Below are positions 1 through 64,000 of a DNA stretch of 64,000 nt, in pieces; the stretch's first letter is position 1, and the number at the start of each line of letters is the position of its first letter. The notes beneath the pieces are model-generated. The model had not been told where the DNA came from. It did no database searches and saw only the letters and a program-made list of their open reading frames with translations. The stretch lies in the NCBI GenBank assembly GCA_028281045.1, contig JANQKP010000004.1:1-64000 (forward strand), read 5' to 3'. The position numbers were made by a program, and so were the translations under genes. Origin of the DNA: Candidatus Altimarinota bacterium. GTDB lineage: Bacteria; Patescibacteriota; Gracilibacteria; UM-FILTER-43-11.

Positions 1-2
1 AG

Positions 3-3000
3 GAAGTTATTGAAGAGCCAGCTCAAGAAGAAGTAGTGGAGGAAGAACCAACTATTGAAGAGGTAACTGAAGAACCTGTAGTTGAGGAAGTAGTTGAAGA
101 GGAGGTAATCGAAGAAACTCCTATAGATATTTCTACTCTTATTCCAGAAGAAGAATTTGCAGATCGCAAAGACATTCAAGATCTAAATACGAAGATCAAC
201 TTCGTAGAAGCGGAAGACCTATATATAGGATTCATTGGAGAGCTATTTACTCTTAAACGTGTGAACGCTAAATCAATGGAGGATATTAGAGAGAAGCTCA
301 TCATGCTTGGAGCTGATGAAGGCAAACAAGATGAACTCATTAGTTTCCTAAATCGTATCTTCATTGAAATTGGATACAACGCCGATGATGACTTCGATGG
401 ATTTGTAGGAGTGCTTAGATTCGACGTTGAAAACTGTCCTGTACTTGCGGAGTACGAAGCCCTAGATGAAGAAGAACTTGAAGATTTAGACCGTGAATTA
501 AATACAGGTCAGCGTAATCGCCTGCTAAGACAAAATAGAGGTGCTGAAATTAAGAAACGAAAACTATTTAGAAATCTTAAACAACTTAAGAGACCTTTCT
601 GTATTGTAGAGTCTGAAGATATTTCAACGAGAAATATCATCGACGAAAGAGAGGCAAAACAAAAGATTGAGAAAGCTCATAAGTTTGTGAAGCAAAACAT
701 CGCTATTGATTTCAGAAATAATGGTGAAAGAGAAATTGGATTCAACTTCCAACAAAATCGTATTATAGAAACTCAAGATCCAAACTTGGATACTTCTGAA
801 GGACCTGCTATTACTTACGGAGAAGCAGACACAGAAATAAGACTTGAGGACTTTGATGAAGATGATGAAATTCAAACTCACTCTCCTTTCAAGGCTCCTG
901 AAAAAGTACTACGAGATATTGTGATGAAACACGATCGCCCAACCGATGATCTAAATGAAGAAGAAGTTAAATACAGCATGGCCGTGATCGATTCTGTAGA
1001 TAATTCTGAAGTACTATACACACCAGTTAATCCAAGTGATGAAACAGAAGAAACTGTTATTTATACTTCGGATGACAACCGTGTAAGCGATGTATATAAA
1101 TATGTAAATGATCCAGCCACCATCGTTCCAAATCAAATTAAGAGCTACACTATATATAACTATGGTGAAGGAACTGAGGAGGAAATTTACGGATTCGAAA
1201 ATGCAGCCCTTTACTTAAGATCTGATGGAAAAATTGAAGGGTTCTACGTAGACGGAGCTACGGTAGATGGATCAACTATAAGATCTGAAGCGAAAACCAT
1301 CTATGAAAATGGTGGAGAGCGTCCAGACTTCGTTATCGATGCGCCTTTTGCGATGAACAGAGATAATGAGCTTATTGAAACTATGACTTACGAAATCGTA
1401 GGTGATAACTTTAATCAGCTCAAAGTTACAATCAATGCAAACTCAAGTAGCTACCCTATTGTACTAGATCCGACCATTACCTTTACGGCTCCTGGAGTAA
1501 CAACTGCAAGTGCCACCATTGAAGGGAATGGAAGCGTTTCAGGTGCTGATCTTGGTCAATACATGACCATTGGAGATATTAATAACGATGGAAAAGATGA
1601 TCTTCTTGTTTCGGAAGGTCTTGAGGATGAAGTTTATATTTTCTACAACAACAATTTCCCTGCTGATGTCACCTCTGCTGACATTACCCTAAGTATGAGC
1701 TTCGATGATGAGCCATACTTAAGAGTGCATGATCTGAATCAAGATGGGAAAAATGATCTTATTATTGGAGAGCCTGGGCTTAATGGCCAAGACGGTCAGA
1801 TTCTCATATTTAATGGGGTGAGCTCATGGCCAAGCACCATTACCTCTGGAGATGCAGACATTATTATTACTGGTGAAACCGATGTTCAATTTGGATATCG
1901 ATATGCAATTGCTGATCTAGATAGCAGCGGAACTCCAGATCTTCTTGTGGGAGGACCACAGTACAGTACCACTGGACGTGCCTACATTATTTACAATGAT
2001 GGATCTTGGGGAACAACATCATGTACCACAGGATGTTTAGCCTCTAATGCCGATGTCATTATAGATGGTGCCGGTGGATCGTTTGGAGATGAAGTTGTTG
2101 TTGGAGACCTTGATGCAGATGGAGATGATGATGTTGTTGTAGGTGCCTTTGGTACTACAAACGGACATGTCTACATCTTCTACAACGATGGTTCTTACCC
2201 TACTGCAGCTGGATCTGCAGATCATACGATCACTGGGCCAGGAGCTGTTAGTTCATTTGGTATAGAAATGACAACTGGTGATCTTGATAACGATGGAGAC
2301 GATGATCTTGTTGTAACCAATGGCTCATACTCAAGTGGAACAGGTAGAGTCCATATCTTCTATAACGATGGATCATTGCCAACCACTTCAGCAACTTCAG
2401 ACGTCACTATTACTGGAGATGCTTCTACCGATCAATTTGGTACAAGACTTGAAACAGCTGATATGAATGGAGATGGAAGAGAAGATCTTGTTGTATCTTC
2501 TAGTGGTTACAATAGTATTGAAGGTAGAGTCACTATTTTCTATCAACCAAGCGGAGGATATTCAAGTAGCTTTAATGCATCAGATGCTGATGCAATAACC
2601 ATTGGTGCTGGAAACTTAGCCTTCGGACAAGACATTGCTATTGGTGACCTTAATGCAGATGGAGCCATGGACTTTGCAGCTAGTGAGCCACATGCCGCTT
2701 CCCAAGAAGGACACGTACACATTTTCTTCGGACAAGGTGGAACCATTGGAGGTAAAAATACCATTGATGGTGAAAGTGGATCTCTATTTGGCCAAAGTAT
2801 GGCCAAAGGAGACTTCAATGCGGATGGCATTGATGATGTCATTATTGGAGCACCTAATTACAACACAGACCAAGGTCGTGCTTACATTTTCTATAGCCCG
2901 AACAAAAACTTCACAGCCACAAATGCTGATGTGGTTCTAACCGGAGCCGCTACCGGAGACAACTTTGGATACAACGTAGAAACAGGAGACATTGATCAAG

Positions 3001-6000
3001 ATGGTCTTGATGATGTTCTTATTGCTGCAGATCAAACGGCAGCAGGGGCCGGACAAGTCCATGTGTTCTACCAAACTTCTAGCGGTTATGGCGCTACAGA
3101 ATCTGCAAGTTCAGATGATGTAACCTTTACAGGAACTACAGCTGGAGATTGTTTCGGTAGAAGTATTACCGTTGGAGACATGAGTAACGATGGCATCACG
3201 GATGTTCTTATTGGAGCCCCATGTTATAGCTCAGATAATGGTCGTGGTTACCTATTTGAACAAACCGGAGGTGGATACTCAGCTACCGTTGCTGCGAGCT
3301 CTGCCGATTCAGAAATTACTTACACTAGTGATTATGCAGAACAAGCGGTTTCAACCGCCATTGGTGACTTTGACTTAGACGGAAAACAAGACATTGTTTC
3401 TGTTAATGGTGCTTCTGGAGTTAGCGGATCTGCCATTCGTGGATGGCATCAATCTTCTGGATTCCCTGCAACTCTAAGTGCCGTAAATGACAACATTGAA
3501 ATAAATCTATCTGCTGAAGGAGCTCAGATATTAGTCTTTGACTTTGACCTAGATGGAGACGACGACTTTATTATCGGTGACAGCACTTATAACACCAACC
3601 AAGGTCGTATTGAAGTGTTCTTAGATGATGTGGACAACACTCCAGATTACACCTTTACCGGAGAAACTGGCTCATTCATTGGAGACATTGATCAACTAGC
3701 CTTCGAAGATCTGAATGACGATGGAATGCCAGACCTAATCACCTCTGGAAACGATTACAACAGTAATACAGGACGTGCCTACGTAATGTATCAACCCATT
3801 TCTGGATTCAGCGCCTCAAACACACTAGGAACGGATGCAGACATTATTATTACTGGGGATGCAACGAGCGGAGACTTTGGTAATAGCCTTGTCGTTGGAG
3901 ATTTCAACCAAGACGGTATTAACGATCTTATGATTGGAGCGACAGGATACAGCTCTAGTGCAGGTCGCGTATACACTTACTTTAGTGAAGCTCAATACGC
4001 TTGGAACAGTAATTATAAACATGCACCACAAGTGGATCTTTATGGTGGTATTAAATTCAAATTCGATGAATCTACTTCAAGCAATCAGTTTGGATATGAC
4101 GTTGTTTCTGGAGACTTCAACGGAGATGGTAAAAACGATGTAGCCGTTGGAGCTAATGAAGAAAGCAAGGTGTATATCTTCCTCAATGATGGAGATGTAC
4201 CAAATCTAGACTCTGAAGCCGATGTAATTATTTCTGGAGATTCAGGAAGTGAATTTGGTGAAACCCTTGAGATTAGTCGTGTTTCAACAGTGGATGATCA
4301 TATTGATGATCTTCTTATTGGAGCACCTTCATACAACTCAAGTGAAGGGCGTGTTTATATGTTTGCAGGTCGTACCACTTGGAGCGCAACCTATGACGCA
4401 GAAACTGACGCTGATCTGAAATTTACAGGGGTAGCAGGCTCAAGTTATGGGCAAGCTATTTCTGCAAAACATGATATAGATGACACTTACGACAACACGC
4501 TTGATATTCTTGTGGGAGCACCAGGAGCCAACAGCGGAGATGGTGCAGTTTATATGCATTTCAATGACGACGTATGGAACACCTTTGCCACAGGGGCTGA
4601 TGATAATTTAGTGGGAACTTCAAGCTCAGGAGAAAGCTTTGGTGAATTCATTACTACAGGTTATGTAAGTACCAACGGAGATAGAAGAGCCGACATTGTT
4701 GTAGCCGCCCCAGACAATGCAACAAGTACCGGTAAAGTATATGTATTCAACAATGATGGTGCCGCCTACCCTGCCGGGGCAGCCACAGCAGACGTTAGCT
4801 TCTCAGGAAGTTCTCAGTCAGATCGCTTTGGGGATGATCTTGCTATAGGTAAAGTGTCTGAAGCCCAAGATGATACTGAAGATATTGTTATTGGAGCAGA
4901 AGGAATTGATACGCTTTACATCTTCAATAATGATGGAACTTACGGATCAGCTGACACCACTATTTCTGGAACGGGCAATCTTGGTCGTGAAATTAAGATT
5001 GGTGACATTAACCGCGATGGAATAGATGACATTATTGCTAGTGAATATTCTTTAAATTCAAACACTGGAGCAATTAGAGTGCTATTCAACGATGGCTCTT
5101 ACCCATCAGCTGCAAATGCAGATATTAGCATTGATGGAGTTGCCTCAGGAGGAAGATACGGTCTTTATATGGACATCGCTGACGTAGATAATGATGGCTT
5201 TGATGACATCATTAATTCTTCTTACAGCTTTGATGGCGGGACTGACGGTGGAGCCGAGATCATTACCTTTGGAACGACCCAAATTGAAGGTGAAACCGCG
5301 ACTCGCTTCATTACAGCGAGCAGCGTAGCCTCTGGAGATTTTGATAACGATGGAGGTGAAGATCTAGCCATTGGAGACTATAACTACAGCAGTAATACTG
5401 GTCGTGTATGGGTGTTCTATGATGTAGAACATAAGTTAAGTATCGATGCTGCCAATGCAGACTTAATCATTAGCGGTGAATCTAGCTCTGGATTTGGAGG
5501 AACTCTTCAGGGCGGAGACTTTGATGGAGACGGAGATGATGACCTAATGGTAGGTGGATTCATTCAAAGTAGTAATACAGGTAAAGTTTATGTGTTCTAT
5601 AATGATGGAAGTTATCCTACTACAGCAGCAACCGCAGACCTTTCAATTACCGGTGAAGCCACCAGTAATCGCTTCGGACACAGAATGACCAAAGGAGATT
5701 TTGATGCTGATGGTGATCTAGATTTTGCTGTTGCAGCCACCCTTAGAAACAGTAGCCAGGGACGTGTGTATGTCTTCTATAACGATGGAAGCTACCCAAC
5801 GGCAGCTGCTTCTGCAGATGAAATCATCACCGGTGAAAACACAGGAGATAATTTCGGAATTAGAATGATTGCAGCTGACACTGATTCCGATAATAGAGTG
5901 GATCTTATTGTCGGGGCTAACGGTTACTCTAGTGACACAGGTCGCGTATACATTTTTGAAAATGATGGTTCTTACGCCAGCGCTGCAGGAAGCGCCGATG

Positions 6001-9000
6001 TGATTATTACGGGTGAAGCCACAAGTGACTTCTTTGGAAATGCACTAGCTGCTGGTGACATTGATAAGAACGGATTCGATGACCTTATTGTGGGAGCCTA
6101 CGGAAACAATACGGCAGGTAAAATTTATGTATTCTACACCGATGGAAGCATTCCAACCACAGCCGCTACAGCCGACTACGACATTACCGGGGAATCTCTA
6201 GGAGAATTCGGTAAAACTGTTGCTAGCGCCGACATTAATAACGATGGAAACGACGATATTCTTGTTGGAGCAGACAACTACTCAACAGACACAGGTCGCT
6301 CTTATGTGTTCTTCAATAAAGTGGTACAAGGTACCATTGCTCAAGACGCAGATATTATTCTTACGGGTGAAAGCACCAACGAAAACTTTGGACTATTCGT
6401 AGGAGGTATGGACCTTAATAACGATGCCAAAACGGATATTATTACCGGTTCTTACAATGCAGGATCTACCGGTAAGCTCTACATTATATATGGTGAAAAT
6501 ATGGAGCTCCCAGAGCCAAGCACAGTAACCATTACCGATCTTGAAGGAGATACCACTGCAGCGTATTGGGATATAACCGACGACAGTGCTACAGATCTTG
6601 TGATCGCTGTAGGAGAATCTACAGAATGTAGATGGTCTACTTCTGACATTGATGATGATAACTACTCAAGTGCTACCACTTGTTCTGCACCAAGCAGTAA
6701 TGCAAGTACTTGTAGCTTTGGAAATCTAACCGATACCGCTAGCGCCACAAGATACTTCCGTTGTACCAATTCTGGATCTTCAGTAAACAGCGTAACCAAT
6801 ACTTCAATTACGTTTGGAGTTGATGTAACCACACCGACTACACCGGTGATTTCATCGACCTCACATGCAAGTGAAGTAACCTATTACAACGATGCAACCG
6901 TGGACTTTACGTGGACCGATCCAGACACGGGACCAAGTGATCAGACCTATTACTATTGTATTGATCAGGCAGACACTTGTGATCCAGATACTGTTGATGC
7001 AGACCGCACGGTAACGGATGCTTCTGTAAGCCTTGGGACGAACTACGTAAGGGTTAAGAACTGTGATCTATTCGCTTGTAGTGCTGTAGATTCATTCACG
7101 GTTCTCGTGGATACAACAGTACCTGGAGATCCTGTGATTAGCTGTAGTGGAAAAGTATCTGGAACTCCAGACCCTGCTACAAGTACCACTTGTACCTGGG
7201 ATGACACTACAGGTCCAAGTACGGGAACGTTTAATTATTGTACGGACACCCTAAACACTTGTACCCCAAGTGTGTCAGATCCAGATCGCTCTGTAGATCT
7301 TTCTAGCCTGCCTTCTGGACACACCTACTTCCGTGTACAAAATAGCGATACCGCTGGAAGCACAAATATTGTTTCATTCGATATCTTTGTAAATAATCTT
7401 CCAGAACTTACGGCTATGGCTGAAGACGATGGTGTGGCTCTACAAACCATCGAACCAGGAGACACGGTGACCTTCCGTGGAACCATTGCAGACCTAGACG
7501 GAGAAGATGTGAGCATGGTGATTTGTACCGATGGTTCTACCTATAATAATAGTGGAGATCCATGTAATGGAGGTTCTGTCATTTGTAGCAGTCTTGCACA
7601 AACTCCTGGCGAACTTACTTGTCAGGCGGCTGCTTCCCTAACGCAGATTCCAACGGCTCATGGAACTTATGATTACGAAGTCTTCATTTACGACGTTAAT
7701 GATGCCGGAGCGACATACACGGCGCCAAGTGCAGACAGTTACACGGTAGAAGATGTATCCCCTATTGTGAGCAATGTGGCGATCACCACACCGTTTACAT
7801 TAACAGCAGGTTCTACCACCACATACACATGGACCGCTGATGTAGTAGACAATAACGGTGATACAGATTTAGCCTCAGCTAATGGTGTTGTTTATGACGC
7901 GAATCGTGTAGATGCAACTTGTTCAGCTGATGAAAATAATTGTTATATAGATGCAGCTTGTGACCCAAGTGGAATTACAGGGGCAGATGAAAACGCCAGC
8001 ATTAGCTGTAGCGTAGACATGTACTTCAATACCAATGCGGGAACCAATTGGATTGCCTCTGCTACAGCAGCAGATGGAAGCACAAGTAACACTGCGGTCT
8101 CAAGCGCAGGTGAAGTTCAAGCACTTCTATCTCTAGACCTTAGAAATGCTTCAGATGCTGCAGCAAGTGACTTCAGCTTCGGAACCATTGGACTTGGAGC
8201 AGACTCTGGAACGCTGGCTAATCCGATTTATATCGCCAATACCGGTAATACAGAGTTCGATACCAACTTCTCTTCTTCTCAGATTTGTAATAACTGGGGA
8301 ACGGCTTACACCACATGTAGTGGAAGCACTATTGCTGTCACTCAACAAGAGTGGACCAATGCGCAAAGCGTAAGTTATGGAAGTGGTATTGATGTACAAC
8401 TAGCAGCCAGCGAAGCGTGTATCGATAACAATATTCCAATAAGACCAGTAAATACAAATAGCGATGGAAATAGACCGCTTAGATTTGGTATTGAAATTCC
8501 TACGGGAACCGCACCGGGTACTTACTCTTGGCAAAATCTATTTACCGCGACAAGTACCGCTTGTACTACCCCACTTTCAGATGCCATCTTCAACTGGAAT
8601 ATGGACTCTAGCCTTCCAGACAATCCACCGTTAGCTGAAAATGATAATATTGTAGCTTACTATGACTTTGACGAAGGATCTGGAAGCACAGCCACCGATA
8701 CTTACGGAGTAAATGATGGGACCATTACAGGAGCAACTTATGCAGGATCTGGAGCCTTTGGATACTCTGGAGATGATGCTCTAAGCTTTGATGGATCTAA
8801 TGATAATGTAATCGTAAATCCACTAAACACTTCGATAACTGGAGACTTTACAGTTTATGCCTGGGTTAAGGCTGGCACCCAAGGTTATCAAGCACGCATG
8901 ATTGAACTTGCTCAAGCAGGTACATACGGAGCTCAAATTAGCCTTACTCCTACAGGAGCTATTAACCTTGATAACTCAGGTGGACCTACATCAGGAATAA

Positions 9001-9794
9001 ACTCAAGCACAGGGTTTGATGATAACAATTGGCACATGGTTGCTGTAACTAGAAGTGGAACTAATTATGAATTATTTGTAGATGGAGTTAGCGCTGGAAC
9101 AAGTGGTGGAACAGCACCAGCTTACACAAGGTTATTTATAGGTGAAAGATCTGACGCTGGAAACGATTTCACAGGAGAGCTGGACAACGTTATCATTTTC
9201 AATGACGAAAGAACCTCAGAAGAAATTTCCAACGACTATATTAAAGGTATTGCTTCAATTACAGCGGCAACAGCTGCTGGAAGCGGAGCCTATGGTTACA
9301 CCAATGACAACGGCTACACCTTTAACGGTTCAACAAGCTATGTTGATCTAGGTAAGGCTGTGTTATCAACGACAGATAGCGCTGCTGAATACTCTGGATT
9401 TGCTTGGATTAAGACCACAAGCAGCACTGCAGATGGAATCATTACCCAATACAACTCTAACGTTTCAGGTCGCTTTGGATTCCGCCTAAACAGTGGAAGC
9501 ATTGCTTATTGGAAAAATAGCACATACATCGCTCAATCTACCGCCACCGTTAATGACGACAGCTGGCACCATGTAGGGTTCACCAGAGACAGTAGTGGAA
9601 ACGTTAAACTTTATATTGATGGTACTGAAGATGGCACAGGAACAGATGCCACCACATTTGAAGATGCCAATGTGGAAATTGGAACCTTCAATAGCGGACT
9701 ACTCCACTTCACTGGAGACATTGATGACGTTCAGATATTCGATAAGGCTCTAAGCCTATCTGAGATTCAATACCTATATAATGTAGGCCCTTAA
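3..9794 (+). CDS. Giant surface protein with FG-GAP propellers and two LamG domains (5' partial)
   Basis: The reading frame is open back to the window edge, so the true N-terminus and any signal peptide lie upstream; 3252 residues follow the first GTG. Order: a Glu-rich stretch; a mixed region to about residue 500; about 28 FG-GAP/integrin-alpha repeats (about residues 505-2140) with calcium-loop motifs such as GDxNxDGxxD; two Cys-containing Ig-like repeats (about 2265-2450); a module shared with the 748- and 2670-residue proteins (about 2455-2855); and two LamG/concanavalin-like domains at about 2868-3065 and 3066-3252. FG-GAP propellers and LamG domains normally bind proteins or glycans outside the cell, so adhesion or host contact is the inferred role. 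Unlike its neighbours it carries LamG domains after the shared module. It ends in TAA. Confidence 0.9.
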   Translation, partial: EVIEEPAQEEVVEEEPTIEEVTEEPVVEEVVEEEVIEETPIDISTLIPEEEFADRKDIQDLNTKINFVEAEDLYIGFIGELFTLKRVNAKSMEDIREKLIMLGADEGKQDELISFLNRIFIEIGYNADDDFDGFVGVLRFDVENCPVLAEYEALDEEELEDLDRELNTGQRNRLLRQNRGAEIKKRKLFRNLKQLKRPFCIVESEDISTRNIIDEREAKQKIEKAHKFVKQNIAIDFRNNGEREIGFNFQQNRIIETQDPNLDTSEGPAITYGEADTEIRLEDFDEDDEIQTHSPFKAPEKVLRDIVMKHDRPTDDLNEEEVKYSMAVIDSVDNSEVLYTPVNPSDETEETVIYTSDDNRVSDVYKYVNDPATIVPNQIKSYTIYNYGEGTEEEIYGFENAALYLRSDGKIEGFYVDGATVDGSTIRSEAKTIYENGGERPDFVIDAPFAMNRDNELIETMTYEIVGDNFNQLKVTINANSSSYPIVLDPTITFTAPGVTTASATIEGNGSVSGADLGQYMTIGDINNDGKDDLLVSEGLEDEVYIFYNNNFPADVTSADITLSMSFDDEPYLRVHDLNQDGKNDLIIGEPGLNGQDGQILIFNGVSSWPSTITSGDADIIITGETDVQFGYRYAIADLDSSGTPDLLVGGPQYSTTGRAYIIYNDGSWGTTSCTTGCLASNADVIIDGAGGSFGDEVVVGDLDADGDDDVVVGAFGTTNGHVYIFYNDGSYPTAAGSADHTITGPGAVSSFGIEMTTGDLDNDGDDDLVVTNGSYSSGTGRVHIFYNDGSLPTTSATSDVTITGDASTDQFGTRLETADMNGDGREDLVVSSSGYNSIEGRVTIFYQPSGGYSSSFNASDADAITIGAGNLAFGQDIAIGDLNADGAMDFAASEPHAASQEGHVHIFFGQGGTIGGKNTIDGESGSLFGQSMAKGDFNADGIDDVIIGAPNYNTDQGRAYIFYSPNKNFTATNADVVLTGAATGDNFGYNVETGDIDQDGLDDVLIAADQTAAGAGQVHVFYQTSSGYGATESASSDDVTFTGTTAGDCFGRSITVGDMSNDGITDVLIGAPCYSSDNGRGYLFEQTGGGYSATVAASSADSEITYTSDYAEQAVSTAIGDFDLDGKQDIVSVNGASGVSGSAIRGWHQSSGFPATLSAVNDNIEINLSAEGAQILVFDFDLDGDDDFIIGDSTYNTNQGRIEVFLDDVDNTPDYTFTGETGSFIGDIDQLAFEDLNDDGMPDLITSGNDYNSNTGRAYVMYQPISGFSASNTLGTDADIIITGDATSGDFGNSLVVGDFNQDGINDLMIGATGYSSSAGRVYTYFSEAQYAWNSNYKHAPQVDLYGGIKFKFDESTSSNQFGYDVVSGDFNGDGKNDVAVGANEESKVYIFLNDGDVPNLDSEADVIISGDSGSEFGETLEISRVSTVDDHIDDLLIGAPSYNSSEGRVYMFAGRTTWSATYDAETDADLKFTGVAGSSYGQAISAKHDIDDTYDNTLDILVGAPGANSGDGAVYMHFNDDVWNTFATGADDNLVGTSSSGESFGEFITTGYVSTNGDRRADIVVAAPDNATSTGKVYVFNNDGAAYPAGAATADVSFSGSSQSDRFGDDLAIGKVSEAQDDTEDIVIGAEGIDTLYIFNNDGTYGSADTTISGTGNLGREIKIGDINRDGIDDIIASEYSLNSNTGAIRVLFNDGSYPSAANADISIDGVASGGRYGLYMDIADVDNDGFDDIINSSYSFDGGTDGGAEIITFGTTQIEGETATRFITASSVASGDFDNDGGEDLAIGDYNYSSNTGRVWVFYDVEHKLSIDAANADLIISGESSSGFGGTLQGGDFDGDGDDDLMVGGFIQSSNTGKVYVFYNDGSYPTTAATADLSITGEATSNRFGHRMTKGDFDADGDLDFAVAATLRNSSQGRVYVFYNDGSYPTAAASADEIITGENTGDNFGIRMIAADTDSDNRVDLIVGANGYSSDTGRVYIFENDGSYASAAGSADVIITGEATSDFFGNALAAGDIDKNGFDDLIVGAYGNNTAGKIYVFYTDGSIPTTAATADYDITGESLGEFGKTVASADINNDGNDDILVGADNYSTDTGRSYVFFNKVVQGTIAQDADIILTGESTNENFGLFVGGMDLNNDAKTDIITGSYNAGSTGKLYIIYGENMELPEPSTVTITDLEGDTTAAYWDITDDSATDLVIAVGESTECRWSTSDIDDDNYSSATTCSAPSSNASTCSFGNLTDTASATRYFRCTNSGSSVNSVTNTSITFGVDVTTPTTPVISSTSHASEVTYYNDATVDFTWTDPDTGPSDQTYYYCIDQADTCDPDTVDADRTVTDASVSLGTNYVRVKNCDLFACSAVDSFTVLVDTTVPGDPVISCSGKVSGTPDPATSTTCTWDDTTGPSTGTFNYCTDTLNTCTPSVSDPDRSVDLSSLPSGHTYFRVQNSDTAGSTNIVSFDIFVNNLPELTAMAEDDGVALQTIEPGDTVTFRGTIADLDGEDVSMVICTDGSTYNNSGDPCNGGSVICSSLAQTPGELTCQAAASLTQIPTAHGTYDYEVFIYDVNDAGATYTAPSADSYTVEDVSPIVSNVAITTPFTLTAGSTTTYTWTADVVDNNGDTDLASANGVVYDANRVDATCSADENNCYIDAACDPSGITGADENASISCSVDMYFNTNAGTNWIASATAADGSTSNTAVSSAGEVQALLSLDLRNASDAAASDFSFGTIGLGADSGTLANPIYIANTGNTEFDTNFSSSQICNNWGTAYTTCSGSTIAVTQQEWTNAQSVSYGSGIDVQLAASEACIDNNIPIRPVNTNSDGNRPLRFGIEIPTGTAPGTYSWQNLFTATSTACTTPLSDAIFNWNMDSSLPDNPPLAENDNIVAYYDFDEGSGSTATDTYGVNDGTITGATYAGSGAFGYSGDDALSFDGSNDNVIVNPLNTSITGDFTVYAWVKAGTQGYQARMIELAQAGTYGAQISLTPTGAINLDNSGGPTSGINSSTGFDDNNWHMVAVTRSGTNYELFVDGVSAGTSGGTAPAYTRLFIGERSDAGNDFTGELDNVIIFNDERTSEEISNDYIKGIASITAATAAGSGAYGYTNDNGYTFNGSTSYVDLGKAVLSTTDSAAEYSGFAWIKTTSSTADGIITQYNSNVSGRFGFRLNSGSIAYWKNSTYIAQSTATVNDDSWHHVGFTRDSSGNVKLYIDGTEDGTGTDATTFEDANVEIGTFNSGLLHFTGDIDDVQIFDKALSLSEIQYLYNVGP

Positions 9795-9828
9795 ACGAGA
9801 AGCTCCTATATATTAAGGTATGGGCCTA
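9784..9828 (+). other. Inverted repeat spanning the stop of the giant gene
   Basis: TAGGCCC at 9784-9790 is matched by GGGCCTA at 9822-9828, so the stop codon region could fold into a 7-bp stem with a large loop. No T-run follows, so it is not a clear terminator; it could protect the mRNA 3' end. Confidence 0.35.
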
Positions 9829-9853
9829 AATTATTACCTGAGCTAGTACTAGA

Positions 9854-9885
9854 CCATCATCTCAAAAAGATGGCCACCTTTTTTT
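9854..9885 (+). terminator. Weak candidate terminator after the giant gene
   Basis: A short 5-bp stem (CCATC at 9854-9858 with GATGG at 9869-9873) is followed after a few bases by seven Ts. The stem is weak and separated from the T-run, so the call is tentative. Confidence 0.35.
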
Positions 9886-9892
9886 CTTTGCC

Positions 9893-9920
9893 TTGTCAAT
9901 TGAGTAGTGAATAATAGTAT
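9893..9920 (+). promoter_or_regulatory. Promoter of the 748-aa surface protein gene
   Basis: TTGTCA (9893-9898), 16 bp, TAGTAT (9915-9920). A short dyad (CTAGG/CCTAG, about 9925-9941) lies between it and the start codon. No Shine-Dalgarno sequence is seen before the ATG at 9975. Confidence 0.45.
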
Positions 9921-9974
9921 TAATCTAGGTAAAAACCCTAGAGGCAAAATAAATATTAATTAACCACATTTCAA

Positions 9975-12221
9975 ATGTTTAAACGCCATATTTCGATCGT
10001 GGCTGCGTTCATGCTCCTAGTAGGGGCTGCTCATTTGGCTTATGCCGATGACGAGCAAACGTCAGTGACGACTTCAAATACTGCGCCTACCATTTATTCT
10101 ATGGTAGATGACAGTAGTAACGGTGCCGCCGTTGGAGACCCAACCAACGTTGGTAGCAATGTTACTTTCACGGTACAAGCGTCTGATGACAATCAAGACG
10201 GTTGGTACCTTGCAGTCTGTAAGACCGCTGCCGTTACCCACGGTACGGGAACTGCAGCACCAACTTGTGACGGTGGATCATGGGCTGTTAGCTCATCTGC
10301 TGTTGCTTACACAGGATCTCCTGTGACAGAAGCTCTAACTTACACCACCACCGGTTCTGAAACCGTTGGAGAGTGTGGAGCTGACAATGAAAGTTGTGCT
10401 TGGCACGCCTTCGTTTGTGATAACTCAACAACAGATGATGCATCTGAGTGTTCTGCAGTATCACAGGGTCACTCGGCTCGTGCCGCTGACGGTGAAGCAA
10501 CCAACGCCAACGATTTAGACGTTACTTCTAAAGTGACTGATTCTACTCACAATGGATACACGGTTATCCTTCAAGTGAATGACTCACTTAATGCAGTTGC
10601 TGCAGTAAGTGCATCTACAGATGACACTAACTGTACAGTTCAGTTCGATACTGATTCGAATCCTTCTACTTGGTCAGACGTTGTTTCTGCTATCCAAGGA
10701 GATGCAACTTGTAACGCTGATCTAACTGTTTCTACTAATAATGGAACAGAAGAAGTTGTTGCAGGTGATGCTGAAACCATCACTCTTGCTAACGGTTTCG
10801 ATGCAGCAACAGCTGCTGAAAGCTCACCTTACAATATCAATCACAGACCTTCATTCTCTGCGGTTACTATCACAGACACTGGAGACAACTCTGATATTCA
10901 ACCAGGTGACACTCTTCGTGTAACTATTACAACAGCTCAATCTGCCGATGCAGATAATGACGCTGCTCAAGATACACTTCGCATGTTCGTTTGTTCAGGT
11001 GATGACCTAACAGACCGTGCAACAGACACGTCTGCATTCAACGTGGCTAACATTGGGTCTAATCCATGTACAGGTGGTGTACTTCTTTGTTCTGACACCA
11101 ATGGTGGTGCAGGGAAAGATCCTACATCAGCTAATTTAACTTGTGATGACACTACTTCACTTCTTGCTTCTCCTGTGGCTCACGATGATTACAACATTGA
11201 AATCTACGTGATTGATAATCACGAGTTTGTAGATGCTTCTACTACAGTTCAAACGGTAACTGTAGAAAACGTAGCACCTTCTATTGGAACTCCAACTTTC
11301 TACACTGATGATGATGACGGTGGAGAATGTGACGATGCTTACTCTTCAGCATTCGGTCTAAACGCTGGTACTTCTAACCGCGTATGTTGGCAAGCAACAG
11401 TAACTGACACCAATGGTGACGGTGACCTTGCTTCAGCTATTACTGCAGACTTCTTCGATGACGCTGTAGTAAATACTGGATGTTCTGATGATGAAAACAA
11501 CTGTTACCCACTGACTCAAGCAGCTGGAACAGACGGAGAAATTTGTAGCTTTGACGCTGCTTCTTCAACTGGTTCCGACCTAGAAGCAACGGGTTCAGAC
11601 ACCACTCGTGTGGTTTCTTGTTTCGGTTACATCTGGTTCAACGCAAATCCATCTACTCAATGGGTGGCTGACGTTGACGTAAAAGATGACGATACCGCTG
11701 CTGTAACTGGTACTGCTTCTGCAGTAGAGATTAGCGCTACTCCATCACTTGATGTAGCAGACGGAGCTAACTCAGACGGTGCTGCCTCTCTAGCTTACGG
11801 TTCAATTGCACCAGGATCTTCTGGAGCAAGTAATGTATCTGTATACATTGCCAATAAAGGTAATATTGTGATCGACTCATTCGTAACTGGTTCTGACATG
11901 TGTGACCAAGGATGGGCTGGTGGTACTCAGTACACTAACTGTGTGACTAACCAAATCAACGCTGGTCAACAAAAATTCAGTATTACAGATGAAGCTTACG
12001 CAGATCTAGACAGTGTTCTAGTAACTCCTGCTGCTGCTGTAAATGCTGCTTCAGAATGTGCCAATGTAAATGTGGCTGTTCGTGACGATCACACCGCTCC
12101 AGCTTCTGGAAATGTAGCGATCTACTTCAATATCCTACTTCCAGGTGGAGTACCTGCTGGATCATACACAGGTCAAAATACCTTCACCGTATCGAACGGT
12201 ACTGGAACTTGTAACATCTAG
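9975..12221 (+). CDS. Secreted Cys-rich beta protein, minimal form of the shared surface module
   Basis: 748 residues with a signal peptide (charged start, hydrophobic run, AYA-like cleavage site near residue 24). The rest is acidic, Thr/Ser/Asp-rich and beta-rich with many paired cysteines. From about residue 36 it is alignable by eye with residues 2037-2670 of the 2670-aa protein, and from about 290 with residues 2455-2855 of the giant protein: a PGDT-containing Ig-like unit, a DxNGDGDLAS unit, a YFN/WFNAN unit, and a C-terminal unit with IAN-GN and ending in YTGQNTFT. It is the simplest member, essentially the module alone. Codons ending in T and the clean promoter hint at high expression, so an S-layer-like or major coat protein is possible (inference). 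The 330-aa anchor gene follows after 37 bp with no terminator, implying co-transcription. Confidence 0.85.
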   Translation: MFKRHISIVAAFMLLVGAAHLAYADDEQTSVTTSNTAPTIYSMVDDSSNGAAVGDPTNVGSNVTFTVQASDDNQDGWYLAVCKTAAVTHGTGTAAPTCDGGSWAVSSSAVAYTGSPVTEALTYTTTGSETVGECGADNESCAWHAFVCDNSTTDDASECSAVSQGHSARAADGEATNANDLDVTSKVTDSTHNGYTVILQVNDSLNAVAAVSASTDDTNCTVQFDTDSNPSTWSDVVSAIQGDATCNADLTVSTNNGTEEVVAGDAETITLANGFDAATAAESSPYNINHRPSFSAVTITDTGDNSDIQPGDTLRVTITTAQSADADNDAAQDTLRMFVCSGDDLTDRATDTSAFNVANIGSNPCTGGVLLCSDTNGGAGKDPTSANLTCDDTTSLLASPVAHDDYNIEIYVIDNHEFVDASTTVQTVTVENVAPSIGTPTFYTDDDDGGECDDAYSSAFGLNAGTSNRVCWQATVTDTNGDGDLASAITADFFDDAVVNTGCSDDENNCYPLTQAAGTDGEICSFDAASSTGSDLEATGSDTTRVVSCFGYIWFNANPSTQWVADVDVKDDDTAAVTGTASAVEISATPSLDVADGANSDGAASLAYGSIAPGSSGASNVSVYIANKGNIVIDSFVTGSDMCDQGWAGGTQYTNCVTNQINAGQQKFSITDEAYADLDSVLVTPAAAVNAASECANVNVAVRDDHTAPASGNVAIYFNILLPGGVPAGSYTGQNTFTVSNGTGTCNI

Positions 12222-12258
12222 TAGCCCCTTTATTTAAATAATTTAGCAAGCATTCATA

Positions 12259-13251
12259 ATGAATATATATAAAATTTCAACCAAACTTGCAGGGCTATTA
12301 CTCCTTACTATTATGACATTTGGAATGCCGGAGGCAGCGCAAGCTGCCTTCGGGATCTCACCTCCGAATGTGAGTTATGATCACCTAAAACCTGGAACCA
12401 CTTATCAAAAAGTAGTGACAGTGAGCACATCGGAAACCGATGTAAGCAGTGATGTAAAACTATCATATTCTGGAGATGAATCTCTTAGAAAATGGCTTAA
12501 GGTAGAAGGGGGAATGTCACAAGTGATCCCTGCGGGACAAAAGCAACTTCCTATTACTCTCTCTATTGCTGTTCCTGAAGGCGCTTCTAAAGGTAGATAT
12601 CAAGGTAACCTTGCCGTTGTGTTTAATAACGACAAGCAAAACAATGCCATTGAAATCAACCTAGGAGCCAACATTGGGCTCAGCCTTAATGTAACAAGTA
12701 GAGACTATGAAGACTATGCCCTTCGCAGTGTGAACCCTGTTGACGTTATCGAAGGAAGATCTCTTGTATTTGAAGTACTGATCGACAATAAAGGTAATAC
12801 TGACCTTGATGAAATCGATCTAACGGCTCAAATCTGGTCTCAGAATGAGAAAGATCTAATCACCACTCTAAAAGGTGGAAAGCTTTCTAAAGCAATTCCA
12901 GCTTACGGAGCAGGTAGTGCCTTCGTATACTTCGATGATGTGATCCCTACTGGAAAATACTGGGTTAAAAGTTCAGTAGTAAAAGGGCGCACAGAAATCT
13001 ACGCATCTAAACAACTTCTTGAAGTTTCTCCTATCGTGGTAGAAAGCGATGGCGTTAAAACTACTCTAGATGTACTTAGAGATGGAGAAATCCAAAGAGC
13101 TTTCATTTCAGACCCTGAAGGAGGTTCTGGAAAAGGAGTAAGTACTTCACTTCGTGTGAAATCTCCTTACGAAGATGCTATTATCTACTCAATCCTAACG
13201 CTGATCATTTTGATCGGAATTGGCTTCGCATATAAGCACAAAAAAGGATAG
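12259..13251 (+). CDS. Membrane-anchored Ig-like protein, WxIP-like architecture
   Basis: 330 residues: signal peptide (about 1-30, ending AQAA), a first beta-sandwich starting FGISPPNV (about 31-150), a second beta-sandwich with a DNKGNTDLDEIDL motif (about 155-265), then a C-terminal transmembrane helix (about 307-325) and a short basic tail. Length and layout match the Firmicutes WxL-interacting proteins (DUF916/DUF3324 family), which sit beside WxL surface proteins and tether them; sequence homology is not demonstrated here. It follows the 748-aa gene closely and is ended by a strong terminator. The 384-aa gene at 21480 is its paralogue (same FGISPP start, RSLKKWL/ESLRKWL, GNT and YWVK motifs). 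Inferred role: cell-envelope anchor or assembly partner for the secreted proteins. Confidence 0.75.
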   Translation: MNIYKISTKLAGLLLLTIMTFGMPEAAQAAFGISPPNVSYDHLKPGTTYQKVVTVSTSETDVSSDVKLSYSGDESLRKWLKVEGGMSQVIPAGQKQLPITLSIAVPEGASKGRYQGNLAVVFNNDKQNNAIEINLGANIGLSLNVTSRDYEDYALRSVNPVDVIEGRSLVFEVLIDNKGNTDLDEIDLTAQIWSQNEKDLITTLKGGKLSKAIPAYGAGSAFVYFDDVIPTGKYWVKSSVVKGRTEIYASKQLLEVSPIVVESDGVKTTLDVLRDGEIQRAFISDPEGGSGKGVSTSLRVKSPYEDAIIYSILTLIILIGIGFAYKHKKG

Positions 13252-13278
13252 TTAGGTAATACTAGTCCAAAACAGATA

Positions 13279-13320
13279 AAAACCCGTTAAATCGCATGCA
13301 AATGCCTTAACGGGTTTTTT
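13279..13320 (+). terminator. Rho-independent terminator of the 748/330-aa operon
   Basis: An 11-bp stem (AAACCCGTTAA with TTAACGGGTTT) enclosing a 16-nt loop and ending in a T-run. It separates this operon from the next promoter. Confidence 0.9.
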
Positions 13321-13353
13321 CGTATTTTAAGCCAAAAAACGGGTAAAAAAACT

Positions 13354-13382
13354 TTGGTTTTTGCCCTATAAATTGGTATCAT
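13354..13382 (+). promoter_or_regulatory. Promoter of the 2670-aa gene, leaderless geometry
   Basis: TTGGTT (13354-13359), 17 bp, TATCAT (13377-13382) preceded by TGG as an extended -10. Only 8 bases separate the -10 box from the ATG at 13391, so transcription should start at or within a few bases of the start codon. Confidence 0.75.
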
Positions 13383-13390
13383 TTTAATGT

Positions 13391-16300
13391 ATGAAAATGA
13401 TACAAAAATTTAAAGCACATCATCTTGTTTTATTCCTTATTTCTGTTGGGGTTGTTGTTGGGTTTTTCAATAACTTCTACTCCCCTCTTTCAAAAGCAGA
13501 CGGATGGCGTTTTGATGAAAATTTCTACACCACGGATTATCAGGATGGCACCCTAACAGATTCAGTTATTGATTGGGATGTGATTGAAGGTCAGATCAAT
13601 TTAAAAGATGATGTGTGGAGCAATATAGATGATACAAACGTAGGGCCTACTGAACTAACCACAGGTTCTGAGCAAAGAAGAAGCTGGAGGTCTGCGCAGA
13701 TCAACCAAAGCAATGGAGACTTCCATATTGCCTGGGCCGATTTAACCAACGGCGAAATTCATTATCAATATTGGAATGGGTCTTCTTGGAACACTCTTGG
13801 GGGTAGCTCTAACATTACCAATGATGCCAACGCGCAAGATCGTGTTTCTTTAGCACTAGACTCTAGTGGAAATCCACATGTAGCCTTCATGCACTTTGAT
13901 GGCAACTGGAACATTAAACACATGTATTGGAATGGGTCTTCTTGGACCACGCATAGCACTGGGATTGTTAATGAATTCGCTCAGTTCTATCAATTCCCTA
14001 CCCTAGCGCTAGATAGCAGCAATAATCCATATGTGGTTTACCAAAGATCAGGAAGTACAGGGATTAAAATGAGATACTGGAATGGTTCTGCTTGGTCTAA
14101 CCTAGGAGGCTCTGAAACGGTAGCTTCTGTAGGGGGAACCGGTTATGACGGAGACATTGCCATAGACAGTAGTGGAAATCCACACGTGGTTTGGATAGGG
14201 GCCACCAGTGACTACCCTCACCATAGATACTGGAATGGAAGTAGTTGGGCTAATTACTCAGGAAATGACTACATTGTTGCAGATGCCTCTACCTTCCCTA
14301 GAATTGAACTCGATAGCAACGATGATGCCCATGTGGTATGGGACACCGCCACAAATAGCTTTGAGTACTACTACGTTAGTGGTGGGTCTTGGGTAGATGG
14401 CACCAATAATCCAGGAACTGGGTTTGGAGATGTTGACATTAGAATCGACAACAACGATAGGGTTCATGTGGTCTCTAGAGACGTTGGAGGGGCAGGACTG
14501 AACTACAATTACACTGATGACAAGGGAGCAACGGCGTGGAATCACTTGGTGACTAAAAATTTCTACGACTCTGGCAGCAGTGCAGTTTGGCCAAGCTTTG
14601 ATGTGTATGACACTGACGGTTCCATTTGGATCCAGTATATGGAAGGAACCTTTGGTACAAATGATGAAGACATTTTTGCAATTAAATATGATGCTAGTAC
14701 CAATATCACCTCTGGTGAAGTAGGTTCTGATATCACCTCATCAGACCTTTCAAACTCTGGGCAGATTAGGCAAGTAACCCTTACTTCAGAAGCCACTTTA
14801 AATGGTGGAACCATTAATTACTACGTGGATGGAACTACAAGTGCTGGAGATTGTGGAACAGGAACTTGGACCGCCGCTACACCTGGAACACCGGTAAGCA
14901 TCACCGCAGACACCACAGTAAACTGGTGTGCTGTACTTACGGCAGCAAATAACACCAGTAATATCATCATTAAAAACGTAAGCCTTCAGTTCAATGATGA
15001 AATTAGAACGGTGACTAATCCAAATGGTTCTGAGATTTATAACGTTGGTGAAAATGTAGCCATTACTTGGGATTATGAAGGAACTGACAACAACAATGTT
15101 GATATTCAATATTCAACCAATGGCTCTAGTTATACGGATATCGTGACTAATACAGCTAATGATGGGTATTACCTATGGGATACCACAGGTTTAAGCGGAG
15201 CCACAACCTATACCGTTAGAGTTTATGACACAGGAGCCAATACCATTGGAGTAGATACTTCTGATGCCGATTTCACTCTACTCGATTCAGGAACAGTTAC
15301 CTCGTATCCTTTCACCACCGCTGGGAATTACACCATTGGGGATGCCAGTGATGTACAAGTTTCAGGGGGTCATGCTGAGTTCATTGCTAATGCCCCAGGA
15401 ACCTCTACCCAGAACACAACATTGGACTTTGATAAAGCCGATGCTGGTGACTTCCTAGTTTACGATGACTCCAGTATAGATTTTAATAACACGGGTGTTG
15501 CTAGACTAGGAAACACTTACGATAAAAACACGTTCAATCAGGGGTACTTCTTCGCCTCTTCTGTTTCAACAGATCAGGTGCATTGTTACAGCTATAGCAG
15601 AAGTACGCAGACCTATTCAGCTTGTGGAGGAAGCTTCCCAATAAGCCTTACTATAAGTTCTGACAATGGAGATATTGCTGTGGGCCCAGAAGGAGACCTT
15701 TGGGTAACAGCAGACAGTGGTGTCTATAGATATGACGCCTCAAGTAGTTACGCCCTTTACAGCGGAGACAATTTCACCAGCGGTATTTTAGATAATACCG
15801 ATGGCAACAACAAAAGAATTGCCTTTGATGCAGATGGAAACTTATTTGTCGCAGACACTGGCTCTCAGCACATTCACAGATTCACCGTCTCAGACGATTA
15901 TGGACTTGCCCAAAGCATGTTCATTAATGGTGGAGTACCAAGAGATGTAGTGATAGATCAACAAGGTGACGTATTCACAGTAGTGAGCGATGAAGACATT
16001 TATTGTTATGACGCCTCAAACAGCTACGCGGCTTGTACCTATGGAGACTTTGGAACAGGGGCTTCAGGACGCATTGATACCCCTTGGACAGATGTAACCG
16101 ATAACTCAACCATCAATGTAGATGTAAATGGGAACCTGTGGGTCAATGAGCCTGGAGTAGACGATGAAGTCGCTTGTTTTGAAGCTGAAAATAGCTATAG
16201 CGCTTGTAATAGTTCCCCTTACTTCGGAGGACTTACAAACTTCACCCCTGGTCCTGTTTATGGGTACCAAAATGGTTATGTATGGATTTCAGATGCAACC

Positions 16301-19300
16301 GCTACCGCCGAAGGAAAATGTTTAAATATCAATAATATTTTCTCAAGCTGTGATGACTTTGGAGACTTTACCTTGCAAATCTCTGAAGGGCTGGTGCCTG
16401 ACTTCCTAGGAAACATGTGGGCTTTTGACTCAACAGGGTCAGACCTAGTGCGAGTAGACAGAAGTAACATTGCCTCTACTCTAGATAATTTATCTGCGGT
16501 TGATATTGAAAAAGGAACCACGGGAGAACAAATTGCTATCATTGGTAGTGAACATCCAACCGGAAGCCATCACGTGTTCACCACCTCAGATATCAATCAG
16601 TATGACACTACGAATGTAAATCAAATCGATGCTATTATTCCAACAGAAGCCACTCTGGCTTGGTCTGGTGTAGCCAATACCGAAATACGCTACCTATTCT
16701 CATTCGACGATAGAGTCACTTGGAAGTATCACAATGGTGCTTCTTGGGTGGCTGCCACCGGAGGCGATCTGCCGACCCAGATGAATAACAACGGTATGCT
16801 TGGTAGCGCTTTCTCTGGCCAAGGACCTACCTTCTGGGGAGCCTCAGGAGGCTTCTCTGCAGGAAGCACAAACACTGTGGACATTGCCTTTGGACTTAAA
16901 ACAGATAATCAAAGATTTAGTCCACATGTAGACAGTATTAATTTCACTTTCATTCCTAAGTACCCTATTGCCACTAACCCAGACAATAATAACGTGGTGA
17001 ATAACACGGGGCTTTCTTACGACACCATTACTGCCTTTAGCGCCAATATGGGGGCCAGCAACACAGGTCAGGTAAAGTTCCAACTTTCAGACGACGATGG
17101 AACCACTTGGTACTACTGGAATGGTTCTGCATGGGCTTCTAGTACGAATATAGAAGAGTCATCTTCTAGCACAGAAGAGCAAATCAATACGAATTTAGAT
17201 ACTTTCCCAGACAATGTGAGTGGGCAAACCTCTGGAACCCTTAAATGGAGAATGCTCCTAATTAACAATGGAGGCAATGAAAACATGGAGTTCACTCAGG
17301 TGGATTCTGTAAGTGTTACCTCTAGCCTTGTCCTGGCGAACAGTATTGATATTAAATCGGATAATACATATGCCACGAGCGCCTCAACGCTAACACTAGA
17401 TAGTGGAGATCAAACGATTTACGTTGAATTCCAATCAACAGCGCTTTCTGGAACGGGGCCGCTGACCGGTACGGTAACCAATGACACTAGAACCGATAGT
17501 GAAAGTGTTACCCTAACAGAAACCGGTACAGGAACTGCTATATTCAGAGGAACTTTGCCTACGGCCAAGTCTTCTACACCAACGAGCTCTAACGGAACCG
17601 TTGAGGGGCTTAATGGGGACACCGTTAGTGCCTCTTACGAAGTTTCAGGATCAGAGGTAATCATTCAAGATTTCGAAGGCTTTGCCGACACCGCGGCGAT
17701 GAAAACGGGAACGAACTGGTTTGATTATGTTCCAGGAGTTAGTGGTACAGAACCAACCGAAGCGATCCTAACCTCAAACGATGGAACTAATACCACTCAG
17801 TTCTATCAAAAACAAATCGACGCCATTGGAGCAGCGACTGCTAGCACAACCACGACTGCTGTTATTCCAGATAATACGACCCCTATTACGATAACGGTTG
17901 GCTCTACAGCTGGCTTCAATGACCCACCAGAACTCGTTCGTTTAGACGATGGAACTAACCACGAGATTGTACGTTGTTCGGGATCAAATACAGCGACCAC
18001 GCTGACAAGCTGTTCTCGTCCAGGGGATGATCTACAAGAATCTTACGCCATAGGAACTAACGTATATGATTACGAAGATAATCCTTATGGGGTGTCTACA
18101 ATCCTCTCTGCTTCAGTCACAACGGGTACTGCATGGGATTTCACTGATGCAGGTCTTTCATTCGATATCTACGTCGATAACGTAGCTAATCTAGATTCCA
18201 CAGGAAGTAACTACAGCTGGATTGGAAATCAATCTACAGCCGTACCGACAGGGATTCTGTATCAAGATGGAACCAATAATCCATATGCGATCTTCACAGT
18301 GCCTTCAAATGGATGGAATACCATTACGATTCCAGTAGATAGCTTCCCTACTCCGCTCACCACCTCTGCGGTGACCTCATTCATTATCTTCGTTGCTTCT
18401 GGTGATGGAAGCTATCAAGGAGGAAATGACATGCTCGTTAAATTTGATAACTGGAAAATCACCAATAAGGTTTATTCAGATTCTGTCACAGCCTCTGCGG
18501 TACAAGACCTTTCAACCACCATTAAAGACAGTGGTTGTACCTCAGAAGCTGCGACTATTTCTGCAGGAAGCTTCTGTGTAGAAGTGTTAGATCCTTCAGT
18601 AGACACCACGGGAAGTCCAGACACCCTTGATGTGACTGTAAGCTCATCTTCTGGTGATTCAGAATCGCTTACGCTAACCGAAACAGGAAATAACACAGGC
18701 TTATTCCAAGGAACCATTACAGCCGCGGATGATTCAGTCACTGCAGACGATGGCACGCTTCAGGCCTCAGACTCAGATACAATTAATGCTTACTATGGTC
18801 TCACCTTCGACTTCACCGAGGCCACCACAAGTTATAGCAGCAGCACAAGCTATGCCAGCGCCCTGGCGTCAGAAAATCAATGTCTGGGTCTAGACAGCAG
18901 CCCTTGTACTTGGCTGTATGGGGAACAACTCCTAGAAGCCGGCGGAACTCCGGGATTAGAACAAACGTCGCCTTATGAGGCAAATGCGATCAACCAGCCT
19001 GGATTCTACTCTGGAATCGCTTCTAATGATGGCACCTTTGGGAACCTGGTCTTCACCTTCTCTTCAAATGATGTAGCCGGTATTGGGTACTCATTCTTGC
19101 TTACAGAGCAAGTGACTACGGCCAGCAACACAGAGGCCTTTAGTTTCCACTACCATGGGCAAACGGCTACCTCTACAGACTCTAAGATCTATGTGTGGAA
19201 TGACAACAGTAGCATTTGGGAACAAATTGGCTCTATGGCCGCCAATACCACTTCTACCACAGAAGTAACTGTGACTAAATCTGGGCTGAGTAATTATATA

Positions 19301-21403
19301 GAATCTGGAACCAATCGCATTCACCTTGCGATCACTTCAGATACGCCAAACCTTGGAGACACTAGGCCAGACTTCATTGAATTCAAGGCGGGGGTAAACG
19401 CTACAGAAAATAGCCTACTAAATGATACCGCTACCTTTAGCGGTGCAGCCGCTTGTCCTGAAGACAGCGTATGTCCTGACGTAACCGTAAGCAACATTGC
19501 CCCAGCCTTCACTGTGAATACCACAGACTCTAGTGATAACACTTCTCCGACCAATAACGGAGATACTGTAAGCTTTGCGGCCACTGCAAGTGATCAGAAT
19601 GGAGATCAGTACTACCTACTGGTATGTGCCGATGGTAACACCGCCTCTCCTGGAAATGATGCAGCTCCAAGCTGTAGTGGTACTCAAATCTGTGTGAGCT
19701 CTGCAACAAGTAGTGGAGCAGCCGCTAACTGTACCAGTGCTGCAATTGCCACTGCCAGTGAATCGGTGGATTGGGAATCCTTTGTCTGTGACAAAGTATC
19801 TGGAGGTGGACTCTGTAGCTCTACAGAAGTCACCAATTCACCATATGCGGTTAATCACAGGCCAAGCCTGGCTTCTGTGACCGCAGACGATGCTTCAGGA
19901 TCTGGTTCTACCATTGAACCAGGTGACACCGTTTACGTGTCTGCCACCATTACAGATTCAGACACTGGAGGATCTCAAGACACCGTTACCCTTGTGGTTT
20001 GTGACGATGGAAATACGTTCAATAGCTCAAGCCCTGGAGATGGAGTTTCAACCACCGGTTGTAGCGGTGGAACTATAGGAGCCGGAGGAGAACTTTGTCG
20101 TTCAAGCACCGCCGTACCTGGCTCTCACGAATGTTCATTCGATGCGTCTATCACCAGTATTCCAACCGCACATGGAAACTACGACTACGAACTGTTCAGT
20201 TACGACAATCACAGCTTTGCCGAGGATGGAACCGCGCAGAATCAGCAGTACGCCGTAACGGACGTAGCCCCTGTAGTAGATACTGTTGTGGTACATGGGT
20301 CTAACGATCCATTCCCAGGCGCTCCAAGCGCTGGAGAAACACCAAGCGGAAGCCCTGTGGACCCGCTCGTACTTACACCTGCCTCTACGACCACCACTTA
20401 TGTTGCCGCCCTTGTGCATGATAACAATGGAGATGGAGACTTTGCTTCTACCATCACCTCGCGCTTCTTCGATACCAATGCTTCTCAGACCAGCTCGTGT
20501 GAGCCAAGTACAGGAAGCAACAGCAATGCACAACAAGAGTGTTACGAAGACACCAACAGTGGCAGCTGTGAGCTTAGAGGAATAAGTGCCACCGGTAGCG
20601 GTAAAACTGCCACAGGAACCGAAGAGACCGCTTACGTGTACTGTTCTTACCCAGTTTACTTCAATGCCAATGCCAGCACGGGTTGGGATAACTTCGTAGA
20701 AGTAGCTGATGGCAGCACCACCGTTTCTGGAACCACTTCTGGGGCAGACTATGAAATTGGATCACTTCCTGCTCTTGAAGTGCGTACCGCCGCAGATGCC
20801 GCTTATTCTGGAGGAATTGCCTTTGGATCCCTTACCCCAGGACAATCTAATACAGATCTAGATCAGATTGTTTACATTGCCAACGTGGGAAATAACGCCT
20901 TCCAAACGCAAGTAAGCTCTTCAGACCTATGTCGAGACTGGCAAGGTCAGGAATACGGAACCTGTCCTACCGATGAAATCGACAAAGGCCTTCAAAAATT
21001 CAGTAGCGTAATCACCCGTCTATCCGCCGATGTAACCGGTAATCCAAGCTCATTCGGGGTCACCAGCACCGCAGGCTTTGGCACCTCTGGAACTATAGTG
21101 ATTTCAGACGGAACCAATAGTGAAACCAAAGACTATAACGATGTCAGCGGATCTACCGTTACCCTTACTTCAGCCCTAGCAAACAATTACCTGGCTGCAG
21201 ATACCTATATTAATCTAATAGACAGTTACGGTTCAGGGGTTTCTATAGACGGCAATGAATGTATTACCACCACCGTACCAGTTCGCACTATAAATACAGA
21301 AAAATCGTTCAGTAGAGCGATCAGCTTCGGTATTAAACTGCCTACCGGATTGCCTACAGGAACCTACACCGGTCAAAACACCTTTACCGCAGGTTGTCAG
21401 TAA
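13391..21403 (+). CDS. Giant secreted multidomain surface protein
   Basis: 2670 residues with a signal peptide (about 1-36). Approximate order: a propeller-like region with repeated YWNGSSW and DSSGNPHVV motifs (125-420); an Ig-like unit (540-630); a second propeller-like region resembling NHL/YncE repeats (697-1030, DGNLFVAD-type motifs); two copies of a unit with SLTLTETG and a nearby LFQGTI/IFRGTL motif (1314-1424 and 1697-1804) flanking a carbohydrate-binding-like region (1424-1694); a jelly-roll-like region (1804-2037); and the shared Cys-rich C-terminal module (2037-2670), ending GTYTGQNTFTAGC. A small STAGF unit occurs at about 1487-1560 and again inserted inside the terminal domain at about 2541-2614. 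Own promoter and terminator. Role inferred: extracellular adhesin or sensor; no catalytic motif recognised. Confidence 0.9.
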   Translation: MKMIQKFKAHHLVLFLISVGVVVGFFNNFYSPLSKADGWRFDENFYTTDYQDGTLTDSVIDWDVIEGQINLKDDVWSNIDDTNVGPTELTTGSEQRRSWRSAQINQSNGDFHIAWADLTNGEIHYQYWNGSSWNTLGGSSNITNDANAQDRVSLALDSSGNPHVAFMHFDGNWNIKHMYWNGSSWTTHSTGIVNEFAQFYQFPTLALDSSNNPYVVYQRSGSTGIKMRYWNGSAWSNLGGSETVASVGGTGYDGDIAIDSSGNPHVVWIGATSDYPHHRYWNGSSWANYSGNDYIVADASTFPRIELDSNDDAHVVWDTATNSFEYYYVSGGSWVDGTNNPGTGFGDVDIRIDNNDRVHVVSRDVGGAGLNYNYTDDKGATAWNHLVTKNFYDSGSSAVWPSFDVYDTDGSIWIQYMEGTFGTNDEDIFAIKYDASTNITSGEVGSDITSSDLSNSGQIRQVTLTSEATLNGGTINYYVDGTTSAGDCGTGTWTAATPGTPVSITADTTVNWCAVLTAANNTSNIIIKNVSLQFNDEIRTVTNPNGSEIYNVGENVAITWDYEGTDNNNVDIQYSTNGSSYTDIVTNTANDGYYLWDTTGLSGATTYTVRVYDTGANTIGVDTSDADFTLLDSGTVTSYPFTTAGNYTIGDASDVQVSGGHAEFIANAPGTSTQNTTLDFDKADAGDFLVYDDSSIDFNNTGVARLGNTYDKNTFNQGYFFASSVSTDQVHCYSYSRSTQTYSACGGSFPISLTISSDNGDIAVGPEGDLWVTADSGVYRYDASSSYALYSGDNFTSGILDNTDGNNKRIAFDADGNLFVADTGSQHIHRFTVSDDYGLAQSMFINGGVPRDVVIDQQGDVFTVVSDEDIYCYDASNSYAACTYGDFGTGASGRIDTPWTDVTDNSTINVDVNGNLWVNEPGVDDEVACFEAENSYSACNSSPYFGGLTNFTPGPVYGYQNGYVWISDATATAEGKCLNINNIFSSCDDFGDFTLQISEGLVPDFLGNMWAFDSTGSDLVRVDRSNIASTLDNLSAVDIEKGTTGEQIAIIGSEHPTGSHHVFTTSDINQYDTTNVNQIDAIIPTEATLAWSGVANTEIRYLFSFDDRVTWKYHNGASWVAATGGDLPTQMNNNGMLGSAFSGQGPTFWGASGGFSAGSTNTVDIAFGLKTDNQRFSPHVDSINFTFIPKYPIATNPDNNNVVNNTGLSYDTITAFSANMGASNTGQVKFQLSDDDGTTWYYWNGSAWASSTNIEESSSSTEEQINTNLDTFPDNVSGQTSGTLKWRMLLINNGGNENMEFTQVDSVSVTSSLVLANSIDIKSDNTYATSASTLTLDSGDQTIYVEFQSTALSGTGPLTGTVTNDTRTDSESVTLTETGTGTAIFRGTLPTAKSSTPTSSNGTVEGLNGDTVSASYEVSGSEVIIQDFEGFADTAAMKTGTNWFDYVPGVSGTEPTEAILTSNDGTNTTQFYQKQIDAIGAATASTTTTAVIPDNTTPITITVGSTAGFNDPPELVRLDDGTNHEIVRCSGSNTATTLTSCSRPGDDLQESYAIGTNVYDYEDNPYGVSTILSASVTTGTAWDFTDAGLSFDIYVDNVANLDSTGSNYSWIGNQSTAVPTGILYQDGTNNPYAIFTVPSNGWNTITIPVDSFPTPLTTSAVTSFIIFVASGDGSYQGGNDMLVKFDNWKITNKVYSDSVTASAVQDLSTTIKDSGCTSEAATISAGSFCVEVLDPSVDTTGSPDTLDVTVSSSSGDSESLTLTETGNNTGLFQGTITAADDSVTADDGTLQASDSDTINAYYGLTFDFTEATTSYSSSTSYASALASENQCLGLDSSPCTWLYGEQLLEAGGTPGLEQTSPYEANAINQPGFYSGIASNDGTFGNLVFTFSSNDVAGIGYSFLLTEQVTTASNTEAFSFHYHGQTATSTDSKIYVWNDNSSIWEQIGSMAANTTSTTEVTVTKSGLSNYIESGTNRIHLAITSDTPNLGDTRPDFIEFKAGVNATENSLLNDTATFSGAAACPEDSVCPDVTVSNIAPAFTVNTTDSSDNTSPTNNGDTVSFAATASDQNGDQYYLLVCADGNTASPGNDAAPSCSGTQICVSSATSSGAAANCTSAAIATASESVDWESFVCDKVSGGGLCSSTEVTNSPYAVNHRPSLASVTADDASGSGSTIEPGDTVYVSATITDSDTGGSQDTVTLVVCDDGNTFNSSSPGDGVSTTGCSGGTIGAGGELCRSSTAVPGSHECSFDASITSIPTAHGNYDYELFSYDNHSFAEDGTAQNQQYAVTDVAPVVDTVVVHGSNDPFPGAPSAGETPSGSPVDPLVLTPASTTTTYVAALVHDNNGDGDFASTITSRFFDTNASQTSSCEPSTGSNSNAQQECYEDTNSGSCELRGISATGSGKTATGTEETAYVYCSYPVYFNANASTGWDNFVEVADGSTTVSGTTSGADYEIGSLPALEVRTAADAAYSGGIAFGSLTPGQSNTDLDQIVYIANVGNNAFQTQVSSSDLCRDWQGQEYGTCPTDEIDKGLQKFSSVITRLSADVTGNPSSFGVTSTAGFGTSGTIVISDGTNSETKDYNDVSGSTVTLTSALANNYLAADTYINLIDSYGSGVSIDGNECITTTVPVRTINTEKSFSRAISFGIKLPTGLPTGTYTGQNTFTAGCQ

Positions 21404-21408
21404 TTTAG

Positions 21409-21448
21409 AAAAAACGTCGTTTTACCCTTGAAAAAAAGGGCGTTTTTT
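21409..21448 (+). terminator. Terminator of the 2670-aa gene, overlapping the next promoter
   Basis: AAAAAACG (21409-21416) pairs with CGTTTTTT (21441-21448), with an inner CCCTT/AAGGG stem. The -35 box of the following gene lies inside this hairpin. Confidence 0.75.
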
Positions 21449-21456
21449 GCTATAAT
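21428..21456 (+). promoter_or_regulatory. Promoter of the 384-aa anchor gene
   Basis: TTGAAA (21428-21433), 17 bp, TATAAT (21451-21456). The ATG is 23 bases downstream, with no Shine-Dalgarno sequence. Confidence 0.8.
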
Positions 21457-21479
21457 ATTATGATAATCAAAATTAAAAA

Positions 21480-22634
21480 ATGAAAACAAAAGCTCATTTT
21501 TCAATCTTCACAGGTCTATTTACACTGGTAGCTATCCTATTTACTAGCCTAGCACCAGCAGTAGTACCTACGGCTCAAGCGGCTTTCGGAATTTCTCCAC
21601 CATGGATTAAAAACGAAAACGCTCTACCTAATTCCAGTTTTACTGGAAAAATCACGTTAAGTACAAATAATCCTGAACAGGATATGATTGTGAAAACGGA
21701 AGTTACAGGAGACCGTAGCCTTAAGAAATGGTTAACCATTCAAAACGAAGATGACCTTATTATGAAGAAAGGGCAAAGCCAATTCCCTCTTTTTGTGGAC
21801 GTAAACGTACCAAAACGTGCTGGAATTGGAGAATATCGTGGAAAACTTAATATTCGCCTAGAACCTCTAGTTAAAAACAATGCTGGAGGAATTGCTATTG
21901 CTCTTGGGGCCGTAGCCGATATTGAAATTAATGTAACAGGAGACGCTGTAGTAGATTTCCGTGTTTCTTCTGCTCGCATAGACCCTATTAGAGAAGGTGA
22001 AAACATTAAAGTTAGCCTAAATGTAGAAAATAAAGGGAATACGGCTATTGAAGAAATTGAACTTAAAGCTGAAATTTGGAACCAAACAGAAGATGAACTT
22101 ATTCAAACGCTTGAAGGAGAGCAGCTAGATAGCAAACTAGACGCTTATGCGAACGGACTAGTTAATGTAACTATTCCTGCTCCGGAGCTACCAGAAGGAA
22201 GCTACTGGGTTAAAGTTAAAGCGTTTAAAGAAAAGATTGCTGTATTCGAAACTAAAGTATTCCTTCCTGTAGAAGCTTCTCCAGAACGTCTTGCGCAGCA
22301 AGCGGCCGAAGAAGCAGAAAAAGAAGCTGCAGGTAAACCAGGACTTCCAGCGAAAGAGGAAGCAGATGACACAGAAGCTGAAGAAACCAAAGAAGTAGCT
22401 GAAGCTGATGAGGAGGAAGAAAAAGAAGAAGACCTTAAAGCTGCAGCAGACAGCGGAAGCAATCTACTTCTTACTCTAGCCATTGCTGGTGTAGCCTTCG
22501 GATTCATTGCTCTTGCTGCCGTGATTGGAGTGCTTGTATTCCTACTTAAAAAACAAGGAAACATGCCTCAAGCCCCAAGTGCTAGAGAAGAAAGCGATAA
22601 GCATTACAAGAACATCAGTAAAGGACTTCTATAA
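21480..22634 (+). CDS. Membrane-anchored Ig-like protein with acidic stalk, WxIP-like paralogue
   Basis: 384 residues: signal peptide (about 1-36, ending AQAA), a beta-sandwich beginning FGISPPWI (about 37-160), a second with VENKGNTAIEEIEL (about 165-265), then an Ala/Glu-rich, probably helical stalk of about 50 residues, a transmembrane helix (about 327-350) and a cytoplasmic tail of about 30 residues. The first two domains align with the 330-aa protein; the acidic stalk and longer tail are specific to this copy and would lift the domains further from the membrane. It follows the 2670-aa gene, as the 330-aa gene follows the 748-aa gene, giving two secreted-protein/anchor pairs. Role inferred: envelope tether for the 2670-aa protein. 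Confidence 0.75.
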   Translation: MKTKAHFSIFTGLFTLVAILFTSLAPAVVPTAQAAFGISPPWIKNENALPNSSFTGKITLSTNNPEQDMIVKTEVTGDRSLKKWLTIQNEDDLIMKKGQSQFPLFVDVNVPKRAGIGEYRGKLNIRLEPLVKNNAGGIAIALGAVADIEINVTGDAVVDFRVSSARIDPIREGENIKVSLNVENKGNTAIEEIELKAEIWNQTEDELIQTLEGEQLDSKLDAYANGLVNVTIPAPELPEGSYWVKVKAFKEKIAVFETKVFLPVEASPERLAQQAAEEAEKEAAGKPGLPAKEEADDTEAEETKEVAEADEEEEKEEDLKAAADSGSNLLLTLAIAGVAFGFIALAAVIGVLVFLLKKQGNMPQAPSAREESDKHYKNISKGLL

Positions 22635-22658
22635 AAACAAAAATTAAAAAACGAGAAG

Positions 22659-22684
22659 GCAAGCTCCACGAGCTTGCTTTTTTG
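22659..22684 (+). terminator. Rho-independent terminator after the surface locus
   Basis: GCAAGCTC, a CAC loop, GAGCTTGC, then a T-run. The nadA -35 box TTGCTT lies in its 3' arm. Confidence 0.9.
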
Positions 22685-22701
22685 TTAAAAATATAGATAC
22701 T
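22674..22701 (+). promoter_or_regulatory. Probable nadA promoter
   Basis: TTGCTT (22674-22679), 16 bp, GATACT (22696-22701), 9 bases before the ATG, again giving an almost leaderless transcript. Confidence 0.5.
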
Positions 22702-22710
22702 GTTTGTACT

Positions 22711-23712
22711 ATGAAATTTACTGAAGAGCAGTTACAAAACGAAGAACTAAGACTCCTTGAAAAGCTGGAAGCAGCGGGATGGTCTGCTGCGGATGTAAAA
22801 GTTATTGCGCCACTGACGCTGGAGATAAACCAGCTTAAAAAAGAGCAAGATGCAATTATCTTGGCTCATTCTTATCAGACGCCGGATATTGTTTACGGCG
22901 TAGCCGATTTCATCGGAGATTCTTATGGCCTAAGTATTGCTGCTAAAAGCACAAAAGCCAGTAAGATTATTTTCTGCTCGGTTCACTTTATGGCCGAAAC
23001 CGCGAAACTACTTAATCCAGAAAAAGAAGTACTAGTGCCAAGTGTAGCCGGTTGTAGCCTAGCAGAAAGCATCACTCCAGAAGACATTAAAGAGCTTAGA
23101 AAGCAGCACCCAAATGCGGGTGTCGTGTGCTACGTAAACACCACAGCAGCGACCAAAGCAGAATGCGATAGCTCTTGTACCAGCTCTAACGTGATGAAAG
23201 TGATAGAAGGCATGCCACAAGATGAGATTATTTTTGTGCCAGATGAATTCATGGCTAAAAATGTACAGCCCCTTACAGATAAAAAGATCATTGGATGGCA
23301 AGGGCGCTGCATTGTACATGAAGAATTTAGCCCAGAAACCGTTGATGAAGTCCGTGAAATGTACCCAGGCGTTAAAATCCTAGCCCATACAGAATGCTCC
23401 CCTGCTGTAATTGAAAAAGTAGACATGGCTGGTGGAACCAAAGACATGATTGAATACATCGATAACAGCAAAGACGAACAATTCATGCTTGTAACAGAAT
23501 GTGGAATGGTAGACCGCATGAAAGTAGAAAAGCCAGAAAAGAAAATGGTGGGATCATGTGCCATGTGCCCTTTCATGAAAAAGATTATGCTTAAAGATGT
23601 ATTACAAAGCCTAAAGGAGCCACGAGAAGATCAGAAGGTAAATATACCAGCAGACATTGCAAATAAAGCCAGAGCTAATTTGGAAAAGATGATTGAGCTT
23701 ACTGAGAAGTAA
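22711..23712 (+). CDS. nadA: Quinolinate synthase
   Basis: 333 residues. Condenses iminoaspartate with dihydroxyacetone phosphate to quinolinate in NAD synthesis, using a [4Fe-4S] cluster. Family signatures are visible: ILAHSYQ near the start, FIGDS, a FCSVHFMAET segment, CYVNTTA, HTECSP, VTECGM and a C-terminal CAMCPFM with the cluster-binding cysteines. Length is normal for the family. No nadB or nadC lies next to it, so the iminoaspartate source must be elsewhere or the pathway is partial. It begins right after a terminator and ends in TAA. Confidence 0.93.
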   Translation: MKFTEEQLQNEELRLLEKLEAAGWSAADVKVIAPLTLEINQLKKEQDAIILAHSYQTPDIVYGVADFIGDSYGLSIAAKSTKASKIIFCSVHFMAETAKLLNPEKEVLVPSVAGCSLAESITPEDIKELRKQHPNAGVVCYVNTTAATKAECDSSCTSSNVMKVIEGMPQDEIIFVPDEFMAKNVQPLTDKKIIGWQGRCIVHEEFSPETVDEVREMYPGVKILAHTECSPAVIEKVDMAGGTKDMIEYIDNSKDEQFMLVTECGMVDRMKVEKPEKKMVGSCAMCPFMKKIMLKDVLQSLKEPREDQKVNIPADIANKARANLEKMIELTEK

Positions 23713-23766
23713 ATATTTGTATATACTCCGTTTGTAGCAATAATTCCCTTAAAGCAATATTCACTT

Positions 23767-24495
23767 ATGCACAAAGCATTCAAAAATAATGAGATGGTTT
23801 CAGGTGTTAGAGACATGTTAAATGAAAGAATGGGGAGCGCAATGTACGGCACTTTTGCTATTAGCTGGTGCCTTACAAATTGGAAGGCACTCTTTATAAC
23901 TTTTTTTGTTAGCCAGCAAGAAATATATGAAAAAACACTATTGTTAAAAAATGAATACCTTCTATCGCTCTACCCGTTGCAAGACAAAACTGATATTTTG
24001 TTTTTTGCACTGAAAATATTCATTATACCCTCAGCGTTGTCATACATATTTATTTGGCAGTTGCCCAAGTTAGAATTTATATTTTTTAGGCAACATTATT
24101 CAAACAAAATTAATAAAGAGGAGGAGGTCTATAAACAGCAAAAAAAATTACTAAACCTAGAGAAAAAACTATTAGAAGATAAGGAAAAAAATGTTGAGTT
24201 GGAAAAAAATATCCAAGTTGAGATGACGGACGAACAAAAATGGAACATTGAATATGAAGACTCAAAAAAAGATGAAGACTTCAAAGAGTCTCTTCGTTTC
24301 TTACAAGAGTCAATTTATGGCCATCACGGCTGGTATGAAAATATAACCATGTTTAATTATCAATTAGATAAATCCCAATACATTGCCATTCTAGATGTAA
24401 ATGGATTGATTACATTTTCAAGTAACAATAGAAATCAAATCATTGCCACAGAAAAGGGTAAATATTTCCTTAAAAAAATTATGAACAAGAAATAA
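23767..24495 (+). CDS. Orphan membrane protein with coiled coil, A+T-rich
   Basis: 242 residues. Two hydrophobic segments (about 42-62 and 78-98), then a Lys/Glu-rich coiled coil (about 115-160), then a soluble C-terminal part of about 80 residues with ITFSSNNR and TEKGKYFL, resembling the beta-wing end of a winged helix. The N-terminal pattern (GSAMYGTFAISWCLTNW) resembles a widespread family of short uncharacterised membrane proteins that I cannot name. Base composition is clearly more A+T-rich than the neighbours, with AAA/AAT/ATA codons common, suggesting recent acquisition. A possible promoter (TTGTAT, 18 bp, TAATTC) lies just after nadA. It stands alone between nadA and convergent mnmA. 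Function unknown; a defence or signalling role is possible but not shown. Confidence 0.75.
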   Translation: MHKAFKNNEMVSGVRDMLNERMGSAMYGTFAISWCLTNWKALFITFFVSQQEIYEKTLLLKNEYLLSLYPLQDKTDILFFALKIFIIPSALSYIFIWQLPKLEFIFFRQHYSNKINKEEEVYKQQKKLLNLEKKLLEDKEKNVELEKNIQVEMTDEQKWNIEYEDSKKDEDFKESLRFLQESIYGHHGWYENITMFNYQLDKSQYIAILDVNGLITFSSNNRNQIIATEKGKYFLKKIMNKK

Positions 24496-24526
24496 AGACT
24501 TGTATATCACAACCCTTGGAGGTGCT

Positions 24527-25561
24527 TTAGGCAATAACCGCACTTCCTAAACAAATACCACCACCATCATAAAACACTGCGAATTGCCCTGGTGCAACTC
24601 CGTGCTCTTTTTCTTTAAGCTTCACGTGATTATCTTCTAGGGTACAATTAAAAACTTTTCCTCCGTGTCTAATTTTAACTTGAAGCTCTTTCTTGGTTGG
24701 CTCAGTAATCCAATGCACTTCATCAATATCAAACTCATCTTTCATCACTTCCTCTGGTTCGTAACCATTGGCAATGTAAATGATGTTCTTTTTCGTATCT
24801 TTTTTAACTACAAACCAAGGTCCACCGCTTAGGCCAAGGCCCATGCGTTGACCAATGGTGTAGAACCAAAAGCCTTTGTGTTCTCCTATTTTTTCTCCGG
24901 TATCTATATCTATAAAATCCCCTGCTTGTTCACCAAGATGGTGACCAATAAAGTCTTTGTATTTAAATTTACCTAGGAAACAAATACCTTGGCTATCTTT
25001 TCGATCTTTATTAGGGAGATCGAAAGAATTAGCCAAGTCTCTAACTTCGCTTTTTTCTAGGTGACCTATTGGGAACATAGCTCTACCTAGTTGCTTCTGA
25101 CTAAGCCTCGCTAAGAAATACGTCTGATCTTTAATCGGATCTGGTGCCCTTTTAAGTTCAAAGGCTCCGTCTTTTTCTTCCACTTGTGCATAGTGCCCTG
25201 TCGCCACTTTTTCATAGTCGTCACTAATCTTTTCATAGAAAAGACCAAACTTCACAAACTGGTTACATAAAACATCTGGATTTGGCGTTCTTCCCTTTTT
25301 AGATTCTTCAATGGTGTATTTCACAATGGTATCCCAGTATTCTTTTTGCATCGGCACTACTTCTAGGGGCACATCAAGCTCTTCACAAATTTGGCGTACA
25401 AATTCTAAATCTTGTTCCCATGGGCAGTCTCCAAGGTATTGCAGCTCATCTTCTAGCCAGATCTTTAAATAAAAAGCGGTAACATCATGCCCTGCTTCTT
25501 TAAGCAGTTTTAAGGCAACGGAGCTATCCACTCCTCCGGAGGTGAGCATGGCTACTTTCAT
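24527..25561 (-). CDS. mnmA: tRNA-specific 2-thiouridylase MnmA
   Basis: About 344 residues. Activates U34 of Lys/Glu/Gln tRNAs with ATP and transfers sulfur to make 2-thiouridine. Visible: PP-loop TSGGVDSSV at the N-terminus, the RTPNPDVLCN motif with the catalytic Cys, ATGHYA, DQTYFL and DSQGICF with the second Cys. The ATG at 25561 (MKVAMLTSGG) is preferred over the TTG 18 bases upstream because that TTG lies upstream of a TACACT -10-like box, which ends 8 bases before the ATG. Convergent with the 242-aa gene, with no clear terminator between them. Confidence 0.93.
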   Translation of the reverse strand: MKVAMLTSGGVDSSVALKLLKEAGHDVTAFYLKIWLEDELQYLGDCPWEQDLEFVRQICEELDVPLEVVPMQKEYWDTIVKYTIEESKKGRTPNPDVLCNQFVKFGLFYEKISDDYEKVATGHYAQVEEKDGAFELKRAPDPIKDQTYFLARLSQKQLGRAMFPIGHLEKSEVRDLANSFDLPNKDRKDSQGICFLGKFKYKDFIGHHLGEQAGDFIDIDTGEKIGEHKGFWFYTIGQRMGLGLSGGPWFVVKKDTKKNIIYIANGYEPEEVMKDEFDIDEVHWITEPTKKELQVKIRHGGKVFNCTLEDNHVKLKEKEHGVAPGQFAVFYDGGGICLGSAVIA

Positions 25562-25604
25562 GTAGGCAAAGTGTAGCAAAAGATACGGGAAAATCCATAG
25601 GGAC

Positions 25605-25632
25605 TTGCGCAGGGGACGGAAATGCTTATAAT
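25605..25632 (+). promoter_or_regulatory. Promoter of the cation/proton antiporter gene
   Basis: TTGCGC (25605-25610), 16 bp, TATAAT (25627-25632). The 46-nt leader is the longest before a protein gene in this part of the window. Confidence 0.55.
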
Positions 25633-25665
25633 GGGGTTACAAATTTGCCTCACCGACTTAACCCC
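25633..25665 (+). promoter_or_regulatory. Leader hairpin before the antiporter gene
   Basis: GGGGTTA (25633-25639) pairs with TAACCCC (25659-25665), loop of 19 nt, starting directly after the -10 box and ending 13 bases before the ATG. It matches no riboswitch that I recognise. Confidence 0.4.
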
Positions 25666-25678
25666 TTAAAAAGCATAT

Positions 25679-26836
25679 ATGGAGTTTATGGATCTACTGA
25701 TACTGATGGTTGTTGTTTGGACCGTTGGTAAAGTGTTTAAAGGCTTTGGACTCCCTGTTGTTTTTGGTGAGCTCATTGGAGGTATTATTGTAGGCCCTGC
25801 TCTTCTTGGAATTGTAGATGTGCATAGCGAAGTAATTGAAGTTCTTGCTGAACTTGGAATCTTCTTCCTCATGCTCCATGCAGGTCTTGAAACAGATCCA
25901 GATGAACTATTTAAGGCTTCTAAAAAGGCTGTTATGATCGCCCTTGGAAGCATACTTCTTCCGTTCTTCGCATCGCTTTATGTTGCTCTAGAGTTTGGCC
26001 AAAATTTACCGGCTGCACTCATCATCGCTACAGGGGTGTCTATTTCTGCTATTGCTCTAATCACCAGGTTATTTAAAGACACCAATTTGCAGCGCACAAG
26101 GGTGGCCCATCTTACCATGGCTGCCGCTGTTGTGAGTGACATTGCTGCCCTAATATTACTTCCGCTTGTGATCAACTTATCAGAAACTGGAACAGTAGAA
26201 GTTGTGCCTCTACTCATCATCTTGGCAAAAGTAGTTCTGTTCTTTGCCATTGTGATTTACACCGGATTCAAGAGTGCCAAATGGCTTAATAAGATCATTT
26301 ACTTCGGAAACAAAGGCTTCACCCTTACCCTTATTATTGCGCTTATCATGGGGCTTCTTGCTGAAGCTATGGGGCTGCATATTATTATTGGAGCCTTCTT
26401 GGCAGGACTATTTATGCACGAAGAAGTACTGGATAAAAAAGTATTCGATAAAATCGAAGACCGTGTTTATGGTCTGGCCTATGGGTTCTTTGGACCAATC
26501 TTCTTTGCCAGTCTAGCGTTCCACTTAGATGCCACTGCACTGACCACTGCGCCGTGGTTCCTATTCTGGATTCTTGTAGTAGCCATACTTGGTAAAATCA
26601 TTGGATCTGGTGTTATGGCACACCTCGTTAAAATGAAACCCCTGGAATCTCTTGCGATTGGGGTTGCCATGAATAGCCGTGGAGCCGTAGAGCTTATTAT
26701 TGCCTCTATTGGTCTTAGCTACGGAATAATCGATAACACCGTGTTCTCTATTCTAGTGCTTATGGCCTTTGTAACGACTATGTTCTCTATTGTAGTCATG
26801 GGCCCAATTGCCAAAAGATTAAAGGCAAAAGCCTAG
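25679..26836 (+). CDS. Cation/proton antiporter, CPA2 (KefB/NapA-like) family
   Basis: 385 residues, almost entirely hydrophobic with about 11-12 membrane helices. Visible are GLPVVFGELIGGIIVGPALLG at the start, LGIFFLMLHAGLE typical of CPA2 helix 3, and the later AIGVAMNSRGAVELI segment. There is no C-terminal TrkA-N domain, so it is a transport core only, unlike full-length KefB/KefC. Likely exchanges Na+ or K+ for H+ across the cytoplasmic membrane for pH and ion homeostasis. Its TAG stop overlaps the stop of the convergent gene within one CTAG. Confidence 0.88.
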   Translation: MEFMDLLILMVVVWTVGKVFKGFGLPVVFGELIGGIIVGPALLGIVDVHSEVIEVLAELGIFFLMLHAGLETDPDELFKASKKAVMIALGSILLPFFASLYVALEFGQNLPAALIIATGVSISAIALITRLFKDTNLQRTRVAHLTMAAAVVSDIAALILLPLVINLSETGTVEVVPLLIILAKVVLFFAIVIYTGFKSAKWLNKIIYFGNKGFTLTLIIALIMGLLAEAMGLHIIIGAFLAGLFMHEEVLDKKVFDKIEDRVYGLAYGFFGPIFFASLAFHLDATALTTAPWFLFWILVVAILGKIIGSGVMAHLVKMKPLESLAIGVAMNSRGAVELIIASIGLSYGIIDNTVFSILVLMAFVTTMFSIVVMGPIAKRLKAKA

Positions 26837-27984
26837 AGTTGGAATTTGTAAATCGCTCTTCCCACGGCCTGATCTGCCCGTGAGTATTTAAGCATATACG
26901 GATCTTTAATGTCTGGAAGCCCAGGCAAGAACGCCACGCGCTTAAAGCCAAGGCCTTCTATCTGAGAAATGGTCTCTCTAAGATCCATTTCTTTTTTATT
27001 ATTCAGCTTAAAGTAAGGCAATGCCATTACAATAGGGCCTTTAAAATCTGCTTCTTTTAAAGCTTTGAAGTAATCTACGTATAGAGCATTCAGTTCTTCA
27101 ATAATAGCCTTGGCTTCTTCTGGAGACACCGGTTTATTTTGCGGTGGCCCAAGGTATCCTTCAGCCGCAATAGCGTCATAATCTTCAGATTTCATCACTT
27201 TAGTCGCATCGTGTTCAAACAGTTTGTAATCCCCTGCCCCTTTTAAAGTTTCTTTTGTCCATTTCAAATTCTTTTCAGCGCCTTTTAAGGTTTCTGCGTT
27301 AATATCAGAACCTAGCATATCGCGGCCCATTAAAACGCCTTCCATCACCAGCACGCCACCACCACAAAATGGATCCCATACACGTCCCTTTTGAGATGAA
27401 AGGTTAATCAAAATCTGCGCGAGCTTTGGTGGAAGCATACCCACCTGCATACTGCGATAAGGTTTTTTAAAATCTCTTTCGCTGTAGCTATCTATATCTT
27501 GCACAGCAACCACTTCCCCCATCCAATAAAAGTTCTGATCGCGAAGTAGCACAATTTCTACACCGTCTTTTTTAAAAGACTTATATTGGGCAGAGCTTAT
27601 GTTTTTAAAATCTTTATTAATGAAGCGACTTTTAACACCTTCTTTAATTAAAGATTTCTTAAGGTGCATGAGCATAGGCTTAAGCTCTTTCTGACTAGAG
27701 CCATAAATACTTAAACCGTATTCTACCTTGGCCGATTCAAAGCGGCCTGAGATTTCATCGATGAGCTTCTGATTTAATCCTTTATTGCTGCTACGTGAAA
27801 TAAATTTAGCCACTTTAATAATGCTCCCTAACTTATTAAACGTTTCTTGGGTCATCTCTTCATCTATATCCATTACAGCAAAGTCTGGGCCGATCACTTG
27901 AAAATCTCCCTTGGGATATTTGGCTACGAGTTCAGCCAAAGATAAGTTCCTATGCTTGCCAAGAATGAATAAATATGTTGACAT
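26833..27984 (-). CDS. THUMP-domain RNA methyltransferase-like protein (TRM11/TrmG10 type)
   Basis: 383 residues. The N-terminal half (about 1-165) looks like the ferredoxin-like/THUMP RNA-binding region of tRNA guanine-N2 methyltransferases; the C-terminal half is a Rossmann methyltransferase with WDPFCGGGVLVMEG as the SAM motif I and GSDIN for the ribose-binding acidic residue. The catalytic motif IV, usually DPPYG, reads AAEGYLGPP, so the usual Asp-Pro-Pro-Tyr is absent and activity or base specificity may differ. CPR and archaeal relatives modify tRNA G10 or G26 positions; the target here is inferred only. It lies alone on the minus strand, convergent with the antiporter. Confidence 0.75.
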   Translation of the reverse strand: MSTYLFILGKHRNLSLAELVAKYPKGDFQVIGPDFAVMDIDEEMTQETFNKLGSIIKVAKFISRSSNKGLNQKLIDEISGRFESAKVEYGLSIYGSSQKELKPMLMHLKKSLIKEGVKSRFINKDFKNISSAQYKSFKKDGVEIVLLRDQNFYWMGEVVAVQDIDSYSERDFKKPYRSMQVGMLPPKLAQILINLSSQKGRVWDPFCGGGVLVMEGVLMGRDMLGSDINAETLKGAEKNLKWTKETLKGAGDYKLFEHDATKVMKSEDYDAIAAEGYLGPPQNKPVSPEEAKAIIEELNALYVDYFKALKEADFKGPIVMALPYFKLNNKKEMDLRETISQIEGLGFKRVAFLPGLPDIKDPYMLKYSRADQAVGRAIYKFQL

Positions 27985-28038
27985 AAACGTTTTTCTGCAT
28001 TAGAATGCCTTCTTATCTAAACATACTAAGCTCCTCCC

Positions 28039-28059
28039 GACAATCTAATTATTATTGTC
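28039..28059 (+). promoter_or_regulatory. Dyad abutting the start codon of the 155-aa gene
   Basis: GACAAT (28039-28044) and ATTGTC (28054-28059) form a perfect 6-bp inverted repeat that ends at the base before the ATG at 28060. It could be an operator or a start-occluding hairpin. Confidence 0.35.
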
Positions 28060-28527
28060 ATGAAAAAGGAGTTTTTAAATATAGCGCTCACGCTAATGCT
28101 GGTTGTAACCATAAGTAGCTTTACTGGTTATGGCCTGGGCTTTTACCGTGCCACGGTAAATACATTCCCTGAAATAGAAACTGTAGGTGAAATAAACCCA
28201 GGAATAAGTACCATAAAGCTGTTTCAAGTAGAAAATGGACACCTATCTGGTGAAGTTGTGGGAGCAAAGGCCCGCATTGCCTACAGCGCAGAGGGTATTT
28301 TAGAGAAAAGCCCTGGGGAATCCTTTGAAATTCCTTTAAATCAGGTGAATTTGGGAGAATATTATGTGTTAAATCAGCTTCCGGAAGGCGCCAGGTACAT
28401 TGCCAGTGAAAAAGGTCAGTATTATTACTCTATTTTGGATAAAAGAGCCTTTAACATCACAGAGGAAAACCGTATTTATTTCAGCTCTGAAGAAGAAGCT
28501 GAATTAAATGGCTATAAATCCAGGTAA
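28060..28527 (+). CDS. Signal-anchored secreted protein with Ada-like C-terminal motif
   Basis: 155 residues. A hydrophobic N-terminal segment (about 6-27) acts as an uncleaved anchor or signal. The middle contains a VGAKARIAYS beta segment. The C-terminal 45 residues (YIASEKGQYYYS... ENRIYFSSEEEAELNGY) resemble the small Ada/KEEA-type domain often found at the end of CPR secreted proteins, but the cysteines that usually bind metal are absent. Extracytoplasmic location is likely; function unknown. The next gene has its own promoter starting within 5 bp of this stop. Confidence 0.7.
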   Translation: MKKEFLNIALTLMLVVTISSFTGYGLGFYRATVNTFPEIETVGEINPGISTIKLFQVENGHLSGEVVGAKARIAYSAEGILEKSPGESFEIPLNQVNLGEYYVLNQLPEGARYIASEKGQYYYSILDKRAFNITEENRIYFSSEEEAELNGYKSR

Positions 28528-28531
28528 TTCC

Positions 28532-28560
28532 TTGTATTTAAGCCATTTTTTTGGTATAAT
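28532..28560 (+). promoter_or_regulatory. Promoter of the TIM-barrel gene
   Basis: TTGTAT (28532-28537), 17 bp, TATAAT (28555-28560) with extended TGG. The ATG follows 24 bases later. Confidence 0.8.
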
Positions 28561-28584
28561 TATAAGGAAAAATAAACATAAAAC

Positions 28585-29325
28585 ATGCTAGCACTACACA
28601 CGGATTCGCTAAAAAAATATGGTCTTAATCGCATCTTTGAATTTGCCAAAGAAGCTGGTTTTGATGGTATTGAAATTGGAGTAGATAAAAACAATTACGA
28701 TACCCAGAATGCAGAGTACATTAAAATGCTTTCAGATCAGCATAAAATGCCTATTTTAGCGCTGCATGCGCCTAAAAATGGAACTTCTAAAAGCGTAGAA
28801 CACGTAGTAGAAATGGCGGTTTATTTAAAATGCCCTGTGGTGGTAATTACCCCACCTAAACTTCTAGACTTTAAATTCACCCAGTGGCTTAAAAAAGAAG
28901 TGAAGATTCTTCGTAAGAAGAAAAAAGTACAAATTGCACTAGAAAACGGAGCTGGAAAAACCTTCTTAGGGTTTTTACCAGCGCAAGCTTTAAACAATGT
29001 TTCAGACCTTAAAAGCTTTGGAATGGTGGCTCTAGATACAAGTGCTACCGCTTCTAAAAAAGAAGATCTTATTCGTACGTACGAAAAACTGAAGAAATTC
29101 CTAGTGCATGTACACCTTTCAAATGTACATAAGCACAAGGAATATTCGCTTCCAAATGAAGGGATTCTTCCTCTAGAAAGCTTCCTTAAAAAACTTGCTG
29201 TAAACAAATATAAAGGAGTGATTTCTATACTGGTAAAACCTACTGCACTTAGCGCTGGAGACGACGCAAAAGTGACCAAGAACCTGAAGAAGGTGAAATC
29301 GTTTGTAGACCAGTACTTAAAATAG
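28585..29325 (+). CDS. Xylose isomerase-like TIM-barrel protein
   Basis: 246 residues of the sugar-phosphate isomerase/epimerase and AP-endonuclease-2 fold: the first strands show [14 protein letters not shown], then [26 protein letters not shown] and VHVHLSN, spaced as in a TIM barrel with metal-binding Glu, Asp and His candidates. Members isomerise sugars or act as endonuclease IV; the typical Nfo metal set is not complete, so a sugar isomerase/epimerase or unknown activity is more likely. It lies directly upstream of the rpmH cluster, where dnaA would stand in many bacteria. Ends in TAG. Confidence 0.7.
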
Positions 29326-29343
29326 TCTATTTTTTCATTTGAC

Positions 29344-29372
29344 TTATACAGCCTATACCTATAAGGTATTAT
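29344..29372 (+). promoter_or_regulatory. Probable rpmH operon promoter
   Basis: TATACA (29344-29349), 17 bp, TATTAT (29367-29372), 20 bases before the rpmH ATG. An alternative -35, TTGACT at 29339, has no good partner at normal spacing. Confidence 0.45.
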
Positions 29373-29392
29373 GGCTTTTTAACGATTACATT

Positions 29393-29521
29393 ATGTTAAG
29401 CAAAAGAAATCAACGTAAAAGACATAAGGTTCACGGATTCCGTGCTCGTATGGCGAGCAAGGGTGGACAACGTGTAATCAAAGCACGCCGCTCTAAGGGG
29501 CGTAAACAGCTGACTGTTTAA
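29393..29521 (+). CDS. rpmH: Ribosomal protein bL34
   Basis: 42 residues starting [20 protein letters not shown], followed by the classical [17 protein letters not shown] signature. A large-subunit protein. The ATG at 29393 is chosen from the family start; a longer frame from 29339 would add 18 residues that are not part of L34. First gene of the conserved rpmH-rnpA-yidC-jag cluster; rnpA starts 2 bp after the stop. Confidence 0.96.
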
Positions 29522-29523
29522 AC

Positions 29524-29847
29524 ATGCTTAGTAAAGATAGCCGCATAGGAAGCCCTGATAAAATCAAAAGGCTTCTAAGGAGCGGGCTCGAAGCTAAAAG
29601 CAAAAAGCTCACGTTTAGATACGAAGAGAGCCAGGAGGAGCTTTCTCAATTTGCCGTAGTTGTAAGTGGAAAGATCTCTAAAAAGGCTGTAGAGCGTAAT
29701 AAACTCAGACGTCAGATCATGGAAGCGATTAAAAAAGAGCTTTCTTCGCTTAAAAAAAGCTACAACATGGTGGTGATTGCTAGAGCATTGGACGCCAGCT
29801 ACCAAGAATTACAAGATAATATCAAAGACGTATTTAATTCCCTTTAA
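29524..29847 (+). CDS. rnpA: Ribonuclease P protein component
   Basis: 107 residues. Protein subunit that helps the RNase P RNA bind precursor tRNAs for 5' maturation. Contains the family RNR-type motif as ERNKLRRQI (about 58-66) and a strongly basic surface. It starts MLSKDSRIG and lies 2 bp after rpmH and 3 bp before yidC, implying one transcript. The RNA subunit is not in this window. Confidence 0.93.
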   Translation: MLSKDSRIGSPDKIKRLLRSGLEAKSKKLTFRYEESQEELSQFAVVVSGKISKKAVERNKLRRQIMEAIKKELSSLKKSYNMVVIARALDASYQELQDNIKDVFNSL

Positions 29848-29850
29848 TTT

Positions 29851-30990
29851 ATGGCAAGATTTACAAGATTTCTATTCTGGTTCATTCTATTCCTTCTTCT
29901 CGTGAACGTTTTTTCTGCGCCCGTAGACGATAGAAGCGGAGATGATGTAGTGGTAAGCACTTTAGAAGAACTTGTAATTGGAAAAGAAGTGATCGCTAGT
30001 GTAAGGAATCAAATGGACGCTCCCCTAACGGTAAATGCAAACTGTCCAGGATCACCCCTAAATGTAGAGTTTTACAGCAACGGAAAATGGGAAGAAAAAA
30101 CAGCAGAATCAGATAAGTGTGTAGACGAAGCTGTAGATATTCTCCCAGGAGAAACCGCTACTTTTAGCTTCTCGAATTGGAATCAAGACATCTTTGGTGA
30201 ACTAGGGCTTTATCGTGTAAGTCTAACAACAGACGCCAGCGGTGAAGAAAAAGTATTCATGAATGAAATCACCATCAGAAAACCTGGTCTTTGGACCCGT
30301 TTCTGGCAAGGGTTTTTCTATAAACCAATCTATAACACCCTCATCTACTTCATTAAAGTAGTGCCTCACAAAGATCTAGGTTGGGCTATTATTCTGCTAA
30401 CGTTTATTATTAAGCTTATCCTTCTGATCCCAAATCAGAAGGCGCTTAAAGCTCAAAAGCGTATGCAACAAGTGCAGCCTCAGCTAGAAGCACTTAAAAA
30501 GAAATACGCGCATGATCAGCAAATGCTGGCTCAAGAGACCATGAAGATCTGGAAGAAGTACAAAGTAAATCCAATGGATTCTTGTCTTCCTATCTTGGTG
30601 CAGTTCCCTATTCTAATCGCGCTATTCTATGTGGTACGTGATGTAAATGTAGTGAACCCTACACTGCTTTATCCTCCATTCGCTGATTTTGATGTAACCT
30701 CTATTCAGACGAACTTTATGGGAGTGATGGAACTTAAAGAAAAGAGTCTTCTCATCCTTCCAATCATCATTGGACTACTGCAATTCGGACAAATGAAACT
30801 ATCGTTTGCTAAGCTGAAAAATGCTCAGACGAATCAGCTGCCTATGATGAACTCTGTGATGCTTTACGGGCTTCCGCTTATGATCGCCGTGTTCACAGCT
30901 AGCCTACCTGCAGCCGTTGGATTCTACTGGGGAACTTCTACCTTATTTGGTATAGGACAACAAGCCGTAGTAAACCGCAGCAAGGATTAA
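29851..30990 (+). CDS. yidC: Membrane protein insertase YidC/Oxa1
   Basis: 379 residues. Inserts proteins into the cytoplasmic membrane, alone or with Sec. A first membrane segment or signal (about 5-22) is followed by an extracytoplasmic beta domain of about 115 residues with two cysteines (NANCPGSP and DKCVD), then the Oxa1 core (about 150-375): FYKPIYN, a hydrophilic loop with QVQPQLEALKKKY, the PMDSCLPILVQFPILIALFY helix and the last helix pair. The external domain is shorter than the Gram-negative P1 domain yet larger than in typical Gram-positive SpoIIIJ, so this is an intermediate form. Position after rnpA supports the identity. Confidence 0.92.
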   Translation: MARFTRFLFWFILFLLLVNVFSAPVDDRSGDDVVVSTLEELVIGKEVIASVRNQMDAPLTVNANCPGSPLNVEFYSNGKWEEKTAESDKCVDEAVDILPGETATFSFSNWNQDIFGELGLYRVSLTTDASGEEKVFMNEITIRKPGLWTRFWQGFFYKPIYNTLIYFIKVVPHKDLGWAIILLTFIIKLILLIPNQKALKAQKRMQQVQPQLEALKKKYAHDQQMLAQETMKIWKKYKVNPMDSCLPILVQFPILIALFYVVRDVNVVNPTLLYPPFADFDVTSIQTNFMGVMELKEKSLLILPIIIGLLQFGQMKLSFAKLKNAQTNQLPMMNSVMLYGLPLMIAVFTASLPAAVGFYWGTSTLFGIGQQAVVNRSKD

Positions 30991-30991
30991 T

Positions 30992-31020
30992 TTGCACCCG
31001 TAAAAGAATCTCGCTAGAAT
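30992..31020 (+). promoter_or_regulatory. Promoter of jag
   Basis: TTGCAC (30992-30997), 17 bp, TAGAAT (31015-31020). It gives jag a transcript separate from yidC. Confidence 0.65.
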
Positions 31021-31042
31021 ACAAACCAGACTATATTAACTT

Positions 31043-31504
31043 ATGGAACTTGTTATTAAAGAAACACTGGAAAAACTCCTAGACGTACTTGGTGCGCCTT
31101 ATACCGCTGTGAAGGTGGTTGAAGAAAATAAAGGAGTCTACTACGTTGAAATCGATACCAATAACTCTAGCCTACTTATTGGTTGGCATGGAGAGAATAT
31201 CAACGCGATTCAACACGTTCTAAAGAGCCTGCTTTGGAAACAGGGGGTAGATAGCAAGTCTCAAGTGATCGTAGATGTAGACGGATACAAAAAACGCCAA
31301 GAAGAATCTGTGATTCGTATGGCTGAAAAGAAGGCAGAACAAGCAATCAGTACACAAAAAACAATCAAGCTTCCACCAATGTCGGCTTACTTCCGTAGAC
31401 AAGTACATCTGCATCTTTCAAACGATGCTAAATATAAAGACGCCGTGACTACTGAAAGTGACGGCGAAGGAAAAGACCGCTGTATTAAGATCATTCCTCT
31501 ATAG
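31043..31504 (+). CDS. jag: KH/R3H RNA-binding protein Jag (KhpB)
   Basis: 153 residues. A KH-like domain (about 35-85) with LLIGWHGENINAIQHVLKSL as the nucleic-acid-binding GxxG-type loop, followed by an R3H domain (about 88-150) containing MSAYFRRQVHLHL. The N-terminal Jag_N domain of Bacillus SpoIIIJ-associated protein is missing or reduced to a short helix. Binds RNA and affects cell-envelope synthesis in Gram-positives. Ends 3 bp from the stop of the convergent rnc. Confidence 0.88.
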   Translation: MELVIKETLEKLLDVLGAPYTAVKVVEENKGVYYVEIDTNNSSLLIGWHGENINAIQHVLKSLLWKQGVDSKSQVIVDVDGYKKRQEESVIRMAEKKAEQAISTQKTIKLPPMSAYFRRQVHLHLSNDAKYKDAVTTESDGEGKDRCIKIIPL

Positions 31505-31507
31505 GAA

Positions 31508-32191
31508 TTACCACTTCAGTCTCACAAGAGCATCCTCGGCCGCTTTTTGCTCCGCGGCTTGTTTTGAAGAACCTTCTCCTTTACCCACAACGCGGTCTCC
31601 AATATGAGCCGCCATGGTAAAGACTTTATTATGATCTGGACCTTCTTCAGAAACCAGCTGATAAGAAGGAGTGATCCCTACTTTCTCTTGGGCCATTTCT
31701 TGGAACTGGCTCTTGGCATCAATATGCGCTCCAGCCGCTAGAATATATTCTAGATGTACGAGTAGGAATTTATGTACAAACTTACTCGCTTTGTCGTATC
31801 CAAGTTCTAGGTAGATGACCCCAACTAGAGCTTCAAAGGTATTGGCTAGTAAGTAGTCTTTTTCACGTCCTCCAGAGTTTTCTTCCCCCTTACTTAAAAG
31901 AAGATAGTCTCCTAAATTAAGTTCGCGAGAGATTTTAGCCAGCATCTCCCCTTTTACTAGGGCAGATCTCCAGTTAGTAAGCTCCCCTTCGGGCTTGTCT
32001 GGATAGGTTTTATATAAAAAGTCTGTTGTAATGAGCTCAAGTACAGCATCTCCTAGGAATTCTAGGCGTTCATTGTGTGTGTATTCACTGTTTTTATGCT
32101 CATTGATATAAGAACGGTGAATAAACGCCGTCTTCAATAGATGGTGATCTTTAAATTTTAATCCAATTGTTTCTTCTAATTTTTTGAACAT
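31508..32191 (-). CDS. rnc: Ribonuclease III
   Basis: 227 residues. Cleaves double-stranded RNA in rRNA and mRNA processing. The signature ERLEFLGDAVLEL is present with the catalytic Glu and Asp, a second acidic helix (NTFEALVGVIYLELG), and a C-terminal double-stranded RNA-binding domain (about 155-225) ending in the ASSKQAAEQKAAEDAL-type helix. Last gene of the bL32-like/nusB/rnc operon, but an extended -10 box lies between nusB and rnc, as does a long stem-loop that includes the first base of its start codon. Confidence 0.95.
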   Translation of the reverse strand: MFKKLEETIGLKFKDHHLLKTAFIHRSYINEHKNSEYTHNERLEFLGDAVLELITTDFLYKTYPDKPEGELTNWRSALVKGEMLAKISRELNLGDYLLLSKGEENSGGREKDYLLANTFEALVGVIYLELGYDKASKFVHKFLLVHLEYILAAGAHIDAKSQFQEMAQEKVGITPSYQLVSEEGPDHNKVFTMAAHIGDRVVGKGEGSSKQAAEQKAAEDALVRLKW

Positions 32192-32220
32192 AGTGTGTAT
32201 GGGTTAATTATACCACACTA
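32191..32220 (-). promoter_or_regulatory. Stem-loop and extended -10 box at the nusB/rnc junction
   Basis: On the minus strand the arm TAGTGTGGTAT (starting with the nusB stop) pairs with ATACACACTA (ending with the A of the rnc ATG): 10 bp with a single bulged G and a 9-nt loop. A TGGTATAAT extended -10 (32207-32215) lies within it, 15 bases before the ATG. Confidence 0.6.
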
Positions 32221-32637
32221 CTTCTTCAGATCCGGGTCATGCGCTACGGCATTCAGTACTCCGTTGATGAATTTTGCACTCGTTTCATCTCCGTAGGTCT
32301 TTGCGATCTCAATGGCTTCATTAATCGCCACATTAAGAGGAACATCGTCCTCTGGATCGATAAGTTCTGAAATACCAAGCGCTAAAATAGAACGCTCCAC
32401 AGGATCCAGCTTTTCAACTGGCCACTCTGGGGCATGCTTTTTAATGAGCTCACGTATCTGAGGGTAGTGTTTTAAAAGTTTCTTAGCTAAATTTTTAGCA
32501 AAAGACGTATCTTCTACTTGAGAAGCGTACTCCGCTAGATTGTATTTAAGGACTTCATCAAAATCCGCTCCGCGAGCCTCGTGCTCGAAGAAGCTTTGCA
32601 TGACAACAACTCGTGATAAGTGCCTATAACTAGCCAT
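32218..32637 (-). CDS. nusB: Transcription antitermination factor NusB
   Basis: 139 residues. Binds boxA RNA with S10 in rRNA antitermination complexes. The all-helical pattern is recognisable: a first helix with RHLSRVVVMQSFFEHE, a central DPVERSILALGISEL segment and the C-terminal NVAINEAIEIAKTYG...KFINGVLNAV segment, which is the usual NusB signature. Normal length. Lies 9 bp downstream of the bL32-like gene on the same strand, with rnc downstream. Confidence 0.94.
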   Translation of the reverse strand: MASYRHLSRVVVMQSFFEHEARGADFDEVLKYNLAEYASQVEDTSFAKNLAKKLLKHYPQIRELIKKHAPEWPVEKLDPVERSILALGISELIDPEDDVPLNVAINEAIEIAKTYGDETSAKFINGVLNAVAHDPDLKK

Positions 32638-32646
32638 TTTTTAAAG

Positions 32647-32832
32647 TTAGGCTTTAATCTTGGTCACTTCTTTTTTAGAAGATTTTGCAGGCGCATCAGA
32701 ACGAGAAGCAATTTTTCTCATATTATCTACCATTCCCATAAGTTTCTTACGAGATTTATTGGCATAGCTCTTGTAACGAGCTGATGAAGATGATTTAGCC
32801 TGTTGCTTTTTAGGAGTAGGTCTTTTAGCCAT
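32647..32832 (-). CDS. Small basic protein, probably ribosomal bL32
   Basis: 61 residues, highly Lys/Arg/Ser-rich, starting MAKRPTPKKQQAK. The P-x-PKK start and length fit bL32 (rpmF), which often neighbours rnc or nusB in bacteria, but the zinc cysteines are absent and the C-terminal half is low-complexity, so the assignment is tentative; another small ribosomal or nucleic-acid-binding protein is possible. First gene of the minus-strand operon with nusB and rnc, with a good promoter of its own. Confidence 0.55.
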   Translation of the reverse strand: MAKRPTPKKQQAKSSSSARYKSYANKSRKKLMGMVDNMRKIASRSDAPAKSSKKEVTKIKA

Positions 32833-32860
32833 TTTTTCTTAAGAGTTATAAAGCCAAAAG

Positions 32861-32889
32861 ACTATATACTACTTATATAGGGAATGCAA
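32861..32889 (-). promoter_or_regulatory. Promoter of the bL32-like/nusB/rnc operon
   Basis: On the minus strand TTGCAT (32889-32884), 17 bp, TATAGT (32866-32861), 28 bases before the ATG. Confidence 0.7.
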
Positions 32890-32918
32890 TGGCTTTTTCC
32901 ATGGTTTTCTAGGCGGGA

Positions 32919-32947
32919 TTGATAGAAAGCCTCAGTAGTGGTAAAAT
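32919..32947 (+). promoter_or_regulatory. Promoter of the VirB2-like repeat gene pair
   Basis: TTGATA (32919-32924), 17 bp, TAAAAT (32942-32947) with extended TGG, 18 bases before the ATG. Confidence 0.75.
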
Positions 32948-32965
32948 GGTCAGTGAAAATAAACC

Positions 32966-33889
32966 ATGAAAAACAAACTCAAATCTTTCTTTAAGGCCCT
33001 TGCTCCCTATGCTCTCATGAGCATGGCGCTTTTTTTGGTTTTAAAAACAGATATTGCATTGGCGCAAAATACACTAGGAACTGAGGTAGATCCTTTTCAG
33101 TTCCTAAAAGATGAACTACCAGATAATTTGCAAGTAGATGTGACTAAATCTGGAGAAGAGCTGGCTATAGACTTTGTATTAAACCTCATTCGGATTGCTA
33201 AGTTCCTCATTGGAGGAGTGGCTCTTATTTTTGGAATCCTTTACGCTCTAAACCTTGTTTTTGCTAGAGGTCGCGAAGAAGTGATAAACAAGCAAAAACA
33301 AAATTTCCTATGGCTGGCGACTGGATTCATTATTCTTCTGGTTTCTGATCAGTTTGCCGCTATTTTCAATCCAGAAAGAGCTACCGCAGAAGAGTTTATA
33401 GACTTTAAGGCTACGAATGATCAACTGAGAGACATCACCAGTTACCTCACCTGGCTATTTGGTTCTATTTCTATTCTGATGATGACCATCAGTGGATTTA
33501 GACTGATCACCGCCAGTGGCGAAGAAGAAGTGATCAACAAGGAAAAGAAGCATATCACCTGGAGTGGTATTGGGCTTTTAACCATTCTTCTCGCCAATAA
33601 CATTGTGAATGCAATTTATGTGACCAACCAGGACACGGGTGAATTTGAAGGCGTAGCAAGCACCCAAACGGCAGCCGCTGAAATTGCTGGAGTCATTAGA
33701 CTTCTTCTCGTATTCTTGGGGCCTATCGCTGTACTATTTACGATTTACGCTGGGTTCACCTACCTCACCGCCTTTGATAACGAAGAAAGACAAAGTAAGG
33801 CAAGACGCCTTATTGTGGCCGGAGTCACGGGAATCATCATTGTTTACAGTGCCTTCGCTATTGTTAATACCTTTATTTCAGGACTTTAA
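32966..33889 (+). CDS. Membrane protein with three VirB2/TrbC-like repeats (copy 1)
   Basis: 307 residues: signal peptide (about 1-33, ending ALAQ), a short extracellular stretch, then three two-helix repeats at about 72-135, 155-220 and 235-305. Each repeat pairs a first helix ending in a small-residue/aromatic G-x-x-x-x-x-A motif, a charged cytoplasmic loop (REEVINKQKQNF, EEEVINKEKKHI, EERQSKARRL) and a second helix. This loop pattern is that of TrbC/VirB2-type pilin-like proteins, which normally have a single pair of helices, so this is a triplicated form. Function unknown; a membrane scaffold for pilus or secretion is possible. The next gene starts at the TAATG overlap. Confidence 0.75.
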   Translation: MKNKLKSFFKALAPYALMSMALFLVLKTDIALAQNTLGTEVDPFQFLKDELPDNLQVDVTKSGEELAIDFVLNLIRIAKFLIGGVALIFGILYALNLVFARGREEVINKQKQNFLWLATGFIILLVSDQFAAIFNPERATAEEFIDFKATNDQLRDITSYLTWLFGSISILMMTISGFRLITASGEEEVINKEKKHITWSGIGLLTILLANNIVNAIYVTNQDTGEFEGVASTQTAAAEIAGVIRLLLVFLGPIAVLFTIYAGFTYLTAFDNEERQSKARRLIVAGVTGIIIVYSAFAIVNTFISGL

Positions 33890-35202
33890 TGAAAAAATTA
33901 TTCGCTTCCATCACCGCTAGTTTTCTTCTGCTGATTTCTTTCAGCCCCCTAGCTGTTGCTCAAAGTAATCCTTTTGATACTTTAGATATCATTGAAGATA
34001 AACTGGGAGAAAGTGACATTGAAATTATCGATTACGATGACAATCGTGGAACTCAAGGATGGGGCAGCCTAAATGCTGAGCTCATTGAGCTTTTAAGCGG
34101 AGTTGGGAATAATTTAGGAGAGATTCAGGACGATATTCTTTCAGATAAAGAACCAGGAGACACCACCATCACCCGTGATGATGTAAAAGCCCTAGTTGAA
34201 GAGCGCTTTTTAGAGCGCCTCGATGAAGGACCTGAAATCATGCCTTCTCTTTTTGGTAATTTCTCTTTTGCAGAAACCAGTGCCATATTAGAGGCTAATG
34301 CAGGAAGCCTAGATGACCTAGTACAAACTCTAAACAGTGAAAATCAGGCAGTGGCTTCAAACACCGTTAGACTTTACATCGAAGATGCCACAAGTTCTAT
34401 TATTGCAGAGCTTAGATTCAGCGGTGAAAGCCAGGTGAATCAGGCCCTACTAACCGTAGCAGAAGCTTTTAGAAACATTGCAGGAGCTTTAGCCGTTCTA
34501 TTTATTGTGATCAGTGGAATCCAAATGGTGATGGCTGGTGGAGATGAAACCAAGATCACAGAGCAAAGAAAAAGCATTGTTTACGCCCTTGTGGGACTTG
34601 TAGCCATTGTGCTCATTGAAAGAATGATCGCTATTGTTTATGGCGTACCAGGAGCCGAACGCGGCATTCAAATTGCCGACGTGGGGCAAAGATTCAGCAA
34701 CGAAGTTCTGGGACTTGTAGCCTTCATAAAAGGGCTAGTAGGTTCTGTAGCTGTGGCCATGATTATGATCGCTGGATTCCGCACTATCTTCTCTGCGGGT
34801 GAAGAAGATCAAATCATCAAACAACGTCGTGCTATCACTTGGACTGTGGTTGGAATTATTCTCATCATTCTGAACCAAGTGATCATTGAAAACATCTTTA
34901 TTCTGCCTTCAGCACGTGAAATCCAAGACAGCCTTGCAGGCGTGCCAATTGAAAGCCAAGTCTCTATTACCGCAGGGAATGTAAGCGCTATTATTGTGAC
35001 CCTCGGACAGTTTGCCAACTTCCTCCTCACCTTTGTGGGAGTACTTGCCCTTGCTGCCCTATTCTATGGCGCTGGCCTTATGGTAGCGAACTACGGAAAC
35101 GATGAACTCATTGAAAAAGCGAAAAAGATCATTCGCAATGCCATCATTGGAATCATGGTAATCATCGCTTCATTTGCGCTTATTAATACGATTATTATCT
35201 AG
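33889..35202 (+). CDS. Membrane protein with three VirB2/TrbC-like repeats (copy 2)
   Basis: 437 residues: signal peptide (about 1-24, ending AVAQ), an acidic, mostly helical extracellular region of about 165 residues, then three two-helix repeats (about 200-255, 280-340 and 365-437) with loops [29 protein letters not shown] and [14 protein letters not shown]. It is a diverged paralogue of the preceding gene with a much larger external N-terminal region, and is translationally coupled to it (TAATG). The two probably form one membrane complex (inference). Ends in TAG, 50 bp before aroC. Confidence 0.75.
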
Positions 35203-35252
35203 TTAAATCCCCCATTATAAGGTACAATGATCTGTGCTTTATTATTTTTGCT

Positions 35253-36329
35253 ATGTCTGGAAATACCTTTGGAAATCTTTTCAAAATAACCACTTGGGGC
35301 GAATCTCATGGCCCTGGCGTTGGTGTTGTAATCGATGGCTGCCCTGCAGGGATCGAGATTTCTGAAAAGGAAATTCAGAAAGAATTAGACCGTAGAAAAC
35401 CAGGGCAAAGCAAAATCACCACCCCTAGAAAAGAAGCCGATAGTGTAGAAATTCTTTCTGGAGTTTTCGAGGGTAAAACCACAGGAACTCCTATTAGTTT
35501 AATGGTGAAAAATAAAGATCAGATGAGCAATCACTACGGGAAAACGAAAGACAAGTACCGCCCAAGCCATGCCGATTACGTTTACGACGTAAAATACGGA
35601 TTCAGAGACCACCGTGGAGGTGGAAGAGCCTCTGCCCGTGAAACCATTGGCCGTGTTGCTGCTGGAGCCATTGCCAAAAAGATCTTAAAGAAGCATAAAG
35701 TAGAAATCATTGCTTATGTGACCAAGATTCACGCGCTTTCTGCCGATATCAATCCAGCCAAAGTAAAAGCCGCTGATGTAGAAAAAAACGCCGTACGTTG
35801 TCCAGATCAAAAAATGGCCAAAGAAATGATCAAGGCCATTGAAAAAGTACGTGATGAAGGAGATAGCGTAGGTGGTGTTGTGGAATGTGTTATTAAAGGC
35901 ACCCCAGCAGGCATTGGAAGCCCGGTGTTTAATAAGCTTGAAGCGAGACTCGCTCAAGGCGTTATGAGTTTGCCAGCCACTAAAGGATTTGAAATTGGAT
36001 CTGGTTTCGCTGGAACCGACTTAAAAGGCTCAGAACATAACGATGCGATTAAATCTGCTGGTAAAAAAGTAACCACACTTACCAATAATGCCGGTGGAAT
36101 TGTGGGCGGAATCTCTAACGGAGAAAATATTCTATTCCGCGTAGCGTTTAAACCAACCGCCACGATTTTCAAGAAGCAAAAAACCGTAGATAAAAAATTA
36201 AAGAACACGGATATTCAAATGATGGGTCGTCATGACCCATGTGTAGTGCCGCGTGCTATTCCTATTGTAGAAGCCATGGCAGCACTTGTACTTGTAGATG
36301 AGCTTCTGATTCAAAAAACAGTGAGGTAG
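35253..36329 (+). CDS. aroC: Chorismate synthase
   Basis: 358 residues. Makes chorismate from 5-enolpyruvylshikimate-3-phosphate using reduced FMN. Signatures: [14 protein letters not shown] at the start, RPSHADY, the [20 protein letters not shown] block, and the C-terminal [17 protein letters not shown]. Complete and normal in length. No other shikimate or aromatic amino acid gene lies nearby, and such pathways are usually incomplete in CPR genomes. A TACAAT box lies about 25 bases upstream, without a good -35 partner. Confidence 0.96.
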
Positions 36330-36339
36330 CAGCTGCTAC
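36326..36339 (+). other. Perfect 14-bp palindrome over the aroC stop
   Basis: GTAGCAGCTGCTAC is its own reverse complement and contains the aroC TAG. Without a T-run it is unlikely to be a terminator; it could be a protein-binding dyad for the next gene. Confidence 0.35.
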
Positions 36340-36388
36340 AGCTCCAAAATAAAAAATGAGATAAGATCATCTCGCTTAACCAAAAAAA

Positions 36389-38473
36389 ATGAAATACGAT
36401 TACGATGCAATTGTAATAGGCGCAGGCTCAGGTGGGCTCACGTCTTCTATTGGACTAGCTAAACTTGGAAAGAAAGTGCTTCTTATAGAGAAGTATCTTA
36501 TGGGTGGTGAATGTACCAATAGTGGATGTATTCCTAGCAAGAACCTTATTCACCATGCGCGTGAATATGCTATTGCTAAAAAAAGAGGTGGGGACACGAA
36601 AGAATTGGAAGAATACAGAAATTCTATTCTTGGAAAAGTAAGATCCAAGATAGAACATATTCGCAGTGAAGAATCTCCAGAGATTTTAGAAAAACTAGGC
36701 GTAAAAGTAGTGATTGGGAAAGCTCAGTTCTTTGATAAACACACGGTTGAAGTAGGCAAAAAGAAATACACGGCTAGAAAATTTGTGATTGCCACAGGCT
36801 CAAGTCCAAGAATGCTTGATATTCCAGGGCTTGAAGAAGAAAAAACCTTAACCAATGAGAATTTATTCCACCTTAAAGAGATTCCAAAAAAACTGGTGAT
36901 TCTTGGAGGAGGTGCCATTGGCTGTGAAATGGCAGAAGCTTTTAATAACCTAGGCTCTGATGTTACCATCATCACCACTTCAATGCATATTATGCCTTTT
37001 GAAGAGTTAGATATTTCAAAATTGGCTGAAGAAAGCCTGAGAAAGAAAGGAATAAAGATTCAAACGCAAGGAACGATTACCTCATGTGAAAATGGGGAGG
37101 CTTTAATTAACTGCACAGAGGCCCATGGTAAAACCGTAGTAAAAATGCCTTACGATTACATTCTTATGGCCATTGGACGTGTGCCGAATAAGAAAGGATT
37201 AAATTTAGAGGCTGCTAATATTCACTTTGATGACCACGGAATTAAAGTAGATAAGCATTACAGAACGAATCAGAAGCATATTTTTGCTGTGGGAGATGTA
37301 GCCACAAGAGCCAAGTTCACGCACGTCGCCGATGATCAAGGGCGCCACGTGGTGAAAAAGATTCTGCTGCCTTTTGCAGGCGCAGATAATCAGAAACCTA
37401 TTCCTCATGTGACTTATTTAACCGAAGAAGTTGCTGGTGTAGGTTTAACTTATGATGCAGCCACTAAAATCTACGGCCCTAAAGAAGTGACTAAGATCGC
37501 GCTTCCTTTTGAAGCCGCTGATAGAGCCAAAACCGATGAAGCTCCTACGGGAACTATTATTATTGTGGCTAAAAAACTATCTGGACGCATTTTAGGGGCC
37601 CATATTATGGGTAAAAATGCTGGAGAACTTTTAAATACCTTTACGGTAGCGATTCAAAACAAGCTTTCGCTTTATAAGCTTAATAAAGTGATCTACCCTT
37701 ACCCGGTTCTTGGAAGGCTCATTAAAAAAGTTTCAGATGCATACCTAGCCGACACAGCAAAGAATGCAAAAGAAGACATTAAACATGTCATCAAAAAACA
37801 TTTCCCTAAAGTAACTGCGCTTATTTTCTGGGGAGCGCTGCTTTATTACTTCAACGAGTATAAAGAAGTAAACAATGTTACAAGCTTAGACTTAACCAAA
37901 CAGCTCTACAGCTATCTCACCACCACAAGCAGTGGGCCAATTATATTCATGGTGGCTTACGCACTGCGTCCTCTTATTCTTTTCCCTGCCTCGCTCTTAA
38001 CAGCACTTGCAGGAGCTCTATTTGGATTTTGGTGGGGGTCTCTATATACCTGGATTGGTGAAAATGCCTCAGCCAACTTTGCCTATGGTCTTGGAAGATT
38101 CCTTGGAAAAGATTTGATCAACGAAAATGAAATGGGCTTCATGGCTAACTGGAAAAAGAAAATCAATCAGAATGGGTTTATTTCTGTGCTGATCATGCGT
38201 CTCATTTTCCTTCCATTCGATCTCACCAACTACGGCTGTGGAATTCTGCGCGTTAAATGGCGTTCATACTTCCTGGCAACCCTTGTAGGGATCATTCCAG
38301 GTATGATGACCTTTGTTTCATTTGGTGCCTCTATTGAAAACATAGAAGCCTTTGATCCAAGTCAACTTGGACTAGACAGTCGCCAACTCTTAATCAGTGT
38401 ACTTCTATTCGTTGGTAGTCTTTACCTGAGCAAGATTGTGAAAAAGAGGCAGAAGAAAATGCTTGAAATGTAA
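36389..38473 (+). CDS. Flavin disulfide reductase fused to a TVP38/TMEM64 membrane domain
   Basis: 694 residues. Residues 1-460 form a pyridine nucleotide-disulfide oxidoreductase close to mercuric reductase/lipoamide dehydrogenase: FAD motif GAGSGG, redox-active pair in GGECTNSGCIPSK, NAD motif GGGAIGCE, FAD motif FAVGDVA, then the dimerisation domain. The usual C-terminal His-Pro of lipoamide dehydrogenase is not evident (the helix reads IYPYPVLG). Residues about 475-690 form a multi-helix TVP38/SNARE-associated (DedA-like) domain with ALAGALFGFWWGSLYTWIGE and RLIFLPFDLTNYGCG. TVP38-oxidoreductase fusions are known, but normally with the membrane domain first; here the order is reversed. 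Likely a membrane-tethered electron-transfer enzyme of unknown substrate. A bidirectional terminator follows. Confidence 0.88.
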   Translation: MKYDYDAIVIGAGSGGLTSSIGLAKLGKKVLLIEKYLMGGECTNSGCIPSKNLIHHAREYAIAKKRGGDTKELEEYRNSILGKVRSKIEHIRSEESPEILEKLGVKVVIGKAQFFDKHTVEVGKKKYTARKFVIATGSSPRMLDIPGLEEEKTLTNENLFHLKEIPKKLVILGGGAIGCEMAEAFNNLGSDVTIITTSMHIMPFEELDISKLAEESLRKKGIKIQTQGTITSCENGEALINCTEAHGKTVVKMPYDYILMAIGRVPNKKGLNLEAANIHFDDHGIKVDKHYRTNQKHIFAVGDVATRAKFTHVADDQGRHVVKKILLPFAGADNQKPIPHVTYLTEEVAGVGLTYDAATKIYGPKEVTKIALPFEAADRAKTDEAPTGTIIIVAKKLSGRILGAHIMGKNAGELLNTFTVAIQNKLSLYKLNKVIYPYPVLGRLIKKVSDAYLADTAKNAKEDIKHVIKKHFPKVTALIFWGALLYYFNEYKEVNNVTSLDLTKQLYSYLTTTSSGPIIFMVAYALRPLILFPASLLTALAGALFGFWWGSLYTWIGENASANFAYGLGRFLGKDLINENEMGFMANWKKKINQNGFISVLIMRLIFLPFDLTNYGCGILRVKWRSYFLATLVGIIPGMMTFVSFGASIENIEAFDPSQLGLDSRQLLISVLLFVGSLYLSKIVKKRQKKMLEM

Positions 38474-38478
38474 AACCA

Positions 38479-38504
38479 AAAAACCCCGCGAGCTGCGGGG
38501 TTTT
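38479..38504. terminator. Bidirectional terminator between convergent genes
   Basis: AACCCCGC, a GAGCT loop, GCGGGGTT, flanked by A-runs and T-runs. It can serve both the fusion gene and the convergent 117-aa gene. Confidence 0.88.
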
Positions 38505-38518
38505 AAATTGCAAACAAA

Positions 38519-38872
38519 TTACATTTTTTTCATTACTTCAGAAAGCCGTTTTGGCATGCTCATAAGCGCCATTAAGATTCCTAGAAGAAGTAGGTAGATT
38601 CCAGAAAGGATTTTACCAACTCCTACAAGTTTTAGGCGGAGTAATTCACTTGGAGCATTTTTAATGTCTACAAGTTGCCCAGAAAGCTCTGAATTTGCTG
38701 CAGCAGAGTCGCGCTGCGCCTTGGTGTTTTCACCAAAGTATTGAGCTTGGGTTTCATGAAGCGCGGCTTCTTGCCTACTTACTTCTTTATGCATATAAAT
38801 ACCCTGCCCTGCAAAGAGAAGAGAGACGATGATAAGAATCATCATGATGGGTTTCATAGGTTTATTCATCAT
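38519..38872 (-). CDS. Small two-helix membrane protein
   Basis: 117 residues. A hydrophobic N-terminal helix (about 7-25), a charged middle section of about 55 residues that is probably a coiled coil and extracytoplasmic, and a second hydrophobic helix (about 84-107) with a basic end. No family recognised. It stands alone between a terminator and msrB, on the opposite strand, with no obvious partner. Confidence 0.65.
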   Translation of the reverse strand: MMNKPMKPIMMILIIVSLLFAGQGIYMHKEVSRQEAALHETQAQYFGENTKAQRDSAAANSELSGQLVDIKNAPSELLRLKLVGVGKILSGIYLLLLGILMALMSMPKRLSEVMKKM

Positions 38873-39011
38873 ATTTATTTTTGTTTAATGAGTAAATTTA
38901 GGATGGTCATATTATAGCACTTTTTGGCTTACCCTGCAGCAAATCTTTGTATCACAGGCTACAAAAAAAGGTACACTATTTAAGTAAAATACATTGGCTA
39001 ATAAAAAACAT

Positions 39012-39395
39012 ATGAAAGAATTTGATAAAGAGGAGCTCAGAGAAAGGCTGACTCCTGAACAATATAAAGTGACTCAAGAAGAGGCCACTGAAAAACCTTT
39101 TGAGAATGAGTATCACGACTCTAAAGAAGAAGGGATGTATAGTTGCGTAGTTTGTGGGAACCCCCTCTTTAGTTCTGATACTAAGTTCGATTCTGGAACC
39201 GGTTGGCCAAGCTTTTACGACAAGGTAGAAGGAGCTATTGGAGAACGCGAAGACAATAAACTCTTCATGCGTAGAACCGAAGTGCACTGCGCTGAATGTA
39301 AGGCGCATCTGGGACACGTTTTCCCTGATGGACCGAATCCAACAGGCCTTCGCTACTGTATCAATAGTGCTTCGCTTGATTTAGATAAAAAGTAA
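39012..39395 (+). CDS. msrB: Peptide methionine-R-sulfoxide reductase
   Basis: 127 residues from the ATG at 39012; a TTG 18 bases upstream is less likely. Repairs methionine-R-sulfoxide in proteins. Zinc cysteines are present as CVVCGNPLF and [10 protein letters not shown], the GTGWPSF active-site segment is intact, and the catalytic cysteine is in [10 protein letters not shown]. No msrA is fused or adjacent. It may pair functionally with the disulfide reductase upstream in redox defence (inference). Confidence 0.95.
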
Positions 39396-39397
39396 GC

Positions 39398-39426
39398 TTG
39401 ATTTTAAGCGTATAAATAAGTAAAGT
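39398..39426 (+). promoter_or_regulatory. tRNA-Met promoter
   Basis: TTGATT (39398-39403), 17 bp, TAAAGT (39421-39426), 19 bases before the tRNA. The -35 box begins directly after the msrB stop. Confidence 0.65.
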
Positions 39427-39445
39427 TCTAGAGCATTTTTGACGT

Positions 39446-39522
39446 GTCACCATAGCTCAGTTGGTTAGAGCGCAGGACTCATAAGCCTGAGGTCCCTGGT
39501 TCAATTCCAGGTGGTGACACCA
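39446..39522 (+). tRNA. tRNA-Met (CAU), elongator type
   Basis: 77 nt with encoded CCA. Acceptor stem GTCACCA/TGGTGAC is fully paired including position 1-72, which excludes the initiator form. Anticodon loop CTCATAA gives CAU; a tRNA-Ile2 that needs lysidine cannot be fully excluded. The T arm reads GGTTCAATTCC. Confidence 0.93.
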
Positions 39523-39590
39523 TTTAAAGCTTTGTCTTTCTGGAAAAAAGCCGATTTTTTGTGTAAAATGAGGCAAATAATAAAAATAAA

Positions 39591-40727
39591 ATGACCAAAG
39601 ACAATATTCCAGAACGTTTCTTCCGCCTTGCTGTAGATAACGCCTTTAATCATGTCATCATTACAGATTTAGAGGGTACTATTATTTATGCCAACAAGGG
39701 GGTGGAAAAGATCACTGGCTTTAAAAGAAAAGAAGTTCTAGGGAAAACTCCTAGACTTTGGGGGAAGCAAATGGATCCTCCTTTTTACAAGAAGCTTTGG
39801 AAAACCATTAAGCAAGATAAGAAGCCTTTTCATGGAGAGGTGATCAATAAAAGAAAGAATGGAGAGCAATATATTGCCATAGGAACCATATCCCCTATTT
39901 TAGACGAAAAGAAAAAGCTCGTAGGCTTTATGGGTATTGAGGAAGACATTACGGAAAAGAAAAAATATGCAGAAATGCTGGAAAAAGAAGTAGCCAAGCG
40001 CACCAAAGAGCTGGAAGAAAAAATTGTGCAGCTCACCCAGCTTAAAAAAGAAAAAGATGACTTTATTACTTCAGCCTCCCATCAACTAAGAACGCCTGCC
40101 TCTGTGATCCAGATGCAGCTGGACATGATCAAAAGAGAGGTAGAAAAAATTTCCGGAGCAGAAGGCTTAATGGAAGAACTAGACGTGCTTACGGAAAACA
40201 ATAAAAGAGCCATCAATATAATGAATGATCTCTTCAGAATCGTAGAACTTGGAGAAAACTACGTCTCTCTTAAGCTTAAAAAGCTTAATCTAAAAGAACT
40301 TGTGGATCAGATCATTAAGTCTTACAACACTGAAATTAAGAAGAAAAAATTAAAAGTGACTGCCAGCATACCAAAAACCTTAAGCTTCAAAGGAGATGAG
40401 GGGAAAATTAAAAACGTTCTTATTGATTTAATCGATAACGCCATTGCCTACTCAAACGAAAAAGGAACTATTGAAATTGAGGCAGGTAAAAAGGGGAAGA
40501 AGGTTATTATTTCCGTTCGAGATGAAGGAATTGGAATCCCTCAAGAAGATCAGGTAAATATCTGTAATAAATTCTTCAGAGCTAAGAATGCCTATCTTAA
40601 AAAGACAGTGGGTACAGGCCTAGGGCTCACCATTGCCAAAACCATTGTTGAAGGCCACAAAGGTAAAATGGATTTCACCTCTGTAGAAAATGAAGGAAGC
40701 ACGTTTACAATTACTCTACCTGCTTAA
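39591..40727 (+). CDS. Orphan PAS sensor histidine kinase
   Basis: 378 residues, no membrane segment. A PAS domain with PAC motif (about 8-125: ITGFKRKEVLG, GFMGIEEDITE), a coiled-coil linker, a HisKA dimerisation domain with the H-box ASHQLRTP (about 158-165), and an ATPase domain with N-box LIDNAIAY, G1 DEGIGIP and G2 GTGLGL. It should autophosphorylate in the cytoplasm in response to a soluble signal. No response regulator lies nearby, so its partner is elsewhere. A TAAAAT box lies 23 bases before the ATG. Confidence 0.92.
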   Translation: MTKDNIPERFFRLAVDNAFNHVIITDLEGTIIYANKGVEKITGFKRKEVLGKTPRLWGKQMDPPFYKKLWKTIKQDKKPFHGEVINKRKNGEQYIAIGTISPILDEKKKLVGFMGIEEDITEKKKYAEMLEKEVAKRTKELEEKIVQLTQLKKEKDDFITSASHQLRTPASVIQMQLDMIKREVEKISGAEGLMEELDVLTENNKRAINIMNDLFRIVELGENYVSLKLKKLNLKELVDQIIKSYNTEIKKKKLKVTASIPKTLSFKGDEGKIKNVLIDLIDNAIAYSNEKGTIEIEAGKKGKKVIISVRDEGIGIPQEDQVNICNKFFRAKNAYLKKTVGTGLGLTIAKTIVEGHKGKMDFTSVENEGSTFTITLPA

Positions 40728-40764
40728 GGGCTGTGCTATAATTTTTGTAAGTTAACCAAAAACT

Positions 40765-41034
40765 ATGGAAATTGCTGTTTTTCTCAAGACTTTTATCGCT
40801 GTTTTTCTAGCCGAAATGGGAGATAAAACCCAACTTGCCGTTGTTGGCCTTGCCAGTGAAGAAACCAGTAAATGGACGGTGTTTATTGCCTCTTCTCTCG
40901 CCCTTATTGCCGTAACGGGAATTGGGGTTCTTGCCGGTGGTCTTGCGGCTAAATACATCAACCCTGTTTACGTGAAATATGGAGCTGGAACGCTATTTAT
41001 TGTCATTGGGCTACTCATCATTTTCAAAAAATAG
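40765..41034 (+). CDS. Half-size GDT1/TMEM165 (UPF0016) cation transporter
   Basis: 89 residues with three hydrophobic helices. The family motif E-x-G-D-K-T-Q is present as EMGDKTQLA near residue 17. Typical members carry two such repeats in about 190-230 residues; this has one, so it would have to act as a homodimer, or with another half elsewhere. The family exports Mn2+ or Ca2+ from the cytoplasm. A TATAAT box lies 23 bases upstream of the ATG. Confidence 0.82.
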   Translation: MEIAVFLKTFIAVFLAEMGDKTQLAVVGLASEETSKWTVFIASSLALIAVTGIGVLAGGLAAKYINPVYVKYGAGTLFIVIGLLIIFKK

Positions 41035-41043
41035 CTTAATACG

Positions 41044-41072
41044 TTGTATTTTCGCCTAAAAAAGCGTATAAT
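41044..41072 (+). promoter_or_regulatory. Promoter of the 186-aa membrane protein gene
   Basis: TTGTAT (41044-41049), 17 bp, TATAAT (41067-41072), 24 bases before the ATG. Confidence 0.8.
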
Positions 41073-41096
41073 ACACGCAGCAAAAAAAATATAAAA

Positions 41097-41657
41097 ATGG
41101 AAATTAATCTCAGCTGGGACCTATTCGTTATTGTCTTCTTTACGGTAATTATTGCCTACAGCTTTATTATTGGCCGAAATTCTACGCTGAAAGTGATCAT
41201 TGCCAGCTACATTGCGATTCTTGCTGCTGATGGGATTGGAAACATCATAGAACGCTATTTCCTAGGTGATGATCCCCTGATTAAACTGATCAACGTAGAC
41301 CAAGTAGATGAATCTCTGGTGGTCTTTAAGATCATGATCTTTGTGCTGACCATCGTACTCATTACCACCCGGGGCAGGTTCTCCATTAACATGGGTCGTG
41401 CTGGGGGTATTATGAATCTTATTCTCACCCTCACCTACGGGATTCTTTCTGCAGGGCTAATCACCTCTACCATTCTGCTTTATGCCTCTGGAGCTTCGCT
41501 AGTACAAGAAAGTATTAATGTGATGAACGAAGCGGTGCTAGTGATGTACAGAGACTCGTACATGGTGCAGATGATGATTAACAATTACAACGTGTGGTTC
41601 TCGCTGCCTGCAATCACCTTTGTCTTATCTAGCATGATCGCTGAGGAAACCGTGTAA
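41097..41657 (+). CDS. Conserved-looking membrane protein, CvpA-like layout
   Basis: 186 residues with about four hydrophobic helices (about 8-24, 31-46, 75-93, 105-130) and a C-terminal amphipathic/hydrophobic region. The alternation of short helices with small polar loops resembles CvpA-type membrane proteins, but I do not recognise a diagnostic motif. Located between the GDT1 half-transporter and tRNA-Lys with its own promoter. Function unknown. Confidence 0.65.
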   Translation: MEINLSWDLFVIVFFTVIIAYSFIIGRNSTLKVIIASYIAILAADGIGNIIERYFLGDDPLIKLINVDQVDESLVVFKIMIFVLTIVLITTRGRFSINMGRAGGIMNLILTLTYGILSAGLITSTILLYASGASLVQESINVMNEAVLVMYRDSYMVQMMINNYNVWFSLPAITFVLSSMIAEETV

Positions 41658-41664
41658 AATTAAA

Positions 41665-41693
41665 TTGACATTTCCCTATGCGATACGTAATAT
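41665..41693 (+). promoter_or_regulatory. tRNA-Lys promoter
   Basis: Consensus TTGACA (41665-41670), 17 bp, TAATAT (41688-41693), 28 bases before the tRNA. Confidence 0.8.
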
Positions 41694-41721
41694 ACATGGG
41701 CTCATTTTGAGCACTACTAAT

Positions 41722-41796
41722 GGGTGAGTAGCTCAGCGGTAGAGCAGCGGCCTTTTAAGCCGTTGGCCGAGGGTTCAAATCCCTCCTCACCCACCA
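41722..41796 (+). tRNA. tRNA-Lys (UUU)
   Basis: 75 nt with encoded CCA. Acceptor GGGTGAG/CTCACCC, D arm AGCTCAGCGGTAGAGC, anticodon loop CTTTTAA (UUU), T arm GGGTTCAAATCCC. The next ORF starts 14 bp after its 3' end with no terminator, so the mRNA is probably released by tRNA processing. Confidence 0.96.
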
Positions 41797-41810
41797 TTAA
41801 TTAAAACCCT

Positions 41811-42656
41811 ATGGAAAAAATACTTCTCCTCGGTGGCACTGGATTCATTGGATCCCTTCTGATGCCTGCTCTGGAAGAAGAGGGTTTTAAAGTATTTGCA
41901 CCGCGCATTGAAATACGTGATGTCTCTGCTATTGAAGAAGCCGTAAAGGAAACAGAACCAGACATTATTATTAATGCGACAGGGATCACCGGTAAGCCAA
42001 ATGTAGATTGGTGTGAAGACCAACCTGGAGAAACTTACAGCGTAAACGTGGGTGGATCTTTAAATGTGGCTCAAGTGGCTCACAAAAATAATCTCTACAT
42101 GGTACAGCTATGTAGTGGATGTATTTACGATGGAACCCCAGAGGGTGGATTTAAAGAAACGGATGAACCAAATTACTTTGGTTCTATGTACAGCCGCACC
42201 CGTGTGATGAGTGAGGCAGCCCTTATGGAATTTCCTAATGTGCTGCAGCTTAGAGTGCGCATTCCCCTAATGGGTAAACCACACAGAAAGAATCTCATCG
42301 ATAAGCTCACGATGTATCCGAAGATGATTAATAAACTGAATAGCTGCACGGTAATGGAAGACTTTATTCCAGCGACCATTCAAATGATTAAAGCTCGTGA
42401 AACTGGCGTATTTAATATGACCAACATGGGAGCTATGGACCATAAAAGTATTATGACGCTCTACAAAGAGATTGTAGACCCAGATTTTGAAATCAACCTT
42501 ATGGATAAGGAAGAAGGAGATAAACTCTGTGAAAGACGCTCTAATACTGTTCTAAATACAGATAAGCGTGAAGAAAAAGGGTATCACATGCGCCCATTGG
42601 AAGAATCTTTAAAGCTTATTCTAGAAAGCTATAAGAATTACAAACTAGAAGAGTAA
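41811..42656 (+). CDS. RmlD-like NAD(P)-dependent sugar reductase/epimerase
   Basis: 281 residues of the extended short-chain dehydrogenase family. Nucleotide motif GGTGFIG at residues 8-14, DIIINATG, and NVGGSLNVAQVA are typical of RmlD and of the eukaryotic NRS/ER 3,5-epimerase/4-reductase. The catalytic YxxxK appears as YSRTR, so the usual Lys is Arg. SDR extended enzymes mostly act on nucleotide sugars for surface glycans, fitting the large surface proteins in the window, but the substrate is not known. No rmlA, rmlB or rmlC lies nearby. Probably transcribed with tRNA-Lys. Confidence 0.82.
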   Translation: MEKILLLGGTGFIGSLLMPALEEEGFKVFAPRIEIRDVSAIEEAVKETEPDIIINATGITGKPNVDWCEDQPGETYSVNVGGSLNVAQVAHKNNLYMVQLCSGCIYDGTPEGGFKETDEPNYFGSMYSRTRVMSEAALMEFPNVLQLRVRIPLMGKPHRKNLIDKLTMYPKMINKLNSCTVMEDFIPATIQMIKARETGVFNMTNMGAMDHKSIMTLYKEIVDPDFEINLMDKEEGDKLCERRSNTVLNTDKREEKGYHMRPLEESLKLILESYKNYKLEE

Positions 42657-42782
42657 TTTGACATTACTCTAAATAAGTTAAATAATGCGTGCACGAAATG
42701 TGTTTACGTTATTTAATCAATCCTGATGTAGATAATGTTCACATTCGTGTTCATTATCAAATCAGGGAAATGGAGTACTCAA

Positions 42783-43043
42783 ATGACTGACTTTTTTCTT
42801 GGACTATGCCATGCGGCAGCAGCAGTCCACCCAGCCACATCTATCGTGATCATCCTCTGCTTGTTTGGCACCTTGGTCATGGTCGACAACGGTAAAATCG
42901 ACGGGCTGATATCGTCCGCATCCACAGGCGGTGCGTTTGGTATCATCTCCGCCATCGTTTATTCACCCCCCTCCCTTTTCATTTTCGCCACCTTCCTAGG
43001 CCTAGGCGTACTAATGGACTTTAGAGCCCGCTCCTCACCTTGA
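42783..43043 (+). CDS. Foreign-looking small two-helix membrane protein
   Basis: 86 residues with two hydrophobic segments (about 16-33 and 48-75). It is the only candidate gene here ending in TGA, and the only one with an obvious Shine-Dalgarno element (GGAG, 7 bases before the ATG). Codons are GGC/GGT, ATC, TCC and GCC rich, unlike the GGA/ATT style around it. Its end overlaps the comEC end by 23 bp within a hairpin. An in-frame start 48 bp upstream (42735) is less likely because the SD precedes 42783. No family recognised. It may be a recently acquired or decaying gene, or not expressed. Confidence 0.5.
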   Translation: MTDFFLGLCHAAAAVHPATSIVIILCLFGTLVMVDNGKIDGLISSASTGGAFGIISAIVYSPPSLFIFATFLGLGVLMDFRARSSP

Positions 43044-44493
43044 GGAGCGGCGCCCTTTCTATGTAAACCAGAAAAGCGATTAAAGCTGCATAATATCCAA
43101 ACAGCATCCAAAGTTGCATTCCTGGAATATTTACGCTGGCATAAGGCACATGAGCCATAACATGAATGACCCAAATAATATAATTCAGTATAGCCCAAGT
43201 AATGTAGCCAAACACTAAGCTAAAAGGCCAGAAAACAAATGAAAATAAGACAGCAACAAAGCCAAAGAACATGGCCGGTGGCAGTGCAAAGGCCACCAGC
43301 AAGTTCGCAATAGGTGAAATTAAGGAAAGTCTTTCGAAATTAAAGATAATAATAGGTAGTGCGGTGACTTGCGCCGCTAAAGTTAAAACAATGCTTTCAC
43401 GTATCGCAAAAGCTTCTGGAAGTTTTTCCGCATATTTTTCAAAATGGGGTGCAATATAAATAAGCCCCAGCACGGCAGCAAAAGAAAGTTGGAAACCAAC
43501 ATCCCACCACAATATTTTAGGATTATGCATCACCATGAAAAACGCCGTCCAAAGAATAGTGAGATGGATATTGCTTTGCCTCCCCGTGTTTAGAGCAAGA
43601 AGCCCCAGAATCCCCATAATACTGGCTCTAACTACGGCAGGACTTGCCCCTACAAATAAGGTAAACAGCGCTATAGAGCCTACGGCACAATAAAAGGCTA
43701 TTTTTCGTGGCAGTGACCTAAGAAGCCACATCACAAATACAATGATGATCGTAATGTTGTAACCGGAGATCGCAATAATATGGGTTAAGCCTGTTAAATT
43801 AAACTCCTCCATAAGATCTGGTGGAATTCCTTTTCGTGCACCCACGAGTAGTCCCGCTTCAAAGCTCGCATGTGGCTCCGGAAAGATCCGATTTATTCTT
43901 TCCATAAAAGAAAGTTGTAAATCGGTCATGGCTTTCCAGAATAAATTCCCCTGCCCTGTTTCAAGCACTTCTATTTTAGGCCTTCGCATCACAGAATAAA
44001 TCCCATACCGACTTAAATAATTATTATAAGAAAAATCTTCAAGTTCTCCGGGTTCTAATAAGTCCCCTTTTATTTTCACCCTGTCTCCGTAGCTAAATTG
44101 GGGATACTTTTCAGAAGAAACTAGCACGGTGCCCACAGCATTTCTAGAATAAGCAACGCTGGATTTAAAAATTTCTACTTCTACCTTATATTTTGCATGA
44201 TCTCTGCGGATATCTACTTCTCGAATCACCCCAGAAAGCTCTACTTTCTGGTCCCAATACTGATCCAAGGTATAAAAATCTGTCTGATGCGTCGCAAGTA
44301 TTGATCTAAAGAGCCCAAAGCACAAAAAAGCTAAGAATATGAAAATAAGCTTAGTCTTTTTAAGTAAAAAGGAGCTTAAAAACAGGATTAGGCCTAACAC
44401 TCCAATAAATAAGCCAGGCTTAAATATCAGATAAAGTAAAACCCCTGCTAAAAATCCAATTAAACCTGTGATGATATAAAAAGACCTTCCCAT
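43021..44493 (-). CDS. comEC: ComEC/Rec2 DNA-uptake channel, without nuclease domain
   Basis: 490 residues. N-terminal membrane helices and an extracellular OB-like DUF4131 domain (about 1-190), then the Competence domain (about 200-475) with LLVGARKGIPPDLMEEF, LTGLTHIIAISGYNITII and about eight helices. It forms the cytoplasmic-membrane pore through which single-stranded DNA enters. The C-terminal metallo-beta-lactamase domain of longer ComEC proteins is absent. The last 10 codons lie in a perfect hairpin shared with the convergent small ORF. No comEA or pilin genes lie near. Confidence 0.92.
   Translation of the reverse strand: MGRSFYIITGLIGFLAGVLLYLIFKPGLFIGVLGLILFLSSFLLKKTKLIFIFLAFLCFGLFRSILATHQTDFYTLDQYWDQKVELSGVIREVDIRRDHAKYKVEVEIFKSSVAYSRNAVGTVLVSSEKYPQFSYGDRVKIKGDLLEPGELEDFSYNNYLSRYGIYSVMRRPKIEVLETGQGNLFWKAMTDLQLSFMERINRIFPEPHASFEAGLLVGARKGIPPDLMEEFNLTGLTHIIAISGYNITIIIVFVMWLLRSLPRKIAFYCAVGSIALFTLFVGASPAVVRASIMGILGLLALNTGRQSNIHLTILWTAFFMVMHNPKILWWDVGFQLSFAAVLGLIYIAPHFEKYAEKLPEAFAIRESIVLTLAAQVTALPIIIFNFERLSLISPIANLLVAFALPPAMFFGFVAVLFSFVFWPFSLVFGYITWAILNYIIWVIHVMAHVPYASVNIPGMQLWMLFGYYAALIAFLVYIERAPLLKVRSGL
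43028..43050. repeat. Perfect 10-bp hairpin at the comEC end
   Basis: CCGCTCCTCA, loop CCT, TGAGGAGCGG. It lies within the comEC 3' end and contains the TGA of the convergent small ORF. No T-run on either strand, so it is not a standard terminator; it may mark an insertion boundary. Confidence 0.6.
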
Positions 44494-44542
44494 AAAAAAT
44501 AATATTACGGGAAGGCTTTATTTGATTTTAAATTACTTAAGG

Positions 44543-45043
44543 CTAACTTTGAGCTGCCAAATCTTCAGCACTAACATCAGGATCAAGAACCCCTGGTATA
44601 AGCGTATCTATTTTACTTCTAGTACCCTGGATAATTCCAGCCTTGTCTAATGCAGAAGGGTATACGGTAAGGGCTAATTCTGTGTACTCATCATTTTGAT
44701 CATAACCTCCCTCATTAAAGGCAAGGATAAAAACTTTGTGTTGACCTGTTGGCACAGAAAGAGTTGCTTCGCGAATAATACGAGAAGCATCGTTATAATC
44801 ATCTATCTGTATTTTTTCTGTATCACTATGATCTCCTATCACAGGACCAAGGCCAACCATTGCCCCACCTTCAACCTTAACAGGGGCTATCATAGCCTGC
44901 TCACGCTCCTTGCGTGTCATAGTCAAAACATTTCCTATAAACGCGTCGAAGCCGACCACATTGCTTAGTCTTTCTTTTGAATCATCTAGAAAGTATTGTA
45001 TTCCTTCTGTAGGCGTATTAGTCATATTCAAATTATTATTCAT
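44543..45043 (-). CDS. Hypothetical soluble acidic protein
   Basis: 166 residues, no signal peptide or membrane helix, acidic. Contains a predicted helical N-terminal half and a beta-rich middle (VFILAFNEGGY, LALTVYPS). No family recognised. It has a textbook promoter of its own whose -35 box lies inside the end of ksgA, so it is expressed separately from the upstream minus-strand genes. comEC starts 49 bp after its stop. Confidence 0.6.
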   Translation of the reverse strand: MNNNLNMTNTPTEGIQYFLDDSKERLSNVVGFDAFIGNVLTMTRKEREQAMIAPVKVEGGAMVGLGPVIGDHSDTEKIQIDDYNDASRIIREATLSVPTGQHKVFILAFNEGGYDQNDEYTELALTVYPSALDKAGIIQGTRSKIDTLIPGVLDPDVSAEDLAAQS

Positions 45044-45053
45044 TTATAATGAA

Positions 45054-45082
45054 ATTCTAAACTATTTTTCTAATTTTGTCAA
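45054..45082 (-). promoter_or_regulatory. Promoter of the 166-aa gene
   Basis: On the minus strand consensus TTGACA (45082-45077), 17 bp, TAGAAT (45059-45054), 10 bases before the ATG at 45043; the -35 overlaps the ksgA 3' end. Confidence 0.8.
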
Positions 45083-45877
45083 TAGTAGCTTCCAATCATC
45101 TATGGAAAGCTCCTCTGCTCTAGCATCTGGATTAATATTTACTGAGCTTAAGATCACTTTCATTTCATTTTTTTCCATTCTATATAGGGCTGCTAGGTTC
45201 CCTGCGAGCTTTTTACGCTTTTGTCCGTACCCTACCTTCACCAATTTAAGAAATTCTTTCATATCTGCTGCATCTACAAGGGGTTTTTCATGCACATTTA
45301 TCTTCAAAATAGCACTGTCTACCTTAGGCGCCGGATAAAAACTCTCCGCAGGCACTTCTGCAATGATTTCAGGAGCTCCAAAGAGCTGTGTCTCTACGGT
45401 AATTAAACTTTTACCGGTTATTCCACAAACTTTTTCAGCCACTTCTTTTTGTACGAGCACTACCATAACCGTAGGCTTATTTTCTGCCTGAAGAAAATGC
45501 TTTAAAAGCGGTGAAGTGATGTAGTAAGGAATATTGGCGACCACTTTATAATCCCCCTTTTCCTGAATTTCATATTCAAGAATATCGCTATGCACTACTT
45601 CAAAATTTTCTTTTTCAGAAAAACGATCTGAAACGACATTCACCATGTCTTCATCGAATTCTACAGCGGTCACGTGAGCTACTTTTTCTATAAGCTGCTC
45701 TGTTAAAACACCTGTCCCAGGTCCAACTTCTATAACTCTATCGTCCTCTTTAAGCTCTGCAGCATTAACAATGTTATCTAGAGCTTCGTCATCGATTAAA
45801 AAGTTTTGTCCAAAGCTCTTTTTGGCCCAAAGATCATAATGTTTCAGCAGTGATTTAATTTCTAAGAGTCTATCCAT
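45062..45877 (-). CDS. rsmA: 16S rRNA dimethyladenosine transferase KsgA/RsmA
   Basis: 271 residues. Dimethylates two adjacent adenosines in helix 45 of 16S rRNA using SAM. Visible: KKSFGQNFLID, VIEVGPGTGVLTEQL as the SAM motif, VANIPYYITSPLL as the catalytic NxPY motif, and the C-terminal helical domain with FYPAPKVDSAI. Complete. Two bases separate it from the upstream 168-aa gene, implying an operon with that gene and pcrA. Confidence 0.95.
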   Translation of the reverse strand: MDRLLEIKSLLKHYDLWAKKSFGQNFLIDDEALDNIVNAAELKEDDRVIEVGPGTGVLTEQLIEKVAHVTAVEFDEDMVNVVSDRFSEKENFEVVHSDILEYEIQEKGDYKVVANIPYYITSPLLKHFLQAENKPTVMVVLVQKEVAEKVCGITGKSLITVETQLFGAPEIIAEVPAESFYPAPKVDSAILKINVHEKPLVDAADMKEFLKLVKVGYGQKRKKLAGNLAALYRMEKNEMKVILSSVNINPDARAEELSIDDWKLLLTKLEK

Positions 45878-45879
45878 GT

Positions 45880-46386
45880 CTACATCTTCCTACTATCATA
45901 CGCCCAATGCAAGAGGGCTTGTCTTTGTTTTGGCCTACAGGCTAGATTTCCTGGTTCACAGTTCTTTTTAACTTGTCCTATGTGCCTACGCATCGCCTTC
46001 CACCTTTTAATTTGTCTTAAATCATCTTCAATTCTACGCCCCATATAGTAGCGACAGTACCACTGAAACCAACCCCTAGGATCCTCAAAATGAATCCAAT
46101 CTTTCTTTTTCCAGTAACTCAAGGGTTTGCTGGCATTAATTTTAAAATAATTCAGCTCCGCATTGTGAAATTCCGGGCAAAGCTTGGCATTTTTAAACCA
46201 GTCTTTTGGAAATTCATTAGTACAATCGGTCATATACTTACCTCCAAACACCCCAAGCTCTAGCATTTCCTTGGGCGTTAGCTCTGGCTTAAACTCTGGG
46301 TGAAAGTTTTTACCCATAGGTTCTGTGAGCTTGTATTTATAATTTTTTTGCATGAGGTCACTGACCTCAACTACTTTATTTGTCAT
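45880..46386 (-). CDS. Conserved hypothetical protein rich in Trp, Tyr and Lys
   Basis: 168 residues, soluble, basic, aromatic-rich. Striking motifs: FKPELTPKEMLELGVFGGKY, MTDCTNEFP, DWIHFEDPRGWFQWYCRYY, GRRIEDDLRQIKRW and the C-terminal KQRQALLHWAYDSR. I recall very similar uncharacterised proteins in fungi, algae and scattered bacteria, but this is from memory only. Three cysteines are spread over the length. It sits between pcrA and ksgA with 2-4 bp gaps, suggesting co-expression with DNA repair and RNA modification genes. Function unknown. Confidence 0.8.
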   Translation of the reverse strand: MTNKVVEVSDLMQKNYKYKLTEPMGKNFHPEFKPELTPKEMLELGVFGGKYMTDCTNEFPKDWFKNAKLCPEFHNAELNYFKINASKPLSYWKKKDWIHFEDPRGWFQWYCRYYMGRRIEDDLRQIKRWKAMRRHIGQVKKNCEPGNLACRPKQRQALLHWAYDSRKM

Positions 46387-46390
46387 GCAT

Positions 46391-48553
46391 CTATTCTATC
46401 TCTTCTAGTGGCGCGATGCTACTCGCAAATTTCTTTATGCCATAAAGCGGATCCTTAAAGGCAACAGTTACCAAATCTCCTCTGGTTTCTATAATCGTCC
46501 CCTCTCCAAATACGCCGTGTCTAACTTTTTGCCCATCTGTGTATTTTTTATCTGCAATATGGCTTTCTTCTTTGATATAAGCCATAGGATCTAGTGGGCC
46601 TAAGCTCGATTTAGGTGGTGCCCCTTCTTGGCTTACAATATCTTTTGGAATATCGTGAATAAAACGTGAAACAGCGTTCATTTGCTTGTCCCCGTATAGC
46701 GTTCTTTGGCGCGCAGCACAAAGATATAACCTTTTCATAGCACGGGTCATCCCCACGTACATCAAACGGCGCTCTTCTTCGAGCTGCTCTTTATCGAAAA
46801 AGGTTCTACTGTGTGGGAAAATACTTTCTTCACAGCCAATAATAAATACGTAAGGAAACTCTAAGCCTTTGGCCGAGTGCAGAGTCATCATGGTCAGGAG
46901 CTCATCCCCCTGATTTAAATTATCTGTATCTTGTACAAGAGCCACTTCCTCTAAGAAAGATCTTAAAGATTCCACGGGTTGAAGCTCGTCATACTTTGTC
47001 GCTACTGAAATAAGCTCGAGTACATTCTCGTGGCGCATTTCGCCCTGCTCCGTTCCATCTAAAAGATATTCTTTGTAATTAACATCTTTGATGATTTCAC
47101 GAATTAAATCAGCAACCACCACTTCCTCTGAAGCATTACGCCATTTTTCAAGCATGGAGTAGAACTTCACCAGCGCAGCCTTAGCCCCGGAACTAAGTTC
47201 ACTCACCATTTCTGCGTGCTTTAACACTTCACCCAGTGAAAGGGTTCTTTCTAAGGCAAAATTTTGCAGTTTATTAATCGTGGTTTGCCCAATTTTACGA
47301 CTAGGCACATTAATAATCCTAAGAAGACTCTCGCTATCGTTCGGATTTAGAATGATCCGAAGATACGCGAGAATATCTTTAATTTCTTTACGTGAGTAGA
47401 ACTTTACCCCACCTATTACACGGTAAGGCATAGCAAAACGCAGTAAGGCTTCCTCCATCAGACGCGACTGCGCATTGGTTCTATATAGAATCACAATGTC
47501 ATTGAGCGTAGCCCCTACGGTTCTAAGCTTTTCTATCTCTTTGGCTACTCTTTCTACTTCATCATACTCACTATTAAGGTGCCATACCTCAATGGCATCC
47601 CCTTCGGGGTGCTTTGTCCACATTTCTTTAGCCTTTCTATCTTCATTTTTTTCAATAACAGCATTGGCTGCACTTAAAATATTCTGTGTACTACGGTAGT
47701 TTTGCTCTAGTTTTACAATCTTGGCGTCGCTGTAGTCTTTTTCAAAGTCCAAAATGTTGCTTATGTCCGCTCCGCGGAAGCTATAAATAGATTGATCGCT
47801 ATCTCCGATCACACAAAGGTTCCTATACTTGCTCGCAAGCAGTTGTACGAGCGTATATTGCACAAAATTCGTATCTTGATACTCATCTACATTAATAAAT
47901 CTCCAACGTTCTTGGTAATAGTCTAGAACATCTGGATTTTCTTTGAAGAGTTTTACGGTGTAGATGAGAAGATCATCAAAATCCACAGCATTAGATTCAA
48001 TCAAACGTTTCTCGTAGCGGGTATAAATCTCAGCTAAACGACTTTCTGTGCCAGATCCTGCATGGGCGGCATAGGTTTCAGCATCTACCAGCTTATTTTT
48101 CTGGTGCGAAATCTTAGCCAGCACTGCTTTTGGCTTTAATTTATCATCTTCAATGTGAAGCTCTTTAATAATACGTTTCACTAGGGAGGCACAGTCGTCG
48201 GTGTCGTAAATCACAAAGCTCTTTTCACGTCCAAAACGATCGAAGTTTCTACGAAGTATTCTCAGGCACACAGAGTGAAAAGTGCCAATCATCGGCTGAT
48301 TATGCTCATCAAACTGCATGGTTTTTTGTAAAAGCGTAGAAATACGCCCTTTCATTTCCCCTGCCGCCTTATTGGTAAACGTTACCGCCAGTATTTGCCA
48401 TGGCTCTGCGAGCCCCTGAGCAATAATATTAGCAATTCTATAGGTTAAAGTACGTGTTTTACCACTACCAGCCCCAGCTACAATTAAAAGCGGCCCATTA
48501 AGGGTTTCAGCTGCTTCTTTTTGCCTGTCGTTGAGTTCTTTTAAAAAATCCAC
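46391..48553 (-). CDS. pcrA: UvrD/PcrA-family ATP-dependent DNA helicase
   Basis: 720 residues. A 3'-5' superfamily 1 helicase for nucleotide excision repair and replication-fork maintenance. Motifs: LNDRQKEAA (Q motif), GAGSGKT (Walker A), VDEYQDTN (Walker B), GDSDQSIYSFRGA (motif III), QNYRST (motif IV), MTLHSAKGLEFPYVF (motif V) and EEERRLMYVGMTRA (motif VI). The C-terminal Tudor-like segment that contacts RNA polymerase in PcrA is present (GQKVRHGVFGEG). Starts with GTG. First of the pcrA/168-aa/ksgA run. Confidence 0.95.
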   Translation of the reverse strand: MDFLKELNDRQKEAAETLNGPLLIVAGAGSGKTRTLTYRIANIIAQGLAEPWQILAVTFTNKAAGEMKGRISTLLQKTMQFDEHNQPMIGTFHSVCLRILRRNFDRFGREKSFVIYDTDDCASLVKRIIKELHIEDDKLKPKAVLAKISHQKNKLVDAETYAAHAGSGTESRLAEIYTRYEKRLIESNAVDFDDLLIYTVKLFKENPDVLDYYQERWRFINVDEYQDTNFVQYTLVQLLASKYRNLCVIGDSDQSIYSFRGADISNILDFEKDYSDAKIVKLEQNYRSTQNILSAANAVIEKNEDRKAKEMWTKHPEGDAIEVWHLNSEYDEVERVAKEIEKLRTVGATLNDIVILYRTNAQSRLMEEALLRFAMPYRVIGGVKFYSRKEIKDILAYLRIILNPNDSESLLRIINVPSRKIGQTTINKLQNFALERTLSLGEVLKHAEMVSELSSGAKAALVKFYSMLEKWRNASEEVVVADLIREIIKDVNYKEYLLDGTEQGEMRHENVLELISVATKYDELQPVESLRSFLEEVALVQDTDNLNQGDELLTMMTLHSAKGLEFPYVFIIGCEESIFPHSRTFFDKEQLEEERRLMYVGMTRAMKRLYLCAARQRTLYGDKQMNAVSRFIHDIPKDIVSQEGAPPKSSLGPLDPMAYIKEESHIADKKYTDGQKVRHGVFGEGTIIETRGDLVTVAFKDPLYGIKKFASSIAPLEEIE

Positions 48554-48595
48554 GGGACCATTCTAACACGACAATGAACTTTAATTATTTTATAC

Positions 48596-48624
48596 TTGAC
48601 AAAAACATACTAAATACGTAAAAT
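48596..48624 (+). promoter_or_regulatory. Promoter of the lipoprotein gene
   Basis: Consensus TTGACA (48596-48601), 17 bp, TAAAAT (48619-48624), 25 bases before the ATG, in the divergent region with pcrA. Confidence 0.85.
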
Positions 48625-48649
48625 ACTAAACCGTTAATATAAAGTTCCC

Positions 48650-49084
48650 ATGAAAAGTCCACATCTTACACTTGCATTACCACTTCTAATTGCAGCCACA
48701 GGTTGTAGCGATAGTGATAAATATCCAACCGCTGAAGATAAGCTTAAATTCGCACACGATACTGTAGCAGAAACTCGTGCTTCTCTTTTACATGGAAAAG
48801 GTCGTGAGGATGGACGTGAGTGTGTAGCTGACTTACACCTTGGCGAAGTTAAATGTTTTGAGCCAGACGAAGATGGAGGCTCAAGACATGTGCTTTGGGT
48901 TAAACGTGATAATATTGATAAGCAGTACACCATAAGAGATTTTCGAGACGGAAAATACGTTGTAGAGTTAACCCCTAGCGTACCCATGATTGAAAGCAAA
49001 GAGCCCCGTGTTGCCGAGCTAATCATGCCTTCAGATGCCGACTCTCTTAGAAGAGATATAGACAGGCTTCTAAAAGGGAAATAA
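48650..49084 (+). CDS. Small lipoprotein
   Basis: 144 residues. Lipoprotein signal: short basic start, hydrophobic run and lipobox IAATGC, with Cys at about residue 19, so it should be lipidated and face outward. The mature part is charged and contains two further cysteines (GRECVADLHLGEVKCFEP) that could form a disulfide. No family recognised. It lies between pcrA (divergent) and rpsF (own promoter), so context gives no functional hint. Confidence 0.75.
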   Translation: MKSPHLTLALPLLIAATGCSDSDKYPTAEDKLKFAHDTVAETRASLLHGKGREDGRECVADLHLGEVKCFEPDEDGGSRHVLWVKRDNIDKQYTIRDFRDGKYVVELTPSVPMIESKEPRVAELIMPSDADSLRRDIDRLLKGK

Positions 49085-49113
49085 TCAAGATTTAGCTAAA
49101 AGCTAAAAAAAGC

Positions 49114-49141
49114 TTGCAAAAAGAGAGAAATGAACTAAAAT
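49114..49141 (+). promoter_or_regulatory. Promoter of rpsF-rpsR-yebC
   Basis: TTGCAA (49114-49119), 16 bp, TAAAAT (49136-49141). It leaves a leader of about 57 nt, long for this genome. Confidence 0.65.
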
Positions 49142-49157
49142 AAGCAAGCATTCTTTT

Positions 49158-49179
49158 CTATGTGTCAATTGATGCATAG
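49158..49179 (+). promoter_or_regulatory. Leader hairpin before rpsF
   Basis: A 22-nt element folding into a 9-bp stem (two G-U pairs) with an AATT loop, from CTATG to CATAG, 26 nt before the rpsF ATG. Autoregulation by S6:S18 is known in other bacteria, but the CCG bulge of that motif is not seen here. Confidence 0.45.
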
Positions 49180-49205
49180 CGTTTAGTCCATAAAAGATAA
49201 TAATC

Positions 49206-49730
49206 ATGGCAACAAAAGATACTGCTGAAAAAGCAGCAACTACTACTGGTGATGAAAACCGCAACTATGAGTTGATGGTTCTTGTGCAACCGGAACTTCG
49301 TGAATCAGAAGCGAAGAAAAAACTTAAAGAGCTTGAAGACTTCATCGAGTCTCTTGGAGGTAAAATCTCTATGAAAGATGAACTTGGAAAGCTTGAAACA
49401 GCATACGATATCAAAGGATTTGATCGTGCGCTTTATGTGGTTTATCAACTACAGTTTCCAGGAGAAGCATTAAGCGAACTGAATCAACACCTACGTATCG
49501 ATAAGGACATCATTCGTTTCCTTATCATTTCAACTCCTGAGGGATATGAATATGTAAGATACGAAGAGGAAGCTCCTTCGATCATGGATGAGGAAGAAGA
49601 AAAGCCTAAAGCTAAAAAGGCTGCTCCTAAGGCCTCTGCAAGTGCTCCGAAAGACCAAAAAGATAAAGACGAAGGTAAGGAGCCTAGCAAAGAAGAAGTC
49701 GACAAGAAACTTGATGACATTCTTGGCTAA
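49206..49730 (+). CDS. rpsF: Ribosomal protein bS6 with extended tails
   Basis: 174 residues; the S6 core (about 18-118) has NYELMVLVQPEL at the start, and DIIRFLIIS near its end. S6 binds S18 in the small-subunit platform. Longer than the usual 95-135 residues because of a 17-residue N-terminal extension and a 55-residue C-terminal tail rich in Lys, Ala and acidic residues. rpsR follows after 28 bp; the usual intervening ssb gene is missing. Confidence 0.93.
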   Translation: MATKDTAEKAATTTGDENRNYELMVLVQPELRESEAKKKLKELEDFIESLGGKISMKDELGKLETAYDIKGFDRALYVVYQLQFPGEALSELNQHLRIDKDIIRFLIISTPEGYEYVRYEEEAPSIMDEEEEKPKAKKAAPKASASAPKDQKDKDEGKEPSKEEVDKKLDDILG

Positions 49731-49758
49731 TTCTCATTTTTTAACTTAAATACTTATC

Positions 49759-50025
49759 ATGACTAATAAAGTTTTCTCAACTAATCAAAAACACGCTCTT
49801 GGAAAACGTAGATGTTACTTCAAGACTAATCAGATCGATTACATCGATTACAAAGATGTAAACACCCTGAAGCACTTCCTAAACGGATTCCAAAAGATCA
49901 AACCTCGTTACTACACAGGAGTAAGTCTAAAGGCTCAAAAGCAACTTTCTACTGCTATCAAAAGAGCACGTCACATAGGACTTCTTCCGTTCACGAATAA
50001 GATCAAAGTTTCTAAACTTAAATAA
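49759..50025 (+). CDS. rpsR: Ribosomal protein bS18
   Basis: 88 residues. Small-subunit protein that pairs with S6. Signatures: KRRCYFK near the start, IDYKDVNTLKHFLNGF, and the RNA-binding TGVSLKAQKQLSTAIKRARHIGLLPF segment typical of the family. It starts 28 bp after rpsF and 3 bp before yebC, in one transcript. Confidence 0.96.
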   Translation: MTNKVFSTNQKHALGKRRCYFKTNQIDYIDYKDVNTLKHFLNGFQKIKPRYYTGVSLKAQKQLSTAIKRARHIGLLPFTNKIKVSKLK

Positions 50026-50028
50026 TTT

Positions 50029-50778
50029 ATGTCAGGTCACAGTAAATGGCATTCAATTCGGCACAAAAAAGCAGCCACGGATGCCAAGCGTGGAAAAATC
50101 TTCACGCGCCATGCGAACCTGATCACCATTGCAGCTCGAAGTGGTGGAGATCCAGAAATGAATCCCACTCTTCGACTTGCCCTAGAAAACGCCCGTAAGG
50201 CGAATTTACCAAGTTCTAACATAGATCGTGCCATTAAACGTGGTACGGGCGAATTAAAAGATGCTGCTGCCATTGAAGAAGTAACTTACGAAGGTTACGG
50301 GCCAAATGGCATTGCCGTTATTGTAGAAGCTCTTACAGACAATAAAAATCGTTCATACACCAATATAAGAACGGCTTTTAATAAAAATGGTGGAAGCCTT
50401 GGAGAATCTGGAAGTGTGATGTACATGTTTGAACGCAAAGGTGTGATCACCATCAACGCCGAAGGACAGGATACGGATGAAATAGAGCTCACTGCTATTG
50501 ATGCAGGAGCAGAAGACATCAAAGTAGATGGAGACATTGTACAAATCTACACGGCCCCAGGAAGCCTGAATGACGTTTCTGAAAAACTCACCGCTGGGGG
50601 CATTGAATTTGAGAACGCAGAAAGCTCAATGATTCCAAGTAATACGGTGGAAATTTCAGATGAAGAAGCCGCTAAAAAAGTAATGGCTTTCATTGAAGCC
50701 ATCGAAGAAGACGACGATGTTTCAAATGTGCATAGCAACTTTGACATCGACGACTCTATTTTAGATCAATTAGCTTAG
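50029..50778 (+). CDS. yebC: YebC/PmpR-family protein
   Basis: 249 residues. YebC proteins help ribosomes translate difficult motifs such as polyproline and were earlier described as transcription regulators. Signatures: MSGHSKWHSIRHKKAATDAKRGK at the N-terminus, NPTLRLALENARKANLP, and the GYGPNGIAVIVEALTDNKNR block. Complete. Its TAG overlaps the end of the convergent DUF4340-like gene by 9 bp. Third gene of the rpsF operon. Confidence 0.94.
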   Translation: MSGHSKWHSIRHKKAATDAKRGKIFTRHANLITIAARSGGDPEMNPTLRLALENARKANLPSSNIDRAIKRGTGELKDAAAIEEVTYEGYGPNGIAVIVEALTDNKNRSYTNIRTAFNKNGGSLGESGSVMYMFERKGVITINAEGQDTDEIELTAIDAGAEDIKVDGDIVQIYTAPGSLNDVSEKLTAGGIEFENAESSMIPSNTVEISDEEAAKKVMAFIEAIEEDDDVSNVHSNFDIDDSILDQLA

Positions 50779-51732
50779 CGTTTCATCAATCAACTCAAAA
50801 AGTTCCTCTAGAGCTTTTTTATCGAGCACGTAAATCACTTCTTGCTCTCCATTGGTCGCCACAAAGTCATTTCCTTGCTGCACAATCGCAACCAGTTGAA
50901 TAGAATCATCTAGTTGGCGTACCGAAATCTTATAAAGAGGTTCATCGAAACTCACTTTTTCTTCTGGTCTAATCAAATTAGAAGCCTCAAAAGCATTGAT
51001 CGCTTCTACAATTTCACTCACAGAGCTTTCGCTAATGGTTCTTTCTTCTGGTTCAATAAGCATCCAGCTTTCTCTTTGTGGTTGCACTAGGTACTGCTCT
51101 TTCGGAGAAGAAATATCAATGCGTCTTAGGTCTTCTACAGTTAAAGTAAGTGGGTGCTTACTTTTCCACTGCTCTGTAGAATAATTAATCACAGATTCTA
51201 TGTTGGCATCTACTTGCACTACTTCATTAGAATCTGCATGTCTCACGTAGTGACTAGAAAGGCCTGCGGTTTTACCAATAAGTAGGCTCACCACTTCCCT
51301 ATTCATATGATCCCACATGCGTATACGAGTGGCATTTTCTTCGGTCACTCCGTAACCCGTTTGCTTCTCTGGGTTTTTAGAAACGGTAGCCTCTTCTTTA
51401 AGTTCAAAAAGGGTATCGAAAAAGCGATCGATCTTTTCCGGGTCTACCGGAAAACGAAGATCGTTTTCAAGGACCCAACCAGAATCTTCACGAATGAAAA
51501 CATTGATGTCTTCTGCTCCTGGAGGATCTATTTCTGCTCTAAGCACATCCTCTACCACTAATTTCGGGAAAAAGTACTTAGCGCCTTTTTCTGCCTTAGA
51601 TAAATCGCTACCTGGTTGTTCAAAAACCAGTACAAAAAGAGCGAGGACAGCAAAAGTGATCGCAGAAACTTTAAGAGTATTGGCCTCTTCAAATTTCTTC
51701 TTCCACTTTTTAAAGTCTTTTTTAGAAAGCAT
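50770..51732 (-). CDS. DUF4340-like membrane-anchored protein of the Gld-type ABC system
   Basis: 320 residues: a cytoplasmic basic start, one transmembrane helix (about 22-41), then a long beta-rich extracytoplasmic region. The pattern of repeats (VLENDLRFPVDPEKIDRFFDTLFEL, IGKTAGLSSHYVRH, and the second copy with RRIDISSPKEQYLV) is that of DUF4340 proteins, which accompany GldG-like ABC systems. Last gene of the operon, translationally coupled to the previous one by a TAATG overlap. Exact role unknown. Confidence 0.8.
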   Translation of the reverse strand: MLSKKDFKKWKKKFEEANTLKVSAITFAVLALFVLVFEQPGSDLSKAEKGAKYFFPKLVVEDVLRAEIDPPGAEDINVFIREDSGWVLENDLRFPVDPEKIDRFFDTLFELKEEATVSKNPEKQTGYGVTEENATRIRMWDHMNREVVSLLIGKTAGLSSHYVRHADSNEVVQVDANIESVINYSTEQWKSKHPLTLTVEDLRRIDISSPKEQYLVQPQRESWMLIEPEERTISESSVSEIVEAINAFEASNLIRPEEKVSFDEPLYKISVRQLDDSIQLVAIVQQGNDFVATNGEQEVIYVLDKKALEELFELIDETLS

Positions 51733-53279
51733 TATCTAATAAGGTTTTTCTTACGTCTTCTCAAGGTTGCACGAACGATTCCATACAGCACTATAAGAAT
51801 AGGAACCAGGAAAGTTCCAGCCCATTTTACCACTTGTCTCTCATTATCGCTAAGTTCCATAAGTGGTCTGTCGTTAGCAGACTTAGAGCGAATGCCAATA
51901 AGGCTTTCATCTAGAGTGAGATAATCTACAGCGTTTAAGAAGAATCCTAGGTTCTGTTTAAACTGATTTAAAGCGCGGTCGCTCATAAAGCGAGCGTTTC
52001 CGATCACCACCAGGCGCCCTTCTTTCTTTTTCTTTCCAGGAAGCTTAGGTCTCTTTTGGTAATAACTCTTAAATGGTCCTTCAATAAGAGCAGCAACCAC
52101 TTCTTGATTACGTTCTGTGTCTTCAGTCGCTTCAATATTCGGATCTAAATCAAAAGGAGCGGTTTGCACCCAAGCCTCTTCTGTTGTTTTAGCTAGAGCC
52201 TCCACTTTTCCACCTTTAAGTTCTAGTGGACTAGCCCAAGGAAGCACCACAGAATCTACCTTACTCATAATAGGATTCTCTGCGTTGAAGTTTTCTTTCA
52301 GAGTTTTAACCCAGAAAGGATAATCCACTACAAAGTTAATGTAACCCTGCGCAAATGAAGCCGTTTCATTTGAATCATCTAGTACAAAGTGAGACTGAAT
52401 ATCTACTCCGTAATGAGCAATAAGGTCTTCTAAATTGGTTTCAATTGGAGAAGCTTCAAAAGCATCATTCACATGAATCGGCTCAATGAGGAAAATCACA
52501 TTTCCTCCAGTAATGATGTAGTGATCTAGCGCTTGCTTTTCCCATTTTACAAAAGCTTCTTTAGGCCCAGCCACAATAAGCGTGTCTACACTCGCTAGGG
52601 CATCTTCTTCATCTAAAGAAACTTCAACCACATCGTAGTTACGCTTAAGCGCTGCTAGCACGGTTCCATATTGGCTAAATGAATTCCCAGAAGAAAGACT
52701 GGTAATAGAATATTCTTCATGCCCAGTTAAAAATCCTACCGTGCGCTGCTCTTTAGCCACGAGCTTTTTAATAGAGGCGACAAAATCATATTCCAGATTC
52801 ACCGTGTCTTGAACCACAGGAATAATTTCAAAGTCTCCCGCGTAAGAAATGGCTATACCAAGAAAGCCATTTTTTACTTCGTATTTATCTTTTTCAAGGA
52901 TATTCATACGAATCATAGGAATTCCAAGTTGAAGCGCTTCTTGAGCCACCTCTTCTTGATCTGGATTTAAAAATCTCACTTGTAAATTCCCATTCGCGTA
53001 AGAAGAAAGTTCATCCAGAACATCTTCTACATAAAGCCTAGTGGTCAGAAGGTTCGGTGGAAGCTTCTGAGAAAAATAAACCTGTACAGTCACAATATCA
53101 TCAAGACCTTGCATGACGTTTTTACTCACGTCAGCAATAGCGTATTGTTGCCCTTCGGTTAAATCGTAACGCACAAAGTGCTGCGTCGATAAAAAGGCAA
53201 TAATAATGATCGTTCCTACTACAAATATAGTAGAAAGGTAAAGATCCCGAGCGTATTTAAGACGATTTAAAAAGTTCAT
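51732..53279 (-). CDS. GldG-like ABC auxiliary protein
   Basis: 515 residues: N-terminal transmembrane helix (about 15-33), an extracytoplasmic region with an IFT52/GldG-type alpha/beta domain (about 60-420; LTGHEEYSI, VDTLIVAGPKEAF, GGNVIFLIEP), and a C-terminal transmembrane helix (about 484-502). Gliding-motility type ABC systems of Bacteroidetes and many non-gliding bacteria pair such proteins with an ATPase and permease; the substrate is not known. One base separates it from the permease stop. Confidence 0.85.
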   Translation of the reverse strand: MNFLNRLKYARDLYLSTIFVVGTIIIIAFLSTQHFVRYDLTEGQQYAIADVSKNVMQGLDDIVTVQVYFSQKLPPNLLTTRLYVEDVLDELSSYANGNLQVRFLNPDQEEVAQEALQLGIPMIRMNILEKDKYEVKNGFLGIAISYAGDFEIIPVVQDTVNLEYDFVASIKKLVAKEQRTVGFLTGHEEYSITSLSSGNSFSQYGTVLAALKRNYDVVEVSLDEEDALASVDTLIVAGPKEAFVKWEKQALDHYIITGGNVIFLIEPIHVNDAFEASPIETNLEDLIAHYGVDIQSHFVLDDSNETASFAQGYINFVVDYPFWVKTLKENFNAENPIMSKVDSVVLPWASPLELKGGKVEALAKTTEEAWVQTAPFDLDPNIEATEDTERNQEVVAALIEGPFKSYYQKRPKLPGKKKKEGRLVVIGNARFMSDRALNQFKQNLGFFLNAVDYLTLDESLIGIRSKSANDRPLMELSDNERQVVKWAGTFLVPILIVLYGIVRATLRRRKKNLIR

Positions 53280-53280
53280 T

Positions 53281-54003
53281 TTAGTGCCACTTACGGCTTT
53301 TAAGAGTAACCACGTTTAAATATAAGAATAAGTATGTGGTCAGGAAGTAGTAAATAATGTCACGGCTATCAATTACCCCACGTCCAATACTTTTAAAGTG
53401 TTGCCCTACAGCAACGTATTTAAAGAATGGAACGAGCTTTTGTGGTGCCGTATGCAGCACAAAAGACTCTCCCATTACATAAAGGAGGAACATTACAAGA
53501 ACGGAGATAATAAAGGCAATGATCTGATTATCGGTATTACTTGAAATCCAAAGTCCGAGAGATAAATACACGGCTCCTAGGAATAAGCTTCCAAGGTAAC
53601 CTCCAAGAATGGCACCCCAGTCTGGATTTCCAATAAAGAATAGGATCATAGGAAGAGCTGAGCTACACACCAGCGTAATAAATAAGAAGGTGAAGCTCGC
53701 CATGAACTTACCAAGCACTGCTTCCCATTCGGTAATAGGGGCTGTAAGTAATGTTTCAAACGTTCCTAGCTTTTTTTCTTCAGCCCAAAGCCTCATGGTC
53801 ATCGCTGGAATTAGAACCAAGAAGAACCAAGGCAAAATGGCAAAGAAATCTCTCATTGAAGATTGTCCAATGAGGAAGAAGCTTCTGAAATAAAGCCATG
53901 AAGAAAGCACTAAGAACACGGTCATGAAAATATAGGCCAGCGGTGAATTAAAGTATCCACGTAGCTCTTTCCCCATGATGATTTTTACATGTCTTATGGT
54001 CAT
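53281..54003 (-). CDS. ABC transporter permease, GldF-like
   Basis: 240 residues, six membrane helices of the ABC-2 type (about 20-40, 55-75, 100-120, 135-155, 165-185, 215-235). The first segments GKELRGYFNSPLAYIF and MTMRLWAEEKKLGTFETLLTAPITEWE are typical for GldF-like permeases. Works with the upstream ATPase, to which it is coupled by TAATG. Six-helix ABC-2 permeases export or rearrange surface or lipid substrates. Confidence 0.9.
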   Translation of the reverse strand: MTIRHVKIIMGKELRGYFNSPLAYIFMTVFLVLSSWLYFRSFFLIGQSSMRDFFAILPWFFLVLIPAMTMRLWAEEKKLGTFETLLTAPITEWEAVLGKFMASFTFLFITLVCSSALPMILFFIGNPDWGAILGGYLGSLFLGAVYLSLGLWISSNTDNQIIAFIISVLVMFLLYVMGESFVLHTAPQKLVPFFKYVAVGQHFKSIGRGVIDSRDIIYYFLTTYLFLYLNVVTLKSRKWH

Positions 54004-54947
54004 TATTCAGATTTTCCGGTTACTTGATTAAATACTTCTTCAAGCGTAACGAATTCACGGTGAATATCGAGAAGTTTAAAGTCTTTTTCTACGATTTCCT
54101 TCGCAATTTCACTACGCAAGTCTTTGTTTTTTACAGTGATCACATCATACCCTGTGGCTCCGCGGTCATTCACTTGGCGCGTAGACACATGTTTCACTCC
54201 ATCAATCTTTTCAATCACTTTAGTTACTTTTTTAGCATCCCCTTTGGCGGTGATTTGTACATTCGCGTGACCGTCTACTGTATTTCTAAGTTCTGCTGGA
54301 GTTCCAGAGGCCACAATGCGTCCACGATCAATAATCACAATGCGATTACAAGTCAGTTCTACTTCAGCCAGAAGATGACTACAAAGAATAACAGTCTTTT
54401 CTTTTCCAAGTTTTTTAATCAGCGTTCTGATTTCTACAATCTGATTAGGATCTAGCCCTGCCGTAGGCTCATCAAGAATCAGAATCTCAGGATCATGAAT
54501 AAGAGCAGCGGCAAGCCCAACACGCTGGCGGTAACCCTTAGAAAGTGAACCAATAGGGTTATAAAGTTTTCCAGCTAGCCCAGAATCTTCTACCACTTTG
54601 GCAATACGCACAGGAATGTCTTTCTTTTTAATCTCATGAAGCTGCGCTCTGTAATGAAGGTATTCCATTACGGTCATATCCATATAAAGAGGATTGTTCT
54701 CAGGAAGGTATCCAATCTTTTTTCTCACTTTAAGTCCTTCTTTAAAACAATCGTAGTTAGATACCTGAGCAGTTCCACTACTGGCAGACATAAAACAGGT
54801 TAAAATCTTCATGGTCGTCGTTTTCCCAGCTCCGTTAGGACCTAGAAAGCCAAGAATTTCTCCTTTTTTCACTTCAAATGAAATTCCTCGTAGGGCTTCA
54901 AAATTCCCATACTTCTTCCGTAGATTTCTCACCTTAATAACAGACAA
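54003..54947 (-). CDS. ABC transporter ATPase, GldA-like
   Basis: About 314 residues. Walker A GPNGAGKTT, signature LSKGYRQRVGLA, Walker B EILILDEPTAGLD, and the H-loop LCSHLLAEV, followed by a C-terminal extension (about 220-310) usual in GldA-like proteins. The start is uncertain: a TTG at 54947 (SVIKVRNLRKKYG follows) fits the family, whereas the longer frame from a TTG at 55004 would begin inside the promoter -35 box. First gene of the four-gene operon, downstream of tRNA-Arg. Confidence 0.88.
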   Translation of the reverse strand: MSVIKVRNLRKKYGNFEALRGISFEVKKGEILGFLGPNGAGKTTTMKILTCFMSASSGTAQVSNYDCFKEGLKVRKKIGYLPENNPLYMDMTVMEYLHYRAQLHEIKKKDIPVRIAKVVEDSGLAGKLYNPIGSLSKGYRQRVGLAAALIHDPEILILDEPTAGLDPNQIVEIRTLIKKLGKEKTVILCSHLLAEVELTCNRIVIIDRGRIVASGTPAELRNTVDGHANVQITAKGDAKKVTKVIEKIDGVKHVSTRQVNDRGATGYDVITVKNKDLRSEIAKEIVEKDFKLLDIHREFVTLEEVFNQVTGKSE

Positions 54948-54975
54948 AAAAGTTTGTTTAAATGTTAGGATATAA

Positions 54976-55004
54976 AAAATAACCCAAACCGCTATACGCG
55001 GCAA
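54976..55004 (-). promoter_or_regulatory. Possible promoter of the Gld-type ABC operon
   Basis: On the minus strand TTGCCG (55004-54999), 17 bp, TATTTT (54981-54976). Weak -10; the operon could also be read through from tRNA-Arg because no clear terminator intervenes. Confidence 0.4.
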
Positions 55005-55017
55005 GGCTTTTTTTAAA

Positions 55018-55093
55018 TGGTACCCGAGGCTGGAATCGAACCAGCGGCCTCCGCCTTAGAAGGGCGTTGCTCTATCCCCTGAGCTACTCGGGC
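55018..55093 (-). tRNA. tRNA-Arg (UCU)
   Basis: 76 nt with encoded CCA, acceptor GCCCGAG/CTCGGGT with a G-U first pair, anticodon loop CTTCTAA (UCU), T arm GGTTCGATTCC. Reads AGA/AGG codons, which are common here. Confidence 0.95.
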
Positions 55094-55113
55094 ACATGAA
55101 AAACATCATGACT

Positions 55114-55142
55114 ATTTTAGAATCGCATGAAGCCTATTGCAA
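55114..55142 (-). promoter_or_regulatory. tRNA-Arg promoter
   Basis: On the minus strand TTGCAA (55142-55137), 17 bp, TAAAAT (55119-55114), 20 bases before the tRNA. Confidence 0.75.
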
Positions 55143-55150
55143 ACCTTTTA

Positions 55151-56815
55151 TTAGATATTACCTTTAGGCTCGGATTCTGTTTCGACAGCATCCCTTTCCA
55201 CTTTAATTAAATCTCTAGCGTCTAGACCCACTCTACCATTTCTAACGGTAGCAATGGCATCTTGCCTCATTCGATCTCTACCCTCGTAGAATAAGCGGAT
55301 GTTTCTCAGGTAAATGATGTTGTTAAAGTCACTCAGCATGGCCTGCATGTCTCCAGCATATTTATCCTCAATAAAGTCATAAGTTTCCTGATCTTGACGA
55401 ATAACTTTTCCAAGATCTTCCACAGAAGCAATAGGAGTACTACCTTCGTAATTAAGATGAGCCAGATAGCTCTCATAACCCTTGGTTCCAGGATATGAAA
55501 GAGAAATGGCTTTTGTAATTTCATTTTTATTTACAGCAGCAGCCTTGGTAACGTCCATAGATTCAGGCATAGGATGCTGAGTTACAAAATCAAGAATTCC
55601 TGCCTTATAAGCATCTGCCGCCTGATTAACAAGTGTAATTTCCTCCTCTTGATAAGCATCAATGGCTTCATCAAGAACGGTTAGTGAGTCCTGGTAAGCT
55701 CTTTCAAGAGCCGCCTTTTCGTCTGTAGCACCAGGCACATTTAAAGGTTTATTAAATTGCTTCATAGCCTTGTAAGCCGCTTTCACCTCCTCAAAAGCGC
55801 GTCTTGGTCTAGACCCCGCACGAGCTTTTGCAATTTGGTTGTTGAAGTTAAAAAAGAATCCGTCTGGAGCAACTTTTCCTGATTTCAAATCTTCGAGTTC
55901 AGCGTTTTGCTTTTGGAAATTTGCGTTAGCAATCTCAACAAGACCCATACGCCATTCCTCAAGATTAGACTCGGTAGTTTGCTCTGCAATTTGCGCAGCA
56001 ATCTCTGGGTCAACAACCAGCTTTTCAGCTTCAGTAGCCCCTACAATTTCGTCAGAAGTAGCTCCCTCGTCGTCATTTAAAACTCCTGCACTTATTTCTT
56101 CTGCATCAGCTCCCTCTGTTTTAACCTCAGCTTTAGCTGAAAGTGGTTTTTCTGCAGTGACTCCATCAAGCGAATCTAAAGCCGCTTGATATTCCTCATT
56201 ACCTGCCTGATTTCCCACAAGTTTAACTTGTTTAGCTAAATCTATTTCATTATTAGCAATGGCAAAGGCTTTAAGGGTGTAAGCACCAATGAATCCATCT
56301 ACTTGAGTAAAGCGAGTATTGCCATCAAAGCTGTTTGCAACTCTACCTTTAACAAAGGCTTGCATGTCTTCTACCACTTCGCGGTTCTTTTCAACGTCTC
56401 TTACATCAAATTTAATGAGCTTCTTGGTGTCTCCATCTGAGGCATCATTAATTTTTCCAATAATGTCGTTAAGTTCACCGACAAAAGCAGCATTAGCTGC
56501 CGTTACATTCCCATACTCGTATTCTTTATGTCCATCAATAAATGGTTTCCAATTATGAGAAATATAAATCTTTTCTCTGTTTTCTTTTAGGAGTTTTAAA
56601 GCTTCCACCTGAAGATCTTCTCTAATAGCGTCTTCTCCTTCACGGGCTTCTTCTGCAGCTCTTTCTACAGCACCACCTAGATCTGCTTCATCAGCAGGTT
56701 CTGCTGTTTCATCAGTCGTATCAGAACGATAAGCACTTTCAACATTTGCCATATAATCATCGTGAAGTTCAGGTACATCGTGTTCTGTTCCAAATTTTTC
56801 TCCTGGTGCGCTCAT
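55151..56815 (-). CDS. Large acidic hypothetical protein
   Basis: 554 residues, no signal peptide or membrane helix, Glu/Ala/Asp-rich and mostly helical. A low-complexity acidic stretch (about 35-75) precedes a domain of about 150 residues (80-230) that contains VDGFIGAYTLKAF, a pattern like the VDGxxGxxT core of peptidoglycan-binding-1 domains; then a helical region (280-390) and another helical region (390-554). No catalytic motif recognised. It has its own strong promoter and stands between tRNA-Arg and ruvB. Without a secretion signal, the peptidoglycan-binding resemblance may be coincidental. Confidence 0.7.
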   Translation of the reverse strand: MSAPGEKFGTEHDVPELHDDYMANVESAYRSDTTDETAEPADEADLGGAVERAAEEAREGEDAIREDLQVEALKLLKENREKIYISHNWKPFIDGHKEYEYGNVTAANAAFVGELNDIIGKINDASDGDTKKLIKFDVRDVEKNREVVEDMQAFVKGRVANSFDGNTRFTQVDGFIGAYTLKAFAIANNEIDLAKQVKLVGNQAGNEEYQAALDSLDGVTAEKPLSAKAEVKTEGADAEEISAGVLNDDEGATSDEIVGATEAEKLVVDPEIAAQIAEQTTESNLEEWRMGLVEIANANFQKQNAELEDLKSGKVAPDGFFFNFNNQIAKARAGSRPRRAFEEVKAAYKAMKQFNKPLNVPGATDEKAALERAYQDSLTVLDEAIDAYQEEEITLVNQAADAYKAGILDFVTQHPMPESMDVTKAAAVNKNEITKAISLSYPGTKGYESYLAHLNYEGSTPIASVEDLGKVIRQDQETYDFIEDKYAGDMQAMLSDFNNIIYLRNIRLFYEGRDRMRQDAIATVRNGRVGLDARDLIKVERDAVETESEPKGNI

Positions 56816-56841
56816 AATTTTTATATTTATTAAATCTATTT

Positions 56842-56870
56842 ATTATACCAAATTATAGGTGAAAATGCAA
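56842..56870 (-). promoter_or_regulatory. Promoter of the 554-aa gene
   Basis: On the minus strand TTGCAT (56870-56865), 17 bp, TATAAT (56847-56842) with extended TGG, 26 bases before the ATG. Confidence 0.85.
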
Positions 56871-56882
56871 CCGGTTTTACCT

Positions 56883-56911
56883 TTATATACGTAGTGATCT
56901 TGGGGTAGAAT
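56883..56911 (+). promoter_or_regulatory. Possible ruvB operon promoter
   Basis: TTATAT (56883-56888), 17 bp, TAGAAT (56906-56911), 20 bases before the ATG. The -35 is weak. Confidence 0.45.
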
Positions 56912-56931
56912 AAAAAGCCTAGAAAACACAT

Positions 56932-57975
56932 ATGATCGAAAGAGACAATCCCATAGCAAACACAGGCCAAAATGAAGAAGAGGTAACTTCTTTAGATTTC
57001 ACCCTGCGCCCTAAGAAATTAGACGAATATGTAGGGCAAGAAGACATTAAAAAGAACCTTGGGGTTTCTATTCAGGCCGCTCAGAAAAGAGATGAACCTG
57101 TAGAACATATTTTATTCTACGGTCCTCCAGGACTGGGCAAAACCACTCTGGCGAATATCATTGCTAGAGAAATGGGAGTAAATATTAAAACCACTTCAGG
57201 TCCAGCCATTGAAAAACAAGGAGATCTGGCTTCTATTCTGACGAATCTGCAAGAGAACGATATCCTGTTTATTGATGAGATTCACAGGCTAAAAACCCAG
57301 ATTGAAGAGATGCTGTATAGCGCCATGGAAGACTACGCCTTAGATATTATCATTGGAAAAGGGCCTGCAGCCCGTTCCATGAGGCTATCACTACCTAAAT
57401 TCACTTTAATTGGAGCAACCACCAAGGCTGGATCGCTTAGTTCACCGCTAAGAGATCGCTTTGGACATATCTATAAATTAGATTTCTACACGGACGAAGA
57501 AATCCGTAAGATTGTAAGCCGTAGCGCAAGCCTACTCGACATGAAAATCGATGATGATGCAGCCCTAGAGATTGCAAGTTGCTCACGTAAAACGCCACGT
57601 ATTGCTAACCGCATACTCAAAAGAGTGCGTGATTTTGCTGAAGTAGAAAGTAAAAAAGGAATCGATCTAGCCCTATGTAAAAAAAGCTTAGAATCTATGG
57701 GAATCGATAAGGCAGGACTCGATAAAACAGATCGCCAGATTCTAGTGACCATTATTGAAAAATTCAACGGTGGACCAGTGGGATTAAACACCATTGCTGC
57801 TATGACCACAGAGCCCACAGAAACCATTGAAGATCTCTATGAACCTTACCTGCTTCAAATCGGTTTCATGGAGCGCACTAAGCGTGGTAGAATGGTCACC
57901 AAAAATGCGTACAGCCACCTGAAATTGACGTATATAGAAGACTCAAATCAAAACCAAAGCCAGCTATTTAACTAA
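56932..57975 (+). CDS. ruvB: Holliday junction branch migration ATPase RuvB
   Basis: 347 residues. Ring-shaped AAA+ motor that drives branch migration with RuvA. Signatures: [11 protein letters not shown] at the start, Walker [18 protein letters not shown], sensor 1 LIGATTKAG, the arginine finger region SSPLRDRFG and the C-terminal winged helix with [10 protein letters not shown] and [11 protein letters not shown]. Followed by dnaG after 2 bp. ruvA and ruvC are not in the window. Confidence 0.96.
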
Positions 57976-57977
57976 AG

Positions 57978-59720
57978 ATGAATCACCTCGAGGAAATACG
58001 TTCAAAGATCAGCATAGAAGAGCTGGTAGGCTCATACGTTCAGCTTAAAAAAGCAGGGCGCAACTTTAGAGGCCTATGCCCTTTCCACGGCGAAAAGACG
58101 CCTAGTTTTATGGTGAGTCCAGAAAAGCAAATCGCCTACTGTTTTGGATGTAACCAAGGTGGAGATATTTTTAAATTCACTCAGCTGGTGGAAAGCTGCG
58201 ATTTCCCTGAAGCGCTTAAAATGCTGGCCGATAAAGCCGGGGTAACGCTACCTAAAACTTCACCCAAAGAAAGCAATAAACGCTTTAAAACCGTAGAAAT
58301 CAATGAGATTGCGGTGAATTTCTTCCAAGAAGAGCTTGAGAAGAATGAAAAGTATAAAAAATACTTTTTAGATCGTGGACTTACCGCCCCTACGATCAAA
58401 GAATTCCAACTGGGATATGCTCCAGATTCTTTTAACGCTTTAAAAACGCGCCTAAAAGAAAAAGGGGTAACGGATCGTGAAATGCTAGATGCTGGAGTGG
58501 TGAATCAGAAAGACATGGCCGATCAAAATACCTATGATCGCTTTCGCCATCGTCTGATTTTCCCGATTTACGATCATCAAAAAAATCCCGTAGCCTTCGG
58601 CGGAAGAATTATCGATCAAGGTGAGCCAAAATACTTAAATAGTCCAGATACACCAGCCTACAACAAAAGCATGGTGCTTTATGGATTACATCTAGCCAAA
58701 GACGCCGTTAAGGAAAAGGACATGGCTATTTTTGTAGAGGGTTACATGGATGTCATTGCCAGCCACCAAGCCGGGGTTAAAAATGTCATTGCCACCTCTG
58801 GAACCGCGATGACAGAGCAGCAACTTAAACTGATTAAGCGCTACACTAAAAACATTGCTTTAGCCTTTGATCAAGACTCGGCTGGCATGGAAGCCACGAT
58901 GCGTGCTATTGAACTGGCGGAACTTGCTGAACTCAACATTAAAATCGTTCAAATTGGAGAAAAAGATCCAGATGAATGCATTAAAGAAGATCCAGACACC
59001 TGGATTAAGGCCACCGAAAACCCAGTTTCTGTGATGGATTTCTACTTTGCTTACGCAAATAGCAAGCATGACAAAGAAACCATGGAAGGCAAAAAAGGCA
59101 TCATGAGCATTATTTTGCCGATTATTAAGCTTATTCCAAGCGAAGTTGAACAAGGGGCTCACTTAAATCGCCTCTCGGTTGAGATTAAAACCGACGTTAA
59201 ACTCCTTTGGAATGATCTGAATAAAACCCAGACTCAAAAGACTTATGCGCCTGAAAAAGGCCAAGTAGTAGCAGAAGCAAAACCGCTTTCTTACAACCGT
59301 GAACAGTACCTTTTAGGCTTCATTTTGAAGTTCCCAGAATTTTACAAAATTGTGGCCGAAAATTTGATCGAAAATATAGGGGCAGATCCAGTGACAGAAA
59401 CGTTTTACAAAACTATGAAATCTGTGTACACTCTTGAGGGTCCACTCGACGTAGACGCTTTAAAGGCCGCTTTAGAGGCTGGAGAAAGAGAAAAAGTGGA
59501 CATTTATTCGCTTCTCATCGACGAGAAGTATCCAGATTTTTCTGAGGAGGCTGCCGAAAAAGAAATTCGCTCCCTAGTAAGATCGATCAACCAGAAGAAT
59601 ATTAAACAGGTTCAGAAGCAGGTCGAGCTCAGCATTCGCGGAGCAAACACTGCAGAGGAGAAAACTCAACTGCTCAATAAATACAATGAGATTCTGAAGC
59701 TCGCGACGAAAGTTAACTAA
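57978..59720 (+). CDS. dnaG: DNA primase
   Basis: 580 residues. Makes RNA primers for replication. CHC2 zinc-binding domain with Cys34, His37, Cys55 and Cys58, catalytic core with [12 protein letters not shown], and the TOPRIM fold with [10 protein letters not shown] and LAFDQDSAG. The C-terminal part (about 430-580) is the helicase-interaction region. Complete. Starts 2 bp after ruvB, with rpoD 11 bp downstream: the classic dnaG-rpoD macromolecular synthesis arrangement without rpsU. Confidence 0.96.
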
Positions 59721-59731
59721 CTAAACCCTTT

Positions 59732-60961
59732 ATGGCTAAGAAAGTTCATAAGAAGTTTATCACTCACCCAGATGACGAGACCCTTGAGAAATATCCCAAG
59801 GAAATTCGCCAACTGATCAAAAAAGGTCGTGAACAGAAGTTCGTGACTCATCAAGAGCTCCTTAAAGGGATGCCTGAGATTGAAAAGAATGTGATTCTTC
59901 TAGATGAGATCTACAGTTTATTCATGGACCTTGGAATCGAGGTGATGGATGTTAAAAACGACATGATCTGGGGGAAAGAAAACACGAAAGCCAAGAAAGG
60001 AGAATTCGATGAAGAATTCTTTGATTTCGACGATGATGATGACGGTGATGACGGTGATGACTCCAAGAAAGATGATGACGATGAAGACGGTGCAAAAGAC
60101 GAAAAAGCGAAGAAGCAAACAGATAATCTTAGAGAAATTGCAAACGACTCTGTTCGTATGTACCTTTCTGAGATTGGTAAAGTAGATCTTCTTACTGCAG
60201 ATGAAGAAATTTCACTGGCAAAACGTATTGCTAAGGGAGATCAGACTGCTAAATCTAAACTAGCCGAAGCGAATCTTCGTCTAGTGGTTTCTATTGCTAA
60301 AAAATACATCGGACGTGGTCTTTCATTCTTAGATCTTATTCAAGAAGGAAACATTGGACTATTCCGTGCTGTAGAAAAATTCGATCCTAAACGTGGATTC
60401 AAATTCTCTACTTACGCAACATGGTGGATTCGCCAAGCCATTACCCGCGCCATTGCTGACCAAGCCCGCACCATTCGTATTCCGGTACATATGGTAGAAA
60501 CCATTAACAAGCTTACGCATACGCAGCGTCGTCTGCTTCAAGAGCTTGGTCGTGAGCCAACTTCTGAGGAACTTGCCTCTGAAATGGATATGGATATTAA
60601 AAAGGTGCGTCACATTCTTAAGATCTCTCAAGACATTATCTCTCTTGAAGCTCCAGTAGGTGCTGAAGAAGACAGTAAACTTGGAGACTTCATTGAAGAT
60701 GACGAAGCTATTGCTCCAAATGATTCTACGAATCGTCAGATCATCAAAGAAAACATTCACGCGATGCTTCAGTATCTTTCTCCACGTGAGCAAAAGATCA
60801 TTCGCATGCGTTTTGGACTAGACGATGGAATCGGACACACCCTAGAAGAAGTAGGACAAGAATTCGGAGTAACTCGTGAACGTATTCGTCAAATTGAAGC
60901 GAAGATTCTTCAGAAACTTCGTGATCACCCTACTAGTGTGAAAATTAAAGAATACCATTAA
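59732..60961 (+). CDS. rpoD: Primary sigma factor RpoD
   Basis: 409 residues. Region 1.1-like N-terminus (about 8-80), an unusually Asp-rich linker (about 92-120), region 1.2 (about 133-165: [16 protein letters not shown]), region 2 (about 188-258) with the -10 recognising helix ([15 protein letters not shown]), region 3, and region 4 (about 350-405) with the -35 helix [11 protein letters not shown]. Fits the TTGnnn and TATAAT promoters found throughout. Follows dnaG directly. No second sigma factor in the window. Confidence 0.96.
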
Positions 60962-60988
60962 AATTATTAACTAACTCTAACTTATCTC

Positions 60989-61474
60989 ATGGCAGATATT
61001 GATGACAAACAAGTATTAGTGACCAAGGAAGGTCTAGCGAAACTTAAAGATGAACTTAAGAACTTTGAAGAAGTTCGTCGTAAAGAAGTGGCTGACCGTC
61101 TTAAAGAAGCGATCTCATACGGAGATCTTTCGGAAAACTCTGAGTACGAAGAAGCTAAAAATGAACAAGCCTTTGTAGAAGGTCGTATTATCGAGCTTCA
61201 AAAAATGATTGAGAATGCTCAGATCATTACTGATTCAAAAGCGAAAGCAGACTCTATTCAAATTGGTACAACTGTAACGGTACAAAACCTAACAGAACAT
61301 GACGATCCTGAAACCTACACTATTGTAGGTTCTACAGAAGCAGATCCAACAGAGCACAAAATCTCTAATGAATCTCCAATCGGAGCAGCGCTTCTTGGAA
61401 AACACAAAGGAGACACTTTCAAAGTTAAAGTACCTGCTGGAGTATTTGAATACAAAGTAGTGAAAATTAAATAA
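60989..61474 (+). CDS. greA: Transcription elongation factor GreA
   Basis: 161 residues. Rescues arrested RNA polymerase by stimulating transcript cleavage. N-terminal coiled coil with the acidic tip YGDLSENSEYEEAKNEQAF, then the FKBP-like C-terminal domain with ISNESPIGAALLGK. Complete. Twenty-seven bp after rpoD with no terminator between, followed by a strong terminator. Confidence 0.95.
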   Translation: MADIDDKQVLVTKEGLAKLKDELKNFEEVRRKEVADRLKEAISYGDLSENSEYEEAKNEQAFVEGRIIELQKMIENAQIITDSKAKADSIQIGTTVTVQNLTEHDDPETYTIVGSTEADPTEHKISNESPIGAALLGKHKGDTFKVKVPAGVFEYKVVKIK

Positions 61475-61491
61475 TTCCGATGAAATTAAGG

Positions 61492-61519
61492 CCCGCTCTT
61501 TTATAGGAGCGGGTTTTTT
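61492..61519 (+). terminator. Rho-independent terminator after greA
   Basis: CCCGCTC, loop, GAGCGGG and six Ts. Ends the ruvB-dnaG-rpoD-greA run. Confidence 0.9.
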
Positions 61520-61534
61520 GTTACGCTTAAAGCC

Positions 61535-62374
61535 ATGAACTCACTCCCTTTTGCATCAAGTTTTTTAATTGCCATCCTCCCCGCGCTGATTTGGCTTTTT
61601 ATTTATGTAAAAAAAGACAATGTAGATCCAGAGCCTAAAAAAGTGATCCTAAAAACTTTTTTAGCCGGAGCTCTTATAGCACTCCCCTTCCTAGGTGTAC
61701 GCTTTTTCATTGCAGATCTTCATTTAACTAACGCCGTTACCGCCGGGCTTTGCGTGATTGTTTTTGCCGCCTTAGAAGAGGTGGCTAAACTTTCTGCCAG
61801 TATCTACGTGGTTTCTAGGCACAGGTTGGAATTTAATCAAATCATAGATGGGGTGGTTTATGCTGTTACTGCTGCCCTTGGATTTTCTTTTATAGAAAAC
61901 TTCTTCTATTTTTCAGAGCTCTTCAAGGTAGCCGCTATAGAAAGTAGCTTCTCTATTATTGCCTTCAGAAGCTTTGGAACCATGCTGGCTCACACCTTAT
62001 TCTCTGCACTCGCTGGGCTTATCTGGGCCTACGCCTACTTCTCTAAAAAGATCACGCCCTTTCAAAAGAAATCTCTTTTGGCTTTTGAGCTAAAAGACTT
62101 TTTCAATTTAGAAATATGGTCCCTTCATATCATTCGTAGAAACATTCTTATTGCACATCCTTCACGCCGTGGAGGACATGAAAAAAAGATTCTAGTCCTG
62201 GAAGGCATTGTGCTTGCTACCATACTCCACAGTATCTACAACCTGATGACCACCTTCGAAGTTCTAGGCCAAAGTCTCACCTTCTTGCTGGTCCCAGCTC
62301 TGGTAGGCGGTTTTTTATTAGTGTCATACCTATTCACCAAAAAGTTCTACACCAAGATCTACAAGGTGGTATAA
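61535..62374 (+). CDS. PrsW-family intramembrane metalloprotease
   Basis: 279 residues with about eight membrane helices. Motifs of the PrsW/CAAX-like glutamic metalloprotease family: EEVAKL (about 82-87), FIENFFY, the AHTLFSALAG helix and HSIYN near the C-terminus. In Bacillus PrsW cleaves an anti-sigma factor; here no anti-sigma or ECF sigma gene lies nearby, so the substrate is unknown. It starts 15 bp after the greA terminator. Ends in TAA, 43 bp before the next gene. Confidence 0.88.
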   Translation: MNSLPFASSFLIAILPALIWLFIYVKKDNVDPEPKKVILKTFLAGALIALPFLGVRFFIADLHLTNAVTAGLCVIVFAALEEVAKLSASIYVVSRHRLEFNQIIDGVVYAVTAALGFSFIENFFYFSELFKVAAIESSFSIIAFRSFGTMLAHTLFSALAGLIWAYAYFSKKITPFQKKSLLAFELKDFFNLEIWSLHIIRRNILIAHPSRRGGHEKKILVLEGIVLATILHSIYNLMTTFEVLGQSLTFLLVPALVGGFLLVSYLFTKKFYTKIYKVV

Positions 62375-62377
62375 ACC

Positions 62378-62406
62378 TTGTTTTTTAGCCCATTTTTTGG
62401 TATAAT
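62378..62406 (+). promoter_or_regulatory. Promoter of the 127-aa gene
   Basis: TTGTTT (62378-62383), 17 bp, TATAAT (62401-62406) with extended TGG. Only 11 bases precede the ATG, so the leader is a few nucleotides at most. Confidence 0.85.
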
Positions 62407-62417
62407 ATATTGATAAA

Positions 62418-62801
62418 ATGGCTACACAAGAACCCAAAGCAGTGGCACTTAAAATCTCTCCTGAAGCTCAGGAGAAATTCCCAGACCTTATTGAAATGAT
62501 TAAGGTAAGCCCTTCTATGAAAGAAGAAGAGCGCCAGTATTGGGTGGATGCACTCCCTGTTATGACCGATGATCAGGTGCAAAACCTAAGAGGGATTCTT
62601 GAGAATGAAAAAGCGAAGATTGAAGAAGCAGATAAAAACTTTAACAAAGGAGTTCAAGGTGCTGCAGATAAAGCTAAGGCAGCCTTTGATGAAGCCGCTT
62701 ATAGAGAAAAGAAAAAATTACGTGTAGAAGCAGAGCAAAAAGAAGAAACAGCGGAGGCGGAAGCTGAAGCAGATATTTTAAGCCAACTGGAAAACCTTTA
62801 A
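62418..62801 (+). CDS. Small helical protein, CPR-type hypothetical
   Basis: 127 residues, soluble, charged and almost all helical, with a Lys/Glu/Ala-rich coiled-coil second half (about 60-120). The segment YWVDALPVMTDDQVQNLRGIL is distinctive and resembles hypothetical proteins seen in several CPR genomes (from memory). No known function. Its promoter and a downstream terminator isolate it as a single-gene unit between the PrsW gene and valS. Confidence 0.7.
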   Translation: MATQEPKAVALKISPEAQEKFPDLIEMIKVSPSMKEEERQYWVDALPVMTDDQVQNLRGILENEKAKIEEADKNFNKGVQGAADKAKAAFDEAAYREKKKLRVEAEQKEETAEAEAEADILSQLENL

Positions 62802-62804
62802 GAG

Positions 62805-62833
62805 TTGTACATAGCCTGTAAATTCGTTAGGAT
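62805..62833 (+). promoter_or_regulatory. Probable valS promoter
   Basis: TTGTAC (62805-62810), 17 bp, TAGGAT (62828-62833). It lies partly within the terminator of the preceding gene. Confidence 0.55.
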
Positions 62834-62857
62834 ATTAGAGCTAGCTCCTAACGTTTT
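62825..62857 (+). terminator. Terminator between the 127-aa gene and valS
   Basis: CGTTAGGA pairs with TCCTAACG around a 13-nt loop, followed by seven Ts ending 7 bases before the valS ATG. Confidence 0.8.
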
Positions 62858-62863
62858 TTTAAG

Positions 62864-64000
62864 ATGAGTTTGCCATCGGCTTACGAAGCAAAAAAATACG
62901 AAGATGCAATTTATAAAAAGTGGGAAGAATCCGGCATTTTTAAAGCAGATGCAGATTCTAATAAACCTGCTTTTACGATTGCTATGCCACCGCCTAATGC
63001 AACAGGGGTACTTCACCTTGGGCACGCGGTGATGCTAGCGCTTCAAGATATCCTTACACGTCACAGACGCATGAAAGGATTTGAAGCCCTTTGGATACCT
63101 GGAACAGATCATGCCGCGATTGCCACAGAGAACGTGGTGATTAAGAAGCTTAAAGACGAAGAAGGCATTAAAGAGCCACGCGAAATGGGACGAGATAAGC
63201 TTGTAGACTGCATTAAAGAATATGTCGCTGGGTCTCAAGACACGATTCGTAATCAGATTCGTAGAATGGGAGCTTCTTGTGACTGGTCTCGCGAGAAATA
63301 CACCATGGATGAATCTTTAAATCGCATGGTAAATGAAATCTTTGTAAACATGTACAAAGATGGGCTCATTTACCGTGGGCATCGCATTGTAAACTGGGAT
63401 CCAAATCTAAAAACGAATGTGTCGGACGATGAAGTAGAACGCGTAGAAGAAAAGGCGCCATTTTACACATTCCAATATGGACCGTTCCAAATTGGAACCG
63501 CGCGCCCTGAAACCAAGTTTGGAGATAAAATTGTAGTGATGCATCCCGATGATGAGCGCTACAAAGACTACAAGCACGGAGACACCTTTGAAGCCGAATG
63601 GATCAATGGAACGATTACCGCTACGGTAATTAAAGATAAGGCAGTAGACCCTGAGTTTGGAACCGGTTGTATGACCATTACCCCATGGCACGATGCCACG
63701 GATTTTGACATCATGCAGCGCCACGAAGAAATTGAAGCAGAGCAAATCATCGACTTCGATGGAAAGCTTCTAAAAATTGCTGGTGAATTTGCTGGAATGG
63801 ACATTAAAGAAGCGCGCGAAAAACTCGTGCAAAAACTAGATGAAAAAGGCCTGCTTGTTTCTGTAGATGAAAACTATGTACATAACATTGCCATAAACAG
63901 CCGTGGAAAAGGAATGATTGAACCCCAAATCAAAGAACAGTGGTTCATTGATGTAAATAAGAAGGTTGTAGAGTGGAAAGGAGTAAAAATGAGCCTGAAG
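62864..64000 (+). CDS. valS: Valyl-tRNA synthetase (3' partial)
   Basis: The frame runs from ATG 62864 to the window edge: 379 codons of an expected 850-900. Charges tRNA-Val. The class I HIGH motif appears as PPPNATGVLHLGHA (about residues 42-55), with GTDHAAIATE, GASCDWSREKYTMD and the editing-domain start GTARPETKFGDKIVVMHPDDERY; later GTGCMTITPWHDATDFD. The sequence is intact as far as seen; the KMSKS motif lies outside. Confidence 0.95.
   Translation, partial: MSLPSAYEAKKYEDAIYKKWEESGIFKADADSNKPAFTIAMPPPNATGVLHLGHAVMLALQDILTRHRRMKGFEALWIPGTDHAAIATENVVIKKLKDEEGIKEPREMGRDKLVDCIKEYVAGSQDTIRNQIRRMGASCDWSREKYTMDESLNRMVNEIFVNMYKDGLIYRGHRIVNWDPNLKTNVSDDEVERVEEKAPFYTFQYGPFQIGTARPETKFGDKIVVMHPDDERYKDYKHGDTFEAEWINGTITATVIKDKAVDPEFGTGCMTITPWHDATDFDIMQRHEEIEAEQIIDFDGKLLKIAGEFAGMDIKEAREKLVQKLDEKGLLVSVDENYVHNIAINSRGKGMIEPQIKEQWFIDVNKKVVEWKGVKMSLK

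Follow-up and report, generated by a model that had tools for sequence, protein, structure and literature searches.

WxL-interacting proteins (WxLIP) consist of a DUF916 domain (PF06030) and a DUF3324 domain (PF11797) followed by a membrane helix, and are about 340 aa long. In Firmicutes, their genes form clusters with those of a large and a small WxL protein, and in an AlphaFold2 prediction the WxL sandwich is completed by a hairpin that the first domain of the anchor contributes (PMC10599100). A complex of WxL and WxLIP is now available in the PDB (9i25). The published description places the system almost exclusively in Lactobacillales and Bacillales (PMC10599100), and our literature search found no paper linking WxL with Patescibacteria or CPR. 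Among 380 sampled Patescibacteria genomes, PF06030 scored over the cut-off in 55 and the WxL domain PF13731 in 5, and the two genes adjoin in several of them. Patescibacteria thereby include bona fide WxL/WxLIP clusters, and the CPR and Firmicute WxL profiles match each other at 98%.

A second group of described proteins comes from the same bacterial group as the locus studied here. The large secreted Cys-rich proteins of Peribacteria and Peregrinibacteria, as presented in the accessible part of PMC4736985, resemble the proteins of this locus in size, Cys content and FG-GAP repeats, but that part mentions neither a docking module nor an anchor partner for them. How these extracellular proteins are attached is left open there. 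For this question of how CPR bacteria hold giant adhesin-like proteins, the gene pairs reported below offer a concrete and testable candidate.

Gene content of the locus and the Cys-rich module

The window (the whole stretch of 64,000 nucleotides that was analysed) comes from the 1.2 Mb genome, 96% complete, of an ultra-small, uncultured bacterium. MAG records of the same family are labelled Candidatus Peregrinibacteria, Candidatus Gracilibacteria or unclassified Patescibacteria, and we treat the family as Peregrinibacteria-like Patescibacteria. It was sampled with 18 genomes, i.e., the source genome (G000) and 17 relatives. The open reading frames of the 748-, 330-, 2670- and 384-aa proteins lie where the initial annotation had placed them (Table 1).

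Table 1. Features of the module-anchor locus, in window positions
Feature	Position	Strand	Description or basis
Giant FG-GAP/LamG protein, module internal	3..9794	+	5' end cut by contig start (window position 1)
Internal module copy in FG-GAP protein	7500..8558	+	Homology to other copies
Small module protein, 748 aa	9975..12221	+	Signal peptide, Ig-like repeats, C-terminal Cys-rich module
Module region of 748-aa protein	10890..12218	+	Homology to other copies
Putative C-terminal docking domain (171 aa) of 748-aa protein	11706..12218	+	Alignments A9/A10
Anchor A, 330 aa	12259..13251	+	Signal peptide, mature start AAFGISPP, two Ig-like domains, C-terminal membrane helix, short basic tail
Predicted membrane helix, anchor A	13177..13233	+	Hydrophobic segment in translation
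Large module protein, 2670 aa	13391..21403	+	Signal peptide, beta-rich repeats, C-terminal module
Module region of 2670-aa protein	19907..21400	+	Docking part about 20756-21400, with insertion
Terminator-like hairpin and T run between large module gene and anchor B	21425..21440	+	Consensus scan only
Promoter-like site before anchor B	21428..21456	+	11/12, TG before second hexamer; consensus scan only
Anchor B, 384 aa	21480..22634	+	Layout as anchor A; acidic linker before membrane helix
Predicted membrane helix, anchor B	22464..22547	+	Hydrophobic segment in translation

A Cys-rich module with common landmarks had been noticed in the 748-aa, 2670-aa and FG-GAP proteins, and the sequence comparisons bore this out. 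In pairwise BLASTP, the C-terminal parts of the 748-aa and 2670-aa proteins and residues ~2495-2860 of the FG-GAP protein match one another with E values of 9e-43, 2e-37 and 3e-44. Raw scores lie at 160-195 bits, and shuffled sequences never exceeded 41 bits (60 shuffles for each pair). All three copies carry PGDT, GD-x-(D/L/F)AS, FNAN/FNTN, IANxGN and G(T/S)Y(T/S)xxNxFT. Within the module, a conserved Cys-rich domain precedes the docking domain, which in the 2670-aa protein contains an insertion of ~60 residues. Most copies are C-terminal with a conserved ending; in the FG-GAP protein, which has 26 FG-GAP stretches, it occupies an internal position with two LamG domains behind it. Two more module proteins (974 and 984 aa) are encoded on another contig of the genome (G000:C4), with no anchor gene as neighbour.

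The 748-aa protein has no C-terminal membrane helix. Sortase anchoring of the module proteins was considered and rejected, as LPXTG is absent from all three in the window although the genome encodes two sortases.

Association of anchor and module genes

The two short proteins had been described as paralogues that each follow a module protein and carry a signal peptide, a pair of Ig-like domains and a C-terminal membrane helix. The gene order agrees with this description, and the 330- and 384-aa proteins share 34% identity over 247 residues (E 1e-41). They are the only anchor genes of the genome. Across the family, anchors have an invariant AAFG..PP at the mature start, the two Ig-like domains and the membrane helix.

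Anchor genes were found in 8 of the 18 family genomes and module genes, by single-sequence search, also in 8. By this search both occur together in six genomes, and module genes also lie in the neighbourhood of the anchors of two others (G009 and G010). The family contains 14 anchors, of which 12 have upstream sequence, and a module gene is located upstream on the same strand in all 12. It directly precedes the anchor gene in 8 cases and is separated from it by one GT4 glycosyltransferase gene in the remaining 4. Profile searches were then extended to 380 Patescibacteria genomes, where the anchor profile matched 32 genomes and the module profile 18. Sixteen of the 18 module genomes also carry an anchor (Fisher 1.3e-17 over the 380 genomes; kinship makes genomes non-independent, and the family count is the safer figure). 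All 15 genomes with a strong anchor match, which belong to 11 families, carry a module, and a module gene adjoins the anchor in each. The survey of gene adjacency in relatives that the initial annotation had suggested thus found the arrangement conserved. Two genomes (G004 and G146) carry a module with no detected anchor, and one of them is a 98% complete family member, which counts against a role in surface display.

Clusters usually combine a large module protein with one or two small ones of ~560-600 aa and a single anchor (e.g., L104, L109, L110 and L111). With the anchor gene next to genes for secreted partners of both sizes, and mostly at least two module genes for one anchor, these clusters have the same make-up as the WxL clusters of Firmicutes.

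Relationship of the anchors to WxLIP and of the docking domain to WxL

Like WxLIP, the window anchors combine a signal peptide, tandem Ig-like domains and a C-terminal membrane helix in proteins of 300-390 aa. Neither domain gave a Pfam match over the cut-off. For PF06030 (PGBD), no such match was found in the window anchors or in the whole source genome, and for PF11797 (WxLIP_HBD) anchor B reached 17.1-17.9 bits, below the curated cut-off of 28.9. Pfam-defined WxLIP membership of the window anchors was rejected on this basis. In addition, the conserved WxLIP motif NQIDKxxxYFDLK (PMC10599100) is absent from all 14 family anchors in their alignment (A1), and the AAFG..PP mature N-terminus of the anchors is a further difference from WxLIP.

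Comparison of profiles revealed a more distant relationship. With hhalign, alignment A1 matched 13 Firmicute WxLIP proteins at 97.2% probability over 170 columns, and a broader alignment of CPR anchors (A2) matched Firmicute WxLIP at 98.8% over 231 columns, running through both Ig domains. The reversed profile gave 3.2%, and 40 column shuffles at most 0.9%. Some CPR open reading frames are intermediate in matching both the window-family and the Firmicute WxLIP profiles, among them L208:5090-6040 (6.5e-11 and 3.9e-14, respectively) and L212:5977-7599. Some related CPR proteins exceed the PF06030 cut-off (34.2 vs 27.3 bits). This comparison of the short proteins with DUF916/DUF3324, of the kind proposed in the initial annotation, shows them to be remote homologues of the WxLIP proteins of Firmicutes. 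A sequence search of the PDB with the anchor family (A1) gave no match.

The docking domain behaves differently. It resembles the WxL domain (PF13731) in being a beta-rich C-terminal domain on small and large secreted proteins encoded beside an anchor, and its last strand follows the pattern IP/VP..aGtYt..t.t, but the module is Cys-rich, with the conserved Cys-rich domain before the docking domain. Both the 748-aa and the 2670-aa protein lack a W-x-L motif in their final 200 aa, and PF13731 matches nothing in the source genome. The docking module scored 0.6% against the Firmicute WxL profile, in the last strand only, and 16-20% against the CPR WxL profile, again confined to the last strand (about 25 columns). 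Assignment of the module to the WxL domain is thus unsupported. As the two share no sequence relation beyond this strand, an analogous binding mode cannot be read across from WxL.

The structure of a pair was modelled on L145, a relative of the same family in which the module and anchor genes are in one frame. A single chain was built that joins the C-terminal 286 residues of the module protein, by way of the short intergenic stretch and the signal peptide, to ~246 residues of the mature anchor, with three intergenic stops read as serine; this is a computational read-through and carries no claim that such a protein exists in nature. AlphaFold2, run with a two-block alignment, gave a mean pLDDT of 81 and a pTM of 0.54; local values were mostly above 90 for the docking domain and the anchor and mostly below 35 for the linker. 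In a Foldseek search with this model, the WxLIP chain bound to a long WxL protein (9i25_C) ranked tenth (E 1.3e-8). A structural aligner placed WxLIP chain 9i1y_A on residues 341-576 of the model with Z 12.2 over 213 residues, covering both domains, and 9i25_C with Z 10.6 over 206 residues. The rmsd of about 15 in the WxLIP alignment probably reflects a different orientation of the two domains in the model. Some ciliary Ig-like chains score as high as WxLIP against the anchor model, and since these and PapD-like chains also reach Z 10-13, the fold match of the anchor is not specific taken alone. A viral structure library returned generic Ig-like matches only.

When the window docking domain was predicted alone, AlphaFold2 gave a pLDDT of 58; the docking domain of L145 was far better predicted inside the pair model. 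A fold search with the pLDDT 58 model reached at most Z 8, with weak matches to GH123 N-domains and pilins that we count as leads and not as evidence, and the WxL chain 9i25_A was not among the matches listed. The likeness of fold looked for by the initial annotation was thus recovered between the anchor and WxLIP. The annotation's wider suggestion of a separate or distantly related display system divides by component: profiles, intermediates and fold speak for the anchor half, and the docking domain has no sequence resemblance to WxL beyond the last strand. Since defining features of WxL and WxLIP were searched for here and not found, the window system is not filed as a member of either family. 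The best reading is that it represents an additional branch, in which an anchor of this kind is combined with a different docking domain.

A candidate surface display system and alternative explanations

Taken together, the two pairs probably form a surface display that works like WxL/WxLIP through a docking domain that is not WxL. After export, the short proteins would stay fixed in the cytoplasmic membrane through the helix at their C-terminus. Of the two Ig-like domains that they would present in the wall, one is related to the peptidoglycan-facing domain of WxLIP and the other to its second domain. The secreted partners have no membrane helix or sortase signal of their own; their C-terminal docking domain would then bind the anchor, and large Cys-rich adhesin-like proteins would thereby be kept at the cell surface. 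Export, physical docking, contact by a strand or loop, and display rather than fibre assembly are what we infer in this scheme; docking of the module to the anchor is suggested by the genetic association, and a strand contact like that of WxL/WxLIP is plausible. Such a system would widen the WxL/WxLIP scheme to another phylum, with the anchor scaffold pairing with different docking domains. A module of ~150-270 residues that marks surface display would also make the surface proteome of many uncultured genomes readable from sequence. More tentatively, and with somewhat less than an even chance in our view, WxLIP-type anchors with an unrelated non-WxL docking domain may be a platform used throughout Patescibacteria, in which an incomplete beta-sandwich is completed by a strand of the anchor and a single type of anchor serves to hold numerous giant, Cys-rich adhesins for host contact.

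It is unlikely, in comparison, that the short protein acts as a membrane-held chaperone of the PapD type for a pilin-like module, the two building a fibre by donor-strand exchange rather than holding a protein that is already complete. The resemblance to chaperone-usher systems (FimC/FimA, Caf1M/Caf1) lies in the fold: the structural aligner matched the first anchor Ig domain to FimC, SfaE and Caf1M at Z 10-11 over ~105 residues, and the docking-domain model weakly to FimA, FimI, PapA, CsuA/B and Caf1 subunits (Z 4-6). Moreover, a PilT-like ATPase gene follows anchor B in one relative, and a gene of similar size is found there in four others. However, the pLDDT of 58 means that the pilin matches weigh little, and the anchor profile relates to FimC-type chaperones at 0.4% in hhalign, against 97-99% for WxLIP, which it matches over two domains. 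The anchors are also membrane-held, an usher and outer membrane context are absent, and partners of 2670 aa and more are unlike pilins.

No likelier is the explanation that these are co-expressed but independent surface proteins, the anchor binding the cell wall or the host and the adjacency reflecting operon co-regulation only. No interface could be scored in the pair model (pTM 0.54), modules with no detected anchor do exist, and the promoter-like site of anchor B follows a terminator-like hairpin, all of which would agree with independence. Against this, adjacency is kept in at least 11 families, co-occurrence is nearly strict, and the module partners have no attachment signal of their own. 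Finally, it is very improbable that the C-terminal module acts as a signal for export or sorting, handled by another machine in the manner of a sortase signal or a secretion-system C-terminal domain, with the anchor as a membrane accessory: its mostly C-terminal position, conserved ending and the two sortases of the genome would suit such a role, but LPXTG is missing from the window proteins, the module can be internal with LamG domains after it, and no linked secretion system of that kind was found.

Under the display reading, several module proteins, including unlinked ones, would probably share the same two anchors, as the source genome has at least five module copies. Docking domains have a mean identity of 42% within a genome and 34% between genera, a difference reached in 0 of 2000 label shuffles; those of genomes of the same genus are equally alike (43%), and the five copies of the source genome are mostly mutual nearest relatives. 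The tree of the anchors does not match that of the modules for individual pairs, and the modules do not fall into two groups corresponding to the anchor paralogues. Pair-by-pair co-divergence of anchors A and B with their modules was therefore rejected, the modules clustering instead by genome or genus. This likeness within a genome and the unsplit modules fit several module proteins sharing anchors, and would equally result from gene conversion or common descent within a genus. The promoter-like site that anchor B has of its own behind a terminator-like hairpin, both recognised by consensus matching, likewise fits a shared anchor.

Attachment to other cells may be the function of the system, as suggested by the large Cys-rich, FG-GAP and LamG partners and by the discussion in the accessible part of PMC4736985. 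Of note, the anchors of seven relatives carry bacterial SH3 domains, another difference from WxLIP. In the relatives inspected (L109-L115), these tails lie after a second membrane helix, a topology predicted by hydropathy scan only. This position would put the probable wall-binding domains outside the cell, as an additional link to the wall.

WxL and WxLIP domains in Patescibacteria

Searches of 380 sampled Patescibacteria genomes placed the WxL domain (PF13731) above the cut-off in five genomes, and the WxLIP peptidoglycan-binding domain (WxLIP_PGBD) was found in 55. The two were found to adjoin in this phylum (loci L208-L213 and L122). According to the literature, the WxL/WxLIP system occurs nearly exclusively in Bacilli (PMC10599100). 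Contrary to that range, profile matches indicate that true WxL and WxLIP proteins are present in Patescibacteria. A further, third class of partner proteins adjoins WxLIP-like anchors in three loci (L215, L216 and L217). SNEIQYQIVASY and TTVIVYTVTPSY are examples of the patterns that close their C-termini, and the profile of the module's putative docking domain matched this class at 66%.

Anchors and their surroundings

Both membrane-held anchors of the window matched the choice-of-anchor T family (NCBIfam NF041740) below threshold (E-values of 9e-6 for A and 1.5e-4 for B). In loci L109-L115, the anchors carry two predicted membrane helices and a bacterial SH3 domain at the C-terminus. Downstream from anchor B, five relatives (L045, L048, L050, L051 and L053) encode a protein that is 370-443 aa long and has a C-terminal pattern common to them; the one tested, from L045, is a PilT-like T2SSE ATPase. 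In the window, a putative NadA, named from sequence alone, takes this place.

Unlinked modules and sortases

L057, L061 and the window (3-9794) share an architecture in which the module is internal and LamG (Laminin_G_3) domains follow it. Two tandem module proteins encoded elsewhere in the window's own genome (L063) have docking parts that are 76% identical, and their neighbourhood contains no anchor. Given its two sortase genes, sortase anchoring may coexist in this genome (G000).

Coordinates of anchors, module proteins and sortase genes
Feature	Position	Note
Anchor A	12259-13251	window
Anchor B	21480-22634	window
Module protein, 974 aa	L063:6937-9861	tandem with 984-aa copy
Module protein, 984 aa	L063:9927-12881	tandem with 974-aa copy
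Sortase gene	G000:C2:166282-166710	above Pfam cut-off
Sortase gene	G000:C1:94672-95079	above Pfam cut-off
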